Assembly (NCBI GenBank): GCA_028286465.1
Contig: JAQBRN010000027.1
Span: 1-42,720, forward strand
Origin: Parcubacteria group bacterium
GTDB taxonomy: Bacteria > Patescibacteriota > Minisyncoccia > Phycocordibacterales > Zambryskibacteraceae
Reading direction: 5' to 3'
DNA length: 42,720 nucleotides
A program made the position numbers and the translations under genes. Each line of letters begins with the position of its first letter. Position 1 is the first letter of the stretch. Below, piece after piece: positions 1 through 42,720 of this stretch. The notes under the pieces are model-generated. The model worked only from the letters and a program-made list of their open reading frames with translations, was not told where the DNA came from and searched no databases.

Positions 1-498
1 GATGATGATCGTCATGCCCTTCGGAGACTTCACCGGAGGAGTAGCGACGTTGTACTCGACGGTGAGGAGTGCAAGGAGGCGATCCATGCGGGTTTTAAGA
101 AAGTTCTGATCCAAATACTTGGCACGGCCGGGGAGGAAGAGGTCGAGTTTCACTCTGTTGCCTTCAGCGAGCCACTCTGAGGCCTTCCTTGCCTTAAGGG
201 AAAGGTCGTTCTCGCCCGTACCGAGCTTCACTTGGATGTTCTTCACTTCGACGGAGTGCGCCTTCTTCTTGGCATCCTTCTGCTTCTTGTTCTCCTCGTA
301 CATGTACTTGCCGACGTCTGTGATCTTGCAGACGGGGGGAACGGCATTCGGCGAGATCTCGATAAGGTCTAACCCGAGTTCATCGGCCTTCTTCAGAGCC
401 TCTTCGAGGGTAATGACTCCGTAATTTTCTCCGGCAGGACCGATAACGCGAAGTTCGCGTGAGCGGATCTGATGATTAGTGCGAGGGGTGATAGCCAA
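1..498 (-). CDS. infC: translation initiation factor IF-3, C-terminal end beyond the left edge
   Basis: IF-3 binds the 30S subunit, keeps it apart from 50S and proofreads the initiator tRNA-start codon pair. The minus frame, absent from the ORF track, reads TNHQIRSRELRVIGPAGENY, then an N-domain ending ISPNAVPPVCKI, a Lys-rich linker (YMYEENKKQKDAKKK) and a C-domain with VKNIQVKLG, the usual IF-3 order. The 166 codons present are nearly full length. No ATG lies between the in-frame TAG just upstream and the conserved start of the protein; TTG at 498 is my choice, with ATC or ATA (both inside the same open stretch) as alternatives. A rare start is typical of infC, which in E. coli autoregulates through AUU. 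A TATACT lies about 17 nt upstream. Family call firm, start uncertain. Confidence 0.93.
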   Translation of the reverse strand, partial: MAITPRTNHQIRSRELRVIGPAGENYGVITLEEALKKADELGLDLIEISPNAVPPVCKITDVGKYMYEENKKQKDAKKKAHSVEVKNIQVKLGTGENDLSLKARKASEWLAEGNRVKLDLFLPGRAKYLDQNFLKTRMDRLLALLTVEYNVATPPVKSPKGMTIII

Positions 499-543
499 TT
501 CGTTTCGTTTTATCTAGTATATCATAAGGTAGACGTAATTCAT

Positions 544-1248
544 ATGACTATTCTTGCCATCTTTACAGCGTTCCTCGGAGGCCTCGTATCCTTCCTTTCG
601 CCGTGCGTGCTGCCGATCATTCCGGGGTTTCTGGCGTACCTCGCGGGTTCGGGCACCAAAGGTGAGGTGAAGAGGAAGGACGTCTTTATGTCGAGCGTCT
701 ATTTCGTCCTTGGGTTCGCACTTGTCTTCGCTTTGCTTGGAGTGATCCTGAATCAGGTCTTGGGATCGACGGCCTTCGCCATTCAGATCTGGCTTTCGAG
801 GATCGGAGGGGTCATTATCATTTTCTTCGGCCTCTATTTGGTCGGACTTATCTCGCTGCCGTTTCTCGACAAGGAATACAAGTTCAAGACGAGTACGAAG
901 TTCTCCTCGCGGCATCTGACCTCGTTCCTTTTCGGTCTTGCTTTCGCGGCCGGATGGACGCCATGCGTGGGTCCGGTGCTCGGCGTGATTATCGGGCTTG
1001 CCGTGTCGTCACCGGGGAGCGCGTTCCTGCTTTTCCTTTCGTATGCTGTCGGGCTCGGGATACCGTTTCTCCTGGTAGGGGCGTTCGCTGCCCAAGCAAG
1101 CACGTTCATCGCGAAGTATGAGAGGATAGCTTCATATATAAATAAGATCTTCGGCGTCATTCTCATCGTTCTTGGCATTCTTGTCTTTACCGGGACGCTT
1201 GCTTCCATCGCAAGTTTCGATTTCCTTAACAGATTTATCACACGTTAA
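544..1248 (+). CDS. ccdA: CcdA/DsbD-type membrane thiol-disulfide transporter
   Basis: A 234-aa inner-membrane protein that passes reducing equivalents from cytoplasmic thioredoxin to extracytoplasmic thiol proteins. It has about six hydrophobic segments. The two redox cysteines sit in the family motifs LSPCVLP (TM1) and GWTPCVGP (TM4). The ORF-track start at 472 overlaps infC and adds a non-membrane leader; ATG 544 puts TM1 at the N-terminus. Its stop overlaps the next start (TAATG), so it is probably translationally coupled to the thioredoxin-like partner, as in DipZ-type systems where both parts form one polypeptide. It is divergent from infC over about 45 bp, so the promoters must share that gap. 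Confidence 0.92.
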   Translation: MTILAIFTAFLGGLVSFLSPCVLPIIPGFLAYLAGSGTKGEVKRKDVFMSSVYFVLGFALVFALLGVILNQVLGSTAFAIQIWLSRIGGVIIIFFGLYLVGLISLPFLDKEYKFKTSTKFSSRHLTSFLFGLAFAAGWTPCVGPVLGVIIGLAVSSPGSAFLLFLSYAVGLGIPFLLVGAFAAQASTFIAKYERIASYINKIFGVILIVLGILVFTGTLASIASFDFLNRFITR

Positions 1249-2324
1249 TGTCATATTCCCGCACCATCACGCTTGTTGTGGTTCTCGTCATGATCGCCGG
1301 CGCGATCGGCTATATCGAGTCTCATGTGGCCCGGCGCGGCGCCTCGAACATTCCCGCCGTTTCCGTCGTGCCCCGCATTTCGAGCACAGAGAAGGCGAAG
1401 ACCCTCACGCTTGCAAGCGAGCTTGCCGGTCCGACCGGATTCATCAATACGCCGGACAATGCGCCGATAACCTTGGGAAGCTATGTCGGGAACAAGGTCG
1501 TCCTTCTCGATTTCTGGACATACTCGTGCATCAACTGCCAGAGGACATTGCCGTATCTTGAAGCTTGGTACGAGAAGTACAAGGACTATGGTCTCGTCAT
1601 CGTCGGCGTGCATACGCCCGAATTCGATTTTGAAAAGGTCTACGACAATGTGGCTATGGCCGTGAAGAAATACGGATTGACCTATCCGGTCGTCCTCGAT
1701 TCGAACTACGGCACCTGGAATGCATACAACAATCAATACTGGCCTGCGGAGTATCTCATCGACATCGACGGGTACATCGCGGCGCATGACGTCGGGGAAG
1801 GTGATTATGCCGGAAGGGAAGCCGAGATCCAGAAGGCGCTTCAGGAACGATCGGATGTCTTAGGCCTCGGCCTCACTATCCCGGGCGGGACGGTCGATCC
1901 CACGAATGCGGTGAAGGTCATTGATGCCGGAAGCCCCGAGACCTACTTCGGTTCGGCCAGGAATGAATTCCTTTCGAACGGCACGGCGGGGAAGGCCGGG
2001 GTACAAAGCTTTACCCTTCCGGCGACAAGCGACACGAACAAGCTCTACCTCGGCGGTTCGTGGGATATCGAGCCTGAATACGCGACGGCAAATGACGGCG
2101 ATACGATCATGTATACCTATAATTCCAAGGTCATTTACTTCGTCGCCAGTTCTCCGCAGGGCTCGACTTTGACGCTTATCCAAGACGGGAAGACGGTAGG
2201 TACGGTCGATGTGAAGACCGCACAGCTCTACAAGCTCGTCGAGAATCCGACGAGCGGCGTGCACACGCTCGAGATCAAGGTGAAGGGAAGCGGTCTCGAG
2301 GCATTTACCTTTACCTTCGGATAG
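1248..2324 (+). CDS. membrane-anchored thioredoxin-like protein, DipZ-type C-terminal half
   Basis: A 358-aa protein with an N-terminal signal anchor (residues about 7-25), a TlpA/redoxin-like domain (about 60-205) and a C-terminal beta-rich domain (about 220-358). The active site is WTYSCINCQRTLPYL, a CxxC with INC in place of the usual GPC, typical of the DipZ branch. The segment NQYWPAEYLID is the cis-Pro side of the fold, and the C-terminal part resembles the DipZ 'thioredoxin-like C-terminal' domain. It overlaps ccdA by one base, so together they probably form a split DipZ that reduces or isomerises disulfides outside the membrane. Substrates cannot be read from the sequence. Confidence 0.88.
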   Translation: MSYSRTITLVVVLVMIAGAIGYIESHVARRGASNIPAVSVVPRISSTEKAKTLTLASELAGPTGFINTPDNAPITLGSYVGNKVVLLDFWTYSCINCQRTLPYLEAWYEKYKDYGLVIVGVHTPEFDFEKVYDNVAMAVKKYGLTYPVVLDSNYGTWNAYNNQYWPAEYLIDIDGYIAAHDVGEGDYAGREAEIQKALQERSDVLGLGLTIPGGTVDPTNAVKVIDAGSPETYFGSARNEFLSNGTAGKAGVQSFTLPATSDTNKLYLGGSWDIEPEYATANDGDTIMYTYNSKVIYFVASSPQGSTLTLIQDGKTVGTVDVKTAQLYKLVENPTSGVHTLEIKVKGSGLEAFTFTFG

Positions 2325-2340
2325 GTGCTAGAATTTGCCT

Positions 2341-2796
2341 ATGGAATACAGACATCATCCGCCGACGCTTGAAGAATTGAAGCTTGCAAGGAAGCCCGTG
2401 AAGAATGTCCGGAAAGAACTTCGCGATTCGCTCTCTCCGCTCGAGCACTTCGCGGTCTTCATGACCCGGAAGGTGGGCTCGATGGGATTTTTCCTTACGC
2501 TTTTCACATGGACGGCCTTGTGGCTCGGATGGAATATCCTCTCGCCTGCGAAGTATCACTTCGACCCGGCTCCGGCCTTCGTCATTTGGCTCTTCACCTC
2601 AAATATCATTCAGCTTATCCTCCTTCCGCTCATTATGGTCGGACAAAACATCGAATCTCGCGCTGCGGATAAACGCGCCCAAGAAGATTTCGAAGTCAAT
2701 CAGAAAGCCGAAAGGGAAGTAGGCGCTATTCTCGAACACTTGGAAAACCAGAACGAACTTCTGATGGAGCTTGTCCACAAGATCGATAGAAATTAG
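2341..2796 (+). CDS. DUF1003 family membrane protein
   Basis: 151 aa. Two central hydrophobic helices (about 45-70 and 80-100) are followed by a charged, probably coiled-coil tail (ESRAADKRAQEDFEVNQKAE), the DUF1003 pattern; the function is unknown. The ORF track starts two codons earlier, but an extended -10 (TGC-TAGAAT, 2326-2334) ends 6 nt before ATG 2341, which would put transcription at the A of the ATG. There is no SD. I read it as leaderless. It converges with the phospholipase D-like gene; TTAATATTGCTT occurs twice in the short gap, once overlapping that gene's 3' end. Confidence 0.85.
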   Translation: MEYRHHPPTLEELKLARKPVKNVRKELRDSLSPLEHFAVFMTRKVGSMGFFLTLFTWTALWLGWNILSPAKYHFDPAPAFVIWLFTSNIIQLILLPLIMVGQNIESRAADKRAQEDFEVNQKAEREVGAILEHLENQNELLMELVHKIDRN

Positions 2797-2824
2797 CTTT
2801 CCACATTAATATTGCTTTTCTGTT

Positions 2825-4174
2825 TTAATATTGCTTCGCAAAGAGCCTCGAGATGCGACCGAAGAATCTCGTGACGATATTCGTCTGGTACGAGCCTTTC
2901 TTGATCTCGACCGAGCGCGACTTGTCGAGTGCGAATTGCGTTTCGAGGTCCTGCGCAAGCCTCGTGTCTTCGACGGCCATTACCCCTTCGATATTGAGAG
3001 TCGAGGAACGGTTGTCGAGATTGGCGCTGCCTATAATGCTCCATGTTCCGTCTGCGGTCAGGATTTTCGAATGAAGGTGCGCCGGCTGGTATTCGTAGAT
3101 ACGGATCCCGGCATCGAGTAACTGATTGTAGAACGAGCGGCTGGCCGCCTGGACGATCCGCGAGTCGACATACGGTCCGGGCACGACGATCTCGACATCG
3201 ACTCCGGAGCGGGCCTTCTCTTCGAGCGCTTTGAGCATGTTGTCGTCGGGCAGGAGATACGGCGTTTCCATATAAATATGATCCCGGGCGCCCGACGCCG
3301 AAAGCCAGAGAAGCTGTGACAGATTCTTTTCGAGATCGGGAGTCGGAGAGTGAAAGAGGGGGACGAAGCAGGAGCCCGTGCACGGAAGCGTTGCAGTCGT
3401 GGCCGGTGCACTCTCCGGATAAAAGGCCGCACCCGAGAGAATCTCGCCGTTGGTTTGGCGCCACAGGCTGTTGAACATGTCCTGGATGCTTTGAGCTCCG
3501 AGCCCGCCCATTTTGAACATCACGTCTCTCCATTCTTCGGGCTTCGTTCCATCGCCGAGCCAGCCGTCGTCGAAGGCCATTCCTCCGATATAGCCGACCT
3601 TGCCGTCGATGACCATGGCGCGGACGTGCGAGCGCTTGTTGCCTCGGAGGATCGTACGAAGATTCCAGAGCGAACGGAAGATCTCCACCTTCCCGCCGGC
3701 TTTCTTTAAAGCATTGATCCTATCTTCTGGATTTCCGATCGAGCCCTTGCCGTCCATCAGAATGCGCACTTCGACTCCGGCCCGAGCGCGTTCCGTCAGC
3801 GCATCAAGAATGTCACCGAGCATCTTCCCATCTTTCCAGATATAGTCGGTCACGGTGATCGATTGCCGTGCGCTCTTTATCTCGCCGAGGAAATCCGGCA
3901 GGAATTCGTCGCCATTATTCAAAACAGCGATTCCATCCGGGGGAAGAGGGAGCATCGGAGAACCCGCGACGCTTGCAACAGCCGTTCTGAATTTGGACGT
4001 TCCTATGGCGAGAGGTACGCTCGATCGTGTCTCGACGTTCACGTCGCTCCAGGAGGTGAAGTAGACAATGACAGTGAGGGTAATGGCCAAGACGCCTATG
4101 ATAATGAGTGTGGTAATGAGCATAGGGTGGTCTTTGCTGTAGGCGCGGAGCTGTTTGAAATACTTCCTTTTCAT
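2825..4174 (-). CDS. phospholipase D / cardiolipin synthase-like protein
   Basis: 449 aa with an N-terminal membrane anchor (about 17-40) and two PLD half-domains, probably making cardiolipin or another phospholipid by phosphatidyl transfer at the membrane. The second catalytic motif is canonical (HSKILTAD, then GSANLDNRS). The first reads HVRAMVIDGKVGYIGG: the His and Asp are kept but the motif Lys is Arg, unusual for an HKD enzyme. Other family blocks are seen (ITVTDYIWKDGK, ETPYLLPDD, VDVEIVVPGP). A cysteine pair (CTGSC) lies between the halves. No clear SD precedes ATG 4174. The fold is firm; the reaction is less so because of the altered first motif. Confidence 0.85.
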   Translation of the reverse strand: MKRKYFKQLRAYSKDHPMLITTLIIIGVLAITLTVIVYFTSWSDVNVETRSSVPLAIGTSKFRTAVASVAGSPMLPLPPDGIAVLNNGDEFLPDFLGEIKSARQSITVTDYIWKDGKMLGDILDALTERARAGVEVRILMDGKGSIGNPEDRINALKKAGGKVEIFRSLWNLRTILRGNKRSHVRAMVIDGKVGYIGGMAFDDGWLGDGTKPEEWRDVMFKMGGLGAQSIQDMFNSLWRQTNGEILSGAAFYPESAPATTATLPCTGSCFVPLFHSPTPDLEKNLSQLLWLSASGARDHIYMETPYLLPDDNMLKALEEKARSGVDVEIVVPGPYVDSRIVQAASRSFYNQLLDAGIRIYEYQPAHLHSKILTADGTWSIIGSANLDNRSSTLNIEGVMAVEDTRLAQDLETQFALDKSRSVEIKKGSYQTNIVTRFFGRISRLFAKQY

Positions 4175-4226
4175 ACCCGTGGTCTTGTCTTACATAGGAC
4201 GAAGCTCGAGAGTCTTCTTGTCCAAA

Positions 4227-4251
4227 TAAAAAACCGCCCTGTGGAGAGCGG
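4227..4251 (-). terminator. terminator of the MESH1-like gene
   Basis: CCGC...GCGG hairpin followed on the minus strand by TTTTTTATTT. The stem abuts the TAG stop codon at 4252-4254. Confidence 0.75.
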
Positions 4252-4965
4252 CTAGAACTGCACGGTCAAAGCGATCTTTTTGCATTCCGGGCAGTTCATG
4301 AGCGAAGTCTGGCCCGCAAGAACCGGCTTGTGTCCGAGGGGCCACTTGCTGGGTTCGGCGTCGGTGAATCCGCAGAGTACGCCGAGATGCGTCATGCCGT
4401 GGTAGAGGCCGTACTTCGAAAAGGCCTTTCGGTAGCTTTCGAAGAATTGGAATTCGAGATCATGGCAGGCGCCCATGCATGAATCGACGATGAGTCCGGC
4501 GCCCTCGATGTACTCGAGGCATTTTCGCGTGCTCCAGCCTTCCGGCGGGTCTTCGGCGACTGATCGTAGATTCGAATCCTGGTCGCCGATCTTCACCATC
4601 TTCACGCTTCGCGATTTATCGCGGATGCGTTCGGCCTGTTTCTTTTTCCTTTCGAATGTGGGCAGGCCTATGAAGCTCGGCGGATCGGTCAGGCCGTCGA
4701 CGATGTTGCCAATTTCTTGCCCGAAACCATGTACGATGTCGGCAAGAGTTCTGCTCGTATCTTCGACCACGTCGTGGAGGTAACCAGCGCTCACTTCAAT
4801 GGCGCTGCCGCCGGCATCGCGCACGAGCGTGGCTACTTCTATGGCATGGTTGATCTTCAGCTCGCGCGACTTGTTCAGCCGTCGCTGCCCATTGAGTGCC
4901 GTGGTCGCATAGGCGAGAGCCTTCGCGATCCGCTCCTCTTCTTCCATGGTGAACATCTTTCTCAT
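4252..4965 (-). CDS. MESH1-like alarmone hydrolase (HD domain)
   Basis: 237 aa. An HD-domain protein resembling the hydrolase half of RelA/SpoT and particularly stand-alone MESH1-type enzymes, which remove the 3'-diphosphate from (p)ppGpp. Metal-site elements are visible: NHAIEVA, GYLHDVVEDT (HD) and KIGDQDSNLRSV (distal Asp). The stretch PPEGWSTRKCLEYIE matches the MESH1-specific region. There is no synthetase or TGS/ACT domain. A C-terminal extension of about 50 aa carries CPECKK. The start is at MRKMFT because AGAGGAGAG lies just upstream; the ORF-track start 14 codons earlier has no SD. Own promoter (TTGACA-17-CATTGT) and terminator. Fold firm; substrate inferred from family resemblance. 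Confidence 0.82.
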   Translation of the reverse strand: MRKMFTMEEEERIAKALAYATTALNGQRRLNKSRELKINHAIEVATLVRDAGGSAIEVSAGYLHDVVEDTSRTLADIVHGFGQEIGNIVDGLTDPPSFIGLPTFERKKKQAERIRDKSRSVKMVKIGDQDSNLRSVAEDPPEGWSTRKCLEYIEGAGLIVDSCMGACHDLEFQFFESYRKAFSKYGLYHGMTHLGVLCGFTDAEPSKWPLGHKPVLAGQTSLMNCPECKKIALTVQF

Positions 4966-5003
4966 GCCACTCTCCTCTGTGAACTGTACGAATATCTTTC
5001 GGT

Positions 5004-5032
5004 ACAATGCTGGAATTAAGGTGGATTGTCAA
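5004..5032 (-). promoter_or_regulatory. promoter of the MESH1-like gene
   Basis: On the minus strand TTGACA (5032-5027), a 17-nt spacer and CATTGT (5009-5004). It lies right after the terminator of the upstream gene. Confidence 0.6.
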
Positions 5033-5056
5033 ATAAAAAACCGCACACAAATGCGG
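5031..5056 (-). terminator. terminator of the 269-aa unknown gene
   Basis: CCGCA/TGCGG hairpin (5041-5056) followed on the minus strand by TTTTTTATTT, nine bases after the stop codon. Confidence 0.75.
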
Positions 5057-5064
5057 TTATGTAC

Positions 5065-5874
5065 TTACACGATGCGTACAGGTGGAGCGAGCCGGGTGAT
5101 TCCCCAGTACTCGAGCATCTTCGGTTCCTGAATCCCGAAGTCGCCATTTGGCATCCTACCGTGCAACTCCGCCCCATAGACCTGTTCCGGCAGGAGACGC
5201 AAGACGTCCATTGGGATCATGCCGCGTTCCCGATAGCGTACCTGCTTGCCGCCTCTCATGTTATCGGAAGCAAGGAAGAGCCAGTGGTCGACATCAACCG
5301 GCACGCCGAGGGTTGGAACTCCGCCGGTGTGGCAATCGATGCCGGGCAAGCGATAGTTTTCTGTGCAATTCGCCGGATACCAGAGCATGATCGGCTCAGC
5401 CTGGCTCATGAAGCGGCTATTGAAGCAGCAGAGAGCCACAGCGAAATCCGGATACGCGTTCTCGTAGAAGTCGAAGAGCGCCGGATTGAGCATCGGACGC
5501 TTCGCTTCCGGGACGCGGTTGAGAGCTGCGGGTATGTCGGATGCGGACTTCGCGAGGACGACGGTATACATGCCGACGTCAAAGACTTGAACGCTCCCCA
5601 CACTCTTCGGCGCCGAGCGAAGCGCTCCGCGGTTGCGCGGCGTGTGAGCGTCCACCATGTCGTCGAGGATGTGCGGGAAGCGGCTCGTATCCACGAAGTT
5701 CTCCTGACCGATATCCTGCGTCGGGATGTGGAGCAGCATCGCATTCGGACCGGCGAAACTCACTGCTGTGTTCTGATACATGAGCACGTGGACCTGGCCG
5801 AGGCCGGGGACATTCGTGTCATTGAGGCAGATGCGCGTGCCTTTGAAGTCGGCTTTGGCCATCGAAACACACAT
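5065..5874 (-). CDS. uncharacterised 269-aa protein
   Basis: I do not recognise the family. It begins MCVSMAKADFKGTRI and appears globular and soluble, with no signal peptide or membrane segment. Distinct pieces are QNTAVSFAGPNAMLLHIP, DTSRFPHILDDM and a Cys/Trp-rich centre (LCCFN, LWYPANCTEN, DCHTGG). The ORF-track start adds a hydrophobic leader that is really the promoter and 5' UTR; GGAGGA seven bases upstream fixes the start at 5874. It has its own promoter (TTGACT-17-CATTAT) and terminator. The opposite-strand 304-aa ORF over the same region has no such signals and is a shadow. It lies between an alarmone hydrolase and a PP2C phosphatase, but no functional link is shown. Confidence 0.8.
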   Translation of the reverse strand: MCVSMAKADFKGTRICLNDTNVPGLGQVHVLMYQNTAVSFAGPNAMLLHIPTQDIGQENFVDTSRFPHILDDMVDAHTPRNRGALRSAPKSVGSVQVFDVGMYTVVLAKSASDIPAALNRVPEAKRPMLNPALFDFYENAYPDFAVALCCFNSRFMSQAEPIMLWYPANCTENYRLPGIDCHTGGVPTLGVPVDVDHWLFLASDNMRGGKQVRYRERGMIPMDVLRLLPEQVYGAELHGRMPNGDFGIQEPKMLEYWGITRLAPPVRIV

Positions 5875-5917
5875 GGGACGTCCTCCGAAAGGGAAGTAAG
5901 GAACAGCAACTGCCAGG

Positions 5918-5946
5918 ATAATGACATTAAAAATAACTAGAGTCAA
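5918..5946 (-). promoter_or_regulatory. promoter of the 269-aa unknown gene
   Basis: On the minus strand TTGACT (5946-5941), 17 nt, CATTAT (5923-5918), the same style as the MESH1-like gene promoter. Confidence 0.6.
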
Positions 5947-5976
5947 ATAAAAACGCAGAGACTAGGTCTCTGCGTT
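5945..5976 (-). terminator. terminator with the PP2C stop codon in its loop
   Basis: CGCAGAGAC/GTCTCTGCG stem with loop TAG, followed on the minus strand by TTTTTATTTG. The three loop bases are the stop codon of the PP2C gene, so one stem arm is coding sequence. Confidence 0.8.
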
Positions 5977-6717
5977 CGGAAGGAAGGATTTCCATAAAAG
6001 GACCGTGGCGTTGTCCGGAAGAGGTTTCCTGGCTCGGCGTTTGAGGATCTTCTCCGCATCGAGAGTCTTCCGCTGTCGCCGAAGGCCTTTGATAAATCCT
6101 TCGGCATCCTCATCGCAGGAATCAATGACGCCGTCCGTGCACACCATGACCCATCGAGGATTCTTCACGGTCTGGATCTCCGGTTCTCTGGAAAGGATGG
6201 GACCCAAGGACCTGTCTCCGAGAGAACGGCTCATTTGCAGGCCACTGTTCCCGAAGAATATGTACCGTCCGTCGCGCTCGGCCCCTCGAGCTTCGGCTGC
6301 TTCGAGTTCGGCTTTGTTGCTCGAGATGTTGTGTATGGGGCCTCGGTGGATCCTTCCTTTGTTGTCGACGATCACGATCGGGGAATCGCCGAGTACCGCA
6401 AGCGTCACTTCGTCCTTGTCTTCGAGAATGCAGGCGATAGAAAGGGTTGAGCCTGCATTGCAGTGCTCGGTGCGTCGGTTGAGCTCTTCGACGATCAATC
6501 GGAGCATGTTCTCGGTGGTTCCTTCTTTCTGGGCGAATCGAGAGACGAGCTCGTCGATGTCTTCGCTGCAGACCTCGGCGACCTCCTTACCGCCATGGCC
6601 GTCCATCAGGGCAAGAATCCATCCTCGGCGCAGCTCTCCATCGAGCTTGATGAATACGGCTCGATCCTCTTGGGCATCTCGGCCGCCCTGCTCACTGGCC
6701 CGACTGACTGTCGACAT
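5962..6717 (-). CDS. PP2C-family (PPM) Ser/Thr protein phosphatase
   Basis: 251 aa, a single catalytic domain. PPM motifs appear in order: GGRDAQEDR, LALMDGHGG (metal-binding Asp-Gly), GSTLSIACI, LAVLGDSPIV, MSRSLGDRSLG, MVCTDGVIDS and DNATVLLW, so the Mn/Mg ligand Asp residues are present. It is expected to be a cytoplasmic phosphoprotein phosphatase; no kinase is in the window. GAGGAG precedes ATG 6717. A weak promoter (TTGCTA-16-TAATGT) can be read upstream on the minus strand. Its stop codon sits in the loop of the terminator. It is part of the minus-strand run of individually promoted genes. Confidence 0.92.
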   Translation of the reverse strand: MSTVSRASEQGGRDAQEDRAVFIKLDGELRRGWILALMDGHGGKEVAEVCSEDIDELVSRFAQKEGTTENMLRLIVEELNRRTEHCNAGSTLSIACILEDKDEVTLAVLGDSPIVIVDNKGRIHRGPIHNISSNKAELEAAEARGAERDGRYIFFGNSGLQMSRSLGDRSLGPILSREPEIQTVKNPRWVMVCTDGVIDSCDEDAEGFIKGLRRQRKTLDAEKILKRRARKPLPDNATVLLWKSFLPNAET

Positions 6718-6820
6718 GATCTCCTCACGGGTGGAATATGTGCTCTAGGAGTACATTACCCCTCAGGCAGTAAATAGCAACTGGCACGAAAATGAGTGTA
6801 AGGTACGTATAGGACAAGTA

Positions 6821-6853
6821 ATAAAAAACCGCAGAGAATATGTATCTCTGCGG
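6821..6853 (-). terminator. terminator of the four-repeat protein gene
   Basis: CCGCAGAGA/TCTCTGCGG stem (6829-6853), followed on the minus strand by TTTTTTATTAC; ten bases after the stop codon. Confidence 0.8.
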
Positions 6854-6862
6854 CTGTGTGTC

Positions 6863-7912
6863 TTACTGCACCAATTCAGGCCGGTCGGCGAAAAGGCCTT
6901 CCAAAACGCTCCCGAAGACGTCGAATCCGAAATCATCTTCGGGCGGATCGATGTCCGGCAGATTCGAGCCATTGATCGACTCGAGGAGACCATCCTGCTC
7001 TTCCTCCTTTACCTGTCCATTCTTGAGAGCGACCCCGAGCAATTCGATGCTTTTCTGCTTCGAAGCGCCGAGCCTGTAGACTCTCTTGCCGTCGGGGCCG
7101 AAGAGGCAGCCATCTCCGTCTTTCGCCGCGAAGGTGAAGGGGCCGAGGTAGGGCGGAGTCTCCGGAAGATCCGAAGCGCGCGCCTGCTCGACCAAGAGAG
7201 ATTCTTCGTCGGTGCTGACGGTGCCTGCCTCGATGTCGGGTGCAAGGACTCGCTTGAGCTGAGAGATGTCGATGATCACGTCGGACACCTGCACGCCGTT
7301 CTTGTTGTAGAGATACCCGTGTGTGAGCTCTACAGGGCAGCCAAGGCAGCGTTCGAACTTCTCGGGCTTCTGCGCTCTCGCGAGATCTTTCTCGAGAGTT
7401 GCATTGAAAGCGGAGAACAGATCTTCCAGGGTGAGATCGGGGTTCTCTTCGGGAATGTCTGCCGACTCGATCTGAGGCAGAAGCGTCTCGCGATCGGCTT
7501 CGCTGAGTTGGCCGTTCGCGATCCAAGCCTCGAGAGCTGCGCGTGCCTCGATTTTCGATTGCCCGAGAATGCGGTGGTCACCGCTGGGCTTGAGGACCAA
7601 GATCGCGAGCTTGTGCTCGCCGACGAAAGTATCCGTGGCGAATTGGTATTCGCCGAGATGCTCGTACTTCTCGGGCAGGCCGCTCACCTTGATGTCCGCG
7701 CGGATCATGCTGATGACCTCGTCCGAAACGATCTCTCGTTCCGTCAAGGCGTCAACGATCGCATTCGCTTCGCACTGGGTTTCGATTTCTGCGGCACCGA
7801 GCGGAATTCCGTCCGAAGAGATGAAGAGTCCCACCGGGGGAGTGTCTCCGTTCAGTTGGAAGGAGATCCGTCCGAGCTTGCTGCGGAAGATGTTCTGTGC
7901 TGGGCGTCGCAT
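6863..7912 (-). CDS. uncharacterised protein with four ~45-residue internal repeats
   Basis: 349 aa, acidic, no signal peptide or membrane segment. Four degenerate repeats are visible. Each has a helix, then a short turn of the type G-x-[VL]-[SK]-x-[EAD], a second helix rich in E/L/I, then [SA]-x-[LI]-P-E or a close variant. Examples are EIVSDEVISMI...VSGLPEKY, GQLSEADRETL...SADIPEEN, GTVSTDEESLL...ASDLPETP and GQVKEEEQDGL...GSNLPDID. A cysteine pair (CLGC) is central. GGAG lies five bases before ATG 7912, with promoter TTGACA-17-TATAGT. I cannot assign a function; a repeat-built binding or scaffold protein is one guess. Confidence 0.78.
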   Translation of the reverse strand: MRRPAQNIFRSKLGRISFQLNGDTPPVGLFISSDGIPLGAAEIETQCEANAIVDALTEREIVSDEVISMIRADIKVSGLPEKYEHLGEYQFATDTFVGEHKLAILVLKPSGDHRILGQSKIEARAALEAWIANGQLSEADRETLLPQIESADIPEENPDLTLEDLFSAFNATLEKDLARAQKPEKFERCLGCPVELTHGYLYNKNGVQVSDVIIDISQLKRVLAPDIEAGTVSTDEESLLVEQARASDLPETPPYLGPFTFAAKDGDGCLFGPDGKRVYRLGASKQKSIELLGVALKNGQVKEEEQDGLLESINGSNLPDIDPPEDDFGFDVFGSVLEGLFADRPELVQ

Positions 7913-7967
7913 GCTTTCTCCATGAGGAGGTGAAGGGTACTGCGGGAATAAATAACAATCCGTCAGT

Positions 7968-7996
7968 ACTATACTTGTTGTTTATGCGTATGTCAA
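7968..7996 (-). promoter_or_regulatory. promoter of the four-repeat protein gene
   Basis: On the minus strand TTGACA (7996-7991), 17 nt, TATAGT (7973-7968): a near-consensus sigma-70-type promoter. Confidence 0.75.
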
Positions 7997-8010
7997 TATA
8001 CGAAGATAAA

Positions 8011-8064
8011 ATAAAAACCCGTCACCGAACTGTGCGGAAGATATCCGTAGTTCGGGGCGGGTTT
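8011..8064 (-). terminator. long three-step terminator hairpin
   Basis: Nested stems AAACCCG/CGGGTTT, CCGAACT/AGTTCGG and GCGGA/TCCGT, followed on the minus strand by TTTTTATTTTATC. The TAA stop of the 62-aa gene (8063-8065) forms part of the outer arm. Confidence 0.75.
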
Positions 8065-8251
8065 AGCTCTTTGCTGATACGGGCGACTTCTGATTGGCAA
8101 CGATCTGGATTGCCTGCTCGGGAGTAAAGCCCGCCTCGATGAGAGCGTCATAGGACTTCTTCGAGAACTGGGCACCCAGTTTGAAGATCTGATCTTTCTT
8201 GAGCATGGTTTCAAGCAACTCGGTCAGCTGCTCCACTATTTCGTCGAACAT
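8063..8251 (-). CDS. small uncharacterised 62-aa protein
   Basis: MFDEIVEQLTELLETMLKKD... is mostly helical, with EAGFTPEQAIQIVA reading like a small helical hairpin or UBA-like motif. No SD is evident, but there is a TTGACA-18-TATTAC promoter about 40 bp upstream and a strong terminator overlapping the stop. In the chromosome before element insertion it would have been the gene just after ssrA. Function unknown. Confidence 0.65.
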   Translation of the reverse strand: MFDEIVEQLTELLETMLKKDQIFKLGAQFSKKSYDALIEAGFTPEQAIQIVANQKSPVSAKS

Positions 8252-8290
8252 TGATGGCTCGCTTGCGAGGGGAAAGGAACGACTCTCAGA

Positions 8291-8320
8291 GTAATAGCAT
8301 TAAGGCATTAATAATGTCAA
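8291..8320 (-). promoter_or_regulatory. promoter of the 62-aa gene
   Basis: On the minus strand TTGACA (8320-8315), 18 nt, TATTAC (8296-8291). Confidence 0.55.
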
Positions 8321-8369
8321 ATATTACTGGAGTGAATGGTTTGGTCACGAATAATTTTCCACTCGCACG

Positions 8370-8390
8370 CAAAAAGCGCCCGAAGGCGCT
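8370..8390 (-). terminator. orphaned tmRNA terminator
   Basis: AGCGCC-TTCG-GGCGCT followed by TTTTG on the minus strand. No minus-strand gene now ends here. If the 8405-15045 element is removed, the tmRNA 3' end (CACCTCCAC) lies about 15 nt upstream of this hairpin, so it is best read as the original ssrA terminator separated by the insertion. It is enclosed by a 10-bp inverted repeat (CCACTCGCAC, 8359-8368; GTGCGAGTGG, 8399-8408) whose right arm overlaps the att core. Confidence 0.7.
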
Positions 8391-8404
8391 CTCTGTTTGT
8401 GCGA

Positions 8405-8409
8405 GTGGA
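8405..8409 (+). other. attL core
   Basis: GTGGA at the left junction: chromosomal ...TGTGCGA on its left, element ...CATGGCGGGGG on its right. The likely crossover dinucleotide is GG at 8407-8408, the centre of the attP dyad. Confidence 0.72.
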
Positions 8410-8509
8410 CATGGCGGGGGAAACGTTGAACTGGCTAAAAGACTATCTTTCTGGCTTCTGGCGTTTTTATCAGCATAGCGAGAATCTTCAAAAAGCCCTT
8501 AATATATAA
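8405..8509 (+). other. displaced native 3' coding end of the serine recombinase
   Basis: This is the reading frame that joins the recombinase at GTG 15041 when the element is circular. It gives 34 codons, VDMAGETLNWLKDYLSGFWR..., ending in TAA (8507-8509), about 60 bp before a plus-strand terminator. In the integrated state it has no start signal and is cut from its gene. The restored protein would be 516 + 34 = 550 aa. The openness of the frame and the terminator after it are seen directly; that it is the native C-terminus is an inference. Confidence 0.7.
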
Positions 8510-8569
8510 GGATAAGGGGTGTTATAGGGGAGCACTGAGCCCGTATTTAACCCTTCCTACGTAGATAAT

Positions 8570-8600
8570 GGCATGAGCTTGCTCATGCCCCTTTTCTTTT
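8570..8600 (+). terminator. terminator downstream of the displaced recombinase tail
   Basis: GGCATGAG-CTTG-CTCATGCC, then CCTTTTCTTTT on the plus strand. In the circular element it would end the recombinase transcript; in the integrated state no plus-strand gene precedes it. Confidence 0.75.
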
Positions 8601-8769
8601 GCTTCTTTTCTTTTAAAACATAAGCTATACATACCCTTACCATCTTTGGTGTTTCTGACCTTAGTATCCGGATAAGCCTAAGTAGCGATATCGCGGTTAT
8701 GGTGCAAACTTTCGCAAATGTAAACCTCTTGCCAACCAGTCCTTGTGAAGGGCTAATTTGAAGTAGATA
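8600..8769 (+). promoter_or_regulatory. leader region with two adjacent palindromes
   Basis: The non-coding stretch before the 819-aa gene contains TATCCGGATA (8665-8674) and GCGATATCGC (8685-8694), 20 bp apart centre to centre, a layout suited to dimeric DNA-binding proteins. TATACA at about 8627 may be a -10. GTAGATAATGG occurs at the terminator (8561) and again at the start of the 819-aa gene (8763). Assignment as operators is inference. Confidence 0.35.
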
Positions 8770-11229
8770 ATGGGCATAATGTTAAATCGTATTAAGGGCT
8801 GGAATATTCCCAATAGAGTCAGAGCTTTACATCAGAGGCTGAAGGCATGGCTCGTTAAAACTTATAAACAGATAAGGTATCGATATAAACTCAGCTTCTG
8901 GGCGTGCAAAAAATTCCTAAGGCTCGGTCTGGTGATTCTTGGCAGATATATGGGGCTCGTCAGAAGAGTTCTGGTAGTGCTTGTAGCGTTGGGAGTCGGG
9001 GTGTTGGTAAATTATTTCGGAGGAGAGCATTTCACGGCTGATATTCTTAGTAATTTCTTGATTTCTGCCGGAGCGATGATTGGTGGAGTGATTGCGATAG
9101 TGTTCACTATGTCCATCTTTTTGCTTCAAAGTGCAGCTGATTTGTACTCCTCGCAATTCTTCGAGGTTTATGTGCATGATTGGAAGGAAAAGATAGTATA
9201 TTTTTTGGTCATTGTAATCACACTAGTCTTCTTTGGAGGGGGTTTATATATTGGCAGCTTAGGTGATATATCTTCTGGTATCAGCTCAAAATTTGTGCTC
9301 CTCTCCTTGCTTCTTATAGGTAGCACATTCGCGCTCATTGATTGGCAGTATAAGACTGTCCGCCAGAAAACAAATCCTGCCGAGGCCATTGCTTTCTTAG
9401 AAAGAGAGGCTACCCAGTTCCTTAAGAAACTACACTTGGATGCGCAGGCTATGGCGGGAATTATCAATGCCAGAGATGAATCGATGACACTCGAGGCCGC
9501 CTTAGCCACAACATATAACTATTTACTTCAGCCTTTTATAAAAAACTTAGATAAGCAGTTAGAAAACCTAGTAGCCATATCATTAAAGCTAGCTGATAGG
9601 CAGGAGGTGGACACGGCAAGAAGGGGATTCACTGCGGTACACAACATTTTGATAAATTTCCTTGATGTTAGAAAAACTTCATCATTGGCCATTCCTTCAG
9701 CAACGGTTTTTCTTGCCATTGAGAGCGATAGCCAAAGTTTCCTTGCCAAGAGCTTTGAACGCTTGAACAAGGCGGGAGAAAAGTTCATCCAAGAAAAGAA
9801 AGACGAAAGTGCGACATATATTCTTGATATATATAATTCTTTGGCGACAAAAGCCAAGGATATATCTTTTATCGGGCACACAAATGAGAACCCAATACTC
9901 GACCATATTATCGGCTATCTAAATTTCCTAGTAGAGATAGGTGAGCGTGCTGGAAATGTTGAGGTTGTGTATAGAGGAGCTTCTGTTTTAGGAAAGATAG
10001 CTATTATTGCTGTGAATAGTGGCTTACAGAGTACTTTATTTGGTTTACAGGAAAAGATACTGAAAATTGCCAACTTCGGTATCTTACAAAAACAGCTAGT
10101 GATTACGGATGAATGCGTTACATCTTTTCTTAACATTACAACAGCCACTTTTGGCAATGAAAGGATTATCAGGAAGCACGCCTTCGATGATTCCATAAAG
10201 AATATAGGTAAGATTTCAGCATCAATATCTCAACTGATAAGCACTCATTATTTGCCGGATGATTTCAGTAGACGGATTAGTATGAGTAAGGGCTATGACG
10301 AGTTTCCTAATCGATTAGCTGCTATTTTCAATCATTACCCGAAGGTTCAAGGTGAAAGAGAAAAAGCCCGTTATCGTAAAGACATCGTCAGCTTATTTGA
10401 GGAGATAGGAATGTCGCTGAGAAAACTTTCTGAGGACATTAAAACTTGTGACAGTACGCTTAATGATAGTGTGGGTAGGCTTATCTTTTACATTAATAAT
10501 CTCATAATTGAGCTACTGAGCGTTGATGATTTTAAGGGAGAGAAAGCTGAATTGCTGAGGCGACTTCACTGGAATATACATTTACCGTCATGGTTTGCTC
10601 ATAACGCAGAAAGTTTTGATGGAGGTTCCAATGCTTTTAATACTCTAACTGACTCAGTTGCTAAAACGGGAATCTTGGCGGCGGTGGAGCTTAAAGATAA
10701 AAAATTGGTCGAAGATTCCATTAGTTCAATTTGGTCTATAACAAAGCATGCCCTCGAGAAAACGAAAGATGGATATGGATATGATGAGCCAAGAGTGCTT
10801 GAGAAAGCGTGCTATCTAGGAATCATTGCTTTAAAAAATGGCTGGAATGATGTGGTTGAAATGCTTGGCATGCTCATATATGAATTTGAATATAAATTCT
10901 TCGAGAAATATTTAACAAACTTGCCTACAGGTATTGACCCACATAATCATCGGGTGATTGGGCTTCCGCAAGACAATCAGCTTTTTGTTGAATTATTGAG
11001 ATGGAGAAATGATTTCGAGACGGAGCGTTTTAATAGAACATTAGGAATAAGAGATGATGCGGAGGCGATGATGTATTCCGTAGTCGATGAAATAGACATT
11101 GATAGATTTATGTATGAAATCTGGGGTTCGTTTCCTGCTGATAGTAAAATCGAAGAAGAGATAGAACTTAAGCGTAAGACAAGTGCCGTTAAAAGATTTG
11201 TAGCAGTTCTGACCAAACGACCTAAATAA
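8770..11229 (+). CDS. large membrane protein, DUF2254-like N-terminus (element cargo)
   Basis: 819 aa. A basic N-terminus is followed by about four membrane helices (about 65-85, 95-125, 143-168, 178-195). The region GAMIGGVIAIVFTMSIFLLQ followed by YSSQFFEVYVHDW resembles the DUF2254 membrane family. The remaining ~620 residues look cytosolic and almost wholly helical, without a nuclease, ATPase or protease motif that I can recognise. Codon use is AT-rich, unlike the core genes. Start 8770 or 8779 (MLNRIKG); no good SD. It is the main cargo of the element, so a role in host or element fitness, such as exclusion or defence, is a guess from context only. Confidence 0.8.
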   Translation: MGIMLNRIKGWNIPNRVRALHQRLKAWLVKTYKQIRYRYKLSFWACKKFLRLGLVILGRYMGLVRRVLVVLVALGVGVLVNYFGGEHFTADILSNFLISAGAMIGGVIAIVFTMSIFLLQSAADLYSSQFFEVYVHDWKEKIVYFLVIVITLVFFGGGLYIGSLGDISSGISSKFVLLSLLLIGSTFALIDWQYKTVRQKTNPAEAIAFLEREATQFLKKLHLDAQAMAGIINARDESMTLEAALATTYNYLLQPFIKNLDKQLENLVAISLKLADRQEVDTARRGFTAVHNILINFLDVRKTSSLAIPSATVFLAIESDSQSFLAKSFERLNKAGEKFIQEKKDESATYILDIYNSLATKAKDISFIGHTNENPILDHIIGYLNFLVEIGERAGNVEVVYRGASVLGKIAIIAVNSGLQSTLFGLQEKILKIANFGILQKQLVITDECVTSFLNITTATFGNERIIRKHAFDDSIKNIGKISASISQLISTHYLPDDFSRRISMSKGYDEFPNRLAAIFNHYPKVQGEREKARYRKDIVSLFEEIGMSLRKLSEDIKTCDSTLNDSVGRLIFYINNLIIELLSVDDFKGEKAELLRRLHWNIHLPSWFAHNAESFDGGSNAFNTLTDSVAKTGILAAVELKDKKLVEDSISSIWSITKHALEKTKDGYGYDEPRVLEKACYLGIIALKNGWNDVVEMLGMLIYEFEYKFFEKYLTNLPTGIDPHNHRVIGLPQDNQLFVELLRWRNDFETERFNRTLGIRDDAEAMMYSVVDEIDIDRFMYEIWGSFPADSKIEEEIELKRKTSAVKRFVAVLTKRPK

Positions 11230-11241
11230 TAATTCATTTTT

Positions 11242-11580
11242 ATGAACCCATTTAAGACAACATCAAGGATAGTAAAACTTAGCATACTAGGCGTAATTAT
11301 GGTTATTGGAGTTATCGTTGCGCTAGGAATCAATAGTGGTGATTCATACAAGGGAGGATACGCTCCAGACGGAACATACTGTGACTACGGATATAGTCCT
11401 GATTTAAAGGCCTGTTGCGGAGATGATGATTATTCCTGTGAGGAGAGGGATTTGAAATTGGCTGGTTCGTGTTTGGACAAAGGAGCGACTGCACAATGTA
11501 ATGATGGCACTTGTAGCTACGCCAATAATCATGAGGGAGCTTGTTCTAGACATAGGGGCGTGGATTCTTTCTATAGATAG
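11242..11580 (+). CDS. membrane-anchored Cys-rich protein with DUF3761-like C-terminus
   Basis: 112 aa. An N-terminal signal anchor (about 12-30) is followed by an extracytoplasmic part with nine cysteines. The C-terminus, QCNDGTCSYANNHEGACSRH, fits the DUF3761 pattern of small secreted proteins. It begins 12 bp after the 819-aa gene, so probably shares its transcript. The paired cysteines suggest disulfides. No catalytic residues can be named. Confidence 0.78.
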   Translation: MNPFKTTSRIVKLSILGVIMVIGVIVALGINSGDSYKGGYAPDGTYCDYGYSPDLKACCGDDDYSCEERDLKLAGSCLDKGATAQCNDGTCSYANNHEGACSRHRGVDSFYR

Positions 11581-11633
11581 TTTCTCATTGCGAAAGTTTC
11601 GCCCCCTAGAGCTATATATCTAGAAGATACTCT

Positions 11634-11691
11634 CAATAGACTTCAATAGATGACAATAGATTCCCAATAGAATCCCTATAAGCTTCTATTG
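11634..11691 (+). repeat. iteron-like CAATAGA array, helically phased
   Basis: CAATAGA at 11634, 11644, 11654 and 11665 (spacing 10, 10, 11 bp, one helical turn) plus an inverted copy, TCTATTG, at 11685-11691. It lies in the gap between two convergent genes of the element. The phasing puts all four sites on one face of the helix, as in plasmid iterons or multi-site operators. Confidence 0.7.
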
Positions 11692-11739
11692 AAAGTGTGA
11701 AGCAACAGAATGGTAAATACACGCTCAACAGAGAGCTTT

Positions 11740-11785
11740 AGGGAGAGGGCGGGCGTACAGAAGTACCCGAGCATACCCCCTCCCT
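11740..11785. terminator. inverted repeat between convergent genes
   Basis: AGGGAG...CTCCCT with an inner GGGCGTAC/GTACCC stem, immediately after the minus-strand membrane gene. It lacks a clear U-tract on either strand, so terminator function is tentative. Confidence 0.4.
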
Positions 11786-11790
11786 TTATA

Positions 11791-12129
11791 TTAATCTTTA
11801 AGTTTCGTGGGAGCTGTTGATTTCGAGGCTGTTTTGAAGTTCGCAGGCCGAACTATGGTGAGGAGTACAAAGGCTCCTACAACCCCTCCTAACGCGCCCA
11901 GAAGCCCATCCTGTGTGTATCCATAGGCGCCTGCGCCAACTATTAATGCAAGCAGAAGTGTGTAGCCGAGCGCTTCGCCAAAGGAAAGACCCGCACTTCT
12001 TCCACCATCAATAAAAGCTCCTATTAATACAAGGACAACTGAACCCGTTAACCCGATTACCGCTCCATAAGAACCGCTTATGAAGAACCCAACACCTGTT
12101 GCTATAAAGATTGCCCAGAGATATTTCAT
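11791..12129 (-). CDS. small 4-TM membrane protein of the element
   Basis: 112 aa with about four hydrophobic, Gly/Ala-rich helices (about 3-20, 24-43, 56-71, 78-93) and a short polar C-terminus (NFKTASKSTAPTK). Family not recognised. It could be a holin-like or channel-like protein, but nothing specific shows this. It starts 22 bp downstream of a structured RNA that ends in a stem and U-run, so its expression may be controlled by read-through of that RNA. Confidence 0.7.
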   Translation of the reverse strand: MKYLWAIFIATGVGFFISGSYGAVIGLTGSVVLVLIGAFIDGGRSAGLSFGEALGYTLLLALIVGAGAYGYTQDGLLGALGGVVGAFVLLTIVRPANFKTASKSTAPTKLKD

Positions 12130-12145
12130 GTGAATTTTTTTAACG

Positions 12146-12277
12146 CAAAAAGCCCGCCACTAGGTGACCCGAAGGCCTACACCGGTTTCCCGATGCAACG
12201 TCGTAAACGACCCTAATGACGGGGTTTCTGTTTACGACGCTTTGTTGCCATGCCAGTCCTTGCGGGCTGGTTTAGGC
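12146..12277 (-). ncRNA. candidate structured RNA with GNRA and UUCG hairpins
   Basis: On the minus strand a 7-bp closing helix (AGCCCGC 12268-12262 with GCGGGCT 12157-12151) encloses three hairpins. The first is a long stem, GCAAC + GTCGTAAAC with GTTTACGAC + GTTGC (5-nt bulge), with an inner ACCC/GGGT. The second is CGG-GAAA-CCG. The third is GGCC-TTCG-GGTC. TTTTTGCG follows the closing helix. A TGG-TAAATT extended -10 lies just upstream (12289-12284). It could be a free RNA or the 5' leader of the membrane gene at 12129. I do not recognise a known riboswitch or RNA family. Confidence 0.65.
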
Positions 12278-12353
12278 TCTTTCAATTTACCACATATCTA
12301 CAGCACCAAGAAGAGGGGGTTGTAGGAACATTACACTCGTGTATACTTTATAT

Positions 12354-13259
12354 ATGGTCGCTAAGAAGCAGAAACTAATGAAGGCAAAGAGCGATGAGTT
12401 TTATTACACATCGCCTGTCGAGTCTGTCCCTCCTAAAAGGTCTCCTATTAAATTCCAGCTCGCACGCTTAGAGATGGACAGCGATTTCTTCAAGAAGTAT
12501 TTCTCTCCAGAACATGAGGGCTTCAAGAGCATGAGGTTACTACTTAACAGGCGCGAATATACAGCAGGGGAAACGGGCATCAGCTCTCGGATTCTGAGTC
12601 ACTGGGCAGACAAGAGGATTCTTCCTGAGGGCTCGATGTTTTCCGGAGATAAGGTGGATTGGAAGAAGTTTTCTACTATCGAGATGGTGTGGTTAAGAGC
12701 AGTAGAGAAGATGAGGGAGTTCGGACTATCGCTCGAGAAGATAGCGAAAGTGCGGACATGGGTTATGCAGTGGCACAAAGAGAGCGAGAGCTATCCTTGG
12801 TTCGAGTACTTTGTTATCAAGTCGCAATACACGGCTGAGGATTTCAGTATTGTCATTCTGGCTGATGGTACAGCTGAGGTGGCTAGCTCATACGACCTTG
12901 AAGTAGATAAGTTTATGGAGGAGATGAGCAGGCATGTCCTTCTGATTTCACTGAAGAGCATCATGAAGGAAATAAGGTTTGGAAGCTCAGTGCCCCCTCA
13001 GGCTCTTCGGAGTCTTTCGCAGGGAGAAATTAATCTTGTGAAAGAAGCTCGAACGAGAGTGAACAAAGAAGTAAAGGCCACCGTGAGAGATGGTGAGATT
13101 CGAGAGATAGAAACAGTTCAGAACTACCCTGAGAGCCCTGATGTAAGCGAGATTACAAAGGAACTTCAGGAGTCAGGTGCATACGCAGAGGTCATTCAAT
13201 ACTTAGGAGACGGCGGAGTCCGTGGGGCGAGGGTAAGGCAAAGGAGGAGACAAAGATAG
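12354..13259 (+). CDS. MerR-like winged-helix DNA-binding protein
   Basis: 301 aa. Residues about 60-130 look like a MerR-type HTH: EYTAGETGISSRILSHWADK, then the wing and WKKFSTIEMVWLRAVEKMREFGLSLEKI. The C-terminal half has no recognisable effector domain and ends in a basic tail (RGARVRQRRRQR). TATACT (12342-12347) ends 6 nt before ATG 12354, and no SD is present, so it is probably leaderless; the GTG at 12339 in the ORF track would lie upstream of the transcript. It may regulate the element or, given the iteron-like repeats, act as a replication initiator. That second idea is speculative. Confidence 0.75.
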   Translation: MVAKKQKLMKAKSDEFYYTSPVESVPPKRSPIKFQLARLEMDSDFFKKYFSPEHEGFKSMRLLLNRREYTAGETGISSRILSHWADKRILPEGSMFSGDKVDWKKFSTIEMVWLRAVEKMREFGLSLEKIAKVRTWVMQWHKESESYPWFEYFVIKSQYTAEDFSIVILADGTAEVASSYDLEVDKFMEEMSRHVLLISLKSIMKEIRFGSSVPPQALRSLSQGEINLVKEARTRVNKEVKATVRDGEIREIETVQNYPESPDVSEITKELQESGAYAEVIQYLGDGGVRGARVRQRRRQR

Positions 13260-13356
13260 TTGTTTTGGCCATCAGCAACACCAGCTGGCGCCTTTACAAA
13301 AATCGATTAAGTCATCATGCATATGCACAGGCACTCAATCACAAGCGAAATAATGA

Positions 13357-13536
13357 ATGGTTCCTATAATCTCGGTCAAAGAATACCGCAAGGTTCTCAA
13401 CGACACCGAAACTCCAGAGGAGAAGGTTCTGGAGCGTCTCTTGTTTCTCGAATCTTTGTGTCGCAACGTAACAAGAACTGAACTACAAAATTATGCTAAA
13501 GAGAAATCTAAAGGAAATAAGCATCACCTCGTATGA
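13357..13536 (+). CDS. 59-aa ORF overlapping the recombinase start
   Basis: Too short for the ORF track. It reads MVPIISVKEYRKVLNDTETP... and is mainly helical and charged. It overlaps the recombinase by 44 nt in another frame. I have an impression of similar SVKEYRKVL-type small proteins beside CPR serine recombinases, but cannot verify it here. Codon choice looks normal for the element. It might couple translation of, or partner with, the recombinase, perhaps as a directionality factor. Start uncertain; ATG 13353 opens a different frame. Confidence 0.55.
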   Translation: MVPIISVKEYRKVLNDTETPEEKVLERLLFLESLCRNVTRTELQNYAKEKSKGNKHHLV

Positions 13537-15103
13537 CGGTAGAGAGGGAATTGTTTATGCGCGAGTATCTAGCAAAAGCCAAGAAACTGATGGTTCAGGA
13601 CTTCAGAGTCAAGAGGGTAGATGTCTTGATAAGCTACGTTCGTTAGGCGTGCCTTACACTAGAAGTTTCCTCGACAGCTTCACTGGTGGAGGAGACTTTA
13701 TGAATCGTCCTGCCATGAAGGCTTTGCTTGAGTATATCGATGCTCACCCCAACAAGAGATATGTAGTGGTATTCGATGACTTGAAACGCTTCGCCCGCGA
13801 TGTACAGTTCCATCTTGCACTTAGGTCAACTCTCAGAGCAAGGAATGTGCTGGTCGAGTGTCTCAATTATAAATTCGATGACAGTCCTCATGGAAAATAC
13901 GTGGAAGTAATACTAGCCGGTCATGCAGAGCTCGAGAGGGATGAAAATAGACGTCAGGTGATGCAAAAAATGAGCGCTCGCTTAAAAGCAGGATACTGGC
14001 CTTTTGGTAGCAAGAAGGGGTATGAAATTAAAAAGGTTGCTGGTCATGGGAAACTCGCAGTTCCAAAAGAGCCAGAAGCTACTCTGCTGAAGACTGCCCT
14101 GGAAGGTTTCGCTTCGGGCAAGTTTCTCAGAAAGATAGACGCTTGTGAATATCTCGTGATGGAAGGTTTCTGGAAGAAACAGCACCCTTCTAAATACATT
14201 GATAGGTTTGCGACCATGTTAGAAGACCCTTTCTATGCTGGTTATATTGAGTATCTACACGAAGAATGGGATGTTGATAGATGTAAGGGTCAACATGAAC
14301 CGATTATTTCCATGGAAACCTTTGAGCTTAATCAGAAGCGTCTTGGTAAGAATGGAGTAACAAAGACTGTACGGGCTGATGCGTCCGAAGATTTCTCTCT
14401 CAGAGGCCTGTTAATTTGTGCTCATTGTGGCAAGCATCTTACTGCGGCTTGGCATAAGGGTGGGAAGTATCCGTATTACTTCTGCCAGAATGGCTACTGT
14501 ACTCATAAGAGAGAATACATACAGCGCGACCTGGTTGAAGAGAGTTTTAGAAAGCTGCTCGGTGCTCAAAAGATGAAACCTGAACTGAGGAGTTTGTTAG
14601 AAATAGTCTTTGAAAAGGTTTGGTATGAGGAAGTAGAGACTTTCGAAAAAGCACAGCGTGCTCTCCATAAGGAGAGGAAGGATATTGAAGCCAAGATAGC
14701 GCAACTCGCTGATAGCGCCGCTGAGACTGCTAACTTCGCTGTAAGGCAAGCCTATGAGAAGCGGATTCAAGTCTTCACCAAAGAGCTCGAGAAGCTTGAA
14801 GAACCTGTAGTGAAGGCTGACACCTCCATAATTTATCGAACCGCTTTCGATAAATCTGTGGCACTTCTAGAAAACCCAGTAGTTGCATGGGACAACCTGA
14901 ACTTCCTCGAGAAACAACAGCTCTTCTACTTCATCTTCCAAGAGAAAATACCCTACGACAAGAAAGAGGGTTATAGAACCAGCAATATACGAAGCACGGT
15001 AAGGTTATTTGAGGAGTTTGTTGGTACAAACTCCCACGATGTGGAGGTGGGGAGATTGAACTCCCGTGCACGAGGATACGCAGAACGGATCTACAAGGCA
15101 TAG
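13493..15103 (+). CDS. large serine recombinase (integrase) with a target-encoded C-terminus
   Basis: 536 aa. The N-terminal resolvase domain has YARVSSKSQE (catalytic Ser), DSFTGGGDFMNRPAM and FDDLKRFARD. A recombinase domain follows (about 180-300), then a zinc ribbon (CAHCGKHLTAAWHKGG...YFCQNGYC), a long coiled coil (about 375-445) and the C-terminal end. The enzyme would integrate and excise the element by double-strand cleavage at att sites with a 2-bp overlap. The last 20 codons, from GTG 15041 on, are antisense to the tmRNA 3' end and therefore belong to the target. In the circle the frame continues into 34 different residues. Confidence 0.93.
   Translation: MLKRNLKEISITSYDGREGIVYARVSSKSQETDGSGLQSQEGRCLDKLRSLGVPYTRSFLDSFTGGGDFMNRPAMKALLEYIDAHPNKRYVVVFDDLKRFARDVQFHLALRSTLRARNVLVECLNYKFDDSPHGKYVEVILAGHAELERDENRRQVMQKMSARLKAGYWPFGSKKGYEIKKVAGHGKLAVPKEPEATLLKTALEGFASGKFLRKIDACEYLVMEGFWKKQHPSKYIDRFATMLEDPFYAGYIEYLHEEWDVDRCKGQHEPIISMETFELNQKRLGKNGVTKTVRADASEDFSLRGLLICAHCGKHLTAAWHKGGKYPYYFCQNGYCTHKREYIQRDLVEESFRKLLGAQKMKPELRSLLEIVFEKVWYEEVETFEKAQRALHKERKDIEAKIAQLADSAAETANFAVRQAYEKRIQVFTKELEKLEEPVVKADTSIIYRTAFDKSVALLENPVVAWDNLNFLEKQQLFYFIFQEKIPYDKKEGYRTSNIRSTVRLFEEFVGTNSHDVEVGRLNSRARGYAERIYKA
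15041..15045 (+). other. attR core
   Basis: GTGGA at the right junction: element ...CCCACGAT on its left, tmRNA 3' end (GGTGGGGAG in plus orientation) on its right. The GG at 15043-15044 matches GG 8407-8408. Confidence 0.72.
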
Positions 15104-15432
15104 TTTCGCTTGAAGTTTAAATCATGTTGCTAAAAGCAAAACGAAACACAACATAATCGAGCTCTGATCTTAGCTTCTGAAGTGAGCAGCTAGAGAAGTG
15201 GAGTCCCGCAGATGAATCGCTTCGAACCTCGTGCCGGACGGCGAAGAGGGAAACGTTCGTTACCCGAGTTTAAGCTCTGATGGTAGCGAAAGCGAAGTCG
15301 TTCGACGCAAAATACGGCGAACGAATTGCCTGTGCAGTTTTGATTGCACGTAAAGGGTCTCACAGATTTAGGAGTTATGAGTGCTCCGCCTTGCGCGTAG
15401 AGCGCATGTCTCGTGTCGATACTGACACCCCC
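15042..15432 (-). ncRNA. ssrA: transfer-messenger RNA
   Basis: tmRNA rescues stalled ribosomes with SmpB. The acceptor stem GGGGGUG (5', 15432-15426) pairs with CACCUCC (15049-15043, one G-U). TATCGAC near the 5' end and the T-arm GGGAG-TTCAAT-CTCCC fit the tRNA-like domain. The discriminator is A and CCA is not encoded. A possible tag frame ends ...SNDFAFATIRA then TAA; its resume codon is not certain and its end is unlike the common ALAA. Directly downstream of smpB on the same strand. A serine-recombinase element is inserted at its 3' end, so it now ends against the recombinase gene, and the original terminator is 6.6 kb away. Confidence 0.88.
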
Positions 15433-15453
15433 GTATATAAATTTCAAAGGTCT

Positions 15454-15891
15454 CTACAACTTTCTTTCGAGATCGCGTTCGGTATCCCGTTTCTTCAGCG
15501 CCTGCCGCTTGTCGAATTTCTTCTTGCCGCGCACGATGGCGATGTCGAGCTTCACGAACCGTCCTTTATTATACACCGAAATAGGCACGATTGTCAATCC
15601 TTTGGTGCCCTCGGCTTTAAGGAGATTCTCGAGTTCCTGCTTCGAGAGAAGGAGTTTCCGCGCCCGGATAGAGTCGTAGTCCGCAGGAGCATTCTTCGGC
15701 TGGTAAGCCTGGATGTCGGATCCGAGCAAAAAGGCTTCGCCGCCGCGTACCGAAACGTGCGAGCCTTGGAGAGAGACCTTGCCCTCGCGGACCGACTTGA
15801 CCTCCTGACCCGTGAGCTCGAGGCCGGCGGGGATCGTCTCGAGAATCTCGTAGTCAAAGTGGGCCTTTTGATTTTTCGCGTATGTAGTCAT
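15454..15891 (-). CDS. smpB: SsrA-binding protein SmpB
   Basis: 145 aa, normal length. It binds the tRNA-like domain of tmRNA and delivers it to stalled ribosomes. Typical blocks are AKNQKAHFDYEILETIPAG, LTGQEVKSVREGKVSL, YNKGRFVKLDIAIVRGKK and KKFDKRQALKKRD; the basic C-terminal tail (RDTERDLERKL) is what occupies the mRNA channel. It lies upstream of ssrA on the same strand with about 20 bp between them, so the two rescue components are neighbours. Start ATG 15891 has no clear SD. Confidence 0.96.
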   Translation of the reverse strand: MTTYAKNQKAHFDYEILETIPAGLELTGQEVKSVREGKVSLQGSHVSVRGGEAFLLGSDIQAYQPKNAPADYDSIRARKLLLSKQELENLLKAEGTKGLTIVPISVYNKGRFVKLDIAIVRGKKKFDKRQALKKRDTERDLERKL

Positions 15892-15954
15892 ACTTCTATC
15901 CGTCTATATATTAAGCATCATAGCAAATCCGCGCCTTTTAGATATAATGCATTC

Positions 15955-17928
15955 ATGGCACAGAAACCCTCACCGAAGGACAACCCTCAGAAGCAAGATA
16001 AGAACGCGAAGGATAAGGATCCGAAGAAGTCTCTAAGGGTCATCATCAGGAAAGTTCCGAAGGGCCCGAAGGGCTCGCTTTTGTCGCAGGCAGCGCTTGC
16101 GCTCCTCATCTTCCTTATCCTCGCCGGTTCGTATGCCTACCTTTCGGGCGGAGCGAAGCAAGATGAGACTATTTCGCTTTCTGAGCTTTCACAAAACGTC
16201 ACGTCCGGGAACATCACCGAGATCGACGTACGAGGCGACGACCTGACCGCCATATACAAGGACGGCACGACGAAGAAGTCGAAGAAGGAAGAGACCACCG
16301 CCCTGACCGACACACTAAAGAACTACGGCGTCTCTCCGGAAGCGCTCGGCAGGGTCAAGCTCGATATCCAGAATGCCCAAGGCTTCCTGTACTGGTTTGC
16401 GACGTTCGCACCGACGCTTCTCTCGATCATTTTCGTCATCTTCTTCTTGTGGTTCCTGACGCGCCAGGCCAAGGGTTCCGGCATGCAGGCATTCTCCTTC
16501 GGGCAGTCGAAGGCGCGCATGATCTCACCCGATGACAAGTCGCAGCGCGTCACCTTCAAGGATGTGGCCGGTGCGAAGGAAGCCAAGGAAGAATTGACGG
16601 AGATCGTCGACTTCTTAAAAAATCCTAAGAAGTTCCTCGACATAGGCGCCCGCATTCCGAAGGGTATTCTTCTCATGGGTGCGCCGGGCACGGGCAAGAC
16701 GCTTCTCGCGCGAGCCGTCGCAGGGGAGGCGGGCGTTGCGTTCTTCTCCATATCCGGATCCGAGTTCGTCGAGATGTTCGTCGGTGTCGGGGCAAGCCGC
16801 GTCCGCGACCTCTTCGATATGGCCAAGAAGAATTCTCCGGCCATTATCTTCGTTGATGAAATAGACGCCGTCGGACGCGTACGCGGAGGCGGCATGGGCG
16901 GAGGCAACGACGAGCGCGAGCAGACCTTAAACCAGATCCTCGTCGAGATGGACGGCTTCGAGCCCAATGAAAAGGTCATCGTCATGGCTGCCACCAATAG
17001 GCCAGATGTTCTCGATCCCGCGCTTCTTCGTCCGGGCCGTTTCGACCGCCGCGTGACGCTCGACCTGCCTGATCGGAGCGACCGCGAAGAAATTTTGAAG
17101 ATACATGCCAGGAAGAAACCGTTCGCCGAAGATGTGAACCTTGTCTTGATTGCAGAAAGGACTCCGGGCTTCTCCGGTGCCGATCTCTACTCGCTCATGA
17201 ACGAGGCCGCCATTCTTGCCGCCCGTGAGAATCGCACCAAGGTCTCGCAGTTCGATTTGATACGATCCATAGAAAAGGTCATGCTCGGGCCCGAAAGGCG
17301 CTCACACATTCTCTCGAAGACCGAGAAGGAGCTCACTGCCTATCACGAAGCCGGCCACGCGCTCGTCGCCTCGGTGCTTCCATATGCAGACGCGGTGCAC
17401 AAGATCTCGATCATCTCCCGCGGAAGAGCAGCCGGATACGTCTTCGCCCTTCCGGTCGAGGACAAGAAGCTTCAGTCGAAGAAGGAATTCCTCGATGACA
17501 TCGCCGTGTCGCTTGCGGGCTACGTGGTGGAGAAGATGCGCTACAATGACCTGACGACCGGCCCTTCAAACGATCTCCAGGTCTCGACCGCCCTTGCTCG
17601 CGACATGGTGACGAAGTACGGCATGTCCGAGAAGCTCGGTCCTATAGCGCTCGAAAGTTCCGGAGGCAAGCCTCTCTTCGGAGCGGGCGTCGACGGCAAG
17701 GAATACTCCGAGCGCGTCTCGGCTGAGATCGATGCGGAAGTTTCCGAGATCATGAACACGGCTATGAAGCGCGCCGAGAAGATCGTTACGGAGCATGGCA
17801 AGATCCTCGATGCCATCGCGCAGAGGCTTGTGGCAGTCGAAGTCATCGAGCAGAAGGAGTTCGAAGAGATCCTCATCGCTCACGGCATTCAGCCGAAGAG
17901 GAAGAAGGACGAGGAACTCAAGGTATAA
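15955..17928 (+). CDS. ftsH: ATP-dependent zinc metalloprotease FtsH
   Basis: 657 aa, membrane-anchored AAA+ protease for quality control. A Lys-rich N-terminus precedes TM1 (about 45-62), an extracytoplasmic domain and TM2 (about 140-160). The AAA domain has Walker A GAPGTGKT, Walker [12 protein letters not shown], the SRH region [21 protein letters not shown] and the pore motif [11 protein letters not shown]. The protease domain has HEAGH. The ORF-track start at 15280 is an artefact running over smpB and ssrA; TATAAT (15943-15948) ends 6 nt before ATG 15955. Its stop codon overlaps the TATAAT of the next gene. Confidence 0.97.
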
Positions 17929-17936
17929 TTCGTAGC

Positions 17937-18344
17937 ATGGGATTCCGGCGCTTTTACTACCTATTTAGTTTGATATTTGTATTCGTAGCTCCCAGTGTAT
18001 TCGAATGGCGGTATGTGCAAACGCACATCTCCGCAACTAATCTGGCAGCATTTATTGTAGGAATTACTGTGATCGGCAGCCTTTGGGATATCTGGGCGAC
18101 GCGTCATGGAAGGGAAGACGCCGTCTGGCTTTGGCAATTCAATAGGAAGTGCACGCTCGGGCTAACTTTTTTCGATCTGCCTATCGAAGAATATGTATTC
18201 TATGTCGCGACGAGCGTCTATGTGATCTTTGAATGGACACTCATAAACGATCCGAGCATTGCTCCGCTCTGGATTGTTCCACTTACTACAATATGGTCAC
18301 TTTTCTTTATCGGCTTGCCCTACGTCTTCCAGCCTAAGAATTAA
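17937..18344 (+). CDS. lycopene-cyclase-domain membrane protein
   Basis: 135 aa, three to four hydrophobic helices. The conserved pattern of heterodimeric/CarR-type lycopene cyclases is visible: WDIWATRHGREDAVW and then LPIEEYVFYVATS. No other carotenoid gene is in the window, so a cyclase reaction is not supported by context. TATAAT (17924-17929) overlaps the ftsH stop and ends 7 nt before ATG 17937, predicting a leaderless transcript made from inside the 3' end of ftsH. Confidence 0.75.
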   Translation: MGFRRFYYLFSLIFVFVAPSVFEWRYVQTHISATNLAAFIVGITVIGSLWDIWATRHGREDAVWLWQFNRKCTLGLTFFDLPIEEYVFYVATSVYVIFEWTLINDPSIAPLWIVPLTTIWSLFFIGLPYVFQPKN

Positions 18345-18608
18345 TTATTTACCCCATCTCCAACGTGGTCTCTCGCCTTTGCCGTAGCAGATGATGAGGA
18401 AGAGGATGGTAAGCGGGATGAAGCGAAGAGCGAAGTGGATGAGGAAGTCCGAGCCGGAATGCTCGCCGTCTGCCTGTAATGCGAAGTTCACAAGCCCGAG
18501 CACGTAAATGATGGTAATAAGCCAGCCTTCCCAAGAGATCGGATACCAGCCCCAGCCGTAGAGCTTGGCTCTGAACCAAAGTTTCTTTCCAGTTGTTTTT
18601 GATTTCAT
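18345..18608 (-). CDS. small membrane protein (RAKLYGWGWYP family)
   Basis: 87 aa. The N-terminal motif WFRAKLYGWGWYPISWEGWL followed by two hydrophobic helices resembles a family of small uncharacterised bacterial membrane proteins. The start is set at MKSKTTGKK because TATAAT (18620-18615) ends exactly 6 nt before it; the ORF-track start lies upstream of that -10. It converges with the lycopene-cyclase-like gene, the stop codons being adjacent. Confidence 0.75.
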   Translation of the reverse strand: MKSKTTGKKLWFRAKLYGWGWYPISWEGWLITIIYVLGLVNFALQADGEHSGSDFLIHFALRFIPLTILFLIICYGKGERPRWRWGK

Positions 18609-18651
18609 ACTGTAATTATATATCTTTTTGGTTCGAGTATTTTTATACTTG

Positions 18652-18725
18652 TCCACCCGCTTGGATTCGAACCAAGGACCCCAGAGGTATAAGCTCTGTG
18701 CTCTAACCAGCTGAGCTACGGGTGG
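18652..18725 (-). tRNA. tRNA-Ile with anticodon UAU
   Basis: Full cloverleaf on the minus strand: acceptor CCACCCG/CGGGTGG, D-arm GCTC...GAGC, anticodon arm CAGAG-CTTATAC-CTCTG, T-arm CTTGG-TTCGAAT-CCAAG. The anticodon TAT reads AUA directly. Most bacteria decode AUA with a CAU tRNA modified to lysidine by TilS; UAU species are rare. CCA is not encoded (discriminator A, then CAAG). Confidence 0.93.
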
Positions 18726-18752
18726 TTATGGACAGCTTAGCCTAATTTACAT

Positions 18753-18781
18753 AAAGAAAAAAGCAGTCTCAGTGAGGCTGC
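18753..18781 (-). terminator. terminator of the 101-aa gene
   Basis: GCAGTCTC-AGT-GAGGCTGC (one G-U) followed on the minus strand by TTTTTTCTTT, just after the TAG stop at 18785. Confidence 0.7.
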
Positions 18782-18784
18782 TTG

Positions 18785-19090
18785 CTAGCGTCTGGCGCGA
18801 GTGGCGACATCCTCGGTGAGGAGGGTCACGATGCGCGATTTGAAATGGATTGCGAACTTGACATAGTCCGCATACTCGATCGAGAGGCCGGCGCCGGCTC
18901 GTGCCACGATTCCTTCCGGGGTACCGGTAGCCAAGGCGAGCTCTTCGGGAGAAAGGGGAGAGAGGCGGATAAGCGTCTCGAGGTTCTCCCTGAGGCGCGC
19001 TCGCGCTATGGGATCGTCGTAGAGCTTCAATGCGAGGCGGCGCAGGGTAATGGTACCGCCTGTCTTTCCATGACGACTAAATTCGGGCAC
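18785..19090 (-). CDS. uncharacterised 101-aa protein, possibly HTH
   Basis: Starts at GTG (MPEFSRHGKT) with GGAG seven bases upstream. The centre LSPEELALATGTPEGIVARA could be a helix-turn-helix of the XRE type, but the match is weak. Own terminator; a possible promoter (TTACTA-16-CATACT) is upstream. It belongs to the SD-plus-terminator class of genes in this window. Function unknown. Confidence 0.62.
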   Translation of the reverse strand: MPEFSRHGKTGGTITLRRLALKLYDDPIARARLRENLETLIRLSPLSPEELALATGTPEGIVARAGAGLSIEYADYVKFAIHFKSRIVTLLTEDVATRARR

Positions 19091-19168
19091 GCACTTCTCC
19101 GTTCGGGTAAAGAACCGTAATTGCCGGGCCGTAGTATGGCATATTTTGCCTCGGTAGTAAAGAATGGC

Positions 19169-21340
19169 TTATTCGAAATGGATCTTCGCTCCGGCCGCAT
19201 CGAGTCGCGCTTTGAGGAGCGGAAAGTGCAGAAGGTCGGGGTCATTTTCGATAATGTTCGTCGCTTCCTCACGGGCGGCCTCGACCATCTTCAGATTCTT
19301 GATAGCTTCCATGGCGAGGTCCGAGACTCCCCATTGCTTGCGTCCGTAGAGTTCTCCGGCGCCACGCTGCTTCAAGTCGAATTCGGCGAGTTCGAAGCCG
19401 CTTTTCGCAGTCTTCAGTGCTTTCAATCTTTCAACGGTTTTCTCGCTTGTGGTCTCGGCGAAGACGAAGCAGTACGGCTGGTGCGTACCTCTGAGGACGC
19501 GTCCCCGAAGCTGATGCAGCTGCGAGAGGCCATAGCGCTCGGCGCCCTCGATGAGGATGACGGATGCATTCGGCACGTTCACTCCGACTTCGACGACGGA
19601 CGTGGCCACTAAGATATCGATCTCTCCCTTGGTGAAGCGGGCCATCGTCTCTTCCTTATCCTTCGGCGTCATTTTCGAATGGAGAATGTCGATCTCGTAT
19701 TCGGGAAAGACCTTTTCCTTAAGTCGTTTCGCTTCTTCCTTCACGCTCTTTGCAAGGATCGCGCCTTCTTTATCGGGATCCGGTTCATTGATGCGCGGAC
19801 AGATGACATACATTTGTCGGCCGCTTGCGAGCTCGCGGCGCATGGCGTCGTACATGCCGGCACGCTTGTCCGGCGTCACGATCTCCGTGATGATCGGCTT
19901 TCTGCCCGCGGGCATCTGATCGAGGAGAGAAATGTCGAGGTCGCCGTAGAGGGTAAGAGCGAGCGTGCGGGGGATGGGTGTCGCAGTCATCGAAAGGAGA
20001 TGCGGAGTCGTCGCATCTTTCCCTGCGAGCTTTTGCCTCTGAGCCGTGCCGAAGCGATGCTGCTCGTCGATGATGGCCAGGGCAAGATGCTTGAACTTCA
20101 CCGACTTCTGGATAAGCGCATGCGTGCCGATAACGACCGATATCTCGCCGGACGCGACCCATTTCAATAATTGCGGGCGCGAGATCTGCGTCCAGCCGTT
20201 CGGATTGACCTTCGAAGGGAATTTCCTGACGGTCGTGCCCGTGATGAGGGCGATGTTGATGGGCAAAATACTGAAATACTTTATAAAGGATTCGAAATGC
20301 TGCTGGGCCAAGATCTCGGTCGGAACCATGTACGCGGTTTGGAGCGTGCCGAAGGTTTGGAGTTCTCCCTTGGCATTACGAGGGCGGGACGTGGTCACAG
20401 CGTAGGAAATAGCGGCTGCCACGGCGGTCTTTCCCGAACCAACATCGCCTTCAAGCAAGCGCGCCATGGGGTGCCCACGTTTGAAGTCTCCGAGGATCTG
20501 CTCGATCACCTTGAGCTGCGCCTCAGTCGCCTCGAAAGGGAAGTTGTTGATGAATTTGTTCAAGCTCTCCAGATCCTTTTCTATGACGAAGGCATCGCGC
20601 TTCTTGAATTCGTGCCTTGTTTTTTGCCGTTCGAGCTGGATGAAGAAGATTTCCTCGAAGGCGAAGCGCTTGCGTGCCGCTTCCGCATGTTCTTGCTTCT
20701 GCGGAGCGTGGATCCAGACAAGCGCGCTATGGAGCGTCGGCAAACTGTATTTCTTTAAAATGTCCTCGGGTATGGGGTCGACGAGGGTGTCGAGAATTCC
20801 GGAACCAAAGATGCTTTGAATCTTATGATAGATCCAGTTCGATGTCAGTCCGCGCGTTTCGGGATAGACCGGGTAGAGTGAGTGTTCTTCCACATCGCTT
20901 GCGAAAAGGGAATTGCCGACAGCAAGCGGGATCTTCGGCACGGCTTCGACTTTTGGATTGGAGAAATACAATTCCTCTTTTCTTTCACTGACTTTTCCTT
21001 CAACGCGTACGAACGATCCTTCGCCGAGCATCTTCGCCATGTAGGCCTGATGGAACCAGACGATCTTCATCCGGCCCGTTTCGTCCGCGACCCAGGCTTC
21101 CGACATGGGAATTCTCGACTTGTAGCCCTTGCTCGTTTTCAATCCGTTGATTTGTCCGAAGACGACGGCCTCGTCACCCTTTTTCAGGATTTCGATGTGC
21201 GTCACTTGAGCCGTGTCGCCGTAGCGCGCGGGGAAGTAGTAGAGAAGGTCTTCGACCGTGACGATCCCGAGCCGCTTCAGGGCGCTTGCCTGCAAAAAGT
21301 TCAAACGGGAGATGTCTGAGAGCTTATCACTTAATTTCAT
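19169..21340 (-). CDS. recG: ATP-dependent DNA helicase RecG
   Basis: 723 aa. Branch-migration helicase that remodels stalled forks and Holliday junctions. An N-terminal HhH/OB wedge region precedes helicase motifs I (LLEGDVGSGKT), Ia (MVPTEILAQQH), II as DEQH (IIDEQHRFG), III (MTATPIPRTLAL), V (LVATSVVEVGVNVPNAS) and VI (HQLRGRVLRG). TATACT (21353-21348) ends 7 nt before ATG 21340 and there is no SD, so it is likely leaderless. Divergent from the ncRNA promoter. Confidence 0.96.
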   Translation of the reverse strand: MKLSDKLSDISRLNFLQASALKRLGIVTVEDLLYYFPARYGDTAQVTHIEILKKGDEAVVFGQINGLKTSKGYKSRIPMSEAWVADETGRMKIVWFHQAYMAKMLGEGSFVRVEGKVSERKEELYFSNPKVEAVPKIPLAVGNSLFASDVEEHSLYPVYPETRGLTSNWIYHKIQSIFGSGILDTLVDPIPEDILKKYSLPTLHSALVWIHAPQKQEHAEAARKRFAFEEIFFIQLERQKTRHEFKKRDAFVIEKDLESLNKFINNFPFEATEAQLKVIEQILGDFKRGHPMARLLEGDVGSGKTAVAAAISYAVTTSRPRNAKGELQTFGTLQTAYMVPTEILAQQHFESFIKYFSILPINIALITGTTVRKFPSKVNPNGWTQISRPQLLKWVASGEISVVIGTHALIQKSVKFKHLALAIIDEQHRFGTAQRQKLAGKDATTPHLLSMTATPIPRTLALTLYGDLDISLLDQMPAGRKPIITEIVTPDKRAGMYDAMRRELASGRQMYVICPRINEPDPDKEGAILAKSVKEEAKRLKEKVFPEYEIDILHSKMTPKDKEETMARFTKGEIDILVATSVVEVGVNVPNASVILIEGAERYGLSQLHQLRGRVLRGTHQPYCFVFAETTSEKTVERLKALKTAKSGFELAEFDLKQRGAGELYGRKQWGVSDLAMEAIKNLKMVEAAREEATNIIENDPDLLHFPLLKARLDAAGAKIHFE

Positions 21341-21370
21341 GGCTTAAAGTATACCGTATCCTGCATTTGC

Positions 21371-21398
21371 TTGACTTTAAAAGTAGTTGTGCTATACT
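21371..21398 (+). promoter_or_regulatory. promoter of the 21.4-kb ncRNA
   Basis: TTGACT (21371-21376), 16 nt, TATACT (21393-21398) preceded by TGC (extended -10): one of the strongest promoters in the window. Confidence 0.75.
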
Positions 21399-21404
21399 AC
21401 AAAT

Positions 21405-21699
21405 GTATCGAGCAGAGGCAAGAGACGTTAGTCGTCGAGACCCCGAACGATACCTATGAGGGATTCCTGACCACCTCATATTGCTAATCGACATGGATAG
21501 ATTCCGAAGCTGGAATCGAGGTCACATGTGTCGGGCTCGCTCCGCAAGGGTCACAGTTGCGGTGAGCTCGGAGAGGTTATAGACCATGAGTCTAGGCGAC
21601 ACGCCGGCCCCTCCGAGCAAAGTTCTTTCGTAGCTTCGGCTACTGTTGTCATATTGCATGGCACTCAGCGCTCACCTTCGGGTCGAGCGCTTTCTGTTT
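21405..21699 (+). ncRNA. candidate structured ncRNA of about 295 nt
   Basis: Between a strong promoter and a strong terminator there is no convincing ORF but many helices: TATGAGG/CCTCATA, ATTCC-GAAGCT-GGAAT, CCGCAA/TTGCGG inside GCTC/GAGC, GTGTCG/CGACAC, GCTCGGAG/CTCCGAGC (8 bp), TAGAC-CATGA-GTCTA and GTAGC-TTCG-GCTAC. I looked for signatures of RNase P RNA (GAGGAAAGUCC), SRP RNA (GGAAGGAAGCAG) and a single long 6S-like hairpin and found none. Identity unknown. Divergent from recG. Confidence 0.7.
21667..21699 (+). terminator. terminator of the ncRNA
   Basis: AGCGCTC + ACC-TTCG-GGT + GAGCGCT, then TTCTGTTT on the plus strand. Confidence 0.75.
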
Positions 21700-21727
21700 A
21701 ATAAAAACCGCCCTTACTGCTGGGCGG
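21700..21727 (-). terminator. terminator with stop codon in its loop
   Basis: CCGCCC/GGGCGG stem followed on the minus strand by TTTTTATT. The TAA (21716-21714) of the small gene lies in the loop. Confidence 0.75.
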
Positions 21728-21933
21728 CGAGAATGCGCTTGCTGTCCTGGGCCTTCACGTTGCGGCACGGATGCTTTCGGACGAAGTCGTGGGTCTTTTG
21801 CCGCCATTTCGGCATCGTCCATGTGCGGCTGCCTGACGAGCGCTGCTTCGGCGCAGCCTTCGGTGCGGCAGCTATAACGCTCATGCCCGCTTGAAGTGTG
21901 ATCGAATGCTACTTCATGTTGAAGGGAACTCAT
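21714..21933 (-). pseudogene. frameshifted paralogue of the 76-aa small gene
   Basis: Starts MSSLQHEVAFDH at ATG 21933, which overlaps the stop of the upstream 76-aa gene as ATGA. The frame reads ...VRQPHMDDAE and is then out of phase. With one base removed (GAAATGG to GAATGG, as in the paralogue) it continues W-RQKTHDFVRKHP...ILAAQQ and stops in the terminator loop. The span is 220 nt, that is 73 codons plus one base. It could be a decayed gene, a programmed frameshift or a sequence error. A second reading is an independent 56-aa protein from ATG 21884 in the downstream frame. Confidence 0.55.
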
Positions 21934-22160
21934 GCAATGCGCCTCGCGGATTGGGGAGTGGTTGCTCTCGTCGCCATTGGGTGTTCGGAACGAAACTTCT
22001 CTATAATCTTCTTCCATTCGGCATCGGTCATCCACGGCTGGCGGACCCTCGAGGCCCTGAGGCATCTGTCGGCAAGACAAATGATGCGGTCGAACAGCGC
22101 ATCGGTAGTGAAGCCTGTCCGGTCTTCGCGCACATCGTGGCAGGGCATGCTGTCGCTCAA
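21930..22160 (-). CDS. small 76-aa protein, first of a tandem pair
   Basis: Begins at TTG 22160 (MSDSMPCHDVRED), with AGGAGG four bases upstream; ATG 22148 is too far from that SD. The core VRQPWMTDAEWKKIIEKF recurs in the next gene, and the coding DNA there is also similar (CCATT-CGGCATCG). Three cysteines lie in the N-terminal half. Own promoter (TTGACT-16-TATTTT). Function unknown. Confidence 0.62.
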   Translation of the reverse strand: MSDSMPCHDVREDRTGFTTDALFDRIICLADRCLRASRVRQPWMTDAEWKKIIEKFRSEHPMATRATTPQSARRIA

Positions 22161-22186
22161 CAATCCTCCTTAAAAAGTCCTCTTGT

Positions 22187-22214
22187 AAAATATCATACCA
22201 AGCTATTCAGTCAA
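22187..22214 (-). promoter_or_regulatory. promoter of the tandem small genes
   Basis: On the minus strand TTGACT (22214-22209), 16 nt, TATTTT (22192-22187); an alternative extended -10, TGG-TATGAT, overlaps. Confidence 0.55.
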
Positions 22215-23020
22215 CTTGTATATGTTTGTCCGTGCTTTCTAATGAGCCCTTCGCTGAGAAGCGCGAGAAGATTCTTCCGCACCGGCTCCGAGGAAGTTTC
22301 CAAAAGCTTCGTGATCTCGGCTTCAGTGCGGCGCTTATTCAAAATGAGTTTCAATATCTTACTCCGCAGTTCCCGGTTCGAACCCTTGAACTTCGACTGT
22401 TTCTTATAATGAGCGCTTTTCTTGATGTTGTTTCCATGCGCCTTCTTTAAGTACGTACCGTAATCCATAAGGGCGTAATACCAGTCTCTCGTCTGTCCAA
22501 GGCCTTGCCTTGGAAGGGTCGATTCGATTAGGGGAATAAGCTCCTTGTCCGAGACCTTGTTTTTATCTGGGAAGAAGTGATGGATGAAAACCGTGCGGAC
22601 ATTCGTCTCGATGACGATGGCGGTCTTGTTCCATGCGAAGGCGAGGAGGTCTCCGGCCGTCGCTTTACCTATGCCGGGAAGGGAGAGAAGCGCCTTTTCA
22701 TCTTTTGGAAATGTACCATTGAATTCTTTCACAATGGTTTCCGCGGCGCGTTTGAGGTTCACGGCGCGGCGATTGTATCCGAGCCCTTGCCACTGTAGTA
22801 ATACTGCTCGCAAGCTCGCAGACGAAAGTGCCTTGACCGTCGGGAACTTTTTCAAAAAGCTGTTGTACTTCGGAATGACCCGATCCACTTGCGTCTGCTG
22901 GAGCATAATCTCCGAGACGAGGATCTTGTACGGATCGCGAGTTTTTCTCCACGGCAAGGAATCTCGCCCGTGTTCTTTGTAGTAGTTCCAGACAATTCTC
23001 TTGAAGGCAGCAGGCTTCAT
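22211..23020 (-). CDS. MutY-like adenine glycosylase lacking the Fe-S cluster
   Basis: 269 aa. HhH-GPD glycosylase of the MutY/endonuclease III group, expected to remove A opposite 8-oxoG. SEIMLQQTQV holds the MutY catalytic Glu, and LPGIGKATAGDLLAFAW is the helix-hairpin-helix. Where MutY has the catalytic Asp (DGNV), this protein has ETNVRTVFIHHFF, an Asp-to-Glu change. The C-terminal four-Cys cluster is missing; the end instead looks like a small winged helix (ILNKRRTEAEITKLL...LLSEGLI). No NUDIX-like domain. TATAGT (23033-23028) ends 7 nt before ATG 23020. Confidence 0.85.
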   Translation of the reverse strand: MKPAAFKRIVWNYYKEHGRDSLPWRKTRDPYKILVSEIMLQQTQVDRVIPKYNSFLKKFPTVKALSSASLRAVLLQWQGLGYNRRAVNLKRAAETIVKEFNGTFPKDEKALLSLPGIGKATAGDLLAFAWNKTAIVIETNVRTVFIHHFFPDKNKVSDKELIPLIESTLPRQGLGQTRDWYYALMDYGTYLKKAHGNNIKKSAHYKKQSKFKGSNRELRSKILKLILNKRRTEAEITKLLETSSEPVRKNLLALLSEGLIRKHGQTYTS

Positions 23021-23038
23021 GCCCGCTACTATACATGA

Positions 23039-23344
23039 TTACTCCTCCTTCTTCTCATCAAGCCGTTCGAGATGGAATCCTTTGAAGAAGATATACACAA
23101 CGAAGGCGATGAGGATGAGGTTGATGAGAGAGGAGAGGAAGGGTCCCCAGCCGAAGGAGATGCCGAAAGCGGTCGAGGAAGCATTCTGCAGATCGCCGAT
23201 CGAGCCCGTGGCCCTGCCGACGATAGGGGTAAGGATGTTCGTCGAGAGCGACTTCACGAAGTCTTGCGCGGCCGAGCCGATGATGAAGCCGATAGCAAGC
23301 CCGGCGACGCCCTGAGTGCGGAGGAAATGTATGAAGCCTTTCAT
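23039..23344 (-). CDS. mscL: large-conductance mechanosensitive channel, short form
   Basis: 101 aa with two membrane helices. GVAGLAIGFIIGSAAQDFVKSL matches the MscL TM1 region and NLILIAFVVYIFFKGF the TM2 region. It opens under membrane tension to release solutes during osmotic downshock. It is shorter than the usual ~130 aa and its C-terminal bundle is reduced to EKKEE. Located between the MutY-like gene and a sigma factor gene. Confidence 0.88.
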   Translation of the reverse strand: MKGFIHFLRTQGVAGLAIGFIIGSAAQDFVKSLSTNILTPIVGRATGSIGDLQNASSTAFGISFGWGPFLSSLINLILIAFVVYIFFKGFHLERLDEKKEE

Positions 23345-23382
23345 GTATACGTACTGACGAGCTTCCGGAAGAAACGTTACAA

Positions 23383-23404
23383 GTAAAAACGCCCGAGGGC
23401 GTTT
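23383..23404 (-). terminator. terminator of the first sigma factor gene
   Basis: AAACGCCC-GA-GGGCGTTT followed by TTACTT on the minus strand. Confidence 0.7.
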
Positions 23405-23414
23405 CGAATGCTCT

Positions 23415-24011
23415 TCATGAAGCGATCTTCCGCCGAAGCGGGGCGACCCTCATTCGGGCGCCGGATAGCCGCGATCTGACCGTTCCTACGGGGCAGTTCA
23501 TCGCTTCGCCGATCTCGTCGTACGAGGAGTCTTTCATTCTGAGGAGAAGCGTTTCCGAGAAAGGCGCTTCGATGCTTCGTACGGCGGCGAGCGCGGCTTC
23601 CGAAAGAAGCTTCTCATGACAGGCCATGTCCGGGCGAATCGCCCTCGTGTCCTCGATCTGAAGTTCCATGGGCTTCTCCGAACCTTCCTTCCGAAGCGCG
23701 CTGAAGTTCGAGGCGCGATCGGCTTTTCGGCGTCTGAGTTCTTTCAAGGCGTAGCTCTTCGCGATCGAGTATATCCACCCTCTGAAGCTCCCATGAACGA
23801 ACGCACCCCGGCTCCGAATGAGCTGGAAGAACGTTTCCTGGAGGACATCCTTGGTGGCATCCGCATCGTAGACGATGTTGAAGACCGTTCTTCGGAGCTT
23901 CGGGTAGTACCGCTCGTAGAGCTCGTTGAAGGCCCTTTCGTCGCCCTGGACGAACTCGAACATGAGATCGTCGTCCTTTGTCTTTGTGTACTCGTCGATG
24001 CTTATCGGCAT
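23415..24011 (-). CDS. sigma-70 family (ECF-type) RNA polymerase sigma factor
   Basis: 198 aa from MPISIDEY; GGAG four bases upstream favours this start over the ORF-track start. Region 2 reads FVQGDERAFNELYERYY...DATKDVLQETFFQL...FRGWIYSIAKSYALKELRR; region 4 is LLLRMKDSSYDEIGEAMNCPVGTVRSRLSGA. It directs RNA polymerase to a special promoter set. No anti-sigma gene is adjacent, but a second sigma gene lies directly upstream on the same strand. Own terminator. Confidence 0.9.
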   Translation of the reverse strand: MPISIDEYTKTKDDDLMFEFVQGDERAFNELYERYYPKLRRTVFNIVYDADATKDVLQETFFQLIRSRGAFVHGSFRGWIYSIAKSYALKELRRRKADRASNFSALRKEGSEKPMELQIEDTRAIRPDMACHEKLLSEAALAAVRSIEAPFSETLLLRMKDSSYDEIGEAMNCPVGTVRSRLSGARMRVAPLRRKIAS

Positions 24012-24072
24012 ACGTCTCCGTTTCGTGATCTGTGGCCTATTATTCATACTTCGCACCCGGGCGCAACACGGC

Positions 24073-24093
24073 AATAAAAAACGCCCGAAGGCG
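24073..24093 (-). terminator. terminator of the second sigma factor gene
   Basis: CGCC-TTCG-GGCG followed by TTTTTTATT on the minus strand, about ten bases after the stop codon. Confidence 0.75.
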
Positions 24094-24102
24094 CAGAGAG
24101 TC

Positions 24103-24717
24103 TTAGTCGATGAAAGGCTCGATGATCGATGCGAAGGCGTTTCGTGCCCGGTTCAAGCGCGACTTCACAGTGCCGATATTGCAATCGGTGATCTCGGCAA
24201 TGTCCTCGTACTTCATGCCGTAGATTTCGCGGAGCTTGAAGACAATGCGGTGATGCTCGGGCAGCTTCGCGACCGTGTCCTCGACGAGCTTGCGCAGATG
24301 GCGCTTCCAGTACATGTCGTCAGGACGCGCTCTGGAATCTTCGAACTCGAGCGGACGATCCTCTTCTTCCCAGTTGTTCTGGATCGTCTGGAAGAGCACG
24401 AGAGGGTTGCGCGAGCGGTTGCGAAGTTCGTTCTTCGAGAGATTGTCGGCGATGGTGAAGGCCCACGTCGAGAACTTCTTCGCGGAGTCGAAGCGCGCGA
24501 TGTGCCGGTGGATGCGGATGAAGGTTTCCTGTACGAGGTCTTCCGCCTTCTCGCGATCCCTGATCTTCCAGTAGATGAAGGCCTGAAGCCGCGGGGCGTA
24601 GGAGTTGTACAAGTCAGTAAAGGCCTTTTCGTCTCCTAGGCTCGCGCGAATGGCAAGGTTTGCATCCGAGGACGGATCGAAGCTGATGCGGGTGCGGCGC
24701 CCGGCAGAGATCTTCAT
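24103..24717 (-). CDS. sigma-70 family (ECF-type) RNA polymerase sigma factor
   Basis: 204 aa from MKISAGRRTR, with GGAG five bases upstream; the ORF-track start adds 43 residues without support. Region 2: LGDEKAFTDLYNSYAPRL...KAEDLVQETFIRIHRH...STWAFTIADNLSKNELR. Region 4: KLREIYGMKYEDIAEITDCNIGTVKSRLNRAR. Next to, but clearly diverged from, the sigma gene downstream. Divergent from the CvpA-CAP gene. Confidence 0.92.
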   Translation of the reverse strand: MKISAGRRTRISFDPSSDANLAIRASLGDEKAFTDLYNSYAPRLQAFIYWKIRDREKAEDLVQETFIRIHRHIARFDSAKKFSTWAFTIADNLSKNELRNRSRNPLVLFQTIQNNWEEEDRPLEFEDSRARPDDMYWKRHLRKLVEDTVAKLPEHHRIVFKLREIYGMKYEDIAEITDCNIGTVKSRLNRARNAFASIIEPFID

Positions 24718-24832
24718 GGAGTCTCCATGCGTAGGAACGATCTCGGGCCATTCTGCTCCTTCTGTGGAGCTTTGCAAGTTTCGTAGTCCTGACACAATCG
24801 CGAAGCGCCGTCGTCTATGAGAAGATAGTTTT

Positions 24833-25798
24833 ATGCACGGGTTCAATTATGTCGACATCCTCATCGTCTTCGCGCTCATTGCTTATGTTCTCCTGCATGT
24901 ACGCGACGGAGTGCTTGTCTTGACGCAGCGGCTCTTGGGCCTTGTCGGAGGCGCGATACTCGCCTTTCTTTCATATACATACGTAAGCGCCTTTCTCGCT
25001 CCTCGCATCAGCGCTCCGCCCGGAGTGCTCGATGCCGCAAGCTTCGTCGTGATGTTTTTACTTCTCCAGTCGCTCGTCAAGTTCATACTGAGGAAGATCT
25101 TTCTTCTCATCCCTGAAGATATGCGCCATTCGAAATTTTCCGTCTATCTTGCGGCGGTGCCTGCGCTCATCGATGGATTGATCCTCGTTTCCCTTATCCT
25201 TTTCCTTCTGGTTGTGGCGCCGTACTTCATCGCGGCAAAGCAGCCGATAGAGGATTCGAAATTAGGAAGTGTTTTGGTGGACAGGGCGTCGGGCATCGAG
25301 ACCTATCTCGACGAGGTCTTCAGCAAGGCCACCGAGTCGACCCTCGGCTTCATGACGGTCGAGCCGCAAGAGGGCGAAAGCGTGGCGCTGCCGTTCAAGG
25401 CCACGAACCTCTCGACGGATGAGACGGCCGAAACGGAGATGCTTGCCTTGATCAATGCCGAACGCCTGAAGGCGGGCGTCGGGCCGCTCGTCATGGATGC
25501 GACGCTTCAGAAAGTGGCCCGGGCGCACTCGAGGGACATGTGGGTAAGAGCATACTTCGCCCATACCGATCCGGATGGCCTCGACCCCTTCGACCGCATG
25601 CGTGCGGGCGGTGCGAAATTCCGCACGGCGGGGGAGAATCTGGCGCTTGCCCGCACCACCGAGCGGGCTCATGAAGGCCTGATGAATTCCCCCGGGCATA
25701 AAAGAAACATTTTAGACCCCGCATTCAAACGCGTCGGCATCGGCGTCATCGACGGAGGAGTCTACGGGAAGATGTTCACTCAGGACTTTTCGGATTAA
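24833..25798 (+). CDS. CvpA-like membrane domain fused to a CAP/SCP domain
   Basis: 321 aa. Four N-terminal membrane helices of the CvpA type (FNYVDILIVFALIAYVLLHVRDG start, residues 1-130), a linker, then an extracytoplasmic CAP domain (about 200-321). The CAP motifs are HSRDMWVRAYFAHTDPDG, AGENLA, HEGLMNSPGHKRNIL and VGIGVI, with the His/Glu residues of the cavity kept. CAP domains are secreted and of varied function. The fusion places one at the cell surface. Start ATG 24833 is close to a GATAGT but not at the leaderless distance. Confidence 0.88.
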   Translation: MHGFNYVDILIVFALIAYVLLHVRDGVLVLTQRLLGLVGGAILAFLSYTYVSAFLAPRISAPPGVLDAASFVVMFLLLQSLVKFILRKIFLLIPEDMRHSKFSVYLAAVPALIDGLILVSLILFLLVVAPYFIAAKQPIEDSKLGSVLVDRASGIETYLDEVFSKATESTLGFMTVEPQEGESVALPFKATNLSTDETAETEMLALINAERLKAGVGPLVMDATLQKVARAHSRDMWVRAYFAHTDPDGLDPFDRMRAGGAKFRTAGENLALARTTERAHEGLMNSPGHKRNILDPAFKRVGIGVIDGGVYGKMFTQDFSD

Positions 25799-25800
25799 TT

Positions 25801-25831
25801 TTATAGAAAAGCTTCAGTACTACTGAAGCTT
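25801..25831. terminator. terminator, perfect 11-bp palindrome
   Basis: AAGCTTCAGTA-C-TACTGAAGCTT between convergent genes; followed by TTTTCTAT on the minus strand. It can serve the minus-strand HD gene and may act in both directions. Confidence 0.65.
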
Positions 25832-25841
25832 AAAAAGAGAA

Positions 25842-26519
25842 CTATACAGAAACCGGTTCGTCCGCGAGCAAGAGGATCATTTCCCGCGCTTCAGCAACCT
25901 TCGCTTCAATCGCGCTTCGAGGAAATTTCTGCCTCGCCCATTCAGTCTCGAACACCAGGCCCTCATGAAAGTGCTCTTGCCGCTTGAGCACTTCGAGTGG
26001 CGGCATGCCCCATTCCTTTGAGAAGCCGAAGACTACTTGCTGGATCCAAGCCACGCTGAAGCTCTGTCCCATATCGGCATCTCTGAGTATGCGAGCCGGA
26101 AGCGACAGTGCTTCCGAGAGTTCCACATGCGGATACTCGGTAGCCTCGATGAGATCGGCAATGTTCACATGGTACGGCATGTCTTCTTCGGCGAGATGCA
26201 GGGCGAGTCCTCTCACTGCGCGCATGATGTTGTGAACATCAGGAACCGAGATACCCGTATGATCGAAGTCGTGGAAGAGCGCCGCGATCAACAGATTCCT
26301 CATCTCTCTGGGGCTGAGTCTGGTCGCATAGTAGAGGCAGGCCTCATGACAGAGCCACATCACATGCGTCAGATGCCGGAAGTTGTGATAGCCGTTGCCG
26401 AGGTTTTGAGCGTGATTGAACACTGCCCGGAAGTAATGAATGAGGTTTCCCTCATAGGTGTGGTCGTCATTCCGGATGACCGAAGCAATGGTGCCGCGAG
26501 TGAGCAGGGACGTGGTCAT
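25842..26519 (-). CDS. HD phosphohydrolase resembling class I cyclic-nucleotide phosphodiesterases
   Basis: 225 aa. GYHNFRHLTHVMWLCHEA followed by LLIAALFHDFDHTGI is the HNxxHxxxV / HDxxHxG arrangement typical of class I PDE catalytic domains. A distal Asp is plausible at ILRDADMGQ. Substrate not known; a cyclic nucleotide is a fair guess, but other HD substrates are possible. AGGAGAG precedes ATG 26519. Strong promoter TTGACT-17-TATAGT and its own terminator. No cyclase gene is in the window. Confidence 0.78.
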   Translation of the reverse strand: MTTSLLTRGTIASVIRNDDHTYEGNLIHYFRAVFNHAQNLGNGYHNFRHLTHVMWLCHEACLYYATRLSPREMRNLLIAALFHDFDHTGISVPDVHNIMRAVRGLALHLAEEDMPYHVNIADLIEATEYPHVELSEALSLPARILRDADMGQSFSVAWIQQVVFGFSKEWGMPPLEVLKRQEHFHEGLVFETEWARQKFPRSAIEAKVAEAREMILLLADEPVSV

Positions 26520-26560
26520 GCGTCTCTCCTGATTAGGAAGAACGAAGGAATCTGTTTCAG

Positions 26561-26589
26561 ACTATATATTGAAAAACAGTATTAGTCAA
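26561..26589 (-). promoter_or_regulatory. promoter of the HD phosphohydrolase gene
   Basis: On the minus strand TTGACT (26589-26584), 17 nt, TATAGT (26566-26561). Confidence 0.75.
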
Positions 26590-26602
26590 GATATCTCTCG
26601 AA

Positions 26603-27250
26603 TTAACGATTCGTATATTGATGGAAATGCTTCCCGACGGCGAGGCCGATAGCCGTGCCGATGAGCGAGCCCGCGACGAATTCCGAGAACCAGTGCACGT
26701 TCATGGAAACGCCGATACCGATGTAGAAGGCGTAGAGAAGGGCGAACGTCGCAAGCACTTTGCTCTTCCGGTACATCACGACGAAGGTCACGGCCATGGC
26801 GAAGGCGATGGTGGTGTGCGAAGACGGCCAGCCCCAGAAGACGCCGTGCTTCAAGAATCCGAATTGGAAATCGTGACTCACGTCTATAGAGAAGCTCGCA
26901 TGCGTCGGCTGGAGGCGTCCGGTGAAGATCTTGTATAAGGAAGAGATGCCGGAGCCAAGAAGCGCGGCCTGGCCGAGCGCCCAGCCTGTCATGTGGAGCC
27001 TCTTGTCCTTCAGGCGTCCGAGGAGGACGAAGGCAAGGGGCACGAGAAGCGGAATCACCGCGCCAAGGAAGACCGCGGGGAAGAAGAATCTTTCGAACGC
27101 CGTTCCGCTCGTGTGTATGTACCACCACCAGTCGAAACCCGATTCGACGATGAAGAAGGTAAGGACGATAGCAGCGACATGAAGGTAGACGTGCTTCCCC
27201 GTGAAGCTCTTCGCGAAGTTCGGAAGCAGTGTAGAGAAAAAGTCTTTCAT
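26603..27250 (-). CDS. PAP2-family membrane phosphatase
   Basis: 215 aa, about six helices. The PAP2 blocks are KIFTGRLQP (block 1, shortened), GWPSSHTTIAFA (block 2, catalytic His) and NVHWFSEFVAG (block 3, His; Glu where Asp is usual). Likely hydrolyses a lipid phosphate or polyprenyl diphosphate on the outer face of the membrane. The start MKDFFSTLL is chosen because TATACT lies only 11 nt upstream of it. Divergent from the YvlD-like gene, with overlapping -10 boxes in TATAATACT. Confidence 0.82.
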   Translation of the reverse strand: MKDFFSTLLPNFAKSFTGKHVYLHVAAIVLTFFIVESGFDWWWYIHTSGTAFERFFFPAVFLGAVIPLLVPLAFVLLGRLKDKRLHMTGWALGQAALLGSGISSLYKIFTGRLQPTHASFSIDVSHDFQFGFLKHGVFWGWPSSHTTIAFAMAVTFVVMYRKSKVLATFALLYAFYIGIGVSMNVHWFSEFVAGSLIGTAIGLAVGKHFHQYTNR

Positions 27251-27298
27251 CCGTTTATGCGAGTATAATACTATTATTATCATTCAAATTCTAACCGG

Positions 27299-27634
27299 AT
27301 GAAATTCATTACGCATTTCCTTATCAGCGCCGTCGCCATTGCCGTCACGGCTTACATCCTGCCGGGTGTTTCCATTGCCGGTGTCGTGCCGCTTCTTGTC
27401 CTCGCTGTCATCCTCGGCGTCATCAATACCTTTATACGTCCGGTGCTCGTCCTCCTGACTTTGCCGCTCTCGATTCTGACCCTCGGTCTCTTCACTCTTG
27501 TCATCAATGCGCTTCTCATTCTTCTCGCCGCGGCCATCGTTCCGGGAGTGACGATCGGCGGCTTCCTCTGGGCGCTCCTCTTCGGCCTCGTCCTCTCCTT
27601 AGTATCCGCAGTGCTTCACCGGGCGGAGAAGTAG
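27299..27634 (+). CDS. phage holin superfamily IV / YvlD-like membrane protein
   Basis: 111 aa with four hydrophobic helices. VINTFIRPVLVLLTLPLSILTLGLFTLVINALLI spans the characteristic family core (PF04020 type). Role unknown in most bacteria; YvlD has been tied to envelope stress. First of three small membrane-protein genes in a row on this strand. Confidence 0.85.
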   Translation: MKFITHFLISAVAIAVTAYILPGVSIAGVVPLLVLAVILGVINTFIRPVLVLLTLPLSILTLGLFTLVINALLILLAAAIVPGVTIGGFLWALLFGLVLSLVSAVLHRAEK

Positions 27635-27668
27635 CAAGAACGAAAATTCGTGTTGTATACTAATTAGT

Positions 27669-28052
27669 ATGACAAAAACACAATTGTGGATCGGCAGGAT
27701 CATGAGCGGGGTGGCGGTTTTGTTCCTCGCATTTGATAGCATTACGAAGATCATGCGGGTCAAATCCGTCACGGATGCCATGGCTGCGATGGGTTTGAAT
27801 CCGAACCTGGCGCTTCCGATCGGCATCACGCTTCTGGTCTGCCTCCTTCTCTACATGATGCCTCGCACGGCCTTCTTCGGAGCGCTCCTTCTCACCGCGT
27901 ACCTCGGCGGAGCCGTGGCGACGAACGTCATCATCGCTGCACCCGCATACAATCTGATCTTCCCGGTCATCACTGCGGTCTTCGTGTGGGGCGGACTGTA
28001 TGTCACGAGTGCTCACGTGCGAGCGCTTGTAGGGAAGAGGATCAACGCGTAA
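27669..28052 (+). CDS. DoxX-like membrane protein
   Basis: 127 aa, four helices: AVLFLAFDSITKI, LALPIGITLLVCLLLYM, TAFFGALLLTAYLGGAVATN and a final helix. This matches the DoxX_2/DoxX-like pattern. TATACT (27656-27661) ends 7 nt before ATG 27669; leaderless class. Function uncharacterised. Confidence 0.82.
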   Translation: MTKTQLWIGRIMSGVAVLFLAFDSITKIMRVKSVTDAMAAMGLNPNLALPIGITLLVCLLLYMMPRTAFFGALLLTAYLGGAVATNVIIAAPAYNLIFPVITAVFVWGGLYVTSAHVRALVGKRINA

Positions 28053-28082
28053 GCTATTAAGATACATAATAAATAAAACATC

Positions 28083-28502
28083 ATGGCACCTGTCAGTATT
28101 ACAGCAATAGTTCTCGCGGCCCTCGCTAGCTTTATCCTCGGATTCTTATTCCACGGCCCGCTCTTGGGGAAGTGGTGGATCAAGCTTGCCGATATCCATC
28201 CGACAGGCAATGAGAAGTTCTCGAATATGATCCCGCAGATGTTCTGGAATCTCGTAGCGAACCTTGTCACCGCATATGCGCTCGCGGTTGTGTACGCTTT
28301 CGCATCGACCTCCGCTTACACGAGCGGAGCCAGTGTCCATACGGGCATCCTCACGGGTATTCTTGTCTGGCTCGGATTCCTCGTGACATCCTCATCGATC
28401 GAGGTGATCTGGATGGGCAGAAAGAAATCTCTCTGGTTCTTCGAAGCAGCATGTTCGCTCGTGGTCATGATCGTCATGGGAGCGATCATCGCATCGTTCT
28501 AG
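28083..28502 (+). CDS. DUF1761 family membrane protein
   Basis: 139 aa, four helices; FLFHGPLLGKWWIKLADIHP after helix 1 is the DUF1761 hallmark. Function unknown. Follows the DoxX-like gene by 30 bp and ends at a strong bidirectional terminator. Confidence 0.83.
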   Translation: MAPVSITAIVLAALASFILGFLFHGPLLGKWWIKLADIHPTGNEKFSNMIPQMFWNLVANLVTAYALAVVYAFASTSAYTSGASVHTGILTGILVWLGFLVTSSSIEVIWMGRKKSLWFFEAACSLVVMIVMGAIIASF

Positions 28503-28512
28503 ATCTTCTAAT

Positions 28513-28544
28513 AAAAACCGCCCGGTCTCCCGGGCGGTTTTTTT
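28513..28544. terminator. bidirectional terminator
   Basis: CCGCCCGG-TCTC-CCGGGCGG with TTTTTTT downstream on the plus strand and TTTTTATT on the minus strand; sits between convergent stops. Confidence 0.9.
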
Positions 28545-28545
28545 G

Positions 28546-28842
28546 TTACCAGACCTTGTAGATCTCGCGGGAGCCGGAGATATACATGTCGTTCATATCC
28601 TTGAACTTTTCCATCTTGGCTTTGTTCTCAGGCGTGTCTGCCATTTCTGCCGCCATATCCTTCTCGTACCCTGCGAGGTCGGTATGATTCGAGATAAGGA
28701 TGACCTTGTGGAACTGGCCTGTCATGTCGGTGAGGATATACGGTCCCTTCACCGGGTCGAAGGGCATGGCCTCTTTACAGAGCTTGGCGAACTTGCCGGC
28801 GTTGCCCGGCTTACAAACGAAAATATTGTGTGCTTGGATCAT
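28546..28842 (-). CDS. small 98-aa protein, possibly ferredoxin-like alpha/beta dimer
   Basis: MIQAHNIFVCKPGNAGKFAKLCK... has an alternating beta/alpha pattern compatible with dimeric alpha-beta barrel (NIPSNAP/ABM-like) proteins, but I cannot name the family. TAAATT (28854-28849) ends 6 nt before ATG 28842. Confidence 0.65.
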   Translation of the reverse strand: MIQAHNIFVCKPGNAGKFAKLCKEAMPFDPVKGPYILTDMTGQFHKVILISNHTDLAGYEKDMAAEMADTPENKAKMEKFKDMNDMYISGSREIYKVW

Positions 28843-28908
28843 GTGTTTAATTTAGAAAACTATGAGCCCATTGTACACCTTGGAAGAATTATCTTGTCGA
28901 TACATTTA

Positions 28909-28936
28909 TTGACAAATCATTAAAAGCTGATATATT
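28909..28936 (+). promoter_or_regulatory. promoter of the zinc-ribbon gene
   Basis: TTGACA (28909-28914), 16 nt, TATATT (28931-28936). Confidence 0.7.
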
Positions 28937-28987
28937 TCTGGCAGATGTCATCTGGAGTTGCAGGCCACTTCTCACGCAGGAGATCTC

Positions 28988-29398
28988 ATGTCGGAACAGA
29001 ATTTGGGCGAAGCATCAGCTGCCTTCGTTCTCGGACCAGTGGTGATGGGTGGGCAAGTGAGGTGCTCAAAGTGCGGTCGTGAGTACACGCTCTCGATCAT
29101 GGACGATTACTACAGCGCCACCAACAATACTGACGGTGATTGCGAACGTTGCATGATGCGGAAGGCTTTCGCCAAGCCGGCACCCGTCGTGGTAAGCGAA
29201 GAGCATGCGGAGAAGGTATGCAAGATAGGCAATGGTGCTGCAACGTGCATCTTTGTGATGCAGTCCGGCGGTCAATGGGAGTGCGCGAAGGGTAGCGACT
29301 TCGAGCGGGCCATCAAGACCCGACGCGACGACAGCCACGGCATGGTTGCCCAGGGAGACAACTGTTCCGGACCTCCGGACTTCACGCCACTGTCGTGA
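28988..29398 (+). CDS. uncharacterised zinc-ribbon protein
   Basis: 136 aa from MSEQNLGE, with AGGAG five bases upstream; the ORF-track start lies ten codons earlier without support. CSKCGREYTL and CERCMMRKAF form a likely four-Cys zinc ribbon; three further cysteines follow (KVCKIGNG, ATCIFVM, WECAKG). Own promoter and terminator. Function unknown. Confidence 0.7.
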   Translation: MSEQNLGEASAAFVLGPVVMGGQVRCSKCGREYTLSIMDDYYSATNNTDGDCERCMMRKAFAKPAPVVVSEEHAEKVCKIGNGAATCIFVMQSGGQWECAKGSDFERAIKTRRDDSHGMVAQGDNCSGPPDFTPLS

Positions 29399-29405
29399 GA
29401 AAACT

Positions 29406-29440
29406 ACCGCATGCCACGCTAAGCGCTACATGCGGTTTTA
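29406..29440. terminator. terminator between convergent genes
   Basis: ACCGCATG/CATGCGGT stem followed by TTTATATATAG on the plus strand; overlaps the stop of the minus-strand ASCH-like gene. Confidence 0.65.
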
Positions 29441-29782
29441 TATATAGTAGGCGATAACGCCGAATGCTTTGAGCTTCTCTTTGTAGCCCGGGTAGCTCTC
29501 GTTTACTCGCTTTGCAGCAGCGGCAGAAGGCTGGGAAGGCATAATCTTTTTATAATTGATTTTTCGATACATGGCATCGAGTGTTTTGAAAAGTTCCACT
29601 TTCTTTATCTTCTTTTCAAGCCTGTTCTTACCGCAGACGAAAACAAGGATATCTCCCTTCGTTATCTTTCTATACTTATCTGTGGCAGCGCGGGTCTCGA
29701 CCTTCTTCAGATCCTCGACGACTTCGTCGAAATTGAATTTGTCTCGAGCCCTGAAACGGATGATCCATTTTCTTGGTTCCAT
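29438..29782 (-). CDS. ASCH/PUA-like domain protein
   Basis: 114 aa. The order KVETRAATDKYRKITKGDIL...VFVCGKNRLEKK...MPSQPSAAAAKRVNESYPGY...GVIAYYI fits small ASCH-domain proteins, which have an RNA-binding PUA-like fold. Immediately downstream of tRNA-Ser on the same strand (6 bp), so it may be transcribed with the tRNA. Function not established. Confidence 0.72.
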   Translation of the reverse strand: MEPRKWIIRFRARDKFNFDEVVEDLKKVETRAATDKYRKITKGDILVFVCGKNRLEKKIKKVELFKTLDAMYRKINYKKIMPSQPSAAAAKRVNESYPGYKEKLKAFGVIAYYI

Positions 29783-29788
29783 GATCTT

Positions 29789-29880
29789 TGGCGGAGACGG
29801 ACGGATTCGAACCGTCGGTGGCTTTTAAAGGCCACACCTCTTTAGCAAAGAGGCACGATAGACCACTCTGACACGTCTCC
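29789..29880 (-). tRNA. tRNA-Ser with anticodon GCU
   Basis: Minus strand: acceptor GGAGACG/CGTCTCC, discriminator G, encoded CCA; anticodon arm CCTCT-TTGCTAA-AGAGG; long variable arm (GTGGCCTTTAAAAGCCAC), as in type II tRNAs; T-arm GACGG-TTCGAAT-CCGTC. Reads AGC/AGU. Confidence 0.96.
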
Positions 29881-29945
29881 AGTAAGGCCAATTTAGCATA
29901 TTTGAACCCTGTTTCCTACTTCTTGATTTGGTCTATACTAAATGT

Positions 29946-30533
29946 ATGAAATATCAAAAAGGGTACTCGGTTCTGTTAACAGTTCTTGTTATCGCGGTCA
30001 TTGTCGTAGCAGCGGGAGGATACATTTATTATAAAACGACGCCGACGCCGGATACTCAAGACATCGTCCAAGCGGTCATGCCAGCCATCGATGAGCAAGG
30101 CACCTCTCCGGCTGCCAAAGCAGTAGAGGTTAAGGTGACGGAGCATGCCTCGCAGGCGGCGCTTAATTCTCTCGATACTGCACGCCAGCAAGGGAATGAT
30201 ACGCAGGTGCAATCGAATCTCGGATCCCTTCGCGCTGCTTCGCAAATCTACTCAAGCAGCCAGACTCCCAACAGCTTTGGGCCGGCTGTGACAGGTGCGA
30301 GCGGATGCACTGCCGCCGGTTCGATGTTTGCCGATTCGGGTTCGGGCATGGCGCGTGGAGTCGACATGAGCAATTACCCAAGCGGGACGCAGCTTGTCTG
30401 CAACGTCTCGGCGAATGGCAGTTCCTTTGCCGTACAGGCGAATCTTCCTTCCGGCGGATACTGGTGCGTTGATTCCGCCCTTCATTCCAAAGCTGAATCT
30501 GCGACTCTCGGCGTGCGCACAACCTGCCAGTAA
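29946..30533 (+). CDS. type IV pilin-like (pseudopilin) protein
   Basis: 195 aa. A short basic leader with a possible prepilin peptidase site (KYQKG|YSVLL) is followed by a hydrophobic helix and a low-complexity helix/loop. Four C-terminal cysteines (GCTAAG, LVCNVS, YWCVDS, TTCQ) suggest a disulfide-closed head. The Glu at position +5 of mature pilins is missing (Leu there). TATACT (29934-29939) ends 6 nt before ATG 29946. It fits with the pilM/pilN genes at the right end. Confidence 0.72.
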   Translation: MKYQKGYSVLLTVLVIAVIVVAAGGYIYYKTTPTPDTQDIVQAVMPAIDEQGTSPAAKAVEVKVTEHASQAALNSLDTARQQGNDTQVQSNLGSLRAASQIYSSSQTPNSFGPAVTGASGCTAAGSMFADSGSGMARGVDMSNYPSGTQLVCNVSANGSSFAVQANLPSGGYWCVDSALHSKAESATLGVRTTCQ

Positions 30534-30560
30534 CTCGTATTCAAGTGCTAAGATAGTCGG

Positions 30561-32102
30561 ATGACTCAAGAGACCGCTCTCAATGTTTTAAAGACCGGCG
30601 CCAATGTCTTCCTCACGGGAGAGCCCGGATCGGGCAAGTCGCATACGGTCAATGCCTACGTCGCGTACCTGCGTGACCACGGCATAGAACCGGCCGTCAC
30701 GGCCTCGACCGGCATCGCGGCCACGCATATCGGCGGGCAGACCATCCACTCGTGGGCGGGGATCGGCATAGCAAGTTCACTCAGCGAGTACGACGTCGAC
30801 CGCATTGCGACGACCGAGTACATCGTGAAGCGGATCACGAAGACGAAAGTCCTCATCGTCGATGAAGTCTCGATGCTCCCGGCAGAAACGCTTAACTCTA
30901 TAGATAAAGTGTGCAAGGCGGTGAAGTTGAGTGAGGAACCCTTCGGCGGCATACAAATAGTCTTCGTCGGGGACTTCTTCCAGCTGCCGCCCGTGTCGAG
31001 GCAGAATGCGAAGATCGAATTCTCTTTCGCTGCATCGGCGTGGAAGAGTGCGAACCCTGTCGTCTGCTACCTGTCCGAACAGCATCGCCAGGAGGACCCC
31101 ATCTTCCTTGAACTTCTCACCGCTCTCCGCAGAAATGAGATCACTTCGGATCATAGAAATATATTAGACAGGCGGATCCAGGAAGACGAGACCTTCGACA
31201 TGAGCGAGGTCACGAAGCTCTTCTCGCACAACGAAGACGTCGACCGCTTGAATCACGCTGCCCTCGGCCAGGTGGAGGGGGACATGAAGGTCTTCCGCAT
31301 GGCGTCTTCCGGCCGCGATGCACTCGTCGCTCAGCTCAAGAAGGGCTGCTTGTCTCCGGAAGAACTATTCTTGAAGGTGGGAGCGATCGTGATGTTTACC
31401 AAGAACTCTCAAAACGGCTCGTATGTGAACGGTACCCTTGGAGAGGTTATAAGCTTCGACAGCGCCTCGCGCTATCCGATCGTGCGCACGCGAAACGGCG
31501 CGGAAGTCTGCGCTGAACCGGTCGAATGGGCCGTGGAAGAAAATGGTAAAGAGCTTGCATCCATTAAGCAGATCCCGCTTCGCCTGGCGTGGGCAATGAC
31601 CGTGCATAAGTCACAGGGCATGAGCCTCGATGCGGCGTATGTCGATCTTCGCTCGGCCTTCGTCGAGGGGCAAGGATACGTGGCGCTCTCACGCGTGCGC
31701 ACCTTAAACGGACTCTACCTCGCGGGCTACAACACCCGGGCCCTTGAAGTGCATCCGGAAGTGCTTGAGGAAGACGCAGAATTCAAAACATATTCAGCTG
31801 CAGTTGAAGTGCGCTTTGAAGCCATAAAGAAAGATGAATTACAAAAGCTCCATGACAACTTCGTCCTCGCATCAGGGGGTGTTATTCAGAAAAAGGAAAA
31901 GAAGATAAAGGGCCTCGATAAGAACGGCAAGCCCCTGCCCCCGAACGCCGGCAAGAAGTGGTCTGCCGAGGACGATGAGAAGCTGAAGGAAGAATTTAAG
32001 AACGGAGCTAAAATAGGCGCCCTGATGAAGCTCTTCGGGCGTAAAAGGGGAGGGATCACGATGCGGCTTGAGAAATTGGGGTTGATTGAAGTAACGGACT
32101 AG
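30561..32102 (+). CDS. PIF1-like SF1B DNA helicase with C-terminal HTH-like domain
   Basis: 513 aa. Motif I FLTGEPGSGKSHT, Ia ASTGIAATHIGGQTIHSW, II VLIVDEVSML, III FVGDFFQLPPV, then a UvrD_C_2-like end with AMTVHKSQGMSLDAAYVDL and GYVALSRVRTLNGLYL. Expected 5'-3' helicase acting on ssDNA ends, forks or G-quadruplexes. The last ~45 residues (KWSAEDDEKLKEEFKNGAKI...FGRKRGGITMRLEKLG) form a separate small helical domain, HTH-like and possibly DNA-binding. Extended -10 TGC-TAAGAT ends 6 nt before ATG 30561. Confidence 0.92.
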   Translation: MTQETALNVLKTGANVFLTGEPGSGKSHTVNAYVAYLRDHGIEPAVTASTGIAATHIGGQTIHSWAGIGIASSLSEYDVDRIATTEYIVKRITKTKVLIVDEVSMLPAETLNSIDKVCKAVKLSEEPFGGIQIVFVGDFFQLPPVSRQNAKIEFSFAASAWKSANPVVCYLSEQHRQEDPIFLELLTALRRNEITSDHRNILDRRIQEDETFDMSEVTKLFSHNEDVDRLNHAALGQVEGDMKVFRMASSGRDALVAQLKKGCLSPEELFLKVGAIVMFTKNSQNGSYVNGTLGEVISFDSASRYPIVRTRNGAEVCAEPVEWAVEENGKELASIKQIPLRLAWAMTVHKSQGMSLDAAYVDLRSAFVEGQGYVALSRVRTLNGLYLAGYNTRALEVHPEVLEEDAEFKTYSAAVEVRFEAIKKDELQKLHDNFVLASGGVIQKKEKKIKGLDKNGKPLPPNAGKKWSAEDDEKLKEEFKNGAKIGALMKLFGRKRGGITMRLEKLGLIEVTD

Positions 32103-32120
32103 ACTTGGTATTCTGGCCAT

Positions 32121-32846
32121 ATGAAGCTTATTTGCCTCAATACCTGGGGAGCCAGAACCGGAGAGCCCTTTTTCGAATTTATCAAGAAGCACGAGGATAC
32201 GGACATCTTCTGCTTTCAGGAAATATATGAAAATGCAGCAGAAAGAATGGCTGAGCGCTATCCGCAAGTAAGACATAACCTGCTTTCAGAGTTGAAGGCT
32301 CTTATGCCCGAGTATGATAACTACTTCCGACCAGCACTCTACGGAATGTATGGTCAGGCTCTTTTTATTAAGAAAGACATCAGGGTTCTTGAAGAAGGAG
32401 AAATCAGTATTCATGTTGGCAATGATCAACTTTCTCTGAGCGGACATCATGACAGGAACTTGCAGTGGGCAACGTTCGACAAAGATGGAAAGAAGTTCAT
32501 CCTCATGAACGTGCACGGGTTGTGGAACGGCAAGGGCAAGACAGACACGCCGGAGAGGATCGCTCAGTCGAGGAGGATCAGGGAATTCATGGACAAGGCC
32601 AAAGGCTCGAAGATCGTCTGTGGAGACCTCAATCTCGAACCGGATACCGAGAGCGTACGCATCGTAGAGGAAGGCATGAGGAACCTGATCAAGGAATACA
32701 GAGTGACTTCGACGAGGACGAGTCTCTATGACAAGGCCGGCCGTTTCGCCGATTACGTCTTCACTACACCCGATATAGAGATAAGGGATTTCAAAGTCCT
32801 GCCGGACGAGGTGTCCGATCATGCTGCGTTATTGCTGGAGATCTAA
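32121..32846 (+). CDS. endonuclease/exonuclease/phosphatase (EEP) family protein
   Basis: 241 aa. The EEP core is visible: LICLNTWGAR (Asn), FCFQEIYENA (metal Glu), MNVHGLWN, IVCGDLNLEPDTES (Asp/Asn pair) and DEVSDHAALLLEI (catalytic His). Substrate may be DNA or a phosphoester; not decidable from sequence. Extended -10 TGG-TATTCT ends 6 nt before ATG 32121; no SD. Confidence 0.88.
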   Translation: MKLICLNTWGARTGEPFFEFIKKHEDTDIFCFQEIYENAAERMAERYPQVRHNLLSELKALMPEYDNYFRPALYGMYGQALFIKKDIRVLEEGEISIHVGNDQLSLSGHHDRNLQWATFDKDGKKFILMNVHGLWNGKGKTDTPERIAQSRRIREFMDKAKGSKIVCGDLNLEPDTESVRIVEEGMRNLIKEYRVTSTRTSLYDKAGRFADYVFTTPDIEIRDFKVLPDEVSDHAALLLEI

Positions 32847-32882
32847 CCTTGTAATATTTCTATATTGTGGGAGAGTAAGCCC

Positions 32883-33203
32883 ATGAATAGACCGCTTCTG
32901 TATACAGCCGTAGCTCTAGTGACAGTCGGTTCTATTACTAGTATTTCTAAATCTGTAAGCACTCCTGATCCTACCGACATTGCAGTACAGCAGGCTTACG
33001 AAAATATTAATATTCTAGAGCATTCAAGGTCTCAGACTATGGATGTGGATTTGTACCACTGCAGTTTAAATTACTACAATTGCTCGGATCTCACTTCTCA
33101 GGCAGAAGCTCAAAAGGTTTTTGAAGCTTGCGGAGGTGCAATAAATGATATTCATAAACTCGACGCCGACCATGATGGAATTGCGTGTGAAAGCCTAAGG
33201 TAA
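32883..33203 (+). CDS. secreted protein with excalibur calcium-binding domain
   Basis: 106 aa from MNRPLLYTA; a signal peptide or anchor (about 4-24), then a C-terminal excalibur motif: NCSDLTSQAEAQKVFEAC ... LDADHDGIACESL, in which the Asp-rich loop DADHDG binds calcium in relatives. GGGAG lies nine bases upstream. AT-rich codon use marks the start of a second atypical patch. Confidence 0.8.
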   Translation: MNRPLLYTAVALVTVGSITSISKSVSTPDPTDIAVQQAYENINILEHSRSQTMDVDLYHCSLNYYNCSDLTSQAEAQKVFEACGGAINDIHKLDADHDGIACESLR

Positions 33204-33299
33204 GAAAATACTAAAACATTAGTATAATAAGTTACCGTATTTCTAATTAATCTACAGAAATGTATACCAAAGAAATTGCGGTATAGCAGTAGAAATATT

Positions 33300-33884
33300 T
33301 TAGAAAGCTTTCAAACGATCAATAGCCTTAAATAAGCTGGCCGATGATGTCTTCGCTCTCTCTGGATCCCAATGTTCGGAAACAAAACCACTCATTATAG
33401 AGTTATATAGGGGGCCCACGGAAGCTGTGCCTCCCAAGCGAGGAACCAGGTCAGTTTTCATTTTCTTTAGACGTGATTTTCTTGCGAGATTAACAATCAT
33501 CTCTTTTGGTTGTAGAATTGTGTCAGTCTGCTGTGGAAGTTTTTCAAAAGGGATTCTCAGAAAATCGGCAAAAGCCTCTCTGTCAGCTAAAATCCAAGAT
33601 TCTATTTCAGTTACGGCAAAACGAAATAGTAAGCGAGGGCCTTGTGGTGCAGACGCTAGCCAACTTGAAATTAATACCGCCGGACATTCCTGTTGATTAT
33701 CTAGGTCGGCCAACAAAAATATGTCTGTCGAGCTAGCGCTTCGATTTAGCTCAAGGGCTTTATTTTGAAGATATCCTCGACCCTTTTTGCCCAGCACTAT
33801 ACGTATGGTGATGTCAGGTCGAATAGAATTTACCAGCTTTCTGGCGACTGATTCGCTTAGAATATCTTCAACAGCAAGTATCAT
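33300..33884 (-). CDS. TOPRIM-like / DUF4276-like protein, partner of the AAA ATPase
   Basis: 194 aa. N-terminal AVEDILSESVARKLV has the acidic Glu of a TOPRIM fold, and FLLADLDNQQECP the DxD; TEIESWILADREAF is like the central motif of DUF4276 proteins. Starts 5 bp after the ATPase stop, so it is the second gene of an operon. AAA ATPase plus TOPRIM-like pairs occur in antiphage systems (PARIS; the single-chain OLD and Gabija GajA share the domains), with the TOPRIM partner as the nuclease effector. That role here is inference. AT-rich. Confidence 0.7.
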   Translation of the reverse strand: MILAVEDILSESVARKLVNSIRPDITIRIVLGKKGRGYLQNKALELNRSASSTDIFLLADLDNQQECPAVLISSWLASAPQGPRLLFRFAVTEIESWILADREAFADFLRIPFEKLPQQTDTILQPKEMIVNLARKSRLKKMKTDLVPRLGGTASVGPLYNSIMSGFVSEHWDPERAKTSSASLFKAIDRLKAF

Positions 33885-33889
33885 AGTAA

Positions 33890-35047
33890 TTAAAACAACG
33901 TTAATTGGGATACTTTACTAACCATTTCGGGTTTAATAGAGTCTAGTACGACCTCGCTCATTCCGAATCCTTGGCTGAGTAGGTTTCTTACGTCTGCATC
34001 ATCAGATGCTAAAATGGTCTTAGTCCCCTCAGTTTTAGGGACGAGCATTAAAACCTCTGCACCATCAATACCACCATCACTGAGAAGCGCCTCACTGTGG
34101 GTACTGATAATAAGTTGTCTTCCTTTAACACGCTGTGCCTTGTACATTAAAGGTGCCAATTGGGCGACAATCCCACTATTTAAAGAAAGTTCTGGTTCTT
34201 CAAGTAAAAGTGGGGAGTCGCCTTCAAGTAATGACCAAATGAAAGCAATTAGACGTAATGTTCCATCTGAAAACTGATCCTCTTTTTGTAATCCTGCTTT
34301 AGGTCGCCAGTGCTGATAAGTGGCCTGAAGATGAGGTTTTCCATTTGAATCTCTCATGAATTCAAGTTGTTGAAGCTGTGGGACAGCAATTTTTAGGGCC
34401 TCCTCAATTTTCTTGAGTCTAGCTCTTCTGGTTTTTTCTGGAGTCTTCGCTATTCTTTCGAGAAAACTTTGTCCAAACGGATCATCCTCAATAATTCTTC
34501 CTTGAATTCTGTCAGCATAGCGAAGTAGTTGAGGAACCAGGTGTAAATAATTAATTGATTGAAGGAATTTTGCCATAGGGCGAAATTCAGCATTAAAGCC
34601 AATCTGTTCGAGAAAGGTTTGAGTTAAGCGCTGCGGATCCTTCTTGTCCTCTGTGTTGGGTCTCTCTAGAATTAGCTTTCCATTCTGAGTTACTTTCTCG
34701 TAGCTTAGATAAGAATTTCTTGTCCCTTTATTTTCTTGTTTTATTCCAATCGCATAAATCCAAATTGTGGGTGATTCAGCATCTTTGGCAAGTTCAATCT
34801 CTATCGAAACCTCAGGATCTTTTCTTGCAGCAAAGCATCTAATTTTTGAGAGCCCACCACGATCTTTTAACGCTTTCTGCATGCCGCCGCCTTCTGTTTT
34901 CGCGACGTCTCGAAGAAAACGGAATATATCGAGAAAATTTGATTTCCCCGATGCATTGGGGCCAACTAAGAATTGTCGCTCTTGTAAGGCTGTATCAATC
35001 GACTGAAAATTTCTCCAGTTCTTGACCCTAAGGTGTTTAACAATCAT
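33890..35047 (-). CDS. AAA/ABC-type ATPase (AAA_21/OLD-like), putative defence sensor
   Basis: 385 aa from MIVKHLRVKNWRNF. Walker A GPNASGKSN near the N-terminus; ABC-like signature FSDGTLRLIAF, Walker B LLLEEPELSLNSG and H-loop STHSEALL in the C-terminal half, with a helical insert between (about 120-260). It resembles the ATPases of OLD, Gabija, Septu and PARIS. The ORF-track start adds 11 residues without SD; a possible extended -10 (TGT-GATATT) lies 15-20 nt upstream of ATG 35047. Coupled to the TOPRIM-like gene. Codon use and AT richness point to horizontal transfer. Confidence 0.85.
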   Translation of the reverse strand: MIVKHLRVKNWRNFQSIDTALQERQFLVGPNASGKSNFLDIFRFLRDVAKTEGGGMQKALKDRGGLSKIRCFAARKDPEVSIEIELAKDAESPTIWIYAIGIKQENKGTRNSYLSYEKVTQNGKLILERPNTEDKKDPQRLTQTFLEQIGFNAEFRPMAKFLQSINYLHLVPQLLRYADRIQGRIIEDDPFGQSFLERIAKTPEKTRRARLKKIEEALKIAVPQLQQLEFMRDSNGKPHLQATYQHWRPKAGLQKEDQFSDGTLRLIAFIWSLLEGDSPLLLEEPELSLNSGIVAQLAPLMYKAQRVKGRQLIISTHSEALLSDGGIDGAEVLMLVPKTEGTKTILASDDADVRNLLSQGFGMSEVVLDSIKPEMVSKVSQLTLF

Positions 35048-35154
35048 AAACTTTTGACTCAAAATATCACAAAAAATCAAATTTTGGAAGAGCGTAACTT
35101 AGAATAAATAAAGAGTGGCTATCTAGTGGATAGGGACCGCTCGATGCGTTACCG

Positions 35155-35245
35155 CTCCGCACTTTTCTCGGGTTTGCGGAGGTTGACGATCCCGACGCGG
35201 CTCGATTGTCCTTTGCGGGACAAGTAGCGTCAGGTGTCAGCCTCC
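35155..35245 (+). ncRNA. candidate structured RNA with two competing helices
   Basis: On the plus strand GGAGGTTGAC (35178-35187) pairs with GTCAGCCTCC (35236-35245), enclosing GACGC/GCGTC and TTGTCC-TTTGCG-GGACAA. A hairpin upstream, CTCCGCA/TGCGGAG (35155-35181), uses the same GGAG, so the two cannot form together. The single U-G pair in the long helix would be A-C on the other strand, favouring the plus strand. Promoter not evident. The rest of the 35081-35344 gap holds only the terminator of the SPFH gene. Confidence 0.5.
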
Positions 35246-35287
35246 ACTCAGTTTTCTCTGACAGGTTGGTCGTGCTTACATCCTCAA

Positions 35288-35326
35288 CTTAAATAAGAAA
35301 ACCGCTCCAGAATTGCTCTGGAGCGG
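35288..35326 (-). terminator. terminator of the SPFH gene
   Basis: CCGCTCCAGA/TCTGGAGCGG stem (35302-35326) followed on the minus strand by TTTTCTTATTT. A TTTT on the plus side may let it work both ways. Confidence 0.85.
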
Positions 35327-35344
35327 CGGTTTTCAAATTCGAAC

Positions 35345-36271
35345 TTATTTCAGCGCCGGGAGTACGCCGCGCACTGCGGCCAGGGACTCCGTGAGATCCG
35401 TCGGGATGAGAACGGTGTTGTTGTTCCCCGAGCGGCACATCTCGAGCAGCGTCTCGATGCCCTTCAGCCACTTGCCGGCGTCGTTGTAGGTCGCCGCTGC
35501 CTTGTTGAGCGCTTCGGCGATCTTCACCTGCATTTCCGCGCGAACGAGTTCGGCTTGGCCTTCTTTGGCCGCACGAGCCTTCATGGCGATCGCCTTCTCG
35601 ACTTCTTCGTCGTTGATGCTGAACTCCTGGAGCTCGAACGCCTGAATGGTGACGCCCCAGTTGCTGACTCGCGAATTGAGCTTCGTCTGGATGTCCGCGC
35701 AGAACTGGTCGCGATGCTCGAGGAGGTTGTCGAGCTCCTTCGTTGCGCCGACGTCGGCGAGGGTCGAGAGCGCGCGATCGTGCGTGCTGTCGTCGACGTC
35801 TTCGACTTCGACAACGGCGTCCTTCACCCGGTCCTTGTCGATCCGGTAGGTGAGGATGCCCTTGATCGAGACGCCGACGTTGTCCTTGGTCTGCATATCC
35901 TCGACCGACACTTCGATGACAATATCCTGAACGTTAACGTCTTCGAGCGTGGTGTGGACGATCGGTTCGAGTAGGCTGAGGCCGCCGTCGAGCGTGCGGA
36001 CATACTTGCCGAAGCGCATGACGGGCCGGCGCACTCGCTGGTCAACGATGTTGATGAAGCAGAGTGCGTACCAGGTTCCGAACGCGATCAGAAGCCACGA
36101 GCGGGAGATGTGGCCCGCGCCGTCTGCCGGTGCGCTCGAAATGGGGTACGCCAGTCCGTTGATGGTCTGGGTCTGTACGATCGAGGCACCTGCTTCTGGG
36201 TGGAAGTAGTTCCATGCGAAGTAGATGATCGTGAGCAGAATGAGGCCGACGATCAGGCGAAAACGAGACAT
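35345..36271 (-). CDS. SPFH/Band 7 (stomatin-like) membrane protein
   Basis: 308 aa from MSRFRLIVG; GGAG five bases upstream fixes the start. Two N-terminal hydrophobic stretches (about 5-20, 55-75), then an SPFH domain (MRFGKYVRTLDGGLSLLEPI ... VQDIVIEVSVEDMQTKDNVG ... VKDAVVEVEDVD ... RVSNWGVTIQAFELQEFSI), then an Ala/Glu-rich coiled coil. SPFH proteins form large membrane-bound rings or microdomains, often guarding proteases such as FtsH; no direct link here. Strong promoter and terminator of its own. Confidence 0.9.
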   Translation of the reverse strand: MSRFRLIVGLILLTIIYFAWNYFHPEAGASIVQTQTINGLAYPISSAPADGAGHISRSWLLIAFGTWYALCFINIVDQRVRRPVMRFGKYVRTLDGGLSLLEPIVHTTLEDVNVQDIVIEVSVEDMQTKDNVGVSIKGILTYRIDKDRVKDAVVEVEDVDDSTHDRALSTLADVGATKELDNLLEHRDQFCADIQTKLNSRVSNWGVTIQAFELQEFSINDEEVEKAIAMKARAAKEGQAELVRAEMQVKIAEALNKAAATYNDAGKWLKGIETLLEMCRSGNNNTVLIPTDLTESLAAVRGVLPALK

Positions 36272-36315
36272 GGGTTCTCCGTGGGTTGAGTTCGTAACAA
36301 TGTACAACTGGCGGA

Positions 36316-36344
36316 AGTATAGTACATTTTACCATATTTGTCAA
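36316..36344 (-). promoter_or_regulatory. promoter of the SPFH gene
   Basis: On the minus strand TTGACA (36344-36339), 17 nt, TATACT (36321-36316): near consensus. Confidence 0.85.
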
Positions 36345-36377
36345 TAGTAGCAAAAGATTGATATAATGGCTCTCTAC

Positions 36378-36926
36378 ATGAATAAAAATACTTCGTATGA
36401 GATGAAACGTTCCGCTCGCACCCGAACCATGCGCCTGTCAGTCCATCCTGATGGATCGGTCGTGCTGACGCTCCCAACACGAGCGTCGGTTGCCGCAGGG
36501 GAAGCGTTCGTTCGGAGTAAGGAGAAGTGGGTCTTGAAGCAGCTGAAGCGCGTCGAGAAGTACAAGGGCCGAACGATGCTGCGGTCGACATCAGCAGAAT
36601 ACAAGAAGCACAAGGAAGCGGCGCGGGAGTTTATTCATGCAAGACTTCTGTACTGGAATACTTTTTATAACTTCATCTACAAGGACGTGCGGATCAAGAA
36701 CACCAAGAGCCGGTGGGGAAGCTGCTCACGGAAGGGGAATTTAAATTTTAATTACAAACTTGCCCTCATACCCGAACGACTAGCCGACTACATCATCGTC
36801 CACGAGCTCTGCCACTTGAAGGAAATGAATCACGGCCCGAAGTTCTGGAAGCAAGTAGAGCGAGCCATGCCGGATTATAAGGAGCGGAGGCGGGAACTGA
36901 AGAACGAGTACGTGAGCATATCGTAA
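36378..36926 (+). CDS. YgjP-like (DUF45, PF01863) metallopeptidase family protein
   Basis: 182 aa from MNKNTSYEMKRS. The C-terminal half contains NTKSRWGSCSRKGNLNFNYKL, then YIIVHELCHLKEMNHGPKFW, that is the HExxH zinc motif with the third ligand in NHGPKFW. An N-terminal beta-rich part (LSVHPDGSVVLTLP) completes the family shape. Catalytic activity is unproven for most members. The ORF-track ATG 36366 lies inside the -10 TATAAT (36362-36367), so the start must be ATG 36378. Confidence 0.88.
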   Translation: MNKNTSYEMKRSARTRTMRLSVHPDGSVVLTLPTRASVAAGEAFVRSKEKWVLKQLKRVEKYKGRTMLRSTSAEYKKHKEAAREFIHARLLYWNTFYNFIYKDVRIKNTKSRWGSCSRKGNLNFNYKLALIPERLADYIIVHELCHLKEMNHGPKFWKQVERAMPDYKERRRELKNEYVSIS

Positions 36927-36929
36927 GAG

Positions 36930-36966
36930 CCGGCGCTTAAAGGCCATCTTGCCGGCATAATTTTGC
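36930..36966 (+). terminator. possible terminator of the YgjP-like gene
   Basis: GCCGGC (36930-36935) and GCCGGC (36952-36957) form a hairpin followed by ATAATTTTG; weak U-tract. Confidence 0.4.
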
Positions 36967-36971
36967 TACAT

Positions 36972-36999
36972 CAAAAGACCGCGCTGCTTCGCGCGGTCT
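36972..36999 (-). terminator. terminator of the 124-aa gene
   Basis: AGACCGCGC/GCGCGGTCT stem followed by TTTGATG on the minus strand, 17 bases after the stop. Confidence 0.7.
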
Positions 37000-37016
37000 G
37001 AGTGTGCCGTTCAATA

Positions 37017-37391
37017 CTATTCGATGATCCGCGGACCGGTCGCCTGGGCATCCTTGCCGCCGGCAGGAGCCCGACCGAGGACGACGATCATGACGCCGCC
37101 TCCGAAGAGCGTATCGAACAGATCTCTGTCGGCGAATTCGTCGGGGCCGCCGAAGGCTCGCCCTTCGACTGCCGGACTCCAGGCGAGGATCTCTTCCTTG
37201 ACTGCCTCGGCTCCTTCCGAGCTCATGCGGCCTTCCGCGAGGAGCGCCGCGAGCACATCGAGGCCTTCGTCCTTCGTCAGGTACGGTTCGCTCTCGGTAC
37301 CATCGGCGAGCTTGATGCTCGCATGGAGGCCGCAATTCGGGCAGACGATGTGATGGGCCGCAGCAGCGGTCACTTCGCTCTGGGTGCTCAT
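37017..37391 (-). CDS. uncharacterised 124-aa protein with CPNCG motif
   Basis: From MSTQSEVTAAAA, with GGAG six bases upstream. A single CPNCG near the N-terminus may bind zinc with nearby His residues (AAHHIV). The rest is acidic, with a Gly-rich C-terminus (LFGGGVMIVVLGRAPAGG). Own promoter (TTGACA-16-TATAAT) and terminator. Family not recognised. Confidence 0.68.
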   Translation of the reverse strand: MSTQSEVTAAAAHHIVCPNCGLHASIKLADGTESEPYLTKDEGLDVLAALLAEGRMSSEGAEAVKEEILAWSPAVEGRAFGGPDEFADRDLFDTLFGGGVMIVVLGRAPAGGKDAQATGPRIIE

Positions 37392-37439
37392 GTAAGGCTC
37401 CGGGCTTCGGTGTGGGACAGCGGGGAACATCCGGAGGGA

Positions 37440-37467
37440 ATTATAGCACTTTCTAAAATATTGTCAA
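37440..37467 (-). promoter_or_regulatory. promoter of the CPNCG gene
   Basis: On the minus strand TTGACA (37467-37462), 16 nt, TATAAT (37445-37440): consensus hexamers. Confidence 0.85.
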
Positions 37468-37552
37468 ATTAGACCCGGAAACGGGCTCCGGAGGGAAAAT
37501 GACGGTAAAATAAGCCCTTCCAAGCCGTCTAACTTAATGATATACATAGTCT

Positions 37553-37984
37553 ATGAAAAACTCCGGTGTAAAGAACATCGCTATAGGGATCTTCCTCATT
37601 TTGGCCATCTTCGCAGCTGCTTTCATCATTAAGAAGGCGACGACGAGCTCGACAGCACCTCATACCATCGACACGACGGACACCGTCCTTGCCCAGCCGA
37701 CCGCGAAGGAGTCGGTCATCATGGGTAAGCTGAACTGTCTCTCATTCAAGTCCGGAGAAGCAGTCACCGACGACAATTGCGTCATGGGCCTTATCTCGGA
37801 CGACGGCAAGTCGTATGCCTTGGACACGACGAAATTGACCATTATCTCGAAGACGCTTGCGGTGAAGGACGAAGTGCGGGCCGTGGGCGTGCTTTCCGCT
37901 CCGAACTCTTCGACCGATGAGGGTACGGCCTTCGCGGTGAGCGGAGTGCTCCAGGCGCGCGCCATTCAGAAGGCGACGCAGTAA
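37553..37984 (+). CDS. membrane-anchored extracytoplasmic protein
   Basis: 143 aa: N-terminal anchor (about 8-26), a Thr/Ser linker and a small beta-rich domain (SVIMGKLNCLSFKSGEAV ... VKDEVRAVGVLSAPNSS) reminiscent of OB-like DUF5666 domains but not clearly one. Two cysteines could pair. Extended -10 TGA-TATACA ends 6 nt before ATG 37553. Confidence 0.7.
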   Translation: MKNSGVKNIAIGIFLILAIFAAAFIIKKATTSSTAPHTIDTTDTVLAQPTAKESVIMGKLNCLSFKSGEAVTDDNCVMGLISDDGKSYALDTTKLTIISKTLAVKDEVRAVGVLSAPNSSTDEGTAFAVSGVLQARAIQKATQ

Positions 37985-38005
37985 TTACTATTCATAAAGA
38001 TACAC

Positions 38006-38257
38006 ATGACAGATTTCAAAAGCGCCATCGAATCGAAGAAAAGGGAACTCGATAAGCTCAGACAGGAACTGATAAAGGCGAAAGAAAAAATAGAGACCGA
38101 CGTGAAGAAAGCCGAAGAAGAAGTGCGAAGCAAAGGGGAAAGGGAAGTGGAGAAGATCGAAGCCGCCATCGCCGCTCACGAAGCAGAAATAACCCAGGCC
38201 CAGAACGATCTCGCCGAAAGTCTCAAGACCGAAGAGGGAAAGGGACAAGTGAAATAA
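38006..38257 (+). CDS. small coiled-coil protein
   Basis: 83 aa, almost entirely charged heptads (SKKRELDKLRQELIKAKEKI ... EAAIAAHEAEITQAQNDL). No membrane segment. It lies between two envelope-protein genes. Function unknown. Confidence 0.65.
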   Translation: MTDFKSAIESKKRELDKLRQELIKAKEKIETDVKKAEEEVRSKGEREVEKIEAAIAAHEAEITQAQNDLAESLKTEEGKGQVK

Positions 38258-38348
38258 TCCTCTCCTCGAGAGTGTACTACTAGAGGCAGACCGGGACCAA
38301 GCTCGTCTCTGCGCCCAAGCGCAAGGGGTTACTTCTAACGTTACTACT

Positions 38349-38795
38349 ATGAACAAGAAATTAGTGCTCCCCACAATAATGGGAGCGGCTCTCCTCGGAG
38401 GGATGGTTGCGGGCATCGCCGGCATGGCGTCTGCACAGACGACGACGGCGGCTACTCAGGCCATCACCCAGGCGGCCACGACTCAGGCTGATCCTCACGC
38501 AGGTTGGAAGGGTCACGCACCGGCAGGGCAGGATGGCAATATCACGGCTATCAGCGGTTCGACCATTACGGTCGCCGAAGAGGCCGATGAGGGCGGTACC
38601 GTCTATACGGTCGATGCCTCAGGCGCCACCTACTCGAAGGACGGAACGGCAGCGACACTCGCCGATCTGAAGATCGGAGATAAGATCTTCATCGACGGAA
38701 CGGTCAGCGGCACGAATGTCACCGCCACGAAGATCTCCTCCGGTCATCCGGATCATGGTCCTCGCGGAGCGGCCCCACAGGCTCAAATGAACTAG
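38349..38795 (+). CDS. secreted DUF5666-like protein
   Basis: 148 aa with a clear signal peptide (MNKKLVLPTIMGAALLGG..., cleavage near ASAQ), a Thr/Ala/Gln-rich linker and a small beta-barrel domain (GNITAISGSTITVAEEA ... LKIGDKIFIDGTVSGTNVTA) typical of DUF5666. A His/Gly tail (SGHPDHGPRG) may bind metal. Upstream of the sigma/anti-sigma pair, separated by a hairpin. Confidence 0.78.
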   Translation: MNKKLVLPTIMGAALLGGMVAGIAGMASAQTTTAATQAITQAATTQADPHAGWKGHAPAGQDGNITAISGSTITVAEEADEGGTVYTVDASGATYSKDGTAATLADLKIGDKIFIDGTVSGTNVTATKISSGHPDHGPRGAAPQAQMN

Positions 38796-38816
38796 GAATT
38801 GAAGGCCGGATTCTCT

Positions 38817-38841
38817 CACAAACTCCCTCTGGGAGTTTGTG
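38817..38841 (+). terminator. 11-bp perfect hairpin before the sigma gene
   Basis: CACAAACTCCC-TCT-GGGAGTTTGTG followed by TTGATTG. A weak U-tract makes it a partial terminator or attenuator between the secreted-protein gene and the sigma gene. Confidence 0.5.
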
Positions 38842-38870
38842 TTGATTGAGGAACGGAGTAAGGTACTACC

Positions 38871-39446
38871 ATGGAGGCACTCACACTCACGGACGAAGAA
38901 GCGGCGCGGCTCGTGCAGCTCGGCGAGCCCGAGATGTTCGGCGTACTTGTCGAGCGTTATGAAGAGAAGCTTCTTCGATACGGACGTCGCTTCCTTTCGA
39001 AAAGCGAAGACATAGAAGACATCGTCCAGGATGTCTTCATGAGCGCGTACGAAAACATCCAGGACTTCGACACGCATGCCCGCTTCTCTCCGTGGATCTA
39101 CCGTATCGCCCACAACGCCTTCGTTAATAAGCTTGGGAAGTCCGTACGCGACCGCTTGCGCCTGATCGACCTCGACACCCTTCTTTCGCATCCGGCATAC
39201 GAGGATCCGGACATCGAACGCCGCGAATGGAAGGAGGTGGGAAAGATGATCGATAAGGCCCTCGCGGAGGTGGCTCCGAAATACCGAGAAGTGCTCGTGC
39301 TCTACTACCTGGAAGAATTGCCCTACAAGGAGATCGCCGATGTCCTCTCTGTGCCGCAGAGCACGGTCGGGGTGCGGTTGAAACGGGGGAAGGAGGCATT
39401 GAAGCGGGCGTATGAACAATTAGAACGAGACCATGGAACACACTAA
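38871..39446 (+). CDS. ECF sigma factor (third in the window)
   Basis: 191 aa. Region 2: LGEPEMFGVLVERYEEKLLR ... DIEDIVQDVFMSAYENIQDF ... FSPWIYRIAHNAFVNKLGK. Region 4: LVLYYLEELPYKEIADVLSVPQSTVGVRLKRGKEALKRA. It overlaps the next gene, a membrane protein, by 14 nt, the usual layout of a sigma gene and its anti-sigma regulator. AAGG lies seven bases before ATG 38871. Confidence 0.93.
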   Translation: MEALTLTDEEAARLVQLGEPEMFGVLVERYEEKLLRYGRRFLSKSEDIEDIVQDVFMSAYENIQDFDTHARFSPWIYRIAHNAFVNKLGKSVRDRLRLIDLDTLLSHPAYEDPDIERREWKEVGKMIDKALAEVAPKYREVLVLYYLEELPYKEIADVLSVPQSTVGVRLKRGKEALKRAYEQLERDHGTH

Positions 39447-39945
39447 AGACACCATCAAGGAGAATATCCTCCACAAGATCAAGGAGAACAAGCTTTCGAT
39501 GCGGCCGAGAGCATACTTTCTTCTGCGGATGGTGCTCGTGGCCTTGCTTGGACTCGTCATCCTTCTCGTTTCGGTCTTTCTCTTTAACCTCATCTTCTTC
39601 TCGATGCGGGTGAGCGGGCATGCGCACCTTATGAGCTACGGGCCGTCCGGGATCGCCATCTTTCTGCGCCTCTTCCCGTGGCCTTTGCTTATCGTCGATG
39701 TGCTTCTTCTTATGCTCCTCGAGCATCTTCTGCGCCGCTTCCGCTTCGCCTATAAGCAGCCGATCCTCTACTTCTTCTTCGCTATTCTTGCTCTCGCCAT
39801 TTCGGTCGGGCTCCTTATCGACAGGAGTTCTGACGTGAATGACAGGATGCTTCGTCATGCCGATGTGAACGATCTGCCCGGCCCGTTCAATAATTTCTAC
39901 GAAGGCGCGCGCCGTTTGCCCCCGCCGGAATTCAGAGTGAGATAA
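39433..39945 (+). CDS. membrane protein, putative anti-sigma factor
   Basis: 170 aa. A short cytoplasmic N-terminus (MEHTKDTIKENILHKIKENK), three hydrophobic helices (about 28-55, 70-92, 110-130) and an extracytoplasmic C-terminus. No zinc-binding ZAS motif (HxxxCxxC) is present. The anti-sigma role rests only on the 14-nt overlap with the sigma gene and the topology. Confidence 0.7.
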   Translation: MEHTKDTIKENILHKIKENKLSMRPRAYFLLRMVLVALLGLVILLVSVFLFNLIFFSMRVSGHAHLMSYGPSGIAIFLRLFPWPLLIVDVLLLMLLEHLLRRFRFAYKQPILYFFFAILALAISVGLLIDRSSDVNDRMLRHADVNDLPGPFNNFYEGARRLPPPEFRVR

Positions 39946-40608
39946 CTAGTGAGCGACGGCGATGCAGAGAATCTTTTTTGCTCCTGCCTCGCGCAGTGCG
40001 CGGCGGGCTTCCCTGAAGGTAGCGCCGGTCGTCGTCACGTCGTCGATGAGGATGATCGATGCGCCTTGCACCGATAAGGGATCGGGGACCGACATCGAGT
40101 GTTCGATATTTTCCAGGCGCTCCGCTTTCCTTCCGGCCACGGTTTGGGAATCGGTGTGTTTGTGCTTTCTAAGGACGTTCGGGAGATAGGCGAGTAGGTG
40201 TTCGGTATCGTGCTTCATAAGTGCTTCGCAGAGGATCTCGATCTGGTTGTAGCCGCGTTCGTTCCTCCTCTTTTTCGAAACGGGCATCGGGATGAGGAGG
40301 ATACGGCCTTGGAAATTCTCGAACAGGGCTCGTTCCGCAAGCTCTGCCTTGACGACATCCATGAGCACGACAGAGAGCGTCCGGGCCACGATGCGCGAGC
40401 CGCGGTACTTCAGCTCCCAGATCATCTCGCGCACCATTTCGTTCTTGTAATCGAAGATGGCCACGACGCTCTCATCCTTCGTGTCCGTTGCCGCGGGCAA
40501 GAGCCTGACGAGTTCTCCCGGAGTGAGCCTGTCGAGCGCGGCGACGGAAGCATTCTTCGGGAAAATAAAATCGAAAAGGATGTTCTTCGCGCTCATGAAG
40601 AGGTTCAT
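39946..40608 (-). CDS. comF: ComF-family phosphoribosyltransferase-like protein
   Basis: 220 aa. The PRTase loop IILIDDVTTTGATFREA is the PRPP-binding motif; IPMPVSKKRRNERGYNQIEIL and TDSQTVAGRKAERLENI are ComF signatures. The N-terminal cysteine zinc finger common in ComF is absent. In naturally competent bacteria ComF helps DNA uptake; here it lies beside pilus genes. TATTAT (40620-40615) ends 6 nt before ATG 40608. Confidence 0.88.
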   Translation of the reverse strand: MNLFMSAKNILFDFIFPKNASVAALDRLTPGELVRLLPAATDTKDESVVAIFDYKNEMVREMIWELKYRGSRIVARTLSVVLMDVVKAELAERALFENFQGRILLIPMPVSKKRRNERGYNQIEILCEALMKHDTEHLLAYLPNVLRKHKHTDSQTVAGRKAERLENIEHSMSVPDPLSVQGASIILIDDVTTTGATFREARRALREAGAKKILCIAVAH

Positions 40609-40641
40609 ATTTCAATAATACTCCGTGATATACTTTTGTTA

Positions 40642-41775
40642 ATGTCACTCTTCGGAAATCTCTTTAAAACTCGAGGAACATCGGTTCTCGGAGTCGATAT
40701 CGGTTCCTCTGCCATCAAGATCGTTCAGATCCGTAAGAAAAACGGCCAGGCCGTGCTCGAAACGTACGGGGAACTTTCCCTCGGACCCTATGGCAATGCC
40801 GTTATCGGCCAGGCCGTGCAGATTCCGCCGGAGAAGATCGCCGAAGCGCTCTCGGATCTTATGAAAGAGAAGGAGGTCAACGTCACGACCAGGGTCTCGG
40901 GACTTTCCATACCCTTCGCCTCATCCCTCATGACCGAAATAGAGCTGCCCGCAGTGTCCTTGAAGCAGCTCGGCACCATGGTGCCGATCGAAGCTCGGAA
41001 ATATATCCCGGTACCGATAAGCGAGGTGCAGCTCGATTGGTCCGTCATCCCGAAGACCGACATGAAGCCCGTTGCCGAAGCAGAAAAGGGCCCGCCCGCG
41101 CTCGTCGATCCGGGGAAGCCCGTGCCGGTCAATATTCCGAAACTCGACATCTTGGTCGTCGCCATACATAACGACACGATTTCGAAGTATCAGACGATCG
41201 TCACGAGGGCGGAACTCCAGGCGAAGTTCTTCGAGATCGAGCTCTTCTCGACCATGCGCGCCATCGTCGACGAGCCGCTGCGCCCCGTCATGATCATGGA
41301 TATCGGCGCAGCTTCGACGAAGATCTACGTGGTCGAGCGCGGGATCGTGAAGGCCTCGCATACCGTCAATCGCGGCGCCCAGGATATTACGAAGACGATC
41401 TCCCAGTCCCTCGGCCTGACCGTCGAGAAGGCCGAAGTAGCCAAGCGGGAATTCGGCCTGACCGGAGACAAGCAGCTCGCCGACGTCATCAAGCTCTCCC
41501 TCGACTATATTTTCTCCGAAGCCAACCGTGCCCTTCTCTCGTATGAGAAGAAGTCGAACAGGGCAGTGGGGAAGGTCTATCTTATCGGCGGCGGTGCGGC
41601 GCTCAAGGGGCTTGTCGATGTGGCCAAGGAGAACTTCAAGACGGAAGTGGTGGCCGGAGATCCGTTCGGCAAGCTTTCGACGCCGGCATTCCTGACACAG
41701 GTTCTTCGGGAGACCGGACCCGAGTTCGCCGTGGCTATCGGCCTGGCTCTCCGCATGCTCGTCGAGATGGAGTAG
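40642..41775 (+). CDS. pilM: type IV pilus assembly protein PilM
   Basis: 377 aa, actin-like ATPase fold. VLGVDIGSSAIKIVQI is phosphate loop 1, MIMDIGAASTKIYVVERG is phosphate 2, KVYLIGGGAALKGL is the adenosine motif. It forms a cytoplasmic ring that binds the PilN N-terminus. The ORF-track start at 40198 runs over comF; the -10 TGA-TATACT (40629-40634) ends 7 nt before ATG 40642. First gene of a pilM-pilN-(pilO) run. Confidence 0.94.
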   Translation: MSLFGNLFKTRGTSVLGVDIGSSAIKIVQIRKKNGQAVLETYGELSLGPYGNAVIGQAVQIPPEKIAEALSDLMKEKEVNVTTRVSGLSIPFASSLMTEIELPAVSLKQLGTMVPIEARKYIPVPISEVQLDWSVIPKTDMKPVAEAEKGPPALVDPGKPVPVNIPKLDILVVAIHNDTISKYQTIVTRAELQAKFFEIELFSTMRAIVDEPLRPVMIMDIGAASTKIYVVERGIVKASHTVNRGAQDITKTISQSLGLTVEKAEVAKREFGLTGDKQLADVIKLSLDYIFSEANRALLSYEKKSNRAVGKVYLIGGGAALKGLVDVAKENFKTEVVAGDPFGKLSTPAFLTQVLRETGPEFAVAIGLALRMLVEME

Positions 41776-41847
41776 AAGAAGGTTATAAACACTTAGAATG
41801 GGAATTTTCTTTCTCTTCCGCGCATTCTCCTTTATACTATTATAAGA

Positions 41848-42576
41848 ATGGAACCACGCTTCCAATCCTCATTCATACCGAAAGGTCCTGTTTCAACGGC
41901 AGGCCCGCTTTCCGATACGCAGGTGCATCAGAAAACCACGTTCTTCGGCTTGGTCGCCACCGTGCTTTTCATTGTAAGCCTCGTTCTTGCCGCGGGCTCC
42001 TTCGGCTATGACCGCTATCTTCTTGCGCACATCGGCACGCTCGGCACGGATCTCGCTTCGGCTCGCGCCACCATGCAGCCGGACACCATCAATGAACTGG
42101 TGCGGGCGAACCAGCGCATCATTTCGACGAAAAGTCTGTTGACGACTCACACCGCGCTCTCACCTTTCTTCGATTATCTCGAGCTCTCGACATTAAAGAA
42201 CGTCCGCTTCACGCAATTTTTGTATCAAGTGACGGATAACGGCCTCGCGCTCACCATGCACGGTCAGGCCAAGAGCTACACCGATGTCGCCCTGCAGTCC
42301 GACGCGTTCAATAAGGCGGGATTCTTCAAGGGACCCGTTTTCTCGGACCTCGATCTCGATGCCAAGGGCAACGTGATCTTCACCTTCAAAGCCACTCTCG
42401 ACCCGTCCATCGTTTCTTATAAGAAGCGCCTCGAAGGCGTCATTATTCCTGCGGTGACAACGGCTTCGACGACTCCGGCCGCTCTTCAGGCGACGACGAC
42501 GCAAAAGACCGTAACGCCTGTCGTGAAGACAACCGCAACGACCACGCAGAAGACTGCAACGACCACACCCCACTAA
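41848..42576 (+). CDS. PilN-like inner-membrane pilus assembly protein
   Basis: 242 aa: cytoplasmic N-terminus, one helix (about 32-52), then a periplasmic-type coiled coil and a ferredoxin-like domain (YLELSTLKNVRFTQFLYQV ... ALTMHGQAKSYTDVALQSDA), as in PilN. The C-terminus is a Thr/Ala repeat tail (TTTQKT type). TATACT lies 9 nt before ATG 41848. Assigned by position after pilM and by topology. Confidence 0.78.
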   Translation: MEPRFQSSFIPKGPVSTAGPLSDTQVHQKTTFFGLVATVLFIVSLVLAAGSFGYDRYLLAHIGTLGTDLASARATMQPDTINELVRANQRIISTKSLLTTHTALSPFFDYLELSTLKNVRFTQFLYQVTDNGLALTMHGQAKSYTDVALQSDAFNKAGFFKGPVFSDLDLDAKGNVIFTFKATLDPSIVSYKKRLEGVIIPAVTTASTTPAALQATTTQKTVTPVVKTTATTTQKTATTTPH

Positions 42577-42577
42577 T

Positions 42578-42720
42578 ATGAAAAATTCCACCGCAGTCAT
42601 CCTCGTTTTGATCTCCGTCGGCCTCGTCTACACCTTTATCATGCCCGAATACGGCAAGATCCAGTCCCTTCGTGCGGAAGCTGCGGCGTACAACGGCGTC
42701 ATTGCGAACGTGTCCGACCT
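42578..42720 (+). CDS. probable PilO-like protein, cut by the right edge
   Basis: Starts one base after the PilN-like stop. MKNSTAVILVLISVGLVYTF is a signal anchor, followed by MPEYGKIQSLRAEAAAYNGV, the start of a coiled coil as in PilO. Only 47 codons are visible. Confidence 0.65.
   Translation, partial: MKNSTAVILVLISVGLVYTFIMPEYGKIQSLRAEAAAYNGVIANVSD

Follow-up and report, generated by a model that had tools for sequence, protein, structure and literature searches.

The DNA analysed here, which we refer to as the window, is a stretch of 42,720 nucleotides that constitutes contig C28 of a 729,632-base assembly in 32 contigs, rated 96% complete. It carries a gene for tRNA-Ile with a genomically encoded UAU anticodon, flanked by ftsH and recG (Table 1).

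Table 1. Coordinates of the tRNA gene and of the adjoining genes in the window.
Feature	Position	Strand	Basis and remarks
tRNA-Ile(UAU) gene	18651..18725	minus	ARAGORN and Rfam RF00005; A73 at 18652, C1 at 18725
Anticodon loop CTTATAC	18687..18693	minus	Sequence and ARAGORN; anticodon UAU at 18689-18691
ftsH, upstream neighbour	15280..17928	plus	Pfam; 9 AUA codons; synteny in other UAU genomes
recG, other neighbour	19169..21340	minus	Pfam; 4 AUA codons; synteny

An initial annotation of this DNA had described a complete cloverleaf tRNA-Ile with the anticodon UAU in a CTTATAC loop, and ARAGORN and Rfam agree on this, adding the strand, which the annotation did not give. The Rfam tRNA model matches positions 18652-18725 with 68.4 bits (E 2.3e-15), all four stems are paired, the discriminator is A73 and the CCA end is absent from the encoded sequence. 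The gene has A73, U12-A23 and C4-G69, like E. coli tRNA-Ile, which we take to be identity elements of tRNA-Ile. Its acceptor begins with C1-G72, a pair common to the corresponding tRNAs of Nomurabacteria, Taylorbacteria and Kaiserbacteria; elsewhere in the phylum, UAU tRNAs mostly begin with G1-C72. When the tRNAs of the genome were compared pairwise, the UAU tRNA shared most bases with Ile-GAU (58, with identities that depend on gaps).

The annotation further held that AUA codons are used in the window and that the genome may lack TilS, and both points were borne out. Over 19 genes of the window, AUA accounts for 95 of the 533 isoleucine codons and occurs 12.2 times per 1000 codons; it is not avoided in these genes. 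Two profile searches of the assembly did not find the TilS domain (PF01171 and TIGR02432 both 0), while both profiles were positive in 14 of 14 control genomes. An Rfam search of the same genome gave 44 tRNA genes, among which ARAGORN read two isoleucine tRNAs, Ile-GAU and Ile-UAU, and only two tRNAs with a CAU anticodon, namely the initiator, with its mismatched first pair, and the elongator Met tRNA. A third CAU tRNA of isoleucine identity was not found among the 44, and therefore the genome offers no candidate for a lysidine tRNA. Thus tilS and a lysidine-type tRNA-Ile(CAU), the pair named in the annotation as evidence against direct decoding, were both sought, and neither was found in the assembly. 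Since the assembly is 96% complete, the case against a tilS gene draws in part on relatives, among them a genome of the same genus (G214, 100% complete) that has the UAU tRNA and neither TilS nor the IleRS tryptophan described below. The genome, although reduced, also carries two very different tRNA-His(GTG) genes (L002:1501-1575 and L021:1501-1572), both with discriminator C.

The distribution of the two systems was determined in 380 genomes of the phylum to which the window belongs, taken to be Patescibacteria/CPR on the strength of its genome sizes and of the named genomes with the same tRNA and gene neighbourhood. A strict UAU tRNA pattern was present in 229 of these genomes and TilS scored above the curated cut-off in 96, while no genome had both (0/380; Fisher P value = 8e-51, calculated without regard to phylogenetic relatedness) and 55 had neither at first scoring. 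The reversed control pattern matched none of the 380 genomes. Given this control and the occurrence of the same gene in most of the phylum, the UAU tRNA is no chance product, and the observation of tRNA-Ile(UAU) is confirmed. Under a looser pattern with hit-by-hit reading, 15 of the 55 gained UAU tRNAs, which have an unusual D-arm, T-arm or variable loop, bringing the final tally to 244 genomes with the UAU tRNA, 96 with TilS, none with both and 40 with neither found. The UAU tRNA is therefore the majority state in the phylum, and the rarity that the annotation had implied does not hold there.

For 36 of the 40 genomes with neither system found, an IleRS segment could be obtained (G258 yielded none that could be used, and G117, G169 and G296 were left out). 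The tryptophan that separates the two types, introduced below, is absent from 33 of the segments and present in three (G019, G102 and G129), which come from families that include TilS members; G019 and G129 each have a tRNA resembling tRNA-Ile2(CAU). With this tryptophan as a proxy, ~277 of the 380 genomes are of the UAU type. We had considered whether the 55 genomes initially scored for neither system follow a third strategy of decoding, and rejected this, as 15 have UAU tRNAs and the rest are typed mostly through IleRS. A covariance model built from UAU tRNAs discriminated poorly in genome searches, with Ile-GAU and Lys tRNAs scoring equally high. In one related genome, the initiator tRNA-Met (L119:575-1073, minus strand) is predicted to carry an insertion of ~430 bases, probably a group I intron, in its anticodon loop.

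A single IleRS scores above the family cut-off in the genome (G000:C30:25187-28555, minus strand; L052:685-4056). Its nearest matches in the PDB are the bacterial IleRS of the 8c8w type (8c8w being, we take it, Priestia IleRS2) and of the Thermus type, followed by eukaryotic cytosolic IleRS, and it is IleS2-like, of the eukaryote-like subfamily. The annotation had suggested that the synthetase may be adapted to the UAU tRNA and proposed comparison with the Mycoplasma mobile type. In an alignment of 59 full-length Patescibacteria IleRS (30 of UAU and 29 of TilS genomes), the CxxCW motif of the C-terminal zinc region, the site of E. coli W905, is present in none (0/59). The W905/R865 site is thus missing, and therefore an adaptation of the W905R type, as in M. 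mobile, cannot apply and was ruled out.

An adaptation is supported in another form, as a different tryptophan has been lost in the anticodon-binding domain. One alignment column, at residue 928 of the IleRS studied here and inside the Pfam anticodon-binding domain (878-1021), splits the two types perfectly, with Trp (motif RRSRxRFW) in 29 of 29 TilS genomes vs none of the 30 UAU genomes. In 24 further genomes that had no part in finding the column, Trp occurs in 10 of 10 with TilS vs 0 of 14 with the UAU tRNA, giving 39/39 vs 0/44 for all genomes tested. Nearby gaps make it ambiguous in some rows whether the Trp was replaced or deleted; its loss is unambiguous. The IleRS encoded with our tRNA has Lys in this column, as do the eukaryotic cytosolic IleRS (human, yeast). 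The solved structures agree, with Trp in the bacterial IleS2 entries 1ile and 8c8w and Lys in the eukaryotic cytosolic entries. Eukaryotes decode AUA with a UAU tRNA (PMC8007984). Outside the phylum, two Ignavibacteria with the UAU tRNA and without TilS have Arg in the column, and a Chitinophagaceae genome and a Bacilli genome, each with both the UAU tRNA and TilS, have Trp. In an Actinosynnema genome, which likewise has both, the residue is Ala, and the Trp rule is therefore not universal outside the phylum.

It is conceivable, though we judge it unlikely, that the loss of this Trp marks lineages, hitchhiking with the UAU state, and has no mechanistic tie to U34. On the IleRS tree the trait falls into clusters, and other C-terminal columns of IleRS also differ between the two types. 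We mapped both traits, the Trp and the decoding type, on an IleRS tree built without the C-terminal part. Each trait needs at least 12 changes, and the minimum changes coincide, which argues against mere hitchhiking. Only six independent pairs lie on well-supported branches, all of which agree (6/6; sign test P value = 0.031), and 12 are found on the best tree when weak branches are counted. That Arg occupies the site in the two Ignavibacteria, which lie outside the phylum, and Lys in the eukaryotic enzyme, which charges a UAU tRNA, likewise favours a mechanistic link between the residue and U34.

Apart from the anticodon-binding domain, the IleRS has a histidine phosphatase domain (PF00300, E 2e-34) inserted at residues 496-672, in its catalytic half and with the RHG motif kept. 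The insertion is apparently common to many relatives of the same order and class and to a few others, and it occurs in IleRS of both UAU and TilS genomes; we found no report of it in the open-access literature.

UAU tRNAs were also sought among named GTDB genomes, which gave at least 115 matches, and ARAGORN read a tRNA with the anticodon TAT in 115 of 115. Among the 80 matches listed with names, most usable names are those of CPR groups, including Saccharibacteria, Woesebacteria, Uhrbacteria, Peribacteria, WWE3 and Dojkabacteria, and within a set of 50 matched genomes no CPR-titled genome had TilS above the cut-off. Outside the CPR, the UAU tRNA occurs without TilS above the cut-off in Ignavibacteria (L235, L280) and in Myxococcaceae and a deltaproteobacterium (L245, L249), which suggests that the lysidine system was lost independently in further lineages. 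It occurs together with TilS in Chitinophagaceae, Lacticaseibacillus, Actinosynnema and several Planctomycetes.

This coexistence would fit a view of the UAU tRNA as an accessory gene, of the type carried by phages or mobile elements, with a lysidine system missed in the unassembled 4% of our genome, and so would the proximity of a recombinase-bearing island of low GC content, which lies ~3 kb from the tRNA. In the 380 genomes of the phylum, however, the two systems never occur together, our genome lacks a CAU tRNA to spare, and its own IleRS does not have the lysidine-type Trp. Moreover, the tRNA sits in a conserved neighbourhood, adjoining ftsH, recG or both in 30 of the 115 matches listed, as it does in the window. 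Given the phylum-wide exclusion, the CAU set, the neighbourhood and the IleRS, we rejected the accessory-gene view, with its hidden lysidine system, as highly improbable. Named genomes that share the tRNA together with its gene neighbourhood include Taylorbacteria, Nomurabacteria, Kaiserbacteria, Adlerbacteria and others, and this conservation points to vertical inheritance of the UAU tRNA in widely differing lineages of the Parcubacteria type. To account for the IleRS trees, the UAU and TilS states must have switched several times, although IleRS itself may have been transferred between lineages.

The island extends over positions 8000-15300 (37-48% GC vs ~55%) and ends just before ftsH. It carries a large serine recombinase (13493-15103) and an AUA-rich ORF of 819 amino acids with no Pfam match, and is probably a mobile element; no convincing direct repeat was found flanking it. 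A second stretch of low GC content (~44%) lies at 32000-34000.

The meaning of AUA was assessed in the IleRS genes of the 30 UAU genomes. At columns where these genes have AUA, relatives with TilS hold Ile in 28% and Met in 3%, while at AUG columns Met stands at 27%; the AUA columns resemble the AUC and AUU columns and differ from the AUG columns. AUA codons thus lie at isoleucine positions, so that the genetic code is unchanged and AUA still stands for isoleucine in UAU genomes. A reassignment of AUA, for instance to Met as is known from mitochondria, with the UAU tRNA charged with another amino acid, would accommodate the C1-G72 pair, unusual for a tRNA-Ile, yet the Ile-like AUA columns, the isoleucine-type A73, U12-A23 and C4-G69 of the tRNA, and the G1-C72 of most other UAU tRNAs of the phylum led us to reject it as the least credible of the alternatives.

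We therefore consider it very probable that the encoded UAU anticodon pairs directly with AUA and replaces tRNA-Ile2(CAU) and TilS, in combination with a Trp-less IleRS, and that this is the default in most Patescibacteria. The elements of this proposal that are read from sequence are the tRNA itself, the lack of both TilS and a third CAU tRNA, the exclusion across the phylum, the loss of the Trp and the position of AUA at isoleucine sites. Mechanistically, tRNA-Ile(UAU) would pair with AUA through its genomically encoded anticodon and stand in for the TilS-lysidine route, and a single IleRS of the IleS2 type would charge both tRNA-Ile(GAU) and tRNA-Ile(UAU). The Trp would contact base 34, and its loss would presumably lift a discrimination at this base, in favour of G34 or lysidine and against U34. 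In Patescibacteria the ribosomes are smaller and the biogenesis factors fewer (PMC12641178), and therefore a ribosomal way of avoiding the misreading of AUG is possible, in which the ribosome might supply the discrimination between AUA and AUG. UAU decoding would be the default for most of the phylum, with repeated switching between the two states.

Direct UAU decoding without TilS is known from 17-19 bacterial species (PMC4013482, PMC8450103), and a 2025 paper still presents TilS as highly conserved among bacteria and as a target for antimicrobials (PMC12514573). In the open-access literature, with subscription papers outside the search, we found no report of phylum-wide UAU decoding in Patescibacteria, of its exclusivity with TilS or of the IleS2 Trp switch; priority for the phylum-wide use and for the Trp switch is uncertain. 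Taken together, we favour as the likelier account that Patescibacteria by default decode AUA directly with UAU (~64% of genomes observed, ~73% by the IleRS proxy), with repeated switches between U34 and lysidine, that the IleS2 Trp gates base 34, and that the synthetase by itself reveals the decoding type. If most of this very large phylum indeed does without TilS, the picture of a conserved TilS and a rare UAU tRNA needs revising. The phylum offers many natural contrasts of the two systems together with a single candidate residue in IleRS, so that the question of how U34 reads AUA without AUG becomes directly approachable. Because UAU tRNAs occur in Saccharibacteria, cultured members of that group may be usable for this purpose.

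The closest known case is the tRNA-Ile2(UAU) system of M. mobile, reportedly described by Taniguchi et al. in 2013 (NAR), in which Arg865 of IleRS is said to replace E. coli W905 and the ribosome is said to supply the discrimination against AUG. The U34 of M. mobile is unmodified (PMC4013482). The two systems share a genomic UAU anticodon, the absence of tilS and of tRNA-Ile(CAU), AUA as isoleucine and an IleRS changed at a former Trp. They differ in that the M. mobile enzyme is of the IleS1 type, with Arg865 for W905, whereas the IleRS here is of the IleS2 type, has no such site and has lost another Trp, and in that UAU decoding is found phylum-wide rather than in one species. The lysidine system of tRNA-Ile2(CAU) and TilS solves the same problem of reading AUA without AUG; both of its components are absent here, although it is still in use in about a quarter of the phylum. 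Eukaryotic cytosolic tRNA-Ile(UAU) has the same anticodon, which is modified to pseudouridines, and is served by an IleRS that belongs to the same subfamily and has Lys in the column that separates the two types. The eukaryotic anticodon is described as modified (PMC8007984). Loss of TilS was tolerated through a tRNA-Ile changed to UAU in the Bacillus subtilis tilS bypass, where, as Fabret et al. are said to have found in 2011, such a tRNA-Ile was recruited; that bypass is a laboratory suppressor, whereas the UAU tRNA of the Patescibacteria represents the natural state of a lineage.
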